Shown: positions 1-64,000 of the stretch, one piece after another
Numbering within the stretch: the stretch's first letter is position 1
How the letters are laid out: every line of letters begins with the position of its first letter
Assembly: GCA_949752795.1 (NCBI GenBank)
Contig: CATKHW010000381.1
Span: 248,001-312,000 of the forward strand
Direction of reading: 5' to 3'
From: Hyperoodon ampullatus
Taxonomy: Eukaryota; Chordata; Mammalia; Artiodactyla; Ziphiidae
DNA: 64,000 nucleotides
Translations under genes and position numbers: made by a program
Notes under the pieces: generated by a model
Told to the model about the DNA's origin: nothing
The model's database searches: none
Seen by the model: only the letters and a program-made list of their open reading frames with translations

Positions 1-505
1 GGCATGGAGCATTGTGATGGCAAAACCGTGGAGCATTGTGATGAGAAGACCTTGGGTAATTGTGATGACGAGCATCATGGAGCACTGTAATGACAAGGGG
101 CATGAAGCATTGTGATGACAGGTGTCAGGGAGCATTGTGATGACAGGGGTCATGGAGCATTGTGATGACAAGGGCATGGAGCATTGTGATGACAAGGGTA
201 CGGAACATTGTGATGAAAAGTGCCATTGAGAATTTTGATGATAAAGTCGTGAAGCATTGTGATGACAAACACTTGGAGCTTGCTATGACAGGGGTCATGG
301 AACATTGCAATGCCAAGTGCATGGAGAATTGTGATGAAACGAGCATGTAACTTTGTGATGAGAAGTGTCATGTGGCAGTGTGATGACAAGTACGTGGAGA
401 ATTGTTATGACAAGGGACATGGAGCATTGTGATAACCAGGGAATGGAGCATTGTGATGACAGGGGTCATGGAGCCTTATTATGACAAGGGTCATGGTGCA
501 TTCTG
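1..505. repeat. Degenerate 24-25 bp minisatellite flanking the array
   Basis: About 21 tandem copies of a 23-27 bp unit with the core GAGCATTGTGATGACAAGG can be read by eye. The copies differ at several positions each, and the best-preserved run lies at about 150-210. The unit shows no similarity to the satellite monomer that follows. Open frames here (for example 162-350 plus, 150-389 minus) are repetitive translations of the unit, not genes. I do not recognise the repeat family. It continues past the left end of the window. Confidence 0.9.
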
Positions 506-1676
506 ATATAAGATATCATTTATGAAGGGAATGTAAACCTGGCTACATATGAACTGAATTAGGAAAGAGAACAGAGTCTCAGATTTAGAAAACACTCTTA
601 TGCTTGCTTAAGGGGGAAGGAGAGGTGGGGAGACTCACAAAACCAGAGTTTGATATTAACACAGGTACTGTTCCATAATCCAAATACAGAAGAGACAAGC
701 CCGACTCCTTCCTCAGTGAATGGGACTCAACACCCCTATTCCCCACAGAGAAATATATCTGACTAGTAAGGATCTTAAAACCTATGTATTGATATGTCTC
801 CATAAGGGAACCAAGTGTGTCTAGAATGACATAAACACGGCAGTGAGAATCAGCTCAAACCCACTATAAAAAGGAATTTCAAAACAAAACAAAGAAACAG
901 TGAAATTCTTACACAATACCTTCAGGGGTTCTGATGAAACTTGGAATGACCCTATCTACAACAACAGCTGGATGTGGCATAAGGCTGTTCACTTGGGACT
1001 GAGAGGATTGGTGAGATTGGGTGTGAAAATGCAGGCGCTTTAAAGCAATAATGCCTGCCACTGATTCCATGGTTCCCAACTCTCCAGGTAGAAGGGAATA
1101 TCACTACAGTTATAACATGTATGGGAAACCTAGAGAATGGACACCCTCTGATGGTGAAAGGTTTCTAAAACTCTACTAATTTTTTTCTCTCCATGTGCTG
1201 CAGCTTGACATTCCAACTGCTTTAATATCAATCTCCCAACTTGGAGAGACAGCCCCTATAACCTCCTGGTTCGCACAGTTGGCACATTGTGCAGAGGATA
1301 TAAGGGAAGAGGGAGAACCAATGAGAGAGTAGCTGTAGGCATTTGGACGGCCACATGTAACTCTAATTTCCCATCACGAAGAAGAATTAACCAAACTCTC
1401 AGCCTGCCCCACCCCCATAACTAGTATAGGTCCTGAAGCAAAATTGTGGGTTTGCGGTCAGCTCACAAAAACACAAGTTGAAAAATGGAGCTCAGGGGCA
1501 CAGCAATTCACTAACTTGCAGAGTTATACAGGACTACTCTCTTCCAAAAAATCTGTTGAGGAAAAGCCATGAGGCGGACTTGAAAATGAGGGAGATTTGC
1601 ACGAAACAGATTTCCAGAAGTACATTGGAATCGCCTTTAAACAAAGGAAAAGCATCACAACTTCGACAATTATGGA
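506..1676 (+). repeat. Satellite monomer 0, truncated at the array edge
   Basis: The copy starts at about monomer offset +578, in the last codons of the L1 ORF2-like part, directly after the minisatellite. The palindrome and most of the ORF2-like part are missing. The L1 3' UTR runs to an A-rich tail near 899. The unique segment is edge-type (for example ACACAATACC near 910 where core copies have TTTACAATTCC). Confidence 0.9.
507..899 (+). mobile_element. L1 3' UTR fragment in edge monomer 0
   Basis: Contains the order typical of an L1 3' end: AAGATATCATTTATGAAG, CAGATTTAGAAAAC, a G-rich stretch GGGGGAAGGAGAGGTGGGG at 611-629, then an A-rich tail at about 880-899. The similarity is to the cetartiodactyl L1 3' UTR as I remember it. 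No target-site duplication is expected, because the segment is part of the satellite monomer and not a fresh insertion. Confidence 0.75.
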
Positions 1677-1750
1677 ATTGTCCATAAAGGGCGCATGAAT
1701 TTTCTCCTGAATATATTCAGGAGAAAACGCATACACCCATTTTGGCCAAC
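1677..1750. repeat. Imperfect palindrome, edge monomer 1
   Basis: Axis between 1713 and 1714. Eight of 37 arm pairs are mismatched, mostly in the outer half. The inner 14 pairs (TTTTCTCCTGAATA and its complement) are intact. Confidence 0.9.
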
Positions 1751-1764
1751 CAAGCAACCGCACA

Positions 1765-2278
1765 ATGCAAATCTGCACTAAAAAGAAGTATCACTTCCCA
1801 CCAGTCAAAAGGGATATCCGTAAAATGTGTAAAAACCAGAAAGGCAAGAGGGGCTCTGGAGAACAGGGAGCCTTGTTATGCTGATGGGTGGGATGTAGAT
1901 TGCCAACAGCCACTGTGGAGGAGTGCATTGTGTTCCCTAAAAGAATTAAACAAAAGAGTTTCACAACCTAAGGCACTTCCAATCATGGGAATATACCTTG
2001 GGAAAATTGAAAATCAATAAGACACAGCCAACCCAAAATATAGGGCATTACTGCTTACAAGAACCTCGACTTCGCGACACCTTAAATATCCAAGGAAAGA
2101 CAAAAATAGTAAAGAAATTGTGGTACATATGTACGATGGAATATCGCTCAGCCATGAAATCAATGTCATAAGGCCAGTAGCAGCATAATGAGTGGATTCA
2201 TGTACGATGATTCTAACTGAAATAAGTCACACAGAAAAAGAAACTTATCATAAGATATCACTTATGAAGGTCTTGTAA
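1765..2278 (+). mobile_element. L1 ORF2 C-terminal remnant, edge monomer 1
   Basis: Translation in shifting frames recovers hallmarks of the end of mammalian L1 ORF2. MQIC..K..YHF..VKRDI corresponds to the L1 MQIKTTMRYHLTPVRM region. GWD.DCQQPLW and MGIYLGKIE match the W.DCK..QPLWK and LLGIYPKDY regions, and YDGISLSHEINV matches YTMEYYAAIKN. At least one frameshift separates the GIY part from the YDGIS part, and there are in-frame stops. At nucleotide level GTGGTACATATGTACGATGG is almost the canonical L1 sequence. It cannot encode a working reverse transcriptase: only the extreme C-terminus is present. Confidence 0.85.
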
Positions 2279-2639
2279 ACATGGCTACACATGAACTGAA
2301 TTAGGAAAGAGAAGTGTCTCACATTTAGAAAACACTCTTATGCCTGCTCAAGAGGAAAGGAGAGGTGGGGTGATGCATAAAACCAGAGTTTGATATTAGC
2401 ACAGGTACGGTTGCATAATCCAAATACAGAATAGACAAGACCAACTCTTTCCTCAGTGAATGGGGCTCAACACCCCTATTCCCCGCAGAGTAGTATATCT
2501 GACTAGTAAGAATCTTAAAACCCATGTATTAATATGTCTCCATAAGGTAACGAAGTGTGTCTAGAGCGACATAAACACGGCAGTGAGAATCAGCTCAAAC
2601 CCACTATAAAAATGAATTTCAAAACAAAACAAATAAACA
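2279..2639 (+). mobile_element. L1 3' UTR and A-rich tail, edge monomer 1
   Basis: Follows the ORF2-like stop (TAA 2276-2278). Contains CACATTTAGAAAAC, a G-rich stretch at about 2353-2370 and an A-rich tail near 2620-2639. I align it with the cetartiodactyl L1 3' UTR from memory. Confidence 0.75.
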
Positions 2640-3413
2640 GTGAAATTCTTACACAATACCTTCAGGGGTTCTGATGAAACTTAGAATGACCCTATCTACA
2701 ATGACAGCTGGATGTGGCATAAGGCTGGTCACTTGGGACTGAGAGGATTGGTGAGATTGGGTGAGAAAATGCAGACCGTTTAAAACAATAATACCTGGCA
2801 CCCATTCCATGGTTCCCAACTCTCCAGGTAGAAGGGAATATCACTACAGTTATAAAATGTATGGGAAACCTAGAAAATGGACACCATGTGATGGTGAAAG
2901 GTTTCTAAACTCTACTAATTTTTTTCTCTCCTTGTGCACCAGTTTGACATTCCAACTGCTTTAGTATCAATCTCCCAAATTGGAGAGTCAGCACCTTTAA
3001 CCTCCTGGTCCGCACAGTTGGCAAGTTTTGCAGAGGATATAAGGGAAGAGGGAGAAACAATTAGAGAGTAGCTGTAGGCATTTGGATGGCCACATGTCAC
3101 TCTAAATTCCCGTCACGAAGCAGAATTAACAAACTCTGAGTCAGCCTCCCCAATGGAACCAGTATAGGTCCTGAAGCAAAATTGTGGATTGGAAGTCAGC
3201 CCACAAAAATGCGAGTTGAAAAATGGAGCTCAGGGGCACAGCAATTCACTAACTTGCAGAGTTATAAAGGACTACTCTCTTCCAAAAATCTGTTGATAAA
3301 AAGCCATGAGGCGGACTTGAAAATGAGGCAGAAGTGCACGAAACAGATTTCCAGAAGTACATTGGAATTGCCTTTAAACACAGGAAAAGCATCAAAACTT
3401 CGACAATTATGGA

Positions 3414-3487
3414 ATTGTCCATAAAGGGCGCATGCGTTTTCTCCTGAATATATTCAAGAGAAAACGCATGCACCCATTTTGGCCAAC
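3414..3487. repeat. Imperfect palindrome, edge monomer 2
   Basis: Six of 37 arm pairs mismatched: positions 1, 5, 9, 12, 16 and 31. Confidence 0.9.
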
Positions 3488-3501
3488 CAAGCAACCGAAC
3501 A

Positions 3502-4376
3502 ATGCAAATCTGCACTACAAAGAGGTATCACTTCCAACCGGTCAAAAGGGACATCCGTAAAATGTGTAAAAACAAGAAAGGCAAGACAGGATCTGGAAAG
3601 AGGGCGCCTTGTTATGCAGATGGGTGGGATGTAAATTGCCAACAGCCACTCTGGAGGAGTGCACTGTGTTCCCAAAAAGAAGTAAACAGAAGTGCTTCAC
3701 AACCTAAGGCACTTCCAGTCACGGGAATATACCTTGGGAAAATTGAAAATCAATAAGACACAGCCACCCCAAAATTTATGGCAGCACTGCTTACAAGAAC
3801 CTCGACTTCGGGACACCTTATATATCCCAGGAAGGACAAAAATGGTAAAGAAATTGTGGTACATACGTATGATGGAATATCCCTCAGCCATGAAGTCAAT
3901 GTCATAAGGCCAGTATCAGCATAATGACGGGATTCATGTACGATGATTCTAAGGGAAAAAATCAAACAGAAAAAGAAACTTATCATAAGATATCGCTTAT
4001 GAAGGGTATATAAACATGGCTACACATGGAATGAATTGGGAAAGGGAACAGAGTCTCATATATAGAAAACACTCTTATGCATGCTTAAGGGGAAAGCAGA
4101 GGTGGGGTGATGAATAAAACCAGAGTTTGATATTAGCACAGGTACGGTTCCATAATCCAAATACAGAATAGACAAGACCTACTACTTCCTCTGTGAACGG
4201 GACTCAAAACCCCATATTTCCCGCAGAGGAATATATCTGACTAGTAAGAATCTTAAAACCTATGTATTGATATGTCTCCATAAGGGAATCAAGTGTGTCT
4301 AGACTGGCATAAACATGGCAGCGAGAATCAGCTCAAACCCACTAGAAAAGGAAATTCAAAAACAAAACAAAAAACA
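3502..4376 (+). mobile_element. L1 ORF2 remnant plus 3' UTR, monomer 2
   Basis: ORF2-like part 3502-4013, 3' UTR and A-rich tail 4014-4376. The motif AAAATTTATGGCAGCACTGC at about 3771-3790 is closer to L1 (TTCATAGCAGCACTATTTAC) than core copies, which read AATTTAGGGCTGCACTGC. The transition from edge to core sequence falls in the last 120 bp of this segment. Confidence 0.8.
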
Positions 4377-5146
4377 GGGAAATTCTTTACAACTCCTTCA
4401 GGGTCTCTGATGAAACCTGGAATGACCCTATCAACAACGACAGCTGGATGTGGCATAAGGCTGGACACTTGGGACTGAGAGGATTGGTGAGATTGAGTGA
4501 GCAAATGCAGACACTTTAAAACAATAGTATGTGGCACCCATTCCATGGGTCCCAACTCTCGAGGTTGAAGGAACTATTACTACAGCTATAACATGTACGG
4601 GAAACCTAGAGAACGGACACACTGTGAATACGAAAGGTTTCTAAAACTCAAAGAATAGACCCTCTCCTGGTGCACCGGTTTGACTTTCCAACTGCTTTAT
4701 TATCAGTCTCCCAACTTGAAGAGACAGCCCCTTTAACCTCCTGGTTCGCACAGGTTGCCAATTTGGCAGAGGATGAAAGGGAAGAGGGAGAACCAATGAG
4801 AGAGTAGCTCTTAGGCATTTGGACGGGCACATGTCACTCTAATTTCCCGGCAGGAAGAAGAATTAACAAAAGTCTCAGGCACCCACCGGGAAACAGTATA
4901 GGTCCTGAACCAAAATTTTGACTTGCGTTCAGCTCACAAAAAAGGAGTTGAAAAATGGAGCTCAGGGGCACAGCAATTCAACAACTGGCAGAGTAATAAA
5001 GGAAAACTCTCGTCCAAAAATCTGTTGAGGGAAGGAAACGAGGCGTATTTGAAAGGCAGGCAGAATAGCAGGAAACAGATTTCAAGAGGTACGTTGGAAT
5101 CGCCTTTAAAGCACAGGAAGAGGGGCACAGCTTCGACAATAATGCA

Positions 5147-6883
5147 CTTGGCAAAAAAGGGCGTATGCGTTTTCTCCTGAATATATTCAGGAGAAAACGC
5201 ATACGCCCTTTTTGGCCAAGCAAGTAAGCGGGCAACGCAAATCTGCACTCAAAGAAGTATCACTTCCCACTGGTCAAAAGGGACAGCCACAAAATGTGTA
5301 AAATCCAGAAAGGCAAGACAGGCCCTGGAGAACAGGGAGCCTTGTTATGGTGTTGGGCGGGATGTAAATTGTCAACTGCCTCTCTGGAGGAATGCATTGT
5401 GTGGTCTAAAACAAGTAAACAACAGAGCTACAGAGCCAAGGGCACTTCCAGTCTAGGGAATATACCTTGGGAAAACTGAAAATCAATAAGAAAGAGCCAC
5501 CTCAAAATTTAGGGCTGCACTGCTTACAAGAACCTCAACTTGGGTACACATTAAATATCCCAGGAAATATAAAAATGGTTCAAAAAATTGTGGTACTTAC
5601 GTACGATGGAATATCCCTCAGCCATGAAATCAATGTCATAAGACCAGTAGCAGCAAATGAGTGGATTCAGGTACGATGATTCTAAGTGAAATAAGTCACA
5701 CAGAAAAAGAAACTTATCATAAGATATCACTTATGAAGATCCTGTAAACATGGCTTCACTTGAACTGAGTTAGGAAAGAGAACAGTGTCTCACATTGAGA
5801 AAACACTTTTATGCCTGCTTAAGGGGGAAGGAGAGGTGGGGTGATGCATAAAACCAGAGTTTGATATAAGCACAGGTACCGTTCCAAAAACCAACTATGG
5901 AATAGACAAGACCTACACCTTCCTCAGTGAAAGGGACTCAAAACCCCATATTTCCCGCAGAGGAATATATCTGACTAGTAAGAATCTTAAAACCTATGTA
6001 TTGATATATCTCCATAAGGGAATCAAGTGTGTCTAGACTGGCATAAACATGGCAGCGAGAATCAGCTCAAACCCACTATAAAAAGGAATTTCAAAAACAA
6101 AACAAAAAAACTGGGAAATTCTTTACAATTCCTTCAGGGTCTGTGATGAAACCTGGAATGACCCTATCTACAATGACAGCTGGATGTGGCATAAGGAGGG
6201 ACACTTGGGACTGAGAGGATTGATGAGATTGGGTGAGCAAATGCAGACCCTTTAAAGCACAAATGCCTGGCACCCATTCCATGGGTCCCAACTCTCCAGG
6301 TTGAAGGGAATATTACTACAGCTATAACATGTACGGGAAACCTAGAGAACGGATACACTGTGAATACGAAAGGTTTCTAAAACTCAACGAATAGCCCCTT
6401 TCCTGGTGCTCCGGTTTGACTTTCCATCTGTTTTACTATCAATCTCACAACTTGGAGAGACAGCCCCTTTAACCTGCAGGTTCGAACAGGTTCCCAAATT
6501 GGCAGAGAATGAAAGGGAAAAGGGAGAACCAATGAGAGAGTAGCTGTTAGGCATTTGGACGGGCACATATCACTGTAATTTCCCGGAAGGAAGAAGAATT
6601 AACCAAAGTCTCAGCCACCCACTGGGAACAAGTACAGGTCCTGAACCAAAATTTTGGACTTGCGGTCAGCTCACCAAAAACGAGTTGAAAAATGGAGCTC
6701 AGGGGCACAGTAATTCACAAATTGGCAGAGTAATAAAGGACAACTATCGTCCAAAAATCTGTTGAGGGAAGGCAAAGAGGCGGACTTGAAAGCGAGGCAG
6801 AATAGCAGGAAACAGATTTCAAGAGGTACGTTGGAATCACCTTTAAAGCACAGGAAGAGGGGCACAACTTCGACAATGATGCC
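5147..6883 (+). repeat. Satellite monomer 3
   Basis: 1,737 bp. Palindrome 5147-5220 with one mismatch (arm position 7). L1 part 5235-6110. Positions of about 5,090-5,460 share private variants (AAGTAAGCGGGCAACGC, GTGTTGGGCGGG, GTGTGGTCTAAAAC) with monomer 6, 5,215 bp downstream. Confidence 0.95.
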
Positions 6884-6957
6884 CTTGGCCAAAAAGGGCG
6901 TATGTGTTTTCTCCTCAATATATTCAGGAGAAAACACATACGCCCTTTTTGGCCAAG
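6884..6957. repeat. Palindrome with matched substitution in both arms
   Basis: Arm position 22 is changed on both sides (left TATGTG, right CACATA), so pairing is kept. The only mismatch is next to the axis (CCTCAATA). Confidence 0.9.
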
Positions 6958-8622
6958 CAAGCAAGCGGGCAATGCAAATCTGCACTACAAAGAAGTATCA
7001 CTTCCCACCGGGCAAAAGGCACATCCAAAAAATGTGTAAAAACCAGAAAGGCAAGACAGGCCCTGGAGAACAGGGAGCCTTGTTATGCTGATGGGCGGGA
7101 TGTAAATTGCCAACTGCCTCTCTGGAGGAGTGTATTGTGTTCCCTAAAACAAGTAAAGAACAGAGCTACAGAGACAAGGGCACTTCCAGTCAAGGGAATA
7201 TACCTTGGGTAAACTGGAAATCAATAAGACAGAGCCACCCCAAAATTTAGGGCTGCACTGCTTACAAGGACCTCAACTTGGGTACACCTTAAATATCCCA
7301 GGAAATATAAAAATGGTTCAAAAAATTGTGGTACTTACGTACGATGGAATATCCCTCATCCATGAAATCAATATCATAAGACCAGTAGCAGCAAAATGGG
7401 TGGATTCAGGTACGATGATTCTAAGTGAACTAAGGCACACAGAAAAATAAACTTATCATAAGATATCACTTATGAAGATCCTGTAAACATGGCTACACTT
7501 GAACTGAGTTAGGAAAGAGAACAGTGTCTCACATTTATAAAACACTCCTATGCCTCCTAAAGGGGGAAGGAGAGGTGGGGTGATGCATAAAACCAGAGTT
7601 TGATATAAGCACAGGTACCGTTCCTAAAACCACCTATGGAATAGACAAGACCTACACCTTCCTCAGTGAAAGGGACTCAAAACCCCATATTTCCCGCAGA
7701 GGAATATATCTGACTAGTAAGAATCTTAAAACCTATGGATTGATATGTCTCCGTAAGGGAATCAAGTGTGTCTAGACTGGCATAAACATGGCAGCGAGAA
7801 TCAGCTCAAACCCACTATAAAAATGAATTTCAACAACAACACAAAAAAACTGGGAAATTCTTTACAATTCCTTCAGGGTCTCTGATGAAACCTGGAATGA
7901 CCCTATGTACAATGACAGCTGGATGTGGCATAACGCTGGACACTTGGGACTGAGAGGATTGGTGAGATTGGGTGAGCAAATGCAGACCCTTTAAAGCAAT
8001 AATGCATGGCACCCATTCCATTGGTCCCAACTCTGCAGGATGAAGGGAATATTACTACAGCTATAACATGTACCGGAATCCTAGAGAACGGACACACTGT
8101 GAATACGAAAGGTTTCTAAAACTCAACGAATAGTCCCTCTCCTGGTGCTCCAGTTTGACTTTCCATCTGCTTTACTATCAACCTCCCAACTTGGAGAGAC
8201 AGCCCTTTTAACCTCCTGGTTCGCACAGGTTTCCAATTTGGCAGAGGATGAAAGGGAAGACGGATTACCAATGAGAGAGTAGCTGTTAGGCATTTGGACG
8301 GGCACATATCACTGTAATTTCCCAGCAGGAAGAAGAATTAACCAAAGTCTCAGCCACCCACTGGGAAACAGCAGAGTTCCTGAACCAAAATTTTGGAATT
8401 GCGGACAGCTCACCAAAAACGAGTTCAAAAATGGAGCTCAGGGGCACAGCAATTCACAAACTGGCCGAGTAATAAAGGACAACTGTCGTCCAAAAATCTG
8501 TTGAGGGAAGGCAACGAGGCGGACTTGAAAGCGAGGCAGAATAGCAGGAAACAGATTTCAAGAGGTACGTTGGAATCGCCTTTAAAGAACAGGAAGAGGG
8601 GCACAACTTCGACAATGATGCA
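6884..8622 (+). repeat. Satellite monomer 4
   Basis: 1,739 bp. Palindrome 6884-6957 has one mismatch, next to the axis, and a matched substitution in both arms (arm position 22, GCG to GTG on the left and CGC to CAC on the right). L1 part 6972-7850. Confidence 0.95.
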
Positions 8623-10361
8623 CTTGGCCAAAAAGGGCGTATGCGTTTTCTCCTGAATATATTCAGGAGAAAACGCATACGCCCTTTTTTGCCAAGCAAG
8701 CAAGCGGGAAATGCAAATCTGCACTACAAAGAAGTATCACTTCCCACCGGTCAAAAGGGACATCCACAAAGTGTGTAAAAACCAGAAAGGCAAGACAGGC
8801 CCTGGAGAACAGGGAGCCTTGTTATGCTGATGGGCGGGATGTAAATTGCCAACTGCCTCTCTGGAGGAGTACATTGTGTTCCCTAAAACAAGTAAAGAAC
8901 AGAGCTACAGAGCCAAGGGCACTTCCAGTCTAGGGAATATACCTTGGGAAAACTGAAAATCAATAAGACAGAGCCAGCCCAAAATTTAGGGCTGCACTGC
9001 TTACAAGGACCTCAAATTAGATACACATTAAGTATCCCAGGAAATATAAAAATGGTTCAAAAAATTGTGGTACTTACGTACGATGGAATATCCCTCAGCC
9101 ATGAAATCAATGTCATAAGACCAGTAGCAGCAAAATGGGTGGATTCAGGTACGATGATTCTAAGTGAAAAAAGTCACACAGAAAAAGAAACTTATCATAA
9201 GATATCACTTATGAAGATCCTGTAAACATGGCTACACTTGAACTGAGTTAGGAAAGAGAACAGTGTCTCATGTTTAGAAAACACTCTTATGCCTGCTTAA
9301 GGGGGAAGGAGAGGTGGGATGATGCATAAAACCAGAGTTTGATATAAGTACAGGTACCGTTCCAAAAACCAACTATTGAATAGACAAGACCTACACCTTC
9401 CTCAGTGAAAGGGACTCAAAACACCATATTTCCCGCAGAGGAATATATCTGACTAGTAAGAATCTTAAAACCTATGTACTGATATGTCTCCGTAAGGGAA
9501 CCAAGTGTGTCTAGACTGGCATAAACATGGCAGCGAGAATCAGCTCAAACCCACTATAAAAAGGAATTTCAAAAACAAAACAAAAAAACTGGGAAATTCT
9601 TTACAATTCCTTCAGGGTCTCTGATGAAACCTGGAATAACCCTATGTACAAAAACAGCTGGATGTGGCATAAGGAGCGACACTTGGGACTGAGACGATTG
9701 GTGAGATTGGGTGAGCAAATGCAGACCCTTTAAAGCACAAATGCCTGGCACCCATTCCATGGGTCCCAACTCTCCAGGTTGAAGGGAATATTACTACAGC
9801 TATAACATGTACGGGAAACCTAGAGAACGGACACACTGTGAATACGAAAGGTTTCTAAAACTCAACGAATACTCCGTCTCCTGGTGCTCCGGTTTGACTT
9901 TCCATCTCCTTTACTATGAACCTCCCAACTTGGAGAGACAGCCCCTTTAACCTCCTGGTTCGCACAGGTTGCCAATTTGGCAGAGGATTAAAGGGAAGAG
10001 GGAGAACCAATGAGAGAGTAGCTGTTAGGCATTTGGACGGGCACATATCACTGTAATTTCCCAGCAGGAAGAAGAATTAACCAAAGGCTCAGCCACCCAC
10101 CAGGAACCAGTATAGGTCCTGAACCAAAATTTTGGACTTGCGGTCAGCTCACCAAAAACGAGTTGAAAAATGGAGCTCAGGGGCACAGCAATTCACAAAC
10201 TGGCCGAGTAATAAAGGACAACTATCGTCCAAAAATCTGTTGAGGAAAGGCAACGAGGCGGACTTGAAAGCAAGGCAGAATAGCAGGAAACAGATTTCAA
10301 GAGGTACATTGGAATCGCCTTTAAAGCACAGGAATAGGGGCACAGCTTCGACAATAATGCA
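8623..10361 (+). repeat. Satellite monomer 5
   Basis: 1,739 bp. Palindrome 8623-8696 with one mismatch, at arm position 7 but in the right arm, whereas monomers 3 and 6 carry the same change in the left arm. L1 part 8711-9588. Confidence 0.95.
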
Positions 10362-12099
10362 CTTGGCAAAAAAGGGCGTATGCGTTTTCTCCTGAATATA
10401 TTCAGGAGAAAACGCATACGCCCTTTTTGGCCAAGCAAGTAAGCGGGCAACGCATATCTGCACTCAAAGAAGTATCACTTCCCACTGGTCAAAAGGGACA
10501 GCCACAAAATGTGTAAAATCCAGAAAGGCAAGACAGGCCCTGGAGAACAGGGAGCCTTGTTATGGTGTTGGGCGGGATGTAAATTGTCAACTGCCTCTCT
10601 GGAGGAATGCATTGTGTGGTCTAAAACATGTAAACAACAGAGCTACAGAGCCAAGGGCACTTCCAGTCTAGGGAATATACCTTTGGAAAACTGAAAATCA
10701 ATAAGACAGAGCCACCCCAAAATTTAGGGCTGCACTGCTTACAAGGACCTCAACTTGGATACACATTAAGTATCCCAGGAAATATAAAAATGGTTCAAAA
10801 AATTGTGGTACTTACGTACGATGGAATATCCCTCAGCCATGAAATCAATATCATAAGACCAGTAGCAGCAAAATGAGTGGATTCAGGTACGATGATTCTA
10901 AGTGAAATAAGTGACACAGAAAAAGAAACTTATCATAAGATATCACTTATGAAGAACCTATAAACTTGGCTACACTTGAACTGAGTTAGGAAAGAGAACA
11001 GTGTCTCACATTTACAAAACACTCTTATGCCTGCTTAAGGGGGAAGGAGAGGTGGGGTGATGCATAAAACCAGAGTTTGATATAAGCACAGGTACCGTTC
11101 CAAAAACCAACTATGGAATAGACAAGACCTACACCTTCCTCAGTGAAAGGGACTCAAAACCCCATATTTCTCGCAGAGGAATATATCTGACTAGTAAGAA
11201 TCTTAAAACCTATGTATTGATATGTCTCCATAAGGGAATCAAGTGTGCCTAGACTGGCATAAACATGGCAGCGAGAATCAGCTCAAACCCACTATAAAAA
11301 GGAATTTCAAAAACAAAACAAAAAAACTGGGAAATTCTTTACAATTCCTTCAGGGTCTCTGATGAAACCTGGAATGACCCTATCTACAATGACAGCCGGA
11401 TGTGGCATAAAGAGGGACAGTTGGGACTGAGACGATTGGTGAGATTGGGTGAGCAAATGCAGACCCTTTAAAGCACAAATGCCTGGCACCCATTCCATGG
11501 GTCCCAACTCTCCAGGTTGAAGGGAATATTACTACAGCTATAACATGTATGGGAAACCTAGAGAACGGACACACTGTGAATACGAAAGGTTTCTAAAACT
11601 CAACAAATAGTCCCTCTCCTGGTGCTCCGGTTTGACTTTCCATCTGTTTTACTATCAACCTCCGAACTTGGAGAGACAGCCCATTTAACCTCCTGGGTCG
11701 CACATGTTTCCAAATTGGCAGAGGATGAAAGGGAAGAGGGAGAACCAATGAGAGAGTAGCTGTTAGGCATTTGGACGGGCACATATCACTCTAACTTCCC
11801 GGCAGGAAGAAGAATTAACCAATGTCTCAGCCACCCACCGGGAACCAGCATAGGTCGTGAACCAAAATTTTGTACTTGCGGTCAGCGCACAAAAAACGAG
11901 TTGAAAAATGGAGCTCAGGGGCACAGCAATTCACAAACTGGCCGAGTAATAAAGGACAACTATCGTCCAAAAATCTGTTGAGGGAAGGCAACGAGGCGGA
12001 CTTGAAAATGGGGCAGAATAGCAGGAAACAGATTTCAAGAGGTACGTTGGAATCGCCTTTAAAGCACAGAAAGAGGAGCATATCTTCGACAATGATGCA
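10362..12099 (+). repeat. Satellite monomer 6 (composite)
   Basis: 1,738 bp. The first 310 bp resemble monomer 3. From about 10,681 (CTTTGGAAAACTG, then TTTACAAAACACTC) it shares private variants with monomer 13, which opens the 7-unit register duplication. Palindrome 10362-10435, one mismatch. L1 part 10450-11326. Confidence 0.95.
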
Positions 12100-13838
12100 C
12101 TTGGCCAAAAAGGGCGTATGCGCTTTCTCCTGAATATATTCAGGAGAAAACGCATACACCCGTTTTGGCCAAGCAAGCAAGCGGGCAATGCAAATCTGCA
12201 CTACAAAGAAGTATCACTTCCCACCGGTCAAAAGGGACATCCACAAAATGTGTAAAAACCAGAAAGGCAAGAGAGGCCCTGGAGAACAGGGAGCCTTGTT
12301 ATGCTGATGGGCGGGATGTAAATTGCCAACTGCCTCTCTGGAGGAGTACATTGTGTTCCCTAAAACAAGTAAATAACAGAGCTACAGAGCCAAGGGCACT
12401 TCCAGTCTAGGGAATATACCTTGGGAAAACTGAAAATCAATAAGACAGAGCCACCCCAAAATTTAGGGCTGCACTGCTTACAAGGACCTCAACTTGGGTA
12501 CACATTAAATATCCCAGGAAATATAAAAATGGTTCAAAAAATTGTGGTACTTACGTACGATGGAATATCCCTCAGCCATGAAATCAATGTCATAAGACCA
12601 GTGGCAGCAAAATGGGTGGATTCAGGTACGATGATTCTAAGTGAAATAAGTCACAGAGAAAAAGAAACTTATCATAAGATATCACTTATGAAGATCCTGT
12701 AAACATGGCTACACTTGAACTGAGTTAGGAAAGAGAACAGTGTCTCACATTTAGAAAACACTCTTATGCCTGCTTAAGGGGGAAGGAGAGGTGGGGTGAT
12801 GCATAAAACCAGAGTTTGATATAAGCACATGTACCATTCCAAAAACCAACTATGGAATAGACAAGACCTACACCTTCCTCAGTGAAAGGGACTCAAAACC
12901 CCATATTTCCCACAGAGGAATATATCTGACTAGTAAGAATCTTAAAACCTATGTATTGATATGTCCCCATAAGGGAATGAAGTGTGTCTAGACTGGCATA
13001 AACATGGCAGCGAGATTCAGCTCAAACCCACTATAAAAAGGAATTTCAAAAACAAAACAAAAAAACTGGGAAATTCTTTACAATTCCTTCAGGGTCTCTG
13101 ATGAAACCTGGAATGACCCTATCTACAACGAAAGCTGGATGTGTCATAAGGAGGGTCACTTGGGCCTGAGACGATTGGTGAGATTGGGTGAGCAAATGCA
13201 GACCCTTTAAAGCAATAATGCATGGCACCCATTCCATGGGTGCCAACTCTCCAGGTTGAAGGGAATATTACTACAGCTCTAACATGTATGGGAAACCTAG
13301 AGAACGGACACACTGTGAATACGAAAGGTTTCTAAAACTCAACGAATAGTCCCTCTGCTGGTGCTCTGGTTTGACTTTCCATCTGCTTTACTATCAACCT
13401 CCCAACTTGGAGAGACAGCCACTTTAACCTCCTGGTTCGCACAGGTTGCCAATTTGGCAGAGGATGAAAGGGAAGAGGGAGAACCAATGAGAGAGTAGCT
13501 CTTAGGCATTTGGACGGGCACATATCACTGTAATTTCCCGGCAGGAAGAAGAATTAACCAAAGTCTCAGCCACCCACCCGGAACTAGTATAGGTCCTGAA
13601 CCAAAATTTTGGACCTGCGGTCAGCTCACCAAAAACGAGTTGAATAATGGAGCTCAGGGGCACAGCAATTCACAAACTGGCCGAGTAATAAAGGACAACT
13701 ATCGTCCAAAAATCTGTTGAGGGAAGGCAACGAGGCGGACGTGAAAACGAGGCAGAATAGCAGGAAACAGATTTCAAGAGGTACGTTGGAATCACCTTTA
13801 AACCACAGGAAGAGGGGCACAACTTCGACAATGATGCA
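12100..13838 (+). repeat. Satellite monomer 7
   Basis: 1,739 bp. Palindrome 12100-12173 with three mismatches (positions 12, 16, 24), identical in pattern to monomer 14, 12,169 bp downstream. L1 part 12188-13065. Confidence 0.95.
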
Positions 13839-15577
13839 CTTGGCCAAAAAGGGAGTATGCGTTTTCTCCTGAATATATTTAGGAGAAAACGCATACGCCC
13901 TTTTTGGTAAAGCAAGCAAGAGGGCAATGCAAATCTGCACTACAAAGAAGTATCACTTCCCACCGGTCAAAAGGGACATCCACAAAATGTGTAACAACCA
14001 GAAAGGCAAGACAGGCCCTGGAGAACAGGGAGCCTTGTTATGCTGATGGGCGGGATGTAAATTGCCAACTGCTTCCCTGGAGGAGTGCATTGTGTTCCCT
14101 AAAACAAGTAAAGAACAGAGCTACAGAGCCAAGGGCACTTCCAGTCTAGGGAATATACCTTGGGAAAACTGAAAATCAATAAGACAGAGCCACCCCAAAA
14201 TTTAGGGCTGCACTGCTTACAAGGACCTCAACTTGGGTACACCTTAAATATCCCAGGAAATATAAAAATGGTTCAAAAAATTGTGGTACTTACGTACGAT
14301 GGAATATCCCTCAGCCATGAAATCAATGTCATAAGACCAGTAGCAGCAAAATGGGTGGATTCAGGTACGATGATTCTAAGTGAAATAAGTCACACAGAAA
14401 AAGAAACTTATCATAAGATATCACTTATGAAGATCCTGTAAACATGGCTACACTTGAACTGAGTTAGGAAAGAGAAGAGTGTCTCACATTTAGAAAACAC
14501 TCTTATGCCTGCTTAAGGGGGAAGGAGAGGTGGGGTGATGCATAAAACCAGAGTTTGATATAAGCACAGGTACCGTTCCAAAAACCAACTATGGAATAGA
14601 CAAGACCTACACCTTCCTCAGTGAAAGGGACTCAAAACCCCATATTTCCCGCAGAGGAATATATCTGACTAGTAAGAATCTTAAAACCTATGTATTGATA
14701 TGTCTCCGTAAGGGAATCAAGTGTGTCTAGACTGGCATAAACATGGCAGCGAGAATCAGCTCAAACCCACTATAAAAAGGAATTTCAAAGACAAAACAAA
14801 AAAACTGGGAAATTCTTTACAATTCCTTCAGGGTCTCTGATGAAACCTGGAATGACCCTATCTACAATGACAGCTGGATGTGGCATAAGGAGTTACACTT
14901 GGGACTGAGAAGATTGGTGAGATTGGGTGACCAAATGCAGACCCTTTGAAGCACAAGTGCCTGTCACCCATTCCATGGGTCCCAACTCTCCAGGTTGAAG
15001 GGAATATTACTACAGCTATAACATGTACGGGAAACCTAGAGAACGGACACACTGTGAATACGAAAGGTTTCTAAAACTCAACGAATAGTCCCTCTCCTGG
15101 TGCTCCGGTTTGACATTCCATCTGCTTTACTATCAACCGCCCAACTTGGAGAGACAGCCCCTTTAACCTCCTGGTTCGCACAGGTTGCCAATTTGGCAGA
15201 GGATGAAAGGGAAGAGGGAGAACCAATGAGAGAGTAGCTGTTAGGCATTTGGACGGACACATATCACTCTATCTTCCCCGCAGGAAGAAGAATTAACCAA
15301 AGTCTCAGCCACCCACCGGGAAACAGTATAGGTCCTGAACCGAAATATTGGACTTGCGGTCAGCTCACCAAAAACGAGTTGAAAAATGGAGCTCAGGGGC
15401 ACAGCAATTCACAAACTGGCCGAGTAATAAAGGGCAACTGTCGTCCAAAAATCTGTTGAGGGAAGGCAACGAGGCGGACTTGAAAGCGAGGCAGAATAGC
15501 CGGAAACAGATTTCAAGAAGTACGTTGGAATCGCCTTTAAGGCACAGGAAGAGGGGCACAACTTCGACAATGATGCA
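13839..15577 (+). repeat. Satellite monomer 8
   Basis: 1,739 bp. Palindrome 13839-13912 with four mismatches, including a TTTAGG change beside the axis and GGTAAAG at the right end, both shared with monomer 15. L1 part 13927-14804. Confidence 0.95.
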
Positions 15578-17314
15578 CTTGGCCAAAAATGGCGTATGAG
15601 TTTTCTCCTGAATATATTCAGGAGAAAACGCATACGCCCTTTTTGGCTAAGCAAGCAAGCGGGCAATGCAAATCTGCCCTACAAAGAAGTATCACTTCCC
15701 ACCGGTCAAAAGGGACATCCACAAATGTGTAAAAACCAGAAAGGCAAGACAGGCCCTGGAGAACAGGGAGCCTTGTTTTGCTGATGGGCGGGATGTAAAT
15801 TGCCAACTGCCTCTCGGGAAGAGTGCATTGTGTTCCCTAAAACAAGTAAAGAACAGAGCTACAGAGCCAAGGACATTTCCAGTCTAGGGAATATACCTTG
15901 GGAAAACTGAAAATCAATGAGACAGAGCCACCCAAAATTTACGGCTGCACTGCTTACAAGGACCTCAACTTGGATACACATTAAGTATCCCAGGAAATAT
16001 AAAAATGGTTCAAAAAATTGTGGTAATTACGTATGATGGAATATCCCTCAGCCGTGAAATCAATGTCATAAGACCAGTAGCAGCAAAATGGGTGGATTCA
16101 GGTACGATGATTCTAAGTGAAATAAGTCACACAGAAAAAGAAACTTATCATAAGATATCACTTATGAAGATCCTATAAACATGGCTACACTTGAACTGAG
16201 TTAGGAAAGACAACAGTGTCTCTTATTTAGAAAACACTCTTATGCCTGCTTAAGGGGGAAGGAGGGGTGGGGTGATGCATAAAACCAGAGTTTGATATAA
16301 GCACAGGTACCGTTCCAAACACCAACTATGGAATAGACAAGAACTACACCTTCCTCAGTGAAAGGGACTCAAAACCCCATATTTCCCGCAGAGGAATATA
16401 TCTGACTAGTAAGAATCTTAAAACCTATGTATTGATATGTCTCCGTAAGGGAATCAAGTGTGTCTAGACTGGCATAAACATGGCAGCGAGAATCAGCTCA
16501 AACCCACTATAAAAAGGTATTTCAAAAACAAAACAAAAAAACTAGGAAATTCTTTTCAATTACTTCAGGGTCTCTGATGAAACCTGGAATGACCCTATCT
16601 ACAACGACAGCTGGATGTGGCATAAGGCTGGACACTTGGGATTGAGAGGATTGGTGAGATTGGGTGAGCAAATGCAGACCCTTTAAAGCATTAATGCATG
16701 GCACCCATTCCATGGGTCCCAACTATCCAGGTTGAAGGGAATATTACTACAGTTATAAAATGTACGGGAAACCTAGAGAACGGACACACTGTGAATACGA
16801 AAAGTTTCTAAAACTCAACGAATAGTCCCTCTCCTGGAGCTCCGGTTTGACTTTCCATCTGCTTTACTATCAACCTCCCAACTTGGAGAGACAGCCCCTT
16901 TAACCTCCTGGTTTGCACAGGTTGCCAATTTGGCAGAGGATGAAAGGGAAGAGAGAGAACCAATGAGAGAGTAGCTGTTAGGCATTTGGACCGGCATATA
17001 TCACTGTAATTTCCCGGCAGGAAGAAGAATTAACCAAAGTCTCAGCCCCCCACCGGGAACCAGTATAGGTCCTGAACCAAAGTTTTGGACTTGCAGTCAG
17101 CTCACCAAACACGAGTTGAATAATGGAGCTCAGGGGCACAGCAATTCACAAACTGGCCGAGTAATAAAGGACAACTATCGTCCAAAAATATGTTGAGGGA
17201 AGGCAACGAGGCGGACTTGAATGCGAGGCAGAATAGCAGGAAACAGATTTCAAGAGGTACGTTGGAATCGCCTTTAAAGCACAGGAAGAGGGGCACAACT
17301 TCGACAATGATGCA
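15578..17314 (+). repeat. Satellite monomer 9
   Basis: 1,737 bp. Palindrome 15578-15651 with three mismatches (positions 4, 13, 22). L1 part 15666-16541. It does not match its 7-unit partner (monomer 16) between about 15.58 and 16.9 kb, but matches again from about 17.0 kb: a local replacement. Confidence 0.95.
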
Positions 17315-19051
17315 CTTGGCCAAAAGGGCGTATGCGTTTTCTCCTGTATATATTCAGGAGAAAACGCATACGCCCTTTTTGGCCAAGCAAGCAAGCGGGC
17401 AATGCAAATCTGCACTACAAGGAAGTATCACTTCCCACTGGTCAAAAGGGACATCCACAAAATGTGTAAAAACCAGAAAGGCAAGACAGGCCCTGGAGAA
17501 CAGGGAGCCTTGTTATGCTTATGGGCGGGATGTAAATTGCCGACTGCCTCTCTGGAGCAGTGCATTGTGTTCCCTAAAACAAGTAAAGAACAGAGCTACA
17601 GAGCCAAGGGCACTTCCAGTCTAGGGAATATACCTTGGGAAAACTGAAAATCAATAAGACAGAGCCACCCCAAAATTTAGGGCTGCACTGCTTACAAGGA
17701 CCTCAACTTGGGTACACATTAAATATCCCAGGAAATATAAAAATGGTTCAAAAAATTGTGGTACTTACGTACGATGGAATATCCCTCAGCCATGAAGTCA
17801 ATGTCATAAGACCAGTAGCAGCAAAATGGGTGGATTCAGGTACGATGATTCTAAGTGAAATAAGTCACACAGAAAAAGAAACTTATCATAAGATATCACT
17901 TATGAAGATCCTGTAAACATGGCTACACTTGAACTGAGTTAGGAAAGAGAACAGTGTCTCACATTTAGAAAACACTCTTATGCCTGCTTAAGGGGGAAGG
18001 AGAGGTGGGGTGATGCATAAAACCAGAGCTTGATATAAGCACAGGTACCGTTCCAAAAACCAACTATGGAATAGAAAAGACCTACACCTTCCTCAGTGAA
18101 AGGGACTCAAAACCCCATATTTCCCGGAGAGGAATATATCTGACTAGTAAGACTCTTAAAACCTATGTATTGATATGTCTCCGTAAGGGAATCAAGTGTG
18201 TCTAGACTGGCATAAACATGGCAGCGAGAATCAGCTCAAACCCACTATAAAAAGGAATTTCAAAAACAAAACAAAAAAACTGGGAAATTCTTTACAATTC
18301 CTTAGGGTCTCTGATGAAACATGGAATGACCCTATCTACAATGACAGCTGGATGTGGCATAAGGCTGGACACTTGTGACTGAGAGAATTGGTGAGATTGG
18401 GTGAGCAAATGCAGACCCTTTAAAGCAATAATGCATGGCACCCATTCCATGGGTCCCAACTCTCCAGGTTGAAGGGAATATTACTACAGTTATAACATGT
18501 ACGGGAAACCTAGAGAACGGACACACTGTGAATACGAAAGGTTTCTAAAACTCAACGAATAGTCCCTCTCCTGGTGCTCCGGTTTGACTTTCCATCTGCT
18601 TTACTATCAACCTCCCAACTTGGAGACACAGCCCCTTTAACCTCCTGGTTCGCACAGGTTGCCAATTTGGCAGAGGATGAAAGGGAAGAGGGAGAACCAA
18701 TGAGAGAGTAGCTGTTAGGCATTTGGACGGGCACATATCACTGTAATTTCCCGGCAGGAAGAAGAATTAACCAAAGTCTCAGCCACCCACCGGGAACCAG
18801 TATAGGTCCTGAACCAAAATTTTGGGCTTGTGGTCAGCTCACCGAAAACGAGTTGAAAAATGGAGCTCAGGGGCACAGCAATTCACAAACTGGCCGAGTA
18901 ATAAAGGACAACTATCATCCAAAAATCTGTTGAGGGAAGGCAACGAGGCGGACTTGAAAGCGAGGCAGAGTAGCAGGAAACAGATTTCAAGAGATACGTT
19001 GGAATCGCCTTTAAAGCACAGGAAGAGGGGCACAACTTCGACAATGATGCA
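17315..19051 (+). repeat. Satellite monomer 10
   Basis: 1,737 bp. Palindrome 17315-17387 with one A missing in the left arm and a T beside the axis (CTGTATATATTCAG). This marks the subfamily of monomers 10, 17, 19 and 21. L1 part 17402-18278. Confidence 0.95.
18900..18905 (+). promoter_or_regulatory. AATAAA hexamer in unique segment
   Basis: A canonical polyadenylation hexamer in the context GAGTAATAAAGGAC, about 150 bp before the palindrome in most core monomers. It is lost in the copies that read AATACAGG or AATACTGG (20.6, 38.0 and 39.8 kb) and AAAAAAGG (41.5 and 43.2 kb). It could end satellite transcripts or be chance. Confidence 0.2.
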
Positions 19052-19125
19052 CTTGGCCAAAAAGGGCGTATGCGTTTTCTCCTGAATATATTCAGGAGAA
19101 AACGCATACGCCCTTTTTGGCCAAG
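19052..19125. repeat. Perfect 74-bp palindrome, monomer 11
   Basis: Two 37-base arms, no spacer, all pairs match. Left arm starts CTTGGCCAAAAAGGGCG; the axis lies in GAATATATTC. Confidence 0.97.
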
Positions 19126-19139
19126 CAAGCAAGCGGGCA

Positions 19140-19654
19140 ATGCAAATCTGCACTACAAAGAAGTATCACTTCCCACCGGTCAAAAGGGACATCCACAAAA
19201 TGTGTAAAAACCAGAAAGGCAAGACAGGCCCTGGAGAATAGGCAGCCTTGTTATGCTGATGGGCGGGATGTAAATTGCCAACTGCCTATCTGGAGGAGTG
19301 CATTGTGTTTCCTAAAACAAGTAAACAACAGAGCTACAGAGCCAAGGGCACTTCCAGTCTAGGGAATATACCTTGGGAAAACTGAAAATCAATAAGACAG
19401 AGCCACCCCAAAATTTAGGGCTGCACTGCTTACAAGGACCTCAACTTGGGTACACCTTAAATATCCCAGGAAATATAAAAATGGTTCAAAAAACTGTGGT
19501 ACTTACGTATGATGGAATATCCCTCAGCCATGAAATCAATGTCATAAGACCAGTAGCAGCAAAATGGGTGGATTCAGGTACGATGATTCTAAGTGAAATA
19601 AGTCACACAGAAAAAGAAACTTATCATAAGATATCACTTATGAAGATCCTGTAA
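19140..19654 (+). mobile_element. L1 ORF2 C-terminal remnant, reference core copy
   Basis: Core equivalent of 1765-2278. The MQIC..KKYHFPPVKRDI part and the YDGISLSHEINVI part lie in different frames. This copy also has a stop in the first part (GAGAATAGG near 19235). The final block KETYHKISLMKIL corresponds to the last residues of L1 ORF2 before its stop. Equivalent segments sit at offset +88 to about +602 in every complete monomer. Confidence 0.85.
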
Positions 19655-20017
19655 ACATGGCTACACTTGACCTGAGTTAGGAAAGAGAACAGTGTCTCAC
19701 ATTTAGAAAACACTCTTATGCCTGCTTAAGGGGGAAGGAGAGGTGGGGTGATGCATAAAACCAGAGTTTGATATAAGCACAGGTACCGTTCCAAAAACCA
19801 ACTATGGAATAGACAAGACCTACACCTTCCTCAGTGAAAGGGACTCAAAACCCCATATTTCCCGCAGAGGAATATATCTGACTAGTAAGAATCTTAAAAC
19901 CTATGTATTGATATGTCTCCGTAAGGGAATCAAGTGTGTCTAGACTGGCATAAACATGGCAGCGAGAATCAGCTCAAACCCACTATAAAAAGGAATTTCA
20001 AAAACAAACCAAAAAAA
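19655..20017 (+). mobile_element. L1 3' UTR and A-rich tail, reference core copy
   Basis: Contains CACATTTAGAAAACACTC, GGGGGAAGGAGAGGTGGGG and, near the end, AATCAGCTCAAACCCACTAT, which lines up with the L1 end AAATCAACTATAC. The A-rich tail is at about 20000-20017. It marks the 3' end of the L1-derived part; the following 770 bp show nothing L1-like that I can recognise. Confidence 0.75.
19984..19992 (+). promoter_or_regulatory. TATA-like motif, once per monomer
   Basis: TATAAAAAG lies just before the A-rich tail, and nearly every copy repeats it (monomer 17 reads CATAAAAAG; monomer 27 reads TAAAAAAAG; monomer 2 reads TAGAAAAGG). It derives from the end of the L1 3' UTR, so its presence is explained by ancestry. 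Promoter activity is not shown. Confidence 0.25.
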
Positions 20018-20790
20018 CTGGGAAATTCTTTACAATTCCTTCAGGGTCTCTGATGAAACCTGGAATGACCCTATCTACAACGACAGCTGGATGTGGCATA
20101 AGGAAGGACACTTGGGACTGAGAGGATTGGTGAGATTGGGTGAGCAAATGCAGACCCTTTAAAGCACAAATGCCTGGCACCCATTCCATGGGTACCACCT
20201 CTCCAGGTTGAAGGGAATATTACTACAGCTATAACATGTACGGGAAACCTAGAGAACGGACACACTGTGAATACGAAAGGTTTCTAAAACTCAACGAATA
20301 GTCCCTCTCCTGGTGCTCCGGTTTGACTTTCCCTCTGCTTTACTATCAACCTCCCAACTTGGAGAGACAGCCCCTTTAACATCCTGGTTTACACAGGTTG
20401 CCAATTTTTCAGAGGATGAAAGGGAAGAGGGAGAACCAATGAGAGAGTTGCTATTAGGCATTTGGACGGGCACATATCACTGTAATTTCCCGGCAGGAAG
20501 AGGAATTAACCAAAGTCTCAGCCCCCCACCGGGAACCAGCATAGGTCCTGAACCAAAATTTCGGACTTGCAGTCAGCTCACCAAAAATTAGTTGAAAAAT
20601 GGAGCTCAGGGGCACAGCAATTCACAAACTGGCTGAGTAATACAGGAAAACTATCGTCCAAAAATCTGTTGAGGGAAGGCAATGAGGCGGACTTGAAAGC
20701 GAGGCAGAATAGCAGGAAACAGATTTCAAGAGGTACGTTGGAATCACCTTTAAAGCACAGGAAGAGTGGCACAACTTCGACAATGATGCA
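20018..20790. other. Unassigned unique segment of the monomer (reference copy)
   Basis: About 770 bp between the L1 A-rich tail and the next palindrome. I see no open frame starting with ATG of useful length, no tRNA-like promoter boxes and no SINE I can name. It holds a short hairpin (ACCCAT/ATGGGT, 20179-20193) and a conserved GAACCAATGAGAGAG stretch with a CCAAT motif. Its origin is unknown to me; it could be a second mobile-element fragment or host sequence captured when the satellite formed. Confidence 0.6.
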
Positions 20791-22530
20791 CTTGGCCAGA
20801 AAGGGCGTATGCGTTTTCTCCTGAATATATTCAGGAGAAAACGCATACGCCCTTTTTGGCCAAGCAAGCAAGCGGGCAATGCAAATCTGCACTACAAAGA
20901 AGTATCACTTCCCACCGGTCAAAAGGGACATCCACAAAATGTGTAAAAACCAGAAAGGCAAGACAGGCCCTGGAGAACAGGCAGCCTTGTTATGCTGATG
21001 GGCGGAATGTAAATTTCCAACTGCCTCTCTGGAGGAGTGCATTGTGTTTCCTAAAACAAGTAAAGAACAGAGCTACAGAGCCAAGGGCACTTCCAGTCTA
21101 GGGAATATACCATGGGAAAACTGAAAATCAATAAGACAGAGCCACCCCAAAATTTAGGGCTGCACTGCTTACAAGGACCTCAACTTGGGTACACCTTAAA
21201 TATCCCAGGAAATATAAAAATGGTTCAAAAAATTGTGGTACTTACGTACGATGGAATATCCCTCAGCCATGAAATCAATGTCATAAGAGCAGTAGCAGCA
21301 AAATGGTTGGATTCAGGTACGAAGATTCTAAGTGAAATAAGTCACACAGAAAAAGAAACTTATCATAAGATATCACTTATGAAGATCCTGTAAACATGGC
21401 TACACTTGAACTGAGTTAGGAAAGAGAACAGTGTCTCACATTTAGAAAACACTCTTATGCCTGCTTAAGGGGGAAGGAGAGGTGGGGTGATGCATAAAAC
21501 CAGAGTTTGATATAAGCACAGGTACCGTTCCAAAAACCAACTATGGAATAGCCAAGACCTACACCTTCCTCAGTGAAAGGGACTCAAAACCCCATATTTC
21601 CCGCAGAGGAATATATCTGACTAGTAAGAATCTTAAAACCTATGTATTGATATGTCTCCGTAAGGGAATCAAGTGTGTCTAGACTGGCATAAACACGGCA
21701 GCGAGAATCAGCTCAAACCCACTATAAAAAGGAATTTTAAAAACAAAACAAAAAAAACTGGGAAATTCTTTACAATTCCTTCAGGGTCTCTGATGAAACC
21801 TGGAATGACCCTATCTACAAAGACAGCTGGATGTGGCATAAGGAGGGACACTTCGGACTGAGGGGTTTGTTGAGATTGGGTGAGCAAATGCAGACCCTTT
21901 AAATCACAAATGCCTGGCACCCATTCCATGGGTACCAACTCTCCAGGTTGAAGGGAATATTACTACAGTTATAACATGTACGGGAAACCTAGAGAATGGA
22001 CACACTGTGATTACGAATGGTTTGTAAAACTCAAGGAATAGTCCCCCTCCTGGTGCTCCGGTTTGACTTTCCATCTGCTTTACTATCAATCTCCCAACTT
22101 GCAGAGACAGCCTCTTGAACCTCCTGGTTCGCACAGGTTTCCAAATTGGCAGAGGATTAAAGGGAAGAGGGAGAACCAATGAGATAGTAGCTGTTAAGCA
22201 TTTGGACGGGCACATATCACTGTAATTTCCCGGCAGGAAGAAGAATTAACCAAAGTCTCAGCCACCCACCAGGAACCAGTATAGGTCCTGAACCAAAATT
22301 TTGAACTTGCGGTCAGCTCACCAAAAACGAGTTGAAAAATGGAGCTCAGGGGCACAGCAATTCACAAACTGGCCGAGTAATAAAGGACAACTATCGTCCA
22401 AAAATCTGTTGAGGAAAGGCAACGAGGTGGACTTGAAAGCGAGGCAGAATAGCAGGAAACAGATTTCAAGAGGTATGTTGGAATCGCCTTTAAAGCACAG
22501 GAAGAGGGGCACAACTTTGACAATGATGCA
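20791..22530 (+). repeat. Satellite monomer 12
   Basis: 1,740 bp, the longest copy, with one extra A in the A-rich tail. Palindrome 20791-20864, one mismatch (position 9, CCAGAAAG). L1 part 20879-21758. Partner of monomer 23 at 11 units until about 21.94 kb, where the match ends. Confidence 0.95.
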
Positions 22531-22604
22531 CTTGGCCAAAAAGGGCGTATGCGTTTTCTCCTGAATATATTCAGGAGAAAACGCATACGCCCTTTTTGGC
22601 CAAG
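22531..22604. repeat. Perfect 74-bp palindrome, monomer 13
   Basis: All 37 pairs match. Same arm sequence as in monomer 11. Confidence 0.97.
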
Positions 22605-24268
22605 CAAGCAAGCGGGCAATGCAAATCTGCACTACAAAGAAGTATCACTTCCCACCAGTCAAAAGGGACATCCACAAAATGTGTAAAACCCAGAAAGGAT
22701 AGACAGGCCCTGGAGAACAGGGAGCCTTGTTATGCTGATGGGCGGGATGTAAATTGCCAACTGCCTCTCTGGAGGAGTGCATTGTGTTCCCTAAAACAAG
22801 TAAAGAACAGAGCTACAGAGCTAAGGGCACTTCCAGTCTAGGGAATATACCTTTGGAAAACTGAAAATCAATAAGACAGAGCCACCCCAAAATTTAGGGC
22901 TGCACTGCTTACAAGGACCTCAACTTGGATACACCTTTAGTATCCCAGGAAATATAAAAATGGTTCAAAAAATTGTGGTACTTACGTACGATGGAATATC
23001 CCTCAGCCATGAAATCAATATCATAAGACCAGTAGCAGCAAAATGAGTGGATTCAGGTACGATGATTCTAAGTGAAATAAGTCACACAGAAAAAGAAACT
23101 TATCATAAGATATCACTTATGAAGATCCTATAAACTTGGCTACACTTGAACTGAGTTAGGAAAGAGAACAGGGTCTCACATTTACAAAACACTCTTATGC
23201 CTGCTTAAGGGGGAAGGAGAGGTGGGGTGATGCATAAAACCAGAGTTTGATATAAGCACAGGTACCGTTCCAAAAACCAACTATGGAATAAACAAGACCT
23301 ACACCTTCCTCAGTGAAATGGACTCAAAACCCCATATTTCCCGCAGAGGAATATATCTGACTAGTAAGAATCTTAAAACCTATGTATTGATATGTCTCCA
23401 TAAGGGAATCAAGTGTGCCTAGACTGGCATAAACATGGCAGCGAGAATCAGCTCAAACCCACTATAAAAAGGAATTTCAAAAACAAAACAAAAAAACTGG
23501 GAAATTCTTTACAATTCCTTCAGGGTCTCTGATGAAACCTGGAATGACCCTATCTACAATGACAGCCGGATGTGGCATAAGGAGGGACAGTTGGGACTGA
23601 GACGATTGGTGAGATTGGGTGAGCAAATGCAGACCCTTTAAAGCACAAATGCCTGGCACCCATTCCATGGGTCCCAACTCTCCAGGTTGAAGGGAATATT
23701 ACTACAGCTATAACATGTATGGGAAACCTAGAGAACGGACACACTGTGAATACGAAAGGTTTCTAAAACTCAACAAATAGTCCCTCTCCTGGTGCTCCGG
23801 TTTGACTTTCCATTGCTTTACTATCAACCTCCGAACTTGGTGAGACAGCCCATTTAACCTCCTGGGTCGCACAGGTTTCCAAATTGGCAGAGGATGAAAG
23901 GGAAGAGGGAGAACCAATGAGAGAGTAGCTGTTAGGCATTTGGACGGGCACATATCACTCTAACTTCCCGGCAGGAAGAAGAATTAACCAATGTCTCAGC
24001 CACCCACCGGGAACCTGCATAGGTCGTGAACCAAAATTTTGTACTTGCGGTCAGCGCACAAAAAACGAGTTGAAAAATGGAGCTCAGGGGCACAGCAATT
24101 CACAAACTGGCCGAGTAATAAAGGACAACTATCGTCCAAAAATCTGTTGAGGGAAGGCAACGAGGCGGACTTGAAAATGGGGCAGAATAGCAGGAAACAG
24201 ATTTCAAGAGGTACGTTGGAATCGCCTTTAAAGCACAGAAAGAGGAGCACATCTTCGACAATGATGCA
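22531..24268 (+). repeat. Satellite monomer 13
   Basis: 1,738 bp with a perfect 74-bp palindrome (22531-22604). L1 part 22619-23496. From 22,851 it becomes the partner of monomer 6. Confidence 0.95.
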
Positions 24269-26007
24269 CTTGGCCAAAAAGGGCGTATGCGCTTTCTCCT
24301 GAATATATTCAGGAGAAAACGCATACACCCGTTTTGGCCAAGCAAGCAAGCGGGCAATGCAAATCTGCACTACAAAGAAGTATCACTTCCCACCGGTCAA
24401 AAGGGACATCCACAAAATGTGTAAAAACCAGAAAGGCAAGAGAGGCCCTGGAGAACAGGGAGCCTTGTTATGCTGATGGGCGGGATGTAAATTGCCAACT
24501 GCCTCTCTGGAGGAGTACATTGTGTTCCCTAAAACAAGTAAAGAACAGAGCTACAGAGCCAAGGGCACTTCCAGTCTAGGGAATATACCTTGGGAAAACT
24601 GAAAATCAATAAGACAGAGCCACCCCAAAATTTAGGGCTGCACTGCTTACAAGGACCTCAACTTGGGTACACATTAAATATCCCAGGAAATATAAAAATG
24701 GTTCAAAAAATTGTGGTACTTACGTACGATGGAATATCCCTCAGCCATGAAATCAATGTCATAAGACCAGTGGCAGCAAAATGGGTGGATTCAGGTACGA
24801 TGATTCTAAGTGAAATAAGTCACAGAGAAAAAGAAACTTATCATAAGATATCACTTATGAAGATCCTGTAAACATGGCTACACTTGAACTGAGTTAGGAA
24901 AGAGAACAGTGTCTCACATTTAGAAAACACTCTTATGCCTGCTTAAGGGGGAAGGAGAGGTGGGGTGATGCATAAAACCAGAGTTTGATATAAGCACATG
25001 TACCATTCCAAAAACCAACTATGGAATAGACAAGACCTACACCTTCCTCAGTGAAAGGGACTCAAAACCCCATATTTCCCGCAGAGGAATATATCTGACT
25101 AGTAAGAATCTTAAAACTTATGTATTGATATGTCTCCATAAGGGAATGAAGTGTGTCTAGACTGGCATAAACATGGCAGCGAGAATCAGCTCAAACCCAC
25201 TATAAAAAGGAATTTCAAAAACAAAACAAAAAAACTGGGAAATTCTTTACAATTCCTTCAGGGTCTCTGATGAAACCTGGAATGACCCTATCTACAACGA
25301 AAGCTGGATGTGTCATAAGGAGGGACACTTGGGCCTGAGACGATTGGTGAGATTGGGTGAGCAAATGCAGACCCTTTAAAGCAATAATGCATGGCACCCA
25401 TTCCATGGGTGCCAACTCTCCAGGTTGAAGGGAATATTACTACAGCTCTAACATGTATGGGACACCTAGAGAACGGACACACTGTGAATACGAAAGGTTT
25501 CTAAAACTCAACGAATAGTCCCTCTGCTGGTGCTCTGGTTTGACTTTCCATCTGCTTTACTATCAACCTCCCAACATGGAGAGACAGCCACTTTAACCTC
25601 CTGGATCGCACAGGTTGCCAATTTGTCAGAGGATGAAAGGGAAGAGGGAGAACCAATGAGAGAGTAGCTCTTAGGCATTTGGACGGGCACATATCACTGT
25701 AATTTCCCGGCAGGAAGAAGAATTAACCAAAGTCTCAGCCACCCACCCGGAACCAGTATAGGTCCTGAACCAAAATTTTGGACCTGCGGTCAGCTCACCA
25801 AAAACGAGTTGAATAATGGAGCTCAGGGGCACAGCAATTCACAAACTGGCCGAGTAATAAAGGACAACTATCGTCCAAAAATCTGTTGAGGGAAGGCAAC
25901 GAGGCGGACTTGAAAACGAGGCAGAATAGCAGGAAACAGATTTCAAGAGGTACGTTGGAATCGCCTTTAAAGCACAGGAAGAGGGGCACAACTTCGAAAA
26001 TGATGCA
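24269..26007 (+). repeat. Satellite monomer 14
   Basis: 1,739 bp. Palindrome 24269-24342 with the same three mismatches as monomer 7. L1 part 24357-25234. Confidence 0.95.
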
Positions 26008-27745
26008 CTTGGCCAAAACGGGAGTATGCGTTTTCTCCTGAATATATTTAGGAGAAAACGCATACGCCCTTTTTGGTAAAGCAAGCAAGAGGGCAATGCA
26101 AATCTGCACTACAAAGAAGTATCACTTCCCACCGGTCAAAAGGGACATCTACAAAATGTGTAAAAACCAGAAAGGCAAGACAGGCCCTGGAGAACAGGGA
26201 GCCTTGTTATGCTGATGGGCGGGATGTAAATTGCCAACTGCTTCCCTGGAGGAGTGCATTGTGTTCCCTAAAACAAGTAAAGAACAGAGCTACAGAGCCA
26301 AGGGCACTTCCAGTCTACGGAATATACCTTGGGAAAACTGAAAATCAATAAGACAGAGCCACCCCAAAATTTAGGGCTGCACTGCTTACAAGGACCTCAA
26401 CTTGGGTACACCTTAAATATCCCAGGAAATATAAAAATGGTTCAAAAAATTGTGGTACTTACGTACGATGGAATATCCCTCAGCCATGAAATCAATGTCA
26501 TAAGACCAGTAGCAGCAAAATGGGTGGATTCAGGTACGATGATTCTAAGTGAAATAAGTCACACAGAAAAAGAAACTTATCATAAGATATCACTTATGAA
26601 GATCCTGTAAACATGGCTACACTTGAAGTGAGTTAGGAAAGAGAAGAGTGTCTCACATTTAGAAAACACTCTTATGCCTGCTTAAGGGGGAAGGAGAGGT
26701 GGGGTGATGCATAAAACCAGAGTTTGATATAAGCACAGGTACCGTTACAAAAACCAACTATGGAATAGACAAGACCTACACCTTCCTCAGTGAAAGGGAC
26801 TCAAAACCCCATATTTCCCGCAGAGGAATATATCTGACTAGTAAGAATCTTAAAACCTATGTATTGATATGTCTCCGTAAGGGAATCAAGTGTGTCTAGA
26901 CTGGCATAAACATGGCAGCGAGAATCAGCTCCAACCCACTATAAAAAGGAATTTCAAAGACAAAACAAAAAAACTGGGAAATTCTTTACAATTCCTTCAG
27001 GGTCTCTGATGAAACCTGGAATGACCCTATCTACAATGACAGCTGGATGTGGCATAAGGAGTTACACTTGGGACTGAGAAGATTGGTGAGATTGGGTGAC
27101 CAAATGCAGACCCTTTGAAGCACAAGTGCCTGTCACCCATTCCATGGGTCCCAACTCTCCAGGTTGAAGGGAATATTACTACAGCTATAACATGTACGGG
27201 AAACCTAGAGAACGGACACACTGTGAATACGAAAGGTTTCTAAAACTCAACGAATAGTCCCTCTCCTGGTGCTCCGGTTTGACATTCCATCTGCTTTACT
27301 ATCAACCGCCCAACTTGGAGAGACAGCCCCTTTAACCTCCTGGTTCGCACAGGTTGCCAATTTGGCAGAGGATGAAAGGGAAGAGGGAGAACCAATGAGA
27401 GAGTAGCTGTTAGGCATTTGGACGGACACATATCACTCTATCTTCCCCACAGGAAGAAGAATTAACCATAGTCTCAGCCACCCACCGGGAAACAGTATAG
27501 GTCCTGAACCGAAATATTGGACTTGCGGTCAGCTCACCAAAAACGAGTTGAAAAATGGAGCTCAGGGGCACAGCAATTCACAAACTGGCCGAGTAATAAA
27601 GGACAACTATCGTCCAAAAATCTGTTGAGGGAAGGCAACGAGGCGGACTTGAAAGCGAGGCAGAATAGCCGGAAACAGATTTCAAGAAGTACGTTGGAAT
27701 CGCCTTTAAGGCACAGGAAGAGGGGCACAACTTCGACAATGATGC
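26008..27745 (+). repeat. Satellite monomer 15
   Basis: 1,738 bp. Palindrome 26008-26081 with five mismatches, the worst in the core: the four of monomer 8 plus position 12. L1 part 26096-26973. Confidence 0.95.
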
Positions 27746-27818
27746 CTTGCCAAAAAGGGCATATGCGTTTTCTCCTGAATATATTCAGGAGAAAACGCAT
27801 ATGCCCTTTTTTGCCAAG
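27746..27818. repeat. Palindrome with matched CpG-type substitution in both arms
   Basis: Arm position 17 is changed on both sides (GGGCATATG left, CATATGCCC right), lengthening an internal CATATG. One base is missing at the outer left end. Confidence 0.88.
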
Positions 27819-29482
27819 CAAGAAAGCGGGCAATGCAAATCTGCACTACAAAGACGTATCACTTCCCACTGGTCAAAAGGGACATCCACAAAATGTGTAA
27901 AATCCAGAAAGGCAAGACAGGCCCTGGAGAACCGGGAGCCTTCTTATGCTGATGGGCGATATGTAAATTGCCAACTGCCTCTCTGAAGGAGTGCATTGTG
28001 TTCCCGAAAACAAGTAAACAACAGAGCTACAGAGCCAAGGGCACTACCAGTCTAGGGAATATTCCTTGGAAAACTGAAAATCAATAACACAGAGCCACCC
28101 CAAAATTTAGGGCTGCACTGCTTACAAGGACCTCAACTTGGGTTCACCTTAAATATCCCAGGAAATATAAAAATGGTTCATAAAATTGCGGTACTTACGT
28201 ACGATGGAATAATCCTCAGCCATGAAATCAATGTCGTAAGACCAGTAGCAGCAAAATGGGTGGATTCAGGTACGATGATTCTAAGTGAAATAAGTCACAC
28301 AGAAAAAGAAACTTATCATAAGATATCACTTATGAAGATCCTGTACACATGGCTACACTTGAACTGAGTTAGGAAAGAGAACAGGGTCTCACATTTAGAA
28401 AACACTCTTATGCCTGCTTAAGGGGGAAGGAGAGGTGGGGTGATGCATAAAACCAGAGTTTGATATAAGCACAGGTACCGTTCCAAAAACCAACTATGGA
28501 ATAGACAAGACCTACACCTTCCTCAGTGAAAGGGACTCAAAACCCCATATTTCCCGCAGAGGAATATATCTGACTAGTAAGAATCTTAAAACCTATGTAT
28601 TGATATGTCTCCGTAAGGGAATCAAGTGTGTCTAGACTGGCATAAACATGGCAGCGAGAATCAGCTCAAACCCACTATAAAAACGAATTTAAAAAACAAA
28701 ACAAAAAAACTAGGAAATTCTTTACAATTCCTTCAGGGTCTCTGATGAAACCTGGAATGACCCTATCTACAATGACAGCTGGATGTGGCATAAGGAGGGA
28801 CACTTGGGACTGAGACGATTGGTGAGATTGGGTGAGCAAATGCAGACCCTTTAAAGCACAAATGCCTGGCACCCATTCCATGGGTCCTAACTCTCCAGGT
28901 TGAAGGGAATATTACTACAGCTATAACATGTACGGGAAACCTAGAGAACGGACACACTGTGAATACGAAAAGTTTCTAAAACTCAAAGAATAGTCCCTCT
29001 CCTGGTGCTCCGGTTTGACTTTCCATCTTCTTTACTATCAACCTCCCAACTTGGGGAGACAGCCCCTTTAACCTCCTGGTTTGCACAGGTTGCCAATTTG
29101 GCAGAGGATGAAAGGGAAGAGAGAGAACCAATGAGAGAGTAGCTGTTAGGCATTTGGACGGGCATATATCACTGTAATTTCCCGGCAGGAAGAAGAATTA
29201 AGGAAAGTCTCAGCCCCCCACCGGGAACCAGTATAGGTCCTGAACCAAAGTTTTGGACTTGCAGTCAGCTCACCAAAAAAGAGTTGAAAAATGGAGCTCA
29301 GGGGCACAGCAATTCACAAACTGGCCGAGTAATAAAGGACAACTATCGTCCAAAAATATGTTGAGGGAAGGCAACGAGGCGGACTTGAATGCGAGGCAGA
29401 ATAGCAGGAAACAGATTTCAAGAGGTACGTTGGAATCGCCTTTAAAGCACAGGAAGAGGGGCACAACTTCGACAATGATGCA
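27746..29482 (+). repeat. Satellite monomer 16
   Basis: 1,737 bp. Palindrome 27746-27818: one base missing at the left end, and a matched G-to-A/C-to-T change in both arms (GGGCATATGCG left, CGCATATGCCC right). L1 part 27833-28709. The first half is unlike its 7-unit partner, monomer 9. Confidence 0.95.
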
Positions 29483-31220
29483 CTTGGCCAAAAGGGCGTA
29501 TGCGTTTTCTCCTGTATATATTCAGGAGAAAACGCATACGCCCTTTTTGGCCAAGCAAGCAAGCGGGCAATGCAAATCTGCACTACAAAGAAGTATCACT
29601 TCCCACTGGTCAAAAGGGACATCCACAAAATGTGTAAAAACCAGAAAGGCAAGACAGGCCCTGGAGAACAGGGAGCCTTGTTATGCTTATGGGCGGGATG
29701 TAACTTGCCGACTGCCTCTGTGGAGCAGTGCATTGTGTTCCCTAAAACAAGTAAAGAACAGAGCTACAGAGCCAAGGGCACTTCCAGTCTAGGGAATATA
29801 CCTTGGGAAAACTGAAAATCAATAAGACAGAGCCACCCCAAAATTTAGGGCTGCACTGCTTACAAGGACCTCAACTTGGGTACACATTAAATATCCCAGG
29901 AAATATAAAAATGGTTCAAAAAATTGTGGTACTTACGTACGATGGAATATCCCTCAGCCATGAAGTCAATGTCATAAGACCAGTAGCAGCAAAATGGGTG
30001 GATTCAGGTACGATGATTCTAAGTGAAATAAGTCACACAGAAAAAGAAACTTATCATAAGATATCACTTATGAAGATCCTGTAAACATGGCTACACTTGA
30101 ACTGAGTTAGGAAAGAGAACAGTGTCTCACATTTAGAAAACACTCTTATGCCTGCTTAAGGGGGAAGGAGAGGTGGGGTGATGCATAAAACCAGAGCTTG
30201 ATATAAGCACAGGTACCGTTCCAAAAACCAACTATGGAATAGAAAAGACCTACACCTTCCTCAGTGAAAGGGACTCAAAACCCCATATTTCCCGGAGAGG
30301 AATATATCTGACTAGTAAGAATCTTAAAACCTATGTATTGATATGTCTCCGTAAGGGAATCAAGTGTGTCTAGACTGGCATAAACATGGCAGCGAGAATC
30401 AGCTCAAACCCACCATAAAAAGGAATTTCAAAAACAAAACAAAAAAACTGGGAAATTCTTTACAATTCCTTCAGAATCTCTGATGAAACCTGGAATGACC
30501 CTATCTACAACGACAGCTGGATGTGGCATAAGGCTGGACACTTGTGACTGAGAGAATTGGTGAGATTGGGTGAGCAAATGCAGACCCTTTAAAGCAATAA
30601 TGCATGGCACCCATTCCATGGGTCCCAACTCTCCAGGTTGAAGGGAATATTACTACAGTTATAACATGTACGGGAAACCTAGAGAACGGACACACTGTGA
30701 ATACGAAAGGTTTCTAAAACTCAACGAATAGTCCCTCTCCTGGTGCTCCGCTTTGACTTTCCATCTGCTTTACTATCAACCTCCCAACTTGGAGAGACAG
30801 CCCCTGTAACCTCCTGGTTCGCACAGGTTGCCAATTTGGCAGAGGATGAAAGGGAAGAGGGAGAACCAATGAGAGAGTAGCTGTTAGGCATTTGGACGGG
30901 CACATATCACTGTAATTTCCCGGCAGGAAGAAGAATTAACCAAAGTCTCAGCCACCCACCGGGAACCAGTATAGGTCCTGAACCAAAATTTTGGGCTTGT
31001 GGTCAGCTCACCGAAAACGAGTTGAAAAATGGAGCTCAGGGGCACAGCAATTCACAAACTGGCCGAGTAATAAAGGACAACTATCATCCAAAAATCTGTT
31101 GAGGGAAGGCAACGAGGCGGACTTGAAAGCGAGGCAGAATAGCAGGAAACAGATTTCAAGAGATACGTTGGAATCGCCTTTAAAGCACAGGAAGAGGGGC
31201 ACAACTTCGACAATGATGCA
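29483..31220 (+). repeat. Satellite monomer 17
   Basis: 1,738 bp. Palindrome 29483-29555 of the one-base-deleted subfamily. L1 part 29570-30447. Near-identical to monomers 19 and 21 (offsets 3,477 and 3,476). Confidence 0.95.
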
Positions 31221-31294
31221 CTTGGCCAAAAAGGGCGTATGCGTTTTCTCCTGAATATATTCAGGAGAAAACGCATACGCCCTTTTTGGCCAAG
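31221..31294. repeat. Perfect 74-bp palindrome, monomer 18
   Basis: All 37 pairs match. Confidence 0.97.
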
Positions 31295-32959
31295 CAAGCA
31301 AGCGGGCAATGCAAATCTGCACTACAAAGAAGTATCACTTCCCACCGGTCAAAAGGGACATCCACAAAATGTGTAAAAACCAGAAAGGCAAGACAGGTCC
31401 TGGACAACAGGGAGCCTTGTTATGCTGATGGGCGGGATGTAAATTGCCAACTGCCTCTCTGGAGGAGGGCATTGGGTTCCCTAAAACAAGTAAACAACAG
31501 AGCTACAGAGCCAAGGGCACCTCCAGTCTAGGGAATATACCTTGGGAAAACTGAAAATCAATAAGACAGAGCCACCCCAAAATTTAGGGCTGCACTGCTT
31601 ACAAGGACCTCAACTTGGGTACACCTTAAATATCCCAGGAAATATAAAAATGGTTCAAAAAATTGTGGTACTTACGTACGATGGAATATCCCTGAGCCAT
31701 GAAATCAATGTCATAAGACCAGTAGCAACAAAATGGGTGGATTCAGGTACGATGATTCTAAGTGAAGTAAGTCACACAGAAAAAGAAACTTATCATAAGA
31801 TATCACTTATGAAGACCCGGTAAACATGGCTACACTTGAAGTGAGTTAGGAAAGAGAACAGTGTCTCACATTTAGAAAACACTGTTATGCCTGCTTAAGG
31901 GGGAAGGAGAGGTGGGGTGATGCATAAAACCAGAGTTTGATATAAGCACAGGTACCGTTCCAATAACCAACTATGGAATAGACAAGACCTACACCTTCCT
32001 CAGTGAAAGGGACTCAAAACCCCATATTTCCCGCAGAGGAATATATCTGACTAGTAAGAATCTTAAAACCTATGTATTGATATGTCTCCGTAAGGGAATC
32101 AAGTGTGTCTAGACTGGCATAAACATGGCAGCGAGAATCAGCTCAAACCCACTATAAAAACGAATTTAAAAAACAAAACAAAAAAACTAGGAAATTCTTT
32201 ACAATTCCTTCAGGGTCTCTGATGAAACCTGGAATGACCCTATCTACAATGACAGCTGGATGTGGCATAAGGAGGGACACTTGGGACTGAGACGATTGGT
32301 GAGATTGGGTGAGCAAATGCAGACCCTTTAAAGCACAAATGCCTGGCACCCATTCCATGGGTCCTAACTCTCCAGGTTGAAGGGAATATTACTACAGCTA
32401 TAACATGTACGGGAAACCTAGAGAACGGACACACTGTGAATACGAAAAGTTTCTAAAACTCAAAGAATAGTCCCTCTCCTGGTGCTCTGGTTTGACTTTC
32501 CATCTTCTTTACTATCAACCTCCCAACTTGGAGAGACAGCCCCTTTAACCTCCTGGTTTGCACAGGTTGCCAATTTGGCAGAGGATGAAAGGGAAGAGAG
32601 AGAACCAATGAGAGAGTAGCTGTTAGGCATTTGGACGGGCATATATCACTGTAATTTCCCGGCAGGAAGAAGAATTAAGGAAAGTCTCAGCCACCCACCG
32701 GGAACCAGTATAGGTCCTGAACCAAAGTTTTGGACTTGCAGTCAGCTCACCAAAAAAGAGTTGAAAAATGGAGCTCAGGGGCACAGCAATTCACAAACTG
32801 GCCGAGTAATAAAGGACAACTATCGTCCAAAAATATGTTGAGGGAAGGCAACGAGGCGGACTTGAATGCGAGGCAGAATAGCAGGAAACAGATTTCAAGA
32901 GGTACGTTGGAATCGCCTTTAAAGCACAGGAAGAGGGGCACAACTTCGACAATGATGCA
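31221..32959 (+). repeat. Satellite monomer 18
   Basis: 1,739 bp with a perfect palindrome (31221-31294). L1 part 31309-32186. Near-identical to monomer 20; both read CAGGTCCTGGACAACAGGG and GAGGGCATTGGGTTCC. Confidence 0.95.
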
Positions 32960-34697
32960 CTTGGCCAAAAGGGCGTATGCGTTTTCTCCTGTATATATTC
33001 AGGAGAAAACGCATACGCCCTTTTTGGCCAAGCAAGCAAGCGGGCAATGCAAATCTGCACTACAAAGAAGTATCACTTCCCACTGGTCAAAAGGGACATC
33101 CACAAAATGTGTAAAAACCAGAAAGGCAAGACAGGCCCTGGAGAACAGGGAGCCTTGTTATGCTTATGGGCTGGATGTAACTTGCCGACTGCCTCTCTGG
33201 AGCAGTGCATTGTGTTCCCTAAAACAAGTAAAGAACAGAGCTACAGAGCCAAGGGCACTTCCAGTCTAGGGAATATACCTTGGGAAAACTGAAAATCAAT
33301 AAGACAGAGCCACCCCAAAATTTAGGGCTGCACTGCTTACAAGGACCTCAACTTGGGTACACATTAAATATCCCAGGAAATATAAAAATGGTTCAAAAAA
33401 TTGTGGTACTTACGTACGATGGAATATCCCTCAGCCATGAAGTCAATGTCATAAGACCAGTAGCAGCAAAATGGGTGGATTCAGGTACGATGATTCTAAG
33501 TGAAATAAGTCACACAGAAAAAGAAACTTATCATAAGATATCACTTATGAAGATCCTGTAAACATGGCTACACTTGAACTGAGTTAGGAAAGAGAACAGT
33601 GTCTCACATTTAGAAAACACTCTTATGCCTGCTTAAGGGGGAAGGAGAGGTGGGGTGATGTATAAAACCAGAGCTTGATATAAGCACAGGTACCGTTCCA
33701 AAAACCAACTATGGAATAGAAAAGACCTACACCTTCCTCAGTGAAAGGGACTCAAAACCCCATATTTCCCGGAGAGGAATATATCTGACTAGTAAGAATC
33801 TTAAAACCTATGTATTGATATGTCTCCGTAAGGGAATCAAGTGTGTCTAGACTGGCATAAACATGGCAGCGAGAATCAGCTCAAACCCACTATAAAAAGG
33901 AATTTCAAAAACAAAACAAAAAAACTGGGAAATTCTTTACAATTCCTTCAGAATCTCTGATGAAACCTGGAATGACCCTATCTACAACGACAGCTGGATG
34001 TGGCATAAGGCTGGACACTTGTGACTGAGAGAATTGGTGAGATTGGGTGAGCAAATGCAGACCATTTAAAGCAATAATGCATGGCACCCATTCCATGGGT
34101 CCCAACTCTCCAGGTTGAAGGGAATATTACTACAGTTATAACATGTACGGGAAACCTAGAGAACGGATACACTGTGAATACGAAAGGTTTCTAAAACTCA
34201 ACGAATAGTCCCTCTCCTGGTGCTCCGCTTTGACTTTCCATCTGCTTTACTATCAACCTCCCAACTTGGAGAGACAGCCCCTTTAACCTCCTGGTTCGCA
34301 CAGGTTGCCAATTTGGCAGAGGATGAAAGGGAAGAGGGAGAACCAATGAGAGAGTAGCTGTTAGGCATTTGGACGGGCACATATCACTGTAATTTCCCGG
34401 CAGGAAGAAGAATTAACCAAAGTCTCAGCCACCCACCGGGAACCAGTATAGGTCCTGAACCAAAATTTTGGGCTTGTGGTCAGTTCACCGAAAACGAGTT
34501 GAAAAATGGAGCTCAGGGGCACAGCAATTCACAAACTGGCCGAGTAATAAAGGACAACTATCATCCAAAAATCTGTTGAGGGAAGGCAACGAGGCGGACT
34601 TGAAAGCGAGGCAGAATAGCAGGAAACAGATTTCAAGAGATACGTTGGAATCACCTTTAAAGCACAGGAAGAGGGGCACAACTTCGACAATGATGCA
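32960..34697 (+). repeat. Satellite monomer 19
   Basis: 1,738 bp. Palindrome 32960-33032, one-base-deleted subfamily. L1 part 33047-33924. Confidence 0.95.
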
Positions 34698-34771
34698 CTT
34701 GGCCAAAAAGGGCGTATGCGTTTTCTCCTGAATATATTCAGGAGAAAACGCATACGCCCTTTTTGGCCAAG
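34698..34771. repeat. Perfect 74-bp palindrome, monomer 20
   Basis: All 37 pairs match. Copied together with monomer 18 by the dimer duplication. Confidence 0.97.
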
Positions 34772-36435
34772 CAAGCAAGCGGGCAATGCAAATCTGCACT
34801 ACAAAGAAGTATCACTTCCCACCGGTCAAAAGGGACATCCACAAAATGTGTAAAAACCAGAAAGGCAAGACAGGTCCTGGACAACAGGGAGCCTTGTTAT
34901 GCTGATGGGCGGGATGTAAATTGCCAACTGCCTCTCTGGAGGAGGGCATTGGGTTCCCTAAAACAAGTAAACAACAGAGCTACAGAGCCAAGGGCACCTC
35001 CAGTCTAGGGAATATACCTTGGGAAAACTGAAAATCAATAAGACAGAGCCACCCCAAAATTTAGGGCTGCACTGCTTACAAGGACCTCAACTTGGGTACA
35101 CATTAAATATCCCAGGAAATATAAAAATGGTTCAAAAAATTGTGGTAGTTACGTACGATGGAATATCCCTGAGCCATGAAATCAATGTCATAAGACCAGT
35201 AGCAGCAAAATGGGTGGATTCAGGTACGATGATTCTAAGTGAAGTAAGTCACACAGAAAAAGAAACTTATCATAAGATATCACTTATGAAGACCCGGTAA
35301 ACATGGCTACACTTGAAGTGAGTTAGGAAAGAGAACAGTGTCTCACATTTAGAAAACACTCTTATGCCTGTTAAGGGGGAAGGAGAGGTGGGGTGATGCA
35401 TAAAACCAGAGTTTGATATAAGCACAGGTACCGTTCCAAAAACCAACTATGGAATAGACAAGACCTACACCTTCCTCAGTGAAAGGGACTCAAAACCCCA
35501 TATTTCCCGCAGAGGAATATATCTGACTAGTAAGAATCTTAAAACCTATGTATTGATATGTCTCCGTAAGGGAATCAAGTGTGTCTAGACTGGCATAAAC
35601 ATGGCAGCGAGAATCAGCTCAAACCCACTATAAAAACGAATTTAAAAAACAAAACAAAAAAACTAGGAAATTCTTTACAATTCCTTCAGGGTCTCTGATG
35701 AAACCTGGAATGACCCTATTTACAATGACAGCTGGATGTGGCATAAGGAGGGACACTTGGGACTGAGACGATTGGTGAGATTGGGTGAGCAAATGCAGAC
35801 CCTTTAAAGCACAAATGCCTGGCACCCATTCCATGGGTCCTAACTCTCCAGGTTGAAGGGAATATTACTACAGCTATAACATGTACGGGAAACCTAGAGA
35901 ACGGACACACTGTGAATACGAAAAGTTTCTAAAACTCAAAGAATAGTCCCTCTCCTGGTGCTCCGGTTTGACTTTCCATCTTCTTTACTATCAACCTCCC
36001 AACTTGGAGAGACAGCCCCTTTAACCTCCTGGTTTGCACAGGTTGCCAATTTGGCAGAGGATGAAAGGGAAGAGAGAGAACCAATGAGAGAGTAGCTGTT
36101 AGGCATTTGGACGGGCATATATCACTGTAATTTCCCGGCAGGAAGAAGAATTAAGGAAAGTCTCAGCCCCCCACCGGGAACCAGTATAGGTCCTGAACCA
36201 AAGTTTTGGACTTGCAGTCAGCTCACCAAAAAAGAGTTGAAAAATGGAGCTCAGGGGCACAGCAATTCACAAACTGGCCGAGTAATAAAGGACAACTATC
36301 GTCCAAAAATATGTTGAGGGAAGGCAACGAGGCGGACTTGAATGCGAGGCAGAATAGCAGGAAACAGATTTCAAGAGGTACGTTGGAATCGCCTTTAAAG
36401 CACAGGAAGAGGGGCACAACTTCGACAATGATGCA
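34698..36435 (+). repeat. Satellite monomer 20
   Basis: 1,738 bp with a perfect palindrome (34698-34771). L1 part 34786-35662. One base shorter than monomer 18 at CTGTTAAGGGGG (35,368). Confidence 0.95.
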
Positions 36436-38173
36436 CTTGGCCAAAAGGGCGTATGCGTTTTCTCCTGTATATATTCAGGAGAAAACGCATACGCCCTTTT
36501 TGGCCAAGCAAGCAAGCGGGCAATGCAAATCTGCACTACAAAGAAGTATCACTTCCCACTGGTCAAAAGGGACATCCACAAAATGTGTAAAAACCATAAA
36601 GGCAAGACAGGCCCTGGAGAACAGGGAGCCTTGTTATGCTTATGGGCGGGATGTAACTTGCCGACTGCCTCTCTGGAGCAGTGCATTGTGTTCCCTAAAA
36701 CAAGTAAAGAACAGAGCTACAGAGCCAAGGGCACTTCCAGTCTAGGGAATATACCTTGGGAAAACTGAAAATCAATAAGACAGAGCCACCCCAAAATTTA
36801 GGGCTGCACTGCTTACAAGGACCTCAACTTGGGTACACATTAAATGTCCCAGGAAATATAAAAATGGTTCAAAAAATTGTGGTACTTACGTACGATGGAA
36901 TATCCCTCAGCCATGAAGTCAATGTCATAAGACCAGTAGCAGCAAAATGGGTGGATTCAGGTACGATGATTCTAAGTGAAATAAGTCACACAGAAAAAGA
37001 AACTTATCATAAGATATCACTTATGAAGATCCTGTAAACATGGCTACACTTGAACTGAGTTAGGAAAGAGAACAGTGTCTCACATTTAGAAAATACTCTT
37101 ATGCCTGCTTAAGGGGGAAGGAGAGGTGGGGTGATGCATAAAACCAGAGCTTGATATAAGCACAGGTACCGTTCCAAAAACCAACTATGGAATAGAAAAG
37201 ACCTACACCTTCCTCAGTGAAAGGGACTCAAAACCCCATATTTCCCGGAGAGGAATATATCTGACTAGTAAGAATCTTAAAACCTATGTATTGATATGTC
37301 TCCATAAGGGAATCAAGTGTGTCTAGACTGGCATAAACATGGCAGCGAGAATCAGCTCAAACCCACTATAAAAAGGAATTTCAAAAACAAAACAAAAAAA
37401 CTGGGAAATTCTTTACAATTCCTTCAGAATCTCTGATGAAACCTGGAATGACCCTATCTACAACGACAGCTGGATGTGGCATAAGGCTGGACACTTGTGA
37501 CTGAGAGAATTGGTGAGATTGGGTGAGCAAATGCAGACCCTTTAAAGCAATAATGCATGGCACCCATTCCATGGGTCCCTACTCTCCAGGTTGAAGGGAA
37601 TATTACTACAGTTATAACATGTACGGGAAACCTAGAGAACGGACACACTGTGAATACGAAAGGTTTCTAAAACTCAACGAATAGTCCCTCTCCTGGTGCT
37701 CCGCTTTGACTTTCCATCTGCTTTACTATCAACCTCCCAACTTGGAGAGACAGCCCCTGTAACCTCCTGGTTCACACAGGTTGCCAATTTGGCAGAGGAT
37801 GAAAGGGAAGAGGGAGAACCAATGAGAGAGTAGCTGTTAGGCATTTGGACGGGCACATATCACTGTAATTTCCCGGCAGGAAGAAGAATTAACCAAAGTC
37901 TCAGCCACCCACCGGGAACCAGTATAGGTCCTGAACCAAAATTTTGGGCTTGTGGTCAGCTCACCGAAAACGAGTTGAAAAATGGAGCTCAGGGGCACAG
38001 CAATTCACAAACTGGCTGAGTAATACAGGAAAACTATCGTCCAAAAATCTGTTGAGGGAAGGCAATGAGGCGGACTTGAAAGCGAGGCAGAATAGCAGGA
38101 AACAGATTTCAAGAGGTACGTTGGAATCACCTTTAAAGCACAGGAAGAGGGGCACAACTTCGCCAATGATGCA
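36436..38173 (+). repeat. Satellite monomer 21 (chimeric)
   Basis: 1,738 bp. Palindrome 36436-36508, one-base-deleted subfamily. L1 part 36523-37400. Up to about 37,975 it follows the dimer series (monomers 17 and 19). From about 38,014 it follows the end of monomer 11 (GGCTGAGTAATACAGG). Confidence 0.95.
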
Positions 38174-39912
38174 CTTGGCCAGAAAGGGCGTATGCGTTTT
38201 CTCCTGAATATATTCAGGAGAAAACGCATACGCCCTTTTTGGCCAAGCAAGCAAGCGGGCAATGCAAATCTGCACTACAAAGAAGTATCACTTCCCACAG
38301 GTCAAAAGGGACATTCACAAAATGTGTAAAAACCAGAAAGGCAAGGCAGGCCCTGGAGAACAGGCAGCCTTGTTATGCTGATGGGCGGCATGTAAATTGC
38401 CAACTGCCTCTCTGGAGGAGTGCATTGTGTTTCCTAAAACAAGCAAACAACAGAGCTACAGAGCCAAGGGCACTGCCAGTCTAGGGAATATACCTTGGGA
38501 AAACTGAAAATCAATAAGACAGAGCCACCCCAAAATTTAGGGCTGCACTGCTTACAAGGACCTCAACTTGGGTACACCTTAAATATCCCAGGAAATATAA
38601 AAATGGTTCAAAAAACTGTGGTACTTACGAATGATGGAATATCCCTCAGCCATGAAATCAATGTCATAAGACCAGTAGCAGCAAAATGGGTGGATTCAGG
38701 TACGATGATTCTAAGTGAAATAAGTCACACAGAAAAAGAAACTTATCATAAGATATCACTTATGAAGATCCTGTAAACATGGCTACACTTGACCTGAGTT
38801 AGGAAAGAGAACAGTGTCTCACATTTAGAAAACACTCTTATGCCTGCTTAAGGGGGAAGGAGAGGTGGGGTGATGCATAAAACCAGAGTTTGATATAAGC
38901 ACAGGTACCGTTCCAAAAACCAACTATGGAATAGACAAGACCTACACCTTCCTCAGTGAAAGGGACTCAAAACCCCATATTTCCCGCAGAGGAATATATC
39001 TGACTAGTAAGAATCTTAAAACCTATGTATTTATATGTCTCCGTAAGGGAATCAAGTGTGTCTAGACTGGCATAAACATGGCAGCGAGAGTCAGCTGAAA
39101 CCCACTATAAAAAGGAATTTCAAAAACAAACCAAAAAAACTGGGAAATTCTTTACAATTCCTTCAGGGTCTCTGATGAAACCTTGAATGACCCTATCTAC
39201 AACTACACCTGGATGTGGCATAAGGAAGGACACTTGGGACTGAGAGGATTGGTGAGATAGGGTGAGCAAATGCAGACACTTTAAAGCACAAATGCCTGGC
39301 ACCCATTCCATGGGTACCAACTCTCCAGGTTGAAGGGAATATTACTACAGCTATAACATGTACGGGAAACCTAGAGAACGGACACACTGTGAATACGAAA
39401 GGTTTCTAAAACTCAACGAATAGTCCCTCTCCTGGTGCTCCGGTTTGACTTTCCCTCTGCTTTACTATCAACGTCCCAACTTGGAGAGACAGCCCCTTTA
39501 ACATCCTGGTTCGCACAGGTTGCCAATTTGGCAGAGGATGAAAGGGAAGAGGGAGAACCAATGAGAGAGTAGCTATTAGGCATTTGGACGGGCGCATATC
39601 ACTGTAATTTCCCGGCAGGAAGAGGAATTAACCAAAGTCTCAGCCCCCCACCGGGAACCAGCATAGGTCCTGAACCAAAATTTCGGACTTGCGGTCAGCT
39701 CACCAAAAATTAGTTGAAAAATGGAGCTCAGGGGCACAGCAATTCACAAACTGGCTGAGTAATACTGGAAAACTATCGTCCAAAAATCATTTGAGGGAAG
39801 GCAACGAGGCGGACTTGAAAGCGAGGCAGAATAGGAGGAAACAGATTTCAAGAGGTACGTTGGAATCACCTTTAAAGCACAGGAAGAGGGGCACAACTTC
39901 GACAATGATGCA
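38174..39912 (+). repeat. Satellite monomer 22 (composite)
   Basis: 1,739 bp. Palindrome 38174-38247 with the CCAGAAAG mismatch of monomer 12. From about 38,440 on it matches monomer 11 instead (AAACTGTGG, CACTTGACCTGAG). L1 part 38262-39139. Confidence 0.95.
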
Positions 39913-41060
39913 CTTGGCCAGAAAGGGTGTATGCGTTTTCTCCTGAATATATTCAGGAGAAAACGCATACGCCCTTTTTGGCCAAGCAAGCAAGCGGGCA
40001 ATGCAAATCTGCACTACAAAGAAGTATCACTTCCCACCGGTCAAAAGGGACATCCACAAAATGTGTAAAAACCAGAAAGGCAAGACAGGCCCTGGAGAAC
40101 AGGCAGCCTTGTTATGCTGATGGGCGGCATGTAAATTGCCAACTGCCTCTCTGGAGGAGTGCATTGTGTTTCCTAAAACAAGTAAACAACAGAGCTACAG
40201 AGCCAAGGGCACTTCCAGTCTAGGGAATATACCTTGGGAAAACTGAAAATCAATAAGACAGAGCCACCCCAAAATTTAGGGCTGCACTGCTTACAAGGAC
40301 CTCAACTTGGGTACACCTTAAATATCCCAGGAAATATAAAAATGGTTCAAAAAATTGTGGTACTTACGTACGATGGAATATCCCTGAGCCATGAAATCAA
40401 TGTCATAAGACCAGTAGCAGCAAAATGGGTGGATTCAGGTACGATGATTCTAAGTGAAGTAAGTCACACAGAAAAAGAAACTTATCATAACATATCACTT
40501 ATGAAGATCCTGTAAACATGGCTACACTTGAACTGAGTTAGGAAAGAGAACAGTGTCTCACATTTAGAAAACACTCTTATGCCTGCTTAAGGGGGAAGGA
40601 GAGGTGGGGTGATGCATAAAACCAGAGTTTGATATAAGCACAGGTACCGTTCCAAAAACCAACTATGGAATAGCCAAGACCTACACCTTCCTCAGTGAAA
40701 GGGACTCAAAACCCCATATTTCCCGCAGAGGAATATATCTGACTAGTAAGAATCTTAAAACCTATGTATTGATATGTCTCCGTAAGGGAATCAAGTGTGT
40801 CTAGACTGGCATAAACACGGCAGCGAGAATCAGCTCAAACCCACTATAAAAAGGAATTTTAAAAACAAAACAAAAAAACTGGGAAATTCTTTACAATTCC
40901 TTCAGGGTCTCTGATGAAACCTGGAATGACCCTATCTACAACGACAGCTGGATGTGGCATAAGGAGGGACACTTGGGACTGAGAGGATTGTTGAGATTGG
41001 GTGAGCAAATGCAGACCCTTTAAAGCACAAATGCCTGGCACCCATTCCATGGGTACCAAC
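38420..41060 (+). repeat. Eleven-unit register duplication, copy B
   Basis: Partner of 19300-21940. It ends where the unique segment of monomer 23 stops matching monomer 12. Confidence 0.8.
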
Positions 41061-41651
41061 TCTCCAGGTTGAAGGGAATATTACTACAGCTATAACATGT
41101 ACGGGAAACCTAGAGAACAGACACACTGTGAATACGAAAGGTTTCTAAAACTCAACGAATAGTCCCTCTCCTGGTGCTCCGGTTTGACTTTCCATCTGCT
41201 TTACTATCAACCTCCCAACTTGGAGAGACAGCCCCTTTAACCTCCTTGTTCGCACAGGTTGCCAATTTGGCAGAGGATGAAAGGGAAGAGGGAGAACCAA
41301 TGAGAGAGTAGCTGTTAGGCATTTGGACGGGCACATATCACTGTAATTTCCCGGCAGGAAGAAGAATTAACCAAAGTCTCAGCCACCCACCGGGAACCAG
41401 TATAAGTCCCGAACCAAAATTTTGGACTTGCGGTCAGCTCACAAAAAACGAGTTGAAAAATGGAACTCAGGGGCACAGCAATTCACAAACTGGCCGAGTA
41501 AAAAAGGAAAACTATCGTCCAAAAATCTGTTGAGGGAAGGCAACGAGGCGGACTTGAAAGCGAGGCAGAATAGCAGGAAACAGATTTCAAGAGGTACGTT
41601 GGAATCACCTTTAAAGCACAGGAAGAAGGACACAACTTCGACAATGTTGCA
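39913..41651 (+). repeat. Satellite monomer 23
   Basis: 1,739 bp. Palindrome 39913-39986 with two mismatches (positions 9 and 16). L1 part 40001-40878. Shares CATAAACACGG and GAATTTTAAAAAC with monomer 12. Confidence 0.95.
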
Positions 41652-44600
41652 CTTGGCCAAAAAGGGCGTATGCGTTTTGTCCTGAATATATTCAGGAGAA
41701 AACGCATACGCCCTTTTTGGCCAAGCAAGCAAGCGGGCAATGCAAATCTGCACTACAAAGAAGTATCACTTCCCACCGGTCAAAAGGGACATCCACAAAA
41801 TGTGTAAAAACCAGAAAGGCAAGACAGGCCCTGGAGAACATGGAGCCTTGTTATGCTGATGGGCGGGATGTAAATTGCCAACTGCCTCTCTGGAGGAGTG
41901 CATTGTGTTCCCTAAAACAAGTAAAGAACAGAGCTACAGAGCCAAGGGCACTTCCATTCTAGGGAATATACCTTGGGAAAACTGAAAATCAATAAGACAG
42001 AGCCACCCCAAAATTTAGGGCTGCACTGCTTACAAGGACCTCAACTTGGGTACACCTTAAATATCCCAGGAAATATAAAAATGGTTCAAAAAATTGTGGT
42101 ACTTACGTACGATGGAATATCCCTCAGCCATGAAATCAATGTCATAAGACCAGTAGCAGCAAAATGGGTGGCTTCAGGTACGATGATTCTAAGTGAAATA
42201 AGTCACACAGAAAAAGAAACTTATCATAAGATATCACTTCTGAAGATCCTGTACACATGGCTACACTTGAACTGAGTTAGGAAAGAGAACAGTGTCTCAC
42301 ATTTAGAGAACACTCTTATGCCTGCTTAAGGGGGAAGGAGAGGTGGGGTGATGCATAAAACCAGAGTTTGATATAAGCACACGTACCATTCCAAAAACCA
42401 ACTATGGAATAGACAAGACCTACACCTTCCTCAGTGAAAGGGACTCAAAACCCCATGTTTCCCGCAGAGGAATATATCTGACTAGTAAGTATCTTAAAAC
42501 CTATGTATTGATATGTCTCCGTAAGGGAATCAAGTGTGTCTAGACTGGCATAAACATGGCAGCGAGAATCAGCTCAAACCCACTATAAAAAGGAATTTCA
42601 AAAACAAAACAAAAAAACTGGGAAATTCTTTACAATTCCTTCAGGGTCTCTGATGAAACCTGGAATGACCCTATCTACAACGACAGCTGGATGTGGCATA
42701 ACGAGGGACACTTGGGATTGAGAGGATTGGTGAGATTGGGTGAGCAAATGCAGACCCTTTAAAGCACAAATGCCTGGCACCCATTCCATGGGTCCCAACT
42801 CTCCAGGTTGAAGGGAATATTACTACAGCTATAACATGTACGGGAAACCTAGAGAACGGACACACTGTGAATACGAAAGGTTTCTAAAACTCAAAGAATA
42901 GTCCCTCTCCTGGTGCTCCTCTTTGACTTTACATCTGCTTTACTATCAACCTCCCAACTTGGAGAGACAGCCCCTTTAACCTCCTTGTTCGCACAGGTTG
43001 CCAATTTGGCAGAGGATGAAAGGGAAGAGGGAGAACCAATGAGAGAGTAGCTGTTAGGCATTTGGACGGGCACATATCACTGTAATTTCCCGGCAGGAAG
43101 AAGAATTAACCAAAGTCTCAGCCACCCACCGGGAACCAGTATAAGTCCCGAACCAAAATTTTGGACTTGCGGTCAGCTCACAAAAAACGAGTTGAAAAAT
43201 GGAACTCATGGGCACAGCAATTCACAAACTGGCCGAGTAAAAAAGGAAAACTATCGTCCAAAAATCTGTTGAGGGAAGGCAACGAGGCGGACTTGAAAGC
43301 GAGGCAGAATAGCAGGAAACAGATTTCAAGAGGTACGTTGGAATCACCTTTAAAGCACAGGAAGAAGGACACAACTTCGACAATGTTGCACTTGGCCAAA
43401 AAGGGCGTATGCGTTTTGTCCTGAATATATTCAGGAGAAAACGCATACGCCCTTTTTGGCCAAGCAAGCAAGCGGGCAATGCAAATCTGCACTACAAAGA
43501 AGTATCACTTCCCACCGGTCAAAAGGGACATCCACAAAATGTGTAAAAACCAGAAAGGCAAGACAGGCCCTGGAGAACAGGGAGCCTTGTTATGCTGATG
43601 GGCGGGATGTAAATTGCCAACTGCCTCTCTGGAGGAGTGCATTGTGTTCCCTAAAACAAGTAAAGAACAGAGCTACAGAGCCAAGGGCACTTCCATTCTA
43701 GGGAATATACCTTGGGAAAACTGAAAATCAATAAGACAGAGCCACCCCAAAATTTAGGGCTGCACTGCTTACAAGGACCTCAACTTGGGTACACCTTAAA
43801 TATCCCAGGAAATATAAAAATGGTTCAAAAAATTGTGGTACTTACGTACGATGGAATATCCCTCAGTCATGAAATCAATGTCATAAGACCAGTAGCAGCA
43901 AAATGGGTGGCTTCAGGTACGATGATTCTAAGTGAAATAAGTCACACAGAAAAAGAAACTTATCATAAGATATCACTTCTGAAGATCCTGTACACATGGC
44001 TACACTTGAACTGAGTTAGGAAAGAGAACAGTGTCTCACATTTAGAGAACACTCTTATGCCTGCTTAAGGGGGAAGGAGAGGTGGGGTGATGCATAAAAC
44101 CAGAGTTTGATATAAGCACACGTACCATTCCAAAAACCAACTATGGAATAGACAAGACCTACACCTTCCTCAGTGAAAGGGACTCAAAACCCCATGTTTC
44201 CCGCAGAGGAATATATCTGACTAGTAAGTATCTTAAAACCTATGTATTGATATGTCTCCGTAAGGGAATCAAGTGTGTCTAGACTGGCATAAACATGGCA
44301 GCGAGAATCAGCTCAAACCCACTATAAAAAGGAATTTCAAAAACAAAACAAAAAAACTGGGAAATTCTTTACAATTCCTTCAGGGTCTCTGATGAAACCT
44401 GGAATGACCCTATCTACAACGACAGCTGGATGTGGCATAACGAGGGACACTTGGGACTGAGAGGATTGGTGAGATTGGGTGAGCAAATGCAGACCCTTTA
44501 AAGCACAAATGCCTGGCACCCATTCCATGGGTCCCAACTCTCCAGGTTGAAGGGAATATTACTACAGCTCTAACATGTACGGGAAACCTAGAGAACGGAC

Positions 44601-44800
44601 ACACTGTGAATACGAAAGGTTTCTAAAACTCAAAGAATAGTCCCTCTCCTGGTGCTCCTCTTTGACTTTACATCTGCTTTACTATCAACCTCCCAACTTG
44701 GAGAGACAGCCCCTTTAACCTCCTGGTTCGCACAGGTTGCCAATTTGGCAGAGGATGAAAGGGAAGAGGGAGAACCAATGAGAGAGTAGCTGTTAGGCAT
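41400..44800 (+). repeat. Recent single-unit tandem duplication
   Basis: 41400-43138 and 43139-44800 differ at only a handful of bases that I can find (for example CATGGAGCC versus CAGGGAGCC at 41.84/43.58 kb, and a GGGG/TGGG difference at 41.47/43.21 kb). Both share AAGTCCCGAACC, TTTTGTCC and TTAGAGAACAC. Confidence 0.88.
41652..43390 (+). repeat. Satellite monomer 24
   Basis: 1,739 bp. Palindrome 41652-41725 with one mismatch (TTTTGTCC, position 28). L1 part 41740-42617. Almost identical to the adjacent monomer 25. Confidence 0.95.
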
Positions 44801-45129
44801 TTGGATTTGCACATATCACTGTAATTTCCCGGCAGGAAGAAGAATTAACCAAAGTCTCAGCCCCCCACCGGGAACCAATATAGGTCCTGAACCAAAATTT
44901 TGGACTTGCAGTCAGCTCAACAAAAACGAGTTGAAAAATGGAGCTCAGGGGCACAGCAATTCACAAACTGCCCGAGTAATAAAGGACAACTATCGTCCAA
45001 AAATCTGTTGAGGGAAGGCAACGAGGTGGACTTGAAAGCGAGGCAGAATAGCAGGAAACAGATTTCAAGAGGTACGTTGGAATCGCCTTTAAAGCACAGG
45101 AAGAGGGGCACAACTTCGACAATGATGCA
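43391..45129 (+). repeat. Satellite monomer 25
   Basis: 1,739 bp. Palindrome 43391-43464, same single mismatch as monomer 24. L1 part 43479-44356. At about 44.80 kb (TTTGGATTTGCACATATC) it switches to the sequence type of monomers 31, 33 and 35. Confidence 0.95.
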
Positions 45130-46868
45130 CTTGGCCAAAAAGTGCGTATGCGTTTTCTCCTGAATATATTCAGGAGAAAACGCATACGTCCTTTTTGGCC
45201 AAGCAAGCAAGCGGGCAATGCAAATCTGCACTACAAAGAAGTATCACTTCCCACCAGTCAAAAGGGACTTCCACAAAATGTGTAAAAACCAGAAAGGCAA
45301 GACTGGCCCTGGAGAACAGGGAGCCTTTCTATGCTGAAGGGCGGGATGTAAATTGCCAACTGCCTCTCTGGAGGAGTGCATTGGGTTCCCTAAAACAAGT
45401 AAACAACAGAGCTACAGAGCCAAGGGCACTTCCAGTCTAGGGAATATACCTTGGGAAAACTGGAAATCAATAAGACAGAGCCATCCCAAAATTTAGGGCT
45501 GCACTGCTTACAAGGACCTCAACTTGGGTCCACCTTAAATACCCCAGGAAATATAAAAATGGTTCAAAAAATTGGGGTACTTATGTACGATGGAATATCC
45601 CTCAGCCATGAAATCAATGTCATAAGACCAGTAGCAGCAAAATGGGTGGATTCAGGTACGATGACTCTAAGTGAAATAAGTCACACAGAAAAAGAAACTT
45701 ATCATAAGATATCACTTATGAAGATCCTGTAAACATGGCTACACTTGAACTGAGTTAGGAAAGAGAACAGTGTCTCACATTTAGAAAACACTCTTATGCC
45801 TGCTTAAGGGGGCAGGAGAGGTGGGGTGATGCATAAAACCAGAGTTTGATATAAGCACAGGTACCGTTCCAAAAACCAACTATGGAATATACAAGACCTA
45901 TACCTTCCTGAGTGAAAGGTACTCAAAACACCATATTTCCCACAGAGGAATATATCTGATCAGTAAGAATCTTAAAACCTATGTATTGATATGTCTCCGT
46001 AAGGGAATCAAGTGTGTCTAGACTGGCATAAACATGGCAGCGAGAGTCAGCTCAAACCCACTATAAAAAGGAATTTCAAAAACAAAACAAAAAAACTGGG
46101 AAATTCTTTCCAATTCCTTCAGGGTCTCTGATGAAACCTGGAATGACCCTATCTACAATGACAGCTGGATGTGGCATAAGGAGGGACACTTGGGACTGAG
46201 ACGATTGGTGAGATTGTGTGAGCAAATGCAGACCCTTTAAAGCAATAATGCATGGCAGCCATTCCATGGTTCCGAACTCTCCTGGTTGAAGGGAATATTA
46301 CTACAGCTATAACATGTACGGGAAACCTAGAGAACGGACACACTGTGAATACGAAAGGTTTCTAAAACTCAATGAATAGTCCCTCTCCTGGTCCTCCGGT
46401 TTGACTTTCCATCTGCTTTACTATCAAACTCCCAACTTGGAGAGATAGCCCCTTTAACCTTTTGGTTCGCACAGGTTGCCAATTTGGCAGAGGATGAAAG
46501 GGAAGAGGGAGAACCAATGAGAGAGTAGCTGTTAGGCATTTGGACCGGCACATATCACTCTAACTTCCCGGCAGGAAGAAGAATTAACCAAAGTCTCAGC
46601 CCCCCACCGGGAACCAGCATAAGTCCTGAACCAAAATTTTGGACTTGCTGTCAGCTAACAAAAAACGAGCTGAAAAATGGAGCTCAGGGGCACAGCAATT
46701 CACAAACTGGCCAAGTAATAAAGGACAAGTATCGTCCAAAAATATGTTGAGGGAAGGCAACGAGGCGGACTTGAAAGCGAGGCAGAATAGCAGGAAACAG
46801 ATTTCAAGAGGTACGTTGGAATCGCCTTTAAAGCACAGGAAGAGGGGCACAACATCGACAATGATGCA
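45130..46868 (+). repeat. Satellite monomer 26
   Basis: 1,739 bp. Palindrome 45130-45203 with two adjacent mismatches at arm positions 14-15 (AGTGCG left, CGTCCT right). L1 part 45218-46095. Partner of monomer 35, 15,644 bp away. Confidence 0.95.
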
Positions 46869-46942
46869 CTTGGCCAAAAAGGGCGTATGCGTTTTCTCCT
46901 GAATATATTCAGGAGAAAACGCATACGCCCTTTTTGGCCAAG
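46869..46942. repeat. Perfect 74-bp palindrome, monomer 27
   Basis: All 37 pairs match. Confidence 0.97.
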
Positions 46943-48607
46943 CAAGCAAGCGGGCAATGCAAATCTGCACTACAAAGAAGTATCACTTCCCACCGGTCAA
47001 AAGGGACATCCACAATATGTGTAAAATCCAGAAAGGCAAGACAGGCCCTGGAGAACAGGGAGCCTTGTTATGCTGATGGGCGGGATGTAAATTGCCAACT
47101 GCCTCTCTGGAGGAGTGCATTGTGTTCCCTAAAACAAGTAAACAACAGAGCTACAGAGCCAAGGGCACTTCCAGTCTAGGGAATATACCTTGGGAAAACT
47201 GAAAATCAATAAGACAGTGCCACCCCAAAATTTATGGCTGCACTGCTTACAAGGACCTCAACTTGGGTACACGTTAAATATCCCAGGAAATATAAAAATG
47301 GTTCAAAAAATTGTGGTACTTACGTACGATGGAATATCCCTCAGCCATGAAATCAATGTCATAAGACCAGTAGCAGCAAAATGGGTGGATTCAGGTACGA
47401 TGATTCTAAGTGAAATAAGTCACACAGAAAAAGAAACTTATCATAAGATATCACTTCTGAAGATCCTGTACACATGGCTACACTTGAACTGAGTTAGGAA
47501 AGAGAACAGTGTCTCACATTTAGAGAACACTCTTATGCCTGCTTAAGGGGGAAGGAGAGGTGGGGTGATGCATAAAACCAGAGTTTGATATAAGCACACG
47601 TACCATTCCAAAAACCAACTATGGAATAGACAAGACCTACACCTTCCTCAGTGAAAGGGACTCAAAACCCCATATTTCCCGCAGAGGAATATATCTGACT
47701 AGTAAGTATCTTAAAACCTATGTATTGATATGTCTCCGTAAGGGAATCAAGTGTGTCTAGACTGGCATAAACATGGCAGCGAGAATCAGCTCAAACCCAC
47801 TAAAAAAAGGAATTTCAAAAACAAAACAAAAAAACTGGGAAATTCTTTACAATTCCTTCAGGGTCTCTGATGAAACCTGGAATGACCCTATCTACAACGA
47901 CAGCTGGATGTGGCATAAGGAGGGACACTTGGGACTGAGAGGATTGGTGAGATTGGGTGAGCAAATGCAGACCCTTTAAAGCACAAATGCCTGGCACCCA
48001 TTCCATGGGTCCCAACTGTCCAGGTTGAAGGGAATATTACTACAGCTATAACATGTACGGGAAACCTAGAGAACGGACACACTGTGAATACGAAAGGTTT
48101 CTAAAACTCAACGAATAGTCCCTCTCCTGGTGCTCCTCTTTGACTTTACATCTGCTTTACTATCAACCTCCCAACTTGGAGAGACAGACCCTTTAACCTC
48201 CTGGTTCGCACAGGTTGCCAATTTGGCAGAGGATGAAAGGGAAGAGGGAGAACCAATGAGAGAGTAGCTGTTAGGCATTTGGACGGGCACATATCACTGT
48301 AATTTCCCGGCAGGAAGAAGAATTAACCAAAGTCTCAGCCACCCACCGGGAACCAGTATAAGTTCTGAACCAAAATTTTGGACTTGCGGTCAGCTCACCA
48401 AAAACGAGTTGAAAAATGGAGCTCAGGGGCACAGCAATTCACAAAATGGCCGAGTAATAAAGGACAACTATCGTCCAAAAATCTGTTGAGGGAAGGCAAC
48501 GAGGCGGACTTTAAAGCGAGGCAGAATAGCAGGAAACAGATTTCAAGAGGTACGTTGGAATCGCCTTTAAAGCACAAGAAGAGGGGCACAACTTCGACAA
48601 TGATGCA
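46869..48607 (+). repeat. Satellite monomer 27 (chimeric)
   Basis: 1,739 bp with a perfect palindrome (46869-46942). L1 part 46957-47834. Matches monomer 36 to about 47,275. By 47,455 (CACTTCTGAAG, GTACACATGG, TTAGAGAACAC) it matches monomers 24 and 25. Confidence 0.95.
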
Positions 48608-50345
48608 CTTGGCCAAAAGGGCGTATGCGTTTTCTCCTGAATATATTCAGGAGAAAACACATACGCCATTTTTGGCCAAGCAAGCAAGCGGGCAATGCAA
48701 ATCTGCACTACAAAGAAGTATCACTTCCCACTGTTCAAAAGGGACATCCACAAAATGTGTAAAAACCAGAAAGGCAAGACAGGCCCTGGAGAACAGGGAG
48801 CCTTGTTATGCTGATGGGCGGGATGTAACTTGCCGACTGCCTCTCTGGAGCAGTGCATTGTGTTCCCTAAAACAAGTAAAGAACAGAGCTACAGAGCCAA
48901 GGGCACTTCCAGTCTAGGGAATATACCTTGGGAAAACTGAAAATCAATAAGACAGAGCCACCCCAAAATTTAGGGCTGCACTGCTTACAAGGACCTCAAC
49001 TTGGGTACACCTTAAATATCCCAGGAAATATAAAAATGGTTCAAAAAATTGTGGTACTTACGTACGATGGAATATCCCTCAGCCATGAAGTCAATGTCAT
49101 AAGACCAGTAGCAGCAAAATGGGTGGAATCAAGTACGATGATTCTAAGTGAAATAAGTCACACAGAAAAAGAAACTTATCATAAGATATCACTTATGAAG
49201 ATCCTGTAAACATGGCTACACTTGAACTGAGTTAGGAAAGAGAACAGTGTCTCACATTTAGAAAACACTCTTATGCCTGCTTAAGGGGGAAGGAGAGGTG
49301 GGGTGATGCATAAAACCAGAGCTTGATATAAGCACAGGTACCGTTCCAAAAACCAACTATGGAATAGAAAAGACCTACATCTTCCTCAGTGAAAGGGACT
49401 CAATACCCCATATTTCCCGGAGAGGAATATATCTGACTAGTAAGAATCTTAAAACCTATGTATTGATATGTCTCTGTAAGGGAATCAAGTGTGTCTAGAC
49501 TGGCATAAACATGGCAGCAAGAATCAGCTCAAACCCACTATAAAAAGGAATTTCAAAAACAAAACAAAAAAACTGGGAAATTCTTTACAATTCCTTCAGG
49601 GTCTCTGATGAAACCTGGAATGACCCTATCTACAACGACAGCTGGATGTGGCATAAGGCTGGACGCTTGGGACTGAGAGAATTGGTGAGATTGTGTGAGC
49701 AAATGCAGACCCTTTAAAGCAATAATGCATGGCACCCATTCCATGGGTCCCAACTCTCCAGGTTGAAGGGAATATTACTACAGTTATAACATGTACGGGA
49801 AACCTAGAGAACGGACACACTGTGAATACGAAAGGTTTCTAAAACTCAACGAATAGTCCCTCTCCTGGTGCTCCGGTTTGACTTTCCATCTGCTTTACTA
49901 TCAACCTCCCAACTTGGAGAGACAGCCCCTTTAACCTCCTGGTTCGCACAGGTTGCCAATTTGGCAGAGGATGAAAGGGAAGAGGGAGAACCAATGAGAG
50001 AGTAGCTGTTAGGCATTTGGACGGGCACATATCACTGTAATTTCCTGGCAGGAAGAAGAATTAACCAAAGTCTCAGCCACCCACTGGGAACCAGCATAGG
50101 TCCTGAACCAAAATTTTGGACTTGCGGTCAGCTCACAAAAAACGAGTTGAAAAATGGAGCTCAGGGGCACAGCAATTCACAAACTGGCCGAGTAATAAAG
50201 GACAACTATCGTCCAAAAATCTGTTGAGGGAAGGCAACGAGGCAGACTTGAAAGCGAGGCAGAATAGCAGGAAACAGATTTCAAGAGGTACGTTGGAATC
50301 GCCTTTAAAGCACAGGAAGAGGGGCACAACTTCGACAATGATGCA
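48608..50345 (+). repeat. Satellite monomer 28
   Basis: 1,738 bp. Palindrome 48608-48680 has the left-arm deletion of monomer 10 but keeps the symmetric axis, plus two right-arm mismatches. L1 part 48695-49572. Confidence 0.95.
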
Positions 50346-52083
50346 CTTGGCCAAAAAGGTCCTATGCGTTCTCTCCTGAATATATTCAGGAGAAAACGCA
50401 TACGCCCTTTTTGGCCAAGCAAGCAAGCGGGCAATGCAAATCTGCACTACAAAGAAGTATCACTTCCCACTGGTCAAAAGGGACATCCACAAAATGTGTA
50501 AAAACCAGAAAGGCAAGACAGGCCCTGGAGAACAGGGAGCCTTGCTATGCTGATGGGCGGGATGTAAATTGCCAACTGCCACTCTGGAGGAGTGCATTGT
50601 GTTCCCTAAAACAAGTAAACAACAGAGCTACAGAGCCAAGGGCACTTCCAGTCTAGGGAATATACCTTGGGAAAACTGGAAATCAATAAGACAGAGCCAT
50701 CCCAAAATTTAGGGCTGCACTGCTTACAAGGACCTCAACTTTGGTCCACCTTAAATATCCCAGGAAATACAAAAATGGTTCAAAAAATTGTGGTACTTAT
50801 GTACGATGGAATATCCCTCAGCCATGAAATCAATGTCATAAGACCAGTAGCAGCAAAATGGGTGGATTCAGGTACGATGATTCTAAGTGAAATAAGTCAC
50901 AGAGAAAAAGAAACTTATCATAAGATATCACTTATGAAGATCCTGTAAACATGGCTACACTTGAACTGAGTTAGGAAAGAGAACAGTGTCTCACATTTAG
51001 AAAACACTCTTATGCCTGCTTAAGGGGGAAGGAGAGGTGGGGTGATGCATAAAACCAGAGTTTGATATAAGCACAGGTACCGTTCCAAAAACCAACTATG
51101 GAATAGACAAGACCTACCCCTTCCTCAGTGAAAGGGACTCACAACACCATATTTCCCGCAGAGGAATATATCTGACTAGTAAGAATCTTAAAACCTATGT
51201 ATTGATATGTCTCCGTTACGGAATCAAGTGTGTCTAGACTGGCATAAACATGGCAGCGAGAATCAGCTCAAACCCACTATAAAAAGGAATTTCAAAAACA
51301 AAACAAAAAAACTGGGAAATTCTTTACAATTCCTTCAGGGTCTCTGATGAAACCTGGAATGACCCTATCTACAATGACAGCTGGATGTGGCATAAGGAGG
51401 GACACTTGGGACTGAGAGGATTGGTGAGATTGGTTGAGCAAATGCAGACCCTTTAAAGCACAAGCGCCTGGCACCCATTCCATGGGTCCCAACTCTCCAG
51501 GTTGAAGGGAATATTACTACAGCTATAACATGTACGGGAAACCTAGAGAACGGACACACTGTGAATACGAAAGGTTTCTAAAACTCAACGAATAGTCCCT
51601 CTCCTGGTGCTCCGGTTTGTCTTCCATCTGCTTTACTATCAACCTCCCAACTTGGAGAGACAGCCCCTTTAACCTCCTGGTTCGCACAGGTTGCCAATTT
51701 GGCAGAGGATGAAAGGGAAGAGGGAGAACCAATGAGAGAGTAGCTGTTAGGCATTTGGACGGGCACATATCACTGTAATTTCCCAGCAGGAAGAAGAATT
51801 AACCAAAGTCTCAGCCACCCACAGGGAAACAGTATACGTCCTGAACCAAAATTTTGGACTTGCAGTCAGCTCAACAAAAACGAGTTGAAAAATGGAGCTC
51901 AGGGGCACAGCAATTCACAAACTGGCCGAGTAATAAAGGACAACTATCGTCCAAAAATCTGTTGATGGAAGGCAACGAGGCGGACTTGAAAGCGAGGCAG
52001 AATAGCAGGAAACAGATTTCAAGAGGTACGTTGGAATCGCCTTTAAAGCACAGGAAGAGGGGCACAACTTCGACAATGATGCA
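50346..52083 (+). repeat. Satellite monomer 29
   Basis: 1,738 bp. Palindrome 50346-50419 with three left-arm mismatches (AGGTCCTATGCG, TTCTCTCC). L1 part 50434-51311. The second dimer series begins in it at about 51.1 kb. Confidence 0.95.
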
Positions 52084-53821
52084 CTTGGCCAAAAAGTGCG
52101 TATGCGTTTTCTCCTGAATATATTCAGGAGAAAACGCATACGTCCTTTTTGGCCAAGCAAGCAAGCGGGCAATGCAAATCTGCACTACAAAGATGTATCA
52201 CTTCCCACCGGTCAAAAGGGACATCCACAAAATGTGTAAAAACCAGAAAGGCAAGACAGGCCCTGGAGAACAGGGAGCCTTTCTATGCTGAAGGGCGGGA
52301 TGTAAATTCTCAACTGCCTCTCTGGAGGAGTGCATTGTGTTCCCTAAAACAAGTAAACAACAGAGCTACAGAGACAAGGGCAATTCCAGTCTAGGGAATA
52401 TACCTTGGGAAAACTGGAAATCAATAAGACAGAGCCATCCCAAAATTTAGGGCTGCACTGCTTACAAGGACCTCAACTTGGGTCCACCTTAAATATCCCA
52501 GGAAATATAAAAATGGTTCAAAAAATTGTGGTACTTATGTACGATGGAATATCCCTCAGCCATGAAATCAATGTCATAAGACCAGTAGCAGCAAAATGGG
52601 TGGATTCAGGTACGATGATTCTAAGTGAAATAAGTCACAGAGAAAAAGAATTTTATCATAAGATATCACTTATGAAGATCCTGTAAACATGGCTACACTT
52701 GAACTCAGTTAGGAAAGAGAACAGTGTCTCACATTTAGAAAACACTCTTATGCCTGCTTTAGGGGGAAGGAGAGGTGGGGTGATGCATAAAACCAGAGTT
52801 TGATATAAGCACAGGTACCGTTCCAAAAACCAACTATGGAATATACAAGACCTACACCTTCCTCAGTGAAAGGGACTCATAACACCATATTTCCCGCAGA
52901 GGAATATATCTGACTAGTAAGAATCTTAAAACCTATGTATTGATATGTCTCCGTTACGGAATCAAGTGTGTCTAGACTGGCATAAACATGGCAGCGAGAA
53001 TCAGCTCAAACCCACTATAAAAAGGAATTTCAAAAACAAAACAAAAAAACTGGGAAATTCTTTACAATTCCTTCAGGGTCTCTGATGAAACCTGGAATGA
53101 CCCTATCTACAATGACAGCTGGATGTGGCATAAGGAGGGACACTTGGGACTGAGACGATTGGTGAGATTGGGTGAGCAAATGCAGACCCTTTAAAGCACA
53201 AGCGCCTGGCACCCATTCCATGGGTCCCAACTCTCCAGGTTGAAGGGAATATTACTACAGCTATAACATGTACGAGAAACCTAGAGAATGGACACACTGT
53301 GAATACGAAAGGTTTCTAAAACTCAACGAATAGTCCCTCTCCTGGTGCTCCGGTTTGACTTCCATCTGCTTTACTATCAACCTCCCACCTTGGAGAGACA
53401 GACCCTTTAACCTCCTGGTTCACACACGTTGCCAATTTGGCAGAGGATGAAAGGGAATAGGGAGAACCAATGAGAGAGTAGCTGTTAGGCATTTGGATTT
53501 GCACATATCACTGTAATTTCCCGGCAGGAAGAAGAATTAACCAAAGTCTCAGCCCCCCACCGGGAACCAGTATAGGTCCTGAACCAAAATTTTGGACTTG
53601 CAGTCAGCTCAACAAAAACGAGTTGAAAAATGGAGCTCAGGGGCACAGCAATTCACAAACTGGCCGAGTAATAAAGGACAACTATCGTCCAAAAATCTGT
53701 TGAGGGAAGGCAACGAGGCGGACTTGAAAGCGAGGCAGAATAGCAGGAAACAGATTTCAAGAGGTACGTTGGAATCGCCTTTAAAGCACAGGAAGAGGGG
53801 CACAACTTCGACAATGATGCA
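52084..53821 (+). repeat. Satellite monomer 30
   Basis: 1,738 bp. Palindrome 52084-52157, two mismatches at positions 14-15. L1 part 52172-53049. Near-identical to monomer 32. Confidence 0.95.
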
Positions 53822-55559
53822 CTTGGCCAAAAAGTGCGTATGCGTTTTCTCCTGAATATATTCAGGAGAAAACGCATACGTCCTTTTTGGCCAAGCAAGC
53901 AAGCGGGCAATGCAAATCTGCACTACAAAGAAGTATCACTTCCCACCAGTCAAAAGGGACTTCCACAAAATGTGTAAAAACCAGAAAGGCAAGACTGGCC
54001 CTGGAGAACAGGGAGCCTTTCTATGCTGAAGGGCGGGATGTAAATTGCCAACTGCCTCTCTGGAGGAGTGCATTGTGTTCCCTAAAACAAGTAAACAACA
54101 GAGCTACAGAGCCAAGGGCACTTCCAGTCTAGGGAATATACCTTGGGAAAACTGGAAATCAATAAGACATAGCCATCCCAAAATTTAGGGCTGCACTGCT
54201 TACAAGGACCTCAACTTGGGTCCACCTTAAATACCCCAGGAAATATAAAAATGGTTCAAAAAATTGGGGTACTTACGTACGATAGAATATCCCTCAGCCA
54301 TGAAATCAATGTCATAAGACCAGTAGCAGCAAAATGGGTGGATTCAGGTACGATGACTCTAAGTGAAATAAGTCACACAGAAAACGAAACTTATCATAAG
54401 ATATCACTTATGAAGATCCTGTAAACATGGCTACACTTGAACTGAGTTAGGAAAGAGAACAGTGTCTCACATTTAGAAAACACTCTTATGCCTGCTTAAG
54501 GGGGAAGGAGAGGTGGGGTGATGCATAAAACCAGAGTTTGATATAAGCACAGGTACCGTTCCAAAAACCAACTATGGAATAGACAAGACCTACCCCTTCC
54601 TCAGTGAAAGGGACTCACAACACCATATTTCCCGCAGAGGAATATATCTGACTAGTAAGAATCTTAAAACCTATGTATTGATATGTCTCCGTTACGGAAT
54701 CAAGTGAGTCTAGACTGGCATAAACATGGCAGCGAGAATCAGCTCAAACCCACTATAAAAAGGAATTTCAAAAACAAAACAAAAAAACTGGGAAATTCTT
54801 TACAATTCCTTCAGGGTCTCTGATGAAACCTGGAATGACCCTATCTACAATGACAGCTGGATGTGGCATAAGGAGGGACACTTGGGACTGAGAGGATTGG
54901 TGAGATTGGTTGAGCAAATGCAGACCCTTTAAAGCACAAGCGCCTGGCACCCATTCCATGGGTCCCAACTCTCCAGGTTGAAGGGAATATTACTACAGCT
55001 ATAACATGTACGGGAAACCTAGAGAACGGACACACTGTGAATACGAAATGTTTCTAAAACTCAACGAATAGTCCCTCTCCTGGTGCTCCGGTTTGTCTTC
55101 CATCTGCTTTACTATCAACCTCCCAACTTGGAGAGACAGCCCCTTTAACCTCCTGGTTCGCACAGGTTGCCAATTTGGCAGAGGATGAAAGGGAAGAGGG
55201 AGAACCAATGAGAGAGTAGCTGTTAGGCATTTGGACGGGCACATATCACTGTAATTTCCCAGCAGGAAGAAGAATTAACCAAAGTCTCAGCCACCCACCG
55301 GGAAACAGTATAGGTCCTGAACCAAAATTTTGGACTTGCAGTCAGCTCAACAAAAACGAGTTGAAAAATGGAGCTCAGGGGCACAGCAATTAACAAACTG
55401 GCCGAGTAATAAAGGACAACTATCGTCCAAAAATCTGTTGATGGAAGGCAACGAGGCGGACTTGAAAGCGAGGCAGAATAGCAGGAAACAGATTTCAAGA
55501 GGTACGTTGGAATCGCCTTTAAAGCACAGGAAGAGGGGCACAACTTCGACAATGATGCA
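53822..55559 (+). repeat. Satellite monomer 31
   Basis: 1,738 bp. Palindrome 53822-53895, mismatches at 14-15. L1 part 53910-54787. Near-identical to monomer 33. Confidence 0.95.
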
Positions 55560-57297
55560 CTTGGCCAAAAAGTGCGTATGCGTTTTCTCCTGAATATATT
55601 CAGGAGAAAACGCATACGTCCTTTTTGGCCAAGCAAGCAAGCGGGCAATGCAAATCTGCACTACAAAGATGTATCACTTCCCACCGGTCAAAAGGGACAT
55701 CCACAAAATGTGTAAAAACCAGAAAGGCAAGACAGGCCCTGGAGAACAGGGAGCCTTTCTATGCTGAAGGGCGGGATGTAAATTCTCAACTGCCTCTCTG
55801 GAGGAGTGCATTGTGTTCCCTAAAACAAGTAAACAACAGAGCTACAGAGACAAGGGCACTTCCAGTCTAGGGAATATACCTTGGGAAAACTGGAAATCAA
55901 TAAGACAGAGCCATCCCAAAATTTAGGGCTGCACTGCTTACAAGGACCTCAACTTGGGTCCACCTTAAATATCCCAGGAAATATAAAAATGGTTCAAAAA
56001 ATTGTGGTACTTATGTACGATGGAATATCCCTCAGCCATGAAATCAATGTCATAAGACCAGTAGCAGCAAAATGGGTGGATTCAGGTACGATGATTCTAA
56101 GTGAAATAAGTCACAGAGAAAAAGAATTTTATCATAAGATATCACTTATGAAGATCCTGTAAACATGGCTACACTTGAACTCAGTTAGGAAAGAGAACAG
56201 TGTCTCACATTTAGAAAACACTCTTATGCCTGCTTTAGGGGGAAGGAGAGGTGGGGTGATGCATAAAACCAGAGTTTGATATAAGCACAGGTACCGTTCC
56301 AAAAACCAACTATGGAATAGACAAGACCTACACCTTCCTCAGTGAAAGGGACTCACAACACCATATTTCCCGCAGAGGAATATATCTGACTAGTAAGAAT
56401 CTTAAAACCTATGTATTGATATGTCTCCGTTACGGAATCAAGTGTGTCTAGACTGGCATAAACATGGCAGCGAGAATCAGCTCAAACCCACTATAAAAAG
56501 GAATTTCAAAAACAAAACAAAAAAACTGGGAAATTCTTTACAATTCCTTCAGGGTCTCTGATGAAACCTGGAATGACCCTATCTACAATGACAGCTGGAT
56601 GTGGCATAAGGAGGGACACTTGGGACTGAGACGATTGGTGAGATTGGGTGAGCAAATGCAGACCCTTTAAAGCACAAGCGCCTGGCACCCATTCCATGGG
56701 TCCCAACTCTCCAGGTTGAAGGGAATATTACTACAGCTATAACATTTACGAGAAACCTAGAGAACGGACACACTGTGAATACGAAAGGTTTCTAAAACTC
56801 AACGAATAGTCCCTCTCCTGGTGCTCCGGTTTGACTTCCATCTGCTTTACTATCAACCTCCCACCTTGGAGAGACAGACCCTTTAACCTCCTGGTTCACA
56901 CACGTTGCCAATTTGGCAGAGGATGAAAGGGAATAGGGAGAACCAATGAGAGAGTAGCTGTTAGGCATTTGGATTTGCACATATCACTGTAATTTCCCGG
57001 CAGGAAGAAGAATTAACCAAAGTCTCAGCCCCCCACCGGGAACCAGTATAGGTCCTGAACCAAAATTTTGGACTTGCAGTCAGCTCAACAAAAACGAGTT
57101 GAAAAATGGAGCTCAGGGGCACAGCAATTCACAAACTGGCCGAGTAATAAAGGACAACTATCGTCCAAAAATCTGTTGAGGGAAGGCAACGAGGCGGACT
57201 TGAAAGCGAGGCAGAATAGCAGGAAACAGATTTCAAGAGGTACGTTGGAATCGCCTTTAAAGCACAGGAAGAGGGGCACAACTTCGACAATGATGCA
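55560..57297 (+). repeat. Satellite monomer 32
   Basis: 1,738 bp. Palindrome 55560-55633, mismatches at 14-15. L1 part 55648-56525. Confidence 0.95.
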
Positions 57298-59035
57298 CTT
57301 GGCCAAAAAGTGCGTATGCGTTTTCTCCTGAATATATTCAGGAGAAAACGCATACGTCCTTTTTGGCCAAGCAAGCAAGCGGGCAATGCAAATCTGCACT
57401 ACAAAGAAGTATCACTTCCCACCAGTCAAAAGGGACTTCCACAAAATGTGTAAAAACCAGAAAGGCAAGACTGGCCCTGGAGAACAGGGAGCCTTTCTAT
57501 GCTGAAGGGCGGGATGTAAATTGCCAACTGCCTCTCTGGAGGAGTGCATTGTGTTCCCTAAAACAAGTAAACAACAGAGCTACAGAGCCAAGGGCACTTC
57601 CAGTCTAGGGAATATACCTTGGGAAAACTGGAAATCAATAAGACATAGCCATCCCAAAATTTAGGGCTGCACTGCTTACAAGGACCTCAACTTGGGTCCA
57701 CCTTAAATACCCCAGGAAATATAAAAATGGTTCAAAAAATTGGGGTACTTACGTACGATAGAATATCCCTCAGCCATGAAATCAATGTCATAAGACCAGT
57801 AGCAGCAAAATGGGTGGATTCAGGTACGATGACTCTACGTGAAATAAGTCACACAGAAAACGAAACTTATCATAAGATATCACTTATGAAGATCCTGTAA
57901 ACATGGCTACACTTGAACTGAGTTAGGAAAGAGAACAGTGTCTCACATTTAGAAAACACTCTTATGCCTGCTTAAGGGGGAAGGAGAGGTGGGGTGATGC
58001 ATAAAACCAGAGTTTGATATAAGCACAGGTACCGTTCCGAAAACCAACTATGGAATAGACAAGACCTACCCCTTCCTCAGTGAAAGGGACTCAAAACCCC
58101 ATATTTCCCGCAGAGGAATATATCTGACTAGTAAGAATCTTAACACCTATGTATTGATATGTCTTCGTAAGGGAATCAAGTGTGTCTAGAATGGCATAAA
58201 CATGGCAGCCAGAATCAGCTCAAACCCACTATAAAAATGAATTTCAAAAACAAAACATTAAAACTGGGAAATTCTTCACAATTCCTTCAGGGTCTCTGAT
58301 GAAACCTGGAATGACCCTATCTGCAACGACAGCTGGATGTGGCATAAGGAGGGACACTTGGGACTGAGACGATTGGTGAGATTGGGTGAGCAAATGCAGA
58401 CCCTTTAAAGCACAAATGCCTGGCACCCATTCCATGGTTCCCAACTCTCCAGGTTGAAGGGAATATTACTACAGCTATAACATGTACGAGAAACCTAGAG
58501 AACGGACACACTGTGAATACGAAAGGTTTCTAAAACTCAACGAATAGTCCCTCTCCTGGTGCTCTGGTTTGACTTTCCATCTGCTTTACTATCAACCTCC
58601 CAGCTTGGTGAGACAGCCCCTTTAAGCTCCTGGTTCTCAAGGTTGCCAATTTGGCAGAGGATGAAAGGGAAGAGGGAGAACCAATGAGAGAGTAGCTGTT
58701 AGGCATTTGGACGGTCACATATCACTGTAATTTCCCGGCTGGAAGAAGAATTAACCAAAGTCTCAGCCACCCACCGGGAACCAGTATAGGTCCTGAACCA
58801 AAATTTTGGACTTGTGGTCAGCTCAGCAAAAACAAGTTGAAAAATGGAGCTCAGGGGCACAGCAATTCACAAACTGGCCGAGTAATGAAGGACAACTATC
58901 GTCCAAAAATCTGTTGAGGGAAGACAACGAGGCGGACTTGAAAGCGAGGCAGAATAGCAGGAAACAGATTTCAAGAGGTACGTTGGAATCGCCTTTAAAG
59001 CACAGGAAGAGGGGCACAATTTCGACAATGATGCA
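57298..59035 (+). repeat. Satellite monomer 33
   Basis: 1,738 bp. Palindrome 57298-57371, mismatches at 14-15. L1 part 57386-58263. From about 58,036 (TTCCGAAAACC) it leaves the dimer series and matches monomer 36 at an offset of 5,215 bp. Confidence 0.95.
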
Positions 59036-60773
59036 CTTGGCCAAAAAGGGCGCATGCGTTTTCTCCTGAATATATTCAGGAGAAAACGCATACGTCCTTT
59101 TTGGCCAAGCAAGCAAGCGGGCAATGCAAATCTGCACTACAAAGAAGTATCAATTCCAACCGGTCAAAAGGGACATCCACAAAATGTGTAAAAACCAGAA
59201 AGGCAAGACAGGCCCTGGAGAACAGGGAGCCTTGATATGCTGAAGGGCGGGATGTAAATTGCAAACTGCCTCTCTGTAGGAGTGAATTGTGTTCCCTAAA
59301 ACAAGTAAACAACAGAGCTACAGAGCCAAGGGCACATCCAGTCTAGGGAATATACCTTGGGAAAACTGAATATCAATACGACAGAGCCACCCCAAAATTT
59401 AGGGCTGCACTGCTTACAAGGACCTCAACTTGGGTCCACCTTAAATATCCCAGGAAATATAAAAATGGTTCAAAATATTGTGGTACTTATGTACGATGGA
59501 ATATCCCTCAGCCATGAAATCAATGTCATAAGACCAGTAGCAGCAAAATGGGTGGATTCAGGTACGATGATTCTAAGTGAAATAAGTCACAGAGAAAAAG
59601 AATTTTATCATAAGATATCACTTATGAAGATCCTGTAAACATGGCTACACTTGAACTCAGTTAGGAAAGAGAACAGTGTCTCACATTTAGAAAACACTCT
59701 TATGCCTGCTTTAGGGGGAAGGAGAGGTGGGGTGATGCATAAAACCAGAGTTTGATATAAGCACAGGTACCGTTCCAAAAACCAACTATGGAATAGACAA
59801 GACCTACACCTTCCTCAGTGAAAGGGACTCACAACACCATATTTCCCGCAGAGGAATATATCTGACTAGTAAGAATCTTAAAACCTATGTATTGATATGT
59901 CTCCGTTACGGAATCAAGTGTGTCTAGACTGGCATAAACATGGCAGCGAGAATCAGCTCAAACCCACTATAAAAAGGAATTTCAAAAACAAAACAAAAAA
60001 ACTGGGAAATTCTTTCCAATTCCTTCAGGGTCTCTGATGAAACCTGGAATGACCCTATCTACAATGACAGCTGGATGTGGCATAAGGAGGGACACTTGGG
60101 ACTGAGACGATTGGTGAGATTGGGTGAGAAAATGCAGACCCTTTAAAGCACAAGCGCCTGGCACCCATTCCATGGGTCCCAACTCTCCAGGTTGAAGGGA
60201 ATATTACTACAGCTATAACATTTACGAGAAACCTAGAGAACGGACACACTGTGAATACGAAAGGTTTCTAAAACTCAACGAATAGTCCCTCTCCTGGTGC
60301 TCCGGTTTGACTTCCATCTGCTTTACTATCAACCTCCCACCTTGGAGAGACAGACCCTTTAACCTCCTGGTTCACACACGTTGCCAATTTGGCAGAGGAT
60401 GAAAGGGAATAGGGAGAACCAATGAGAGAGTAGCTGTTAGGCATTTGGATTTGCACATATCACTGTAATTTCCCGGCAGGAAGAAGAATTAACCAAAGTC
60501 TCAGCCCCCCACCGGGAACCAGTATAGGTCCTGAACCAAAATTTTGGACTTGCAGTCAGCTCAACAAAAACGAGTTGAAAAATGGAGCTCAGGGGCACAG
60601 CAATTCACAAACTGGCCGAGTAATAAAGGACAACTATCGTCCAAAAATCTGTTGAGGGAAGGCAACGAGGCGGACTTGAAAGCGAGGCAGAATAGCAGGA
60701 AACAGATTTCAAGAGGTACGTTGGAATCGCCTTTAAAGCACAGGAAGAGGGGCACAACTTCGACAATGATGCA
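59036..60773 (+). repeat. Satellite monomer 34
   Basis: 1,738 bp. Palindrome 59036-59109: the right arm carries CGTCCT, but the left arm keeps GGGCG with a new GCATGCG, giving two mismatches. L1 part 59124-60001. Rejoins the dimer series at about 59.36 kb. Confidence 0.95.
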
Positions 60774-62512
60774 CTTGGCCAAAAAGTGCGTATGCGTTTT
60801 CTCCTGAATATATTCATGAGAAAACGCATACGTCCTTTTTGGCCAAGCAAGCAAGCGGGCAATGCAAATCTGCACTACAAAGAAGTATCACTTCCCACCA
60901 GTCAAAAGGGACTTCCACAAAATGTGTAAAAACCAGAAAGGCAAGACTGGCCCTGGAGAACAGGGAGCCTTTCTATGCTGAAGGGCGGGATGTAAATTGC
61001 CAACTGCCTCTCTGGAGGAGTGCATTGTGTTCCCTAAAACAAGTAAACAACAGAGCTACAGAGCCAAGGGCACTTCCAGTCTAGGGAATATACCTTGGGA
61101 AAACTGGAAATCAATAAGACAGAGCCATCCCAAAATTTAGGGCTGCACTTCTTACAAGGACCTCAACTTGGGTCCACCTTAAATACCCCAGGAAATATAA
61201 AAATGGTTCAAAAAATTGTGGTACTTATGTACGATGGAATATCCCTCAGCCATGAAATCAATGTCATAAGACCAGTAGCAGCAAAATGGGTGGATTCAGG
61301 TACGATGACTCTAAGTGAAATAAGTCACACAGAAAAAGAAACTTATCATAAGATATCACTTATGAAGATCCTGTAAACATGGCTACACTTGAACTGAGTT
61401 AGGAAAGAGAACAGTGTCTCACATTTAGAAAACACTCTTATGCCTGCTTAAGGGGGCAGGAGAGGTGGGGTGATGCATAAAACCAGAGTTTGATATAAGC
61501 ACAGGTACCGTTCCAAAAACCAACTATGGAATATACAAGACCTATACCTTCCTGAGTGAAAGGTACTCAAAACACCATATTTCCCACAGAGGAATATATC
61601 TGATCAGTAAGAATCTTAAAACCTATGTATTGATATGTCTCCGTAAGGGAATCAAGTGTGTCTAGACTGGCATAAACATGGCAGTGAGAGTCAGCTCAAA
61701 CCCACTATAAAAAGGAATTTCAAAAACAAAACAAAAAAACTGGGAAATTCTTTACAATTCCTTCAGGGTCTCTGATGAAACCTGGAATGACCCTATCTAC
61801 AATGACAGCTGGATGTGGCATAAGGAGGGACACTTGGGACTGAGACGATTGGTGAGATTGTGTGAGCAAATGCAGACCCTTTAAAGCAATAATGCATGGC
61901 AGCCATTCCATGGTTCCGAACTCTCCTGGTTGAAGGGAATAATACTACAGCTATAACATGTACGGGAAACCTAGAGAACGGACACACTGTGAATACGAAA
62001 GGTTTCTAAAACTCAATGAATAGTCCCTCTCCTGGTCCTCCGGTTTGACTTTCCATCTGCTTTACTATCAAACTCCCAACTTGGAGAGATAGCCACTTTA
62101 ACCTCCTGGTTCGCACAGGTTGCCAATTTGGCAGAGGATGAAAGGGAAGAGGGAGAACCAATGAGAGAGTAGCTGTTAGGCATTTGGACCGGCACATATC
62201 ACTCTAACTTCCCGGCAGGAAGAAGAATTAACCAAAGTCTCAGCCCCCCACCGGGAACCAGCATAAGTCCTGAACCAAAATTTTGGACTTGCTGTCAGCT
62301 AACAAAAAACGAGCTGAAAAATGGAGCTCAGGGGCACAGCAATTCACAAACTGGCCAAGTAATAAAGGACAAGTATCGTCCAAAAATATGTTGAGGGAAG
62401 GCAACGAGGCGGACTTGAAAGCGAGGCAGAATAGCAGGAAACAGATTTCAAGAGGTACGTTGGAATCGCCTTTAAAGCACAGGAAGAGGGGCACAACATC
62501 GACAATGATGCA
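60774..62512 (+). repeat. Satellite monomer 35
   Basis: 1,739 bp. Palindrome 60774-60847 with three mismatches (14, 15 and a TCATGAG change near the axis). L1 part 60862-61739. Confidence 0.95.
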
Positions 62513-62586
62513 CTTGGCCAAAAAGGGCGTATGCGTTTTCTCCTGAATATATTCAGGAGAAAACGCATACGCCCTTTTTGGCCAAG
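62513..62586. repeat. Perfect 74-bp palindrome, monomer 36
   Basis: All 37 pairs match. Partner of 46869-46942 in the 9-unit register. Confidence 0.97.
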
Positions 62587-64000
62587 CAAGCAAGCGGGCA
62601 ATGCAAATCTGCACTACAAAGAAGTATCACTTCCCACCGGTCAAAAGGGACATCCACAATATGTGTAAAAACCAGAAAGGCAAGACAGGCCCTGGAGAAC
62701 AGGGAGCCTTGTTATGCTGATGGGCGGGATGTAAATTGCCAACTGCCTCTCTGGAGGAGTGCATTGTGTTCCCTAAAACAAGTAAACAACAGAGCTACAG
62801 AGCCAAGGGCACTTCCAGTCTAGGGAATATACCTTGGGAAAACTGAAAATCAATAAGACAGTGCCACCCCAAAATTTATGGCTGCACTGCTTACAAGGAC
62901 CTCAACTTGGGTACACGTTAAATATCCCAGGAAATATAAAAATGGTTCAAAAAATTGTGGTACTTACGTACGATAGAATATCCCTCAGCCATGAAATCAA
63001 TGTCATAAGACCAGTAGCAGCAAAATGGGTGGATTCAGGTACGATGATTCTAAGTGAAATAAGTCACACAGAAAAAGAAACTTATCATAAGATATCACTT
63101 ATGAAGATCCTGTAAACATGGCTACACTTGAACTGAGTTAGGAAAGAGAACAGTGTCTCACATTTAGAAAACACTCTTATGCCTGCTTAAAGGGGAAGGA
63201 GAGGTGGGGTGATGCATAAAACCAGAGTTTGATATAAGCACAGGTACCGTTCCGAAAACCAACTATGGAATAGACAAGACCTACCCCTTCCTCAGTGAAA
63301 GGGACTCAAAACCCCATATTTCCCGCAGAGGAATATATCTGACTAGTAAGAATCTTAACACCTATGTATTGATATGTCTTCGTAAGGGAATCAAGTGTGT
63401 CTAGAATGGCATAAACATGGCAGCCAGAATCAGCTCAAACCCACTATAAAAATGAATTTCAAAAACAAAACATTAAAACTGGGAAATTCTTCACAATTCC
63501 TTCAGGGTCTCTGATGAAACCTGGAATGACCCTATCTACAACGACAGCTGGATGTGGCATAAGGAGGGACACTTGGGACTGAGACGATTGGTGAGATTGG
63601 GTGAGCAAATGCAGACCCTTTAAAGCACAAATGCCTGGCACCAATTCCATGGTTCCCAACTCTCCAGGTTGAAGGGAATATTACTACAGCTATAACATGT
63701 ACGGGAAACCTAGAGAACGGACACACTGTGAATACGAAAGGTTTCTAAAACTCAACGAATAGTCCCTCTCCTGGTGCTCTGGTTTGACTTTCCATCTGCT
63801 TTACTATCAACCTCCCAGCTTGGTGAGACAGCCCCTTTAAGCTCCTGGTTCTCAAGGTTGCCAATTTGGCAGAGGATGAAAGGGAAGAGGGAGAACCAAT
63901 GAGAGAGTAGCTGTTAGGCATTTGGACGGTCACATATCACTGTAATTTCCCGGCTGGAAGAAGAATTAACCAAAGTCTCAGCCACCCACCGGGAACCAGT
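62513..64000 (+). repeat. Satellite monomer 36, cut by the window end
   Basis: First 1,488 bp of a copy. Perfect palindrome 62513-62586. L1 part 62601-63478. Front matches monomer 27; from about 63.2 kb it matches monomer 33. Confidence 0.95.

Follow-up and report, generated by a model that had tools for sequence, protein, structure and literature searches.

Palindrome copies in the satellite array

The window, meaning the whole 64-kb stretch of DNA analysed here, covered positions 248001–312000 of its contig (C401), in a genome of 2.83 Gb and 755 contigs. It held a satellite array with a monomer consensus of 1739 bp, and the complete monomers, m01 to m36, spanned 620–63198. The features are listed below by position in the window.

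508..64000, forward strand: satellite array, 36 complete monomers and partial monomers at either end
1678..1749 (BLAST extent), forward strand: edge copy m01, 8 mismatched pairs
3415..3486 (BLAST extent), forward strand: edge copy m02, 6 mismatched pairs
6884..6957, forward strand: copy m04, mirror-paired change at a CpG, arm position 21 (0-based) C to T, partner G to A
19052..19088, forward strand: left arm of copy m11, 37 nt
19089..19125, forward strand: right arm of copy m11, 37 nt, exact reverse complement of the left arm, without spacer
22531..22604, forward strand: perfect palindrome copy m13
27743..27818 (BLAST extent), forward strand: copy m16, mirror-paired change at a CpG, arm position 16 G to A, partner C to T
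31221..31294, forward strand: perfect palindrome copy m18
34698..34771, forward strand: perfect palindrome copy m20
46869..46942, forward strand: perfect palindrome copy m27
62513..62586, forward strand: perfect palindrome copy m36

The focal copy, in m11 (19052–19125), was a perfect 74-bp palindrome of two 37-nt arms without spacer. Pairing stopped at the arm ends, where the six adjoining outer pairs were mismatched, and within the focal monomer the palindrome was the sole inverted repeat of at least 14 nt reported by the repeat finder. A first-pass annotation of this DNA had described such a palindrome in every complete monomer, perfect in six, and with 0–3 mismatches in most core copies. 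This description was confirmed throughout. The palindrome was found in 36 of 36 complete monomers, always at consensus positions 1054–1127, and its arms were perfect in exactly the six copies named, m11, m13, m18, m20, m27 and m36. Among the 34 core copies (m03–m36, gaps scored as mismatches), 32 had 0–3 mismatched pairs (none in 6 copies, one in 8, two in 11, three in 7), and the other two had four and five. The DNA fold of the palindrome had a z score of −16.7 and was equalled by 0 of 200 shuffles, which rules out chance for the palindrome sequence itself. The 36 copies share a common ancestry, so their number is no independent evidence.

Several other features of the array were recorded. 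Local block duplications linked monomers such as m07 with m14, m08 with m15, and m17 with m19 and m21. Between 11047 and 37120 there was higher-order structure, in which duplicate blocks stood 2, 4, 7, 9 and 11 monomers apart. A degenerate 25-bp tandem repeat of ~20 copies (1–507) directly adjoined the array, and the 10 kb to the left of this repeat contained no palindrome match. Part of the monomer, at 19440–19740, resembles an L1 3′ end by eye, and a review describes the common cetacean satellite in the same way (PMC9659126).

Divergence and breakpoints within the window

The 34 core copies diverged from the consensus by 2.54% within the palindrome and by 2.35% in the rest of the monomer; among 74-bp windows, the palindrome ranked at the 65th percentile. 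After near-duplicates had been filtered out, which left 24 of the 34 copies, the values were 2.48% for the palindrome and 2.43% for the whole monomer, at the 59th percentile. This comparison of substitution rates, proposed in the annotation, thus gave no excess conservation, and the suggested constraint by protein binding was not borne out. The core copies contained 60 mismatched pairs among 1,258, from which a Poisson distribution gives 5.8 perfect copies; six were seen.

The annotation had also proposed that homogenisation is driven by breakage or recombination at the palindrome. Of the 30 block ends left by recent duplications of high identity, one lay within 50 bp of the palindrome, against 3.0 expected (several of the ends coincide, hence they are partly dependent). 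Compared with the other points tested, linkage across the palindrome ranked at the 82nd percentile, i.e. there was no breakdown. Crossovers were therefore not in excess near the palindrome in the window, and we consider a role in driving homogenisation very improbable, even though 7 of 97 palindromes sampled elsewhere carried a partial deletion of an arm or the axis, so that the palindrome is sometimes processed. The idea of cruciforms and breaks survives in part: the arms do interact, as indicated by those deletions and by the genome-wide counts given below, but breakpoints did not cluster in the window.

Within the window, no special feature keeps the palindrome perfect. The annotation had named arm identity no higher than expected from a homogenised chance inverted repeat, with no excess of crossovers or conservation, as evidence against its own interpretation, and this is what the window showed. 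Taken as a whole, that interpretation is partly supported.

The first two complete monomers, m01 and m02 (620–4097), represented an older variant with lower G+C and fewer CpG. They differed by 9.5% from each other and by 11.9% and 13.4% from the core. Each of their palindromes had nine changes, in line with the divergence of the whole monomer, and they had decayed without any mirrored change. All seven differences shared by the edge palindromes broke pairs (by our arithmetic, a probability of about 0.16). Polarity by CpG decay assigned 10 sites as edge-derived and 3 as core-derived. Because the edge lineage changed more, the seven pair-breaking differences do not clearly indicate that the core palindromes are maintained.

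Two functional candidates were rejected. A CENP-B-binding satellite was discarded, as the CENP-B box had 0 matches with at most one mismatch in the window, where 4.1 were expected by chance. A known microRNA family was discarded as well: all 17 Rfam matches of the palindrome were below the gathering score, the best being mir-1468 (46.5, against 95), and scores of this kind are reached by any perfect hairpin.

Abundance in the genome

A 30-nt piece of the arm, searched with up to three mismatches, had 127,989 forward and 128,273 reverse matches in the 2.83-Gb genome, and a reversed control pattern had 0. Assuming one palindrome per 1739-bp monomer, the satellite makes up ~8% of the genome. An axis-shortened form, with GAATTC in place of GAATATATTC, was found at 96 places genome-wide with up to two mismatches.

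Mirror-paired changes between the arms

If the arms change independently, copies with a change in one arm should not be enriched in the complementary change at the mirrored site of the other. The 34 core copies in the window had two mirror-paired changes, against 0.41 under the null, which was not significant (1,169 of 20,000 shuffles). From other arrays, 97 palindromes were sampled at 17 of 18 loci, chosen for holding exact arms; the 90 ungapped ones had eight mirror-paired changes, against 1.1 by arm shuffle (0 of 5,000). A sample chosen by position gave 76 palindromes from 80 places, two with indels and two without a match having been dropped. It had two mirror-paired changes against 1.0 (1,374 of 5,000 shuffles, not significant) and four non-complementary doubles against 0.6.

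Pooling gave 195 ungapped palindromes (29 from the window, 90 and 76), after the gapped ones, five of the 34 window copies and seven of the 97, were dropped. These had 12 mirror-paired changes against 2.2 by arm shuffle (0 of 5,000), and non-complementary doubles were also raised (6 against 2.5; 170 of 5,000). The number of mirror-paired changes was likewise above expectation when the number of changes per copy was kept (12 against 2.7 or 3.8; 0 of 5,000 each), when the same nulls were applied to the 97 palindromes of distinct sequence (11 against 2.6 or 3.6; 0 and 1 of 5,000), and when arms were shuffled within loci (119 copies, 10 against 3.0; 0 of 4,000). A control that slid the register along 119 copies gave the most both-changed cells, 12, in mirror position, and 8 in the register one base off.

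The disagreement among samples prompted genome-wide counts on the 34-nt inner stem, which covered two of the 37 mirror pairs (24 and 28) and one off-mirror combination. Both arms were intact in 78,667 copies. At pair 28, the left arm was changed in 1,090 copies, the right arm in 1,026, and both in 133, against 13.9 expected. Among the matches listed of these 133, the doubles were complementary in 50 of 50, lay on 22 contigs and had C (40), A (7) or G (3) as mirrored letter. At pair 24, the corresponding numbers were 361, 334 and 11, against 1.5 expected for the doubles; 10 of the 11 were complementary, with three letters, on 6 contigs, four of them in one contig. One mirrored copy had already been seen when pair 28 was chosen, and none for pair 24. 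In the off-mirror control, which combined the pair-24 and pair-28 sites, there were 2 + 2 doubles where 4.6 + 4.5 were expected (4 against 9.1).

Complementary mirror-paired changes were thus in excess at both pairs examined, and the off-mirror control showed no such excess. Poisson values for the doubles treat copies as independent, and inherited copies surely account for many of the double rows; a small number of events may lie behind many of the doubles at pair 28. Still, every possible letter was mirrored at both pairs, which needs several independent events. Recombination between copies would yield doubles only at the product of the single frequencies.

These counts bear on the simplest account, in which a perfect inverted repeat was spread by unequal crossover and conversion and its arms do not interact. 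Such an account fits the ordinary divergence in the window, the number of perfect copies there and the absence of significant coupling in the 76 position-chosen palindromes. It is at odds with mirror doubles that exceed the product of singles by a factor of 7 to 10, nearly all complementary, and with control doubles below expectation. We regard homogenisation without arm interaction as largely refuted already, and improbable.

Complementary doubles are also predicted by selection for pairing, with the hairpin acting as an RNA or a protein-binding site and compensatory changes restoring the stem. The palindromes of three fragments (L052, L053 and L055, described below), better kept than their ~15% diverged flanks, would also agree with it. 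However, single-arm changes far exceeded doubles (1,850 against 133 at pair 28, a ratio of ~14; 673 against 11 at pair 24, ~61), which means that unpaired copies persist. Palindrome divergence in the window was not lower than elsewhere, and the Rfam and CENP-B searches described above point the same way. Selection of this kind is, in our view, quite improbable.

Mirrored copies made up 6.7% of the changed copies at pair 28 and 1.6% at pair 24. In a forward model, a mirrored share of ~5% corresponded to ~10% of mismatches being resolved, so that under this simple model very roughly 3–13% of mismatches would be resolved. Arm coupling at this level is real but too rare and weak to explain by itself the perfection of the copies, which is due mainly to homogenisation of a perfect ancestor.

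Our preferred explanation, which we consider probable, is that the satellite carries the palindrome as a passenger, likely the remnant of a mariner MITE, that the palindrome is perfect mainly through homogenisation and youth, and that its arms are weakly coupled. An ancestral monomer would have captured a short mariner MITE, consisting of two TIRs fused head to head, and would then have multiplied. Near-perfection would come mainly from the descent of young copies from a perfect ancestor. Occasionally the palindrome may fold, either into a cruciform or, on the lagging-strand template, into a hairpin; one arm could then template the other, by a template switch of the nascent strand or by repair of the hairpin or cruciform. 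A mutation would thereby be erased, or mirrored at the partner position. The palindrome, its copy number, its ordinary divergence and unclustered breakpoints in the window, and the excess of complementary doubles at two pairs with an off-mirror control were observed directly; that a hairpin forms, that one arm is copied and that the sequence came from a mariner are inferences.

A stronger form of coupling would give the arms a larger part. Hairpin templating in germline heterochromatin would have kept the palindrome perfect while the sequence shared by both arms drifted away from a mariner end. We think this unlikely.

Origin of the palindrome

When the outer part of the arm was aligned, outer end outward, to an arm of bovine miR-2284/2285, the two agreed at 22 of 27 letters, and a single gap was needed. 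At most 1 of 20,000 shuffles was as good in each of four tests, and 0 of 1,592 other 37-mers of the monomer reached the score. The bovine arm was assembled from the letters printed in the accessible parts of PMC2761914, PMC6203363, PMC10273741 and PMC11858326, and was picked as reference after the likeness had been noticed.

The arm was also compared with 32 printed mariner TIRs, namely those of 30 of 32 Rhodnius lineages (Table 1 in the excerpt of PMC4678618; one duplicate and one truncated TIR were omitted) together with Hsmar1 and Mos1 (from the available part of PMC9062482). Rpmar4, a TIR from the mellifera subfamily, scored best; 51 of 4,000 shuffles did as well with their own best match. 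For the sum over mellifera and cecropia TIRs, 148 of 4,000 shuffles were as good. None of 531 other monomer pieces reached the mariner score. The Hsmar1 TIR matched the arm poorly, and no exact mariner family was found for the arm among the 32 TIRs and the bovine arm. With 37 + 37 nt and no spacer, there is near-zero internal sequence between the inverted repeats, as the definition of a MITE asks.

miR-2284/2285 hairpins probably derive from Mariner1_BT. An explicit statement of this descent was not found in the literature searched, and the words "transpos", "mariner" and "repeat" occur 0 times in the accessible text of PMC3847189. Mariner1_BT is known from ruminants and toothed whales, according to the portion of PMC3517439 at hand. 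A porpoise flank that contains GGTTGGCCAAAAG, printed in the available text of PMC12427282, codes for a transposase end of mariner type (E value 2e-4 to Mos1). A Pfam scan of one porpoise frame and four of the six monomer frames had no match above the curated cut-off.

Other expected traces of insertion were looked for. Extension of the TIRs into the flanks of edge and core copies was equalled by 810, 3,027, 689 and 2,677 of 5,000 shuffles, and neither a TA target duplication nor the outermost TIR bases were found in the flanks of the edge copies or the core. A dispersed family with common ends was not found among seven isolated or dispersed places that were read; six (L032 and L051–L055) were satellite fragments, and the other, L031, had only a short likeness. 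Viral contigs had 0 matches with the arm and 0 with the bovine arm.

These results leave room for an origin in place, in which a template switch duplicated 37 bp in inverted orientation and the mariner likeness is due to chance. The missing TA duplication and outermost TIR bases agree with such an origin, as do the moderate significance of the 32-TIR comparison and the choice of the bovine reference after the fact. It would also be compatible with arm coupling. The likeness, however, is in the right register and orientation and was equalled by so few shuffles, no other monomer piece scored as high against mariners, and mariners have been published for toothed whales (PMC3517439, in part). We therefore hold the in-place origin possible but doubtful. 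The likeness to mellifera-type mariner ends and to miR-2284/2285 hairpins makes a fossil mariner MITE the rather likely origin.

Relation to known systems

The closest parallel is Made1 (MADE1), the MITE of Hsmar1 that gives rise to mir-548 hairpins, described in the consulted sections of PMC1784062 as an 80-bp palindrome with 37-bp arms and 7,850 annotated human copies. Like the palindrome described here, it is nearly perfect, has arms of 37 bp and occurs thousands of times in a mammalian genome. The two arms of Made1 flank a 6-bp centre and its copies are dispersed, whereas the whale palindrome is spacer-free, lies in a tandem satellite and has an arm unlike that of Hsmar1. Made1, whose arms are equally long, shows that thousands of such palindromes can persist in a mammal. 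The annotation had treated the persistence of the palindromes as a puzzle; they do persist, but Made1 indicates that no special cause is needed. Mariner1_BT and the bovine miR-2284/2285 hairpins are a second parallel: the palindrome arm agrees with 22 of 27 letters of the microRNA arm, and the outer ends were not found here.

We take the monomer to be like the common cetacean satellite in its length and its L1-like stretch. That satellite has an L1-derived part (PMC9659126, citing Kapitonov 1998), and a palindrome is not mentioned in the accessible passages of the same paper. An account of the palindrome in this satellite was not found in the literature searched, as far as its available text goes. 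In Xenopus, miDNA4 is a satellite built from a MITE (excerpt of PMC9659126). There too, transposon ends ride in tandem repeats; the difference is that the Xenopus MITE hosts or seeds the satellite, and here a MITE-like piece makes up 4% of an otherwise different monomer.

The weak coupling of the arms recalls processes described for other palindromes. Quasipalindrome correction and template switching rewrite one arm from the other and leave mirror-paired changes, and large Y palindromes undergo arm-to-arm conversion. Most knowledge of quasipalindrome correction comes from assays in bacteria and with reporters. Here, in contrast, the palindrome is 74 bp long and belongs to a satellite with ~128,000 copies, which would make such correction measurable in an animal germline by counting. 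The bases copied, their distance from the axis and the direction of copying could be counted against a built-in off-mirror control. If the reading with strongly concerted arms were true, the ~128,000 copies would be a natural record of how a mammal corrects palindromes, down to the length of the copied tracts and the direction of copying. Under the preferred passenger explanation, short perfect palindromes may persist by being tolerated, homogenised and occasionally self-corrected.

Isolated and altered copies

Some copies outside the regular arrays were read individually. On a large contig, L031 (2735–2822) was an isolated perfect 69-bp palindrome with a GAATTC axis. Its likeness to the satellite extended over only ~88 bp, beginning 2 bp outside the palindrome, and it is either a stray piece of the satellite or a dispersed relative. 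L032, an isolated piece also on a large contig, comprised 740 bp of satellite at 97% identity and included a perfect palindrome.

L051 to L055 were satellite fragments 84–94% identical to the consensus. L051 carried a mirror-paired G-to-C change. L052, L053 and L055, on contig C21, had few substitutions in the palindrome beside their diverged flanks; they are probably duplicates of one another and old fragments of the satellite.

At L039, L040 and L048, four sampled copies lacked most of one arm, as deletions at a hairpin would give. A run of copies at C21:150137651–150320291 shared a one-sided change at pair 24, with a spacing of mostly 3,476 bp or multiples of it, and is a two-monomer higher-order repeat.
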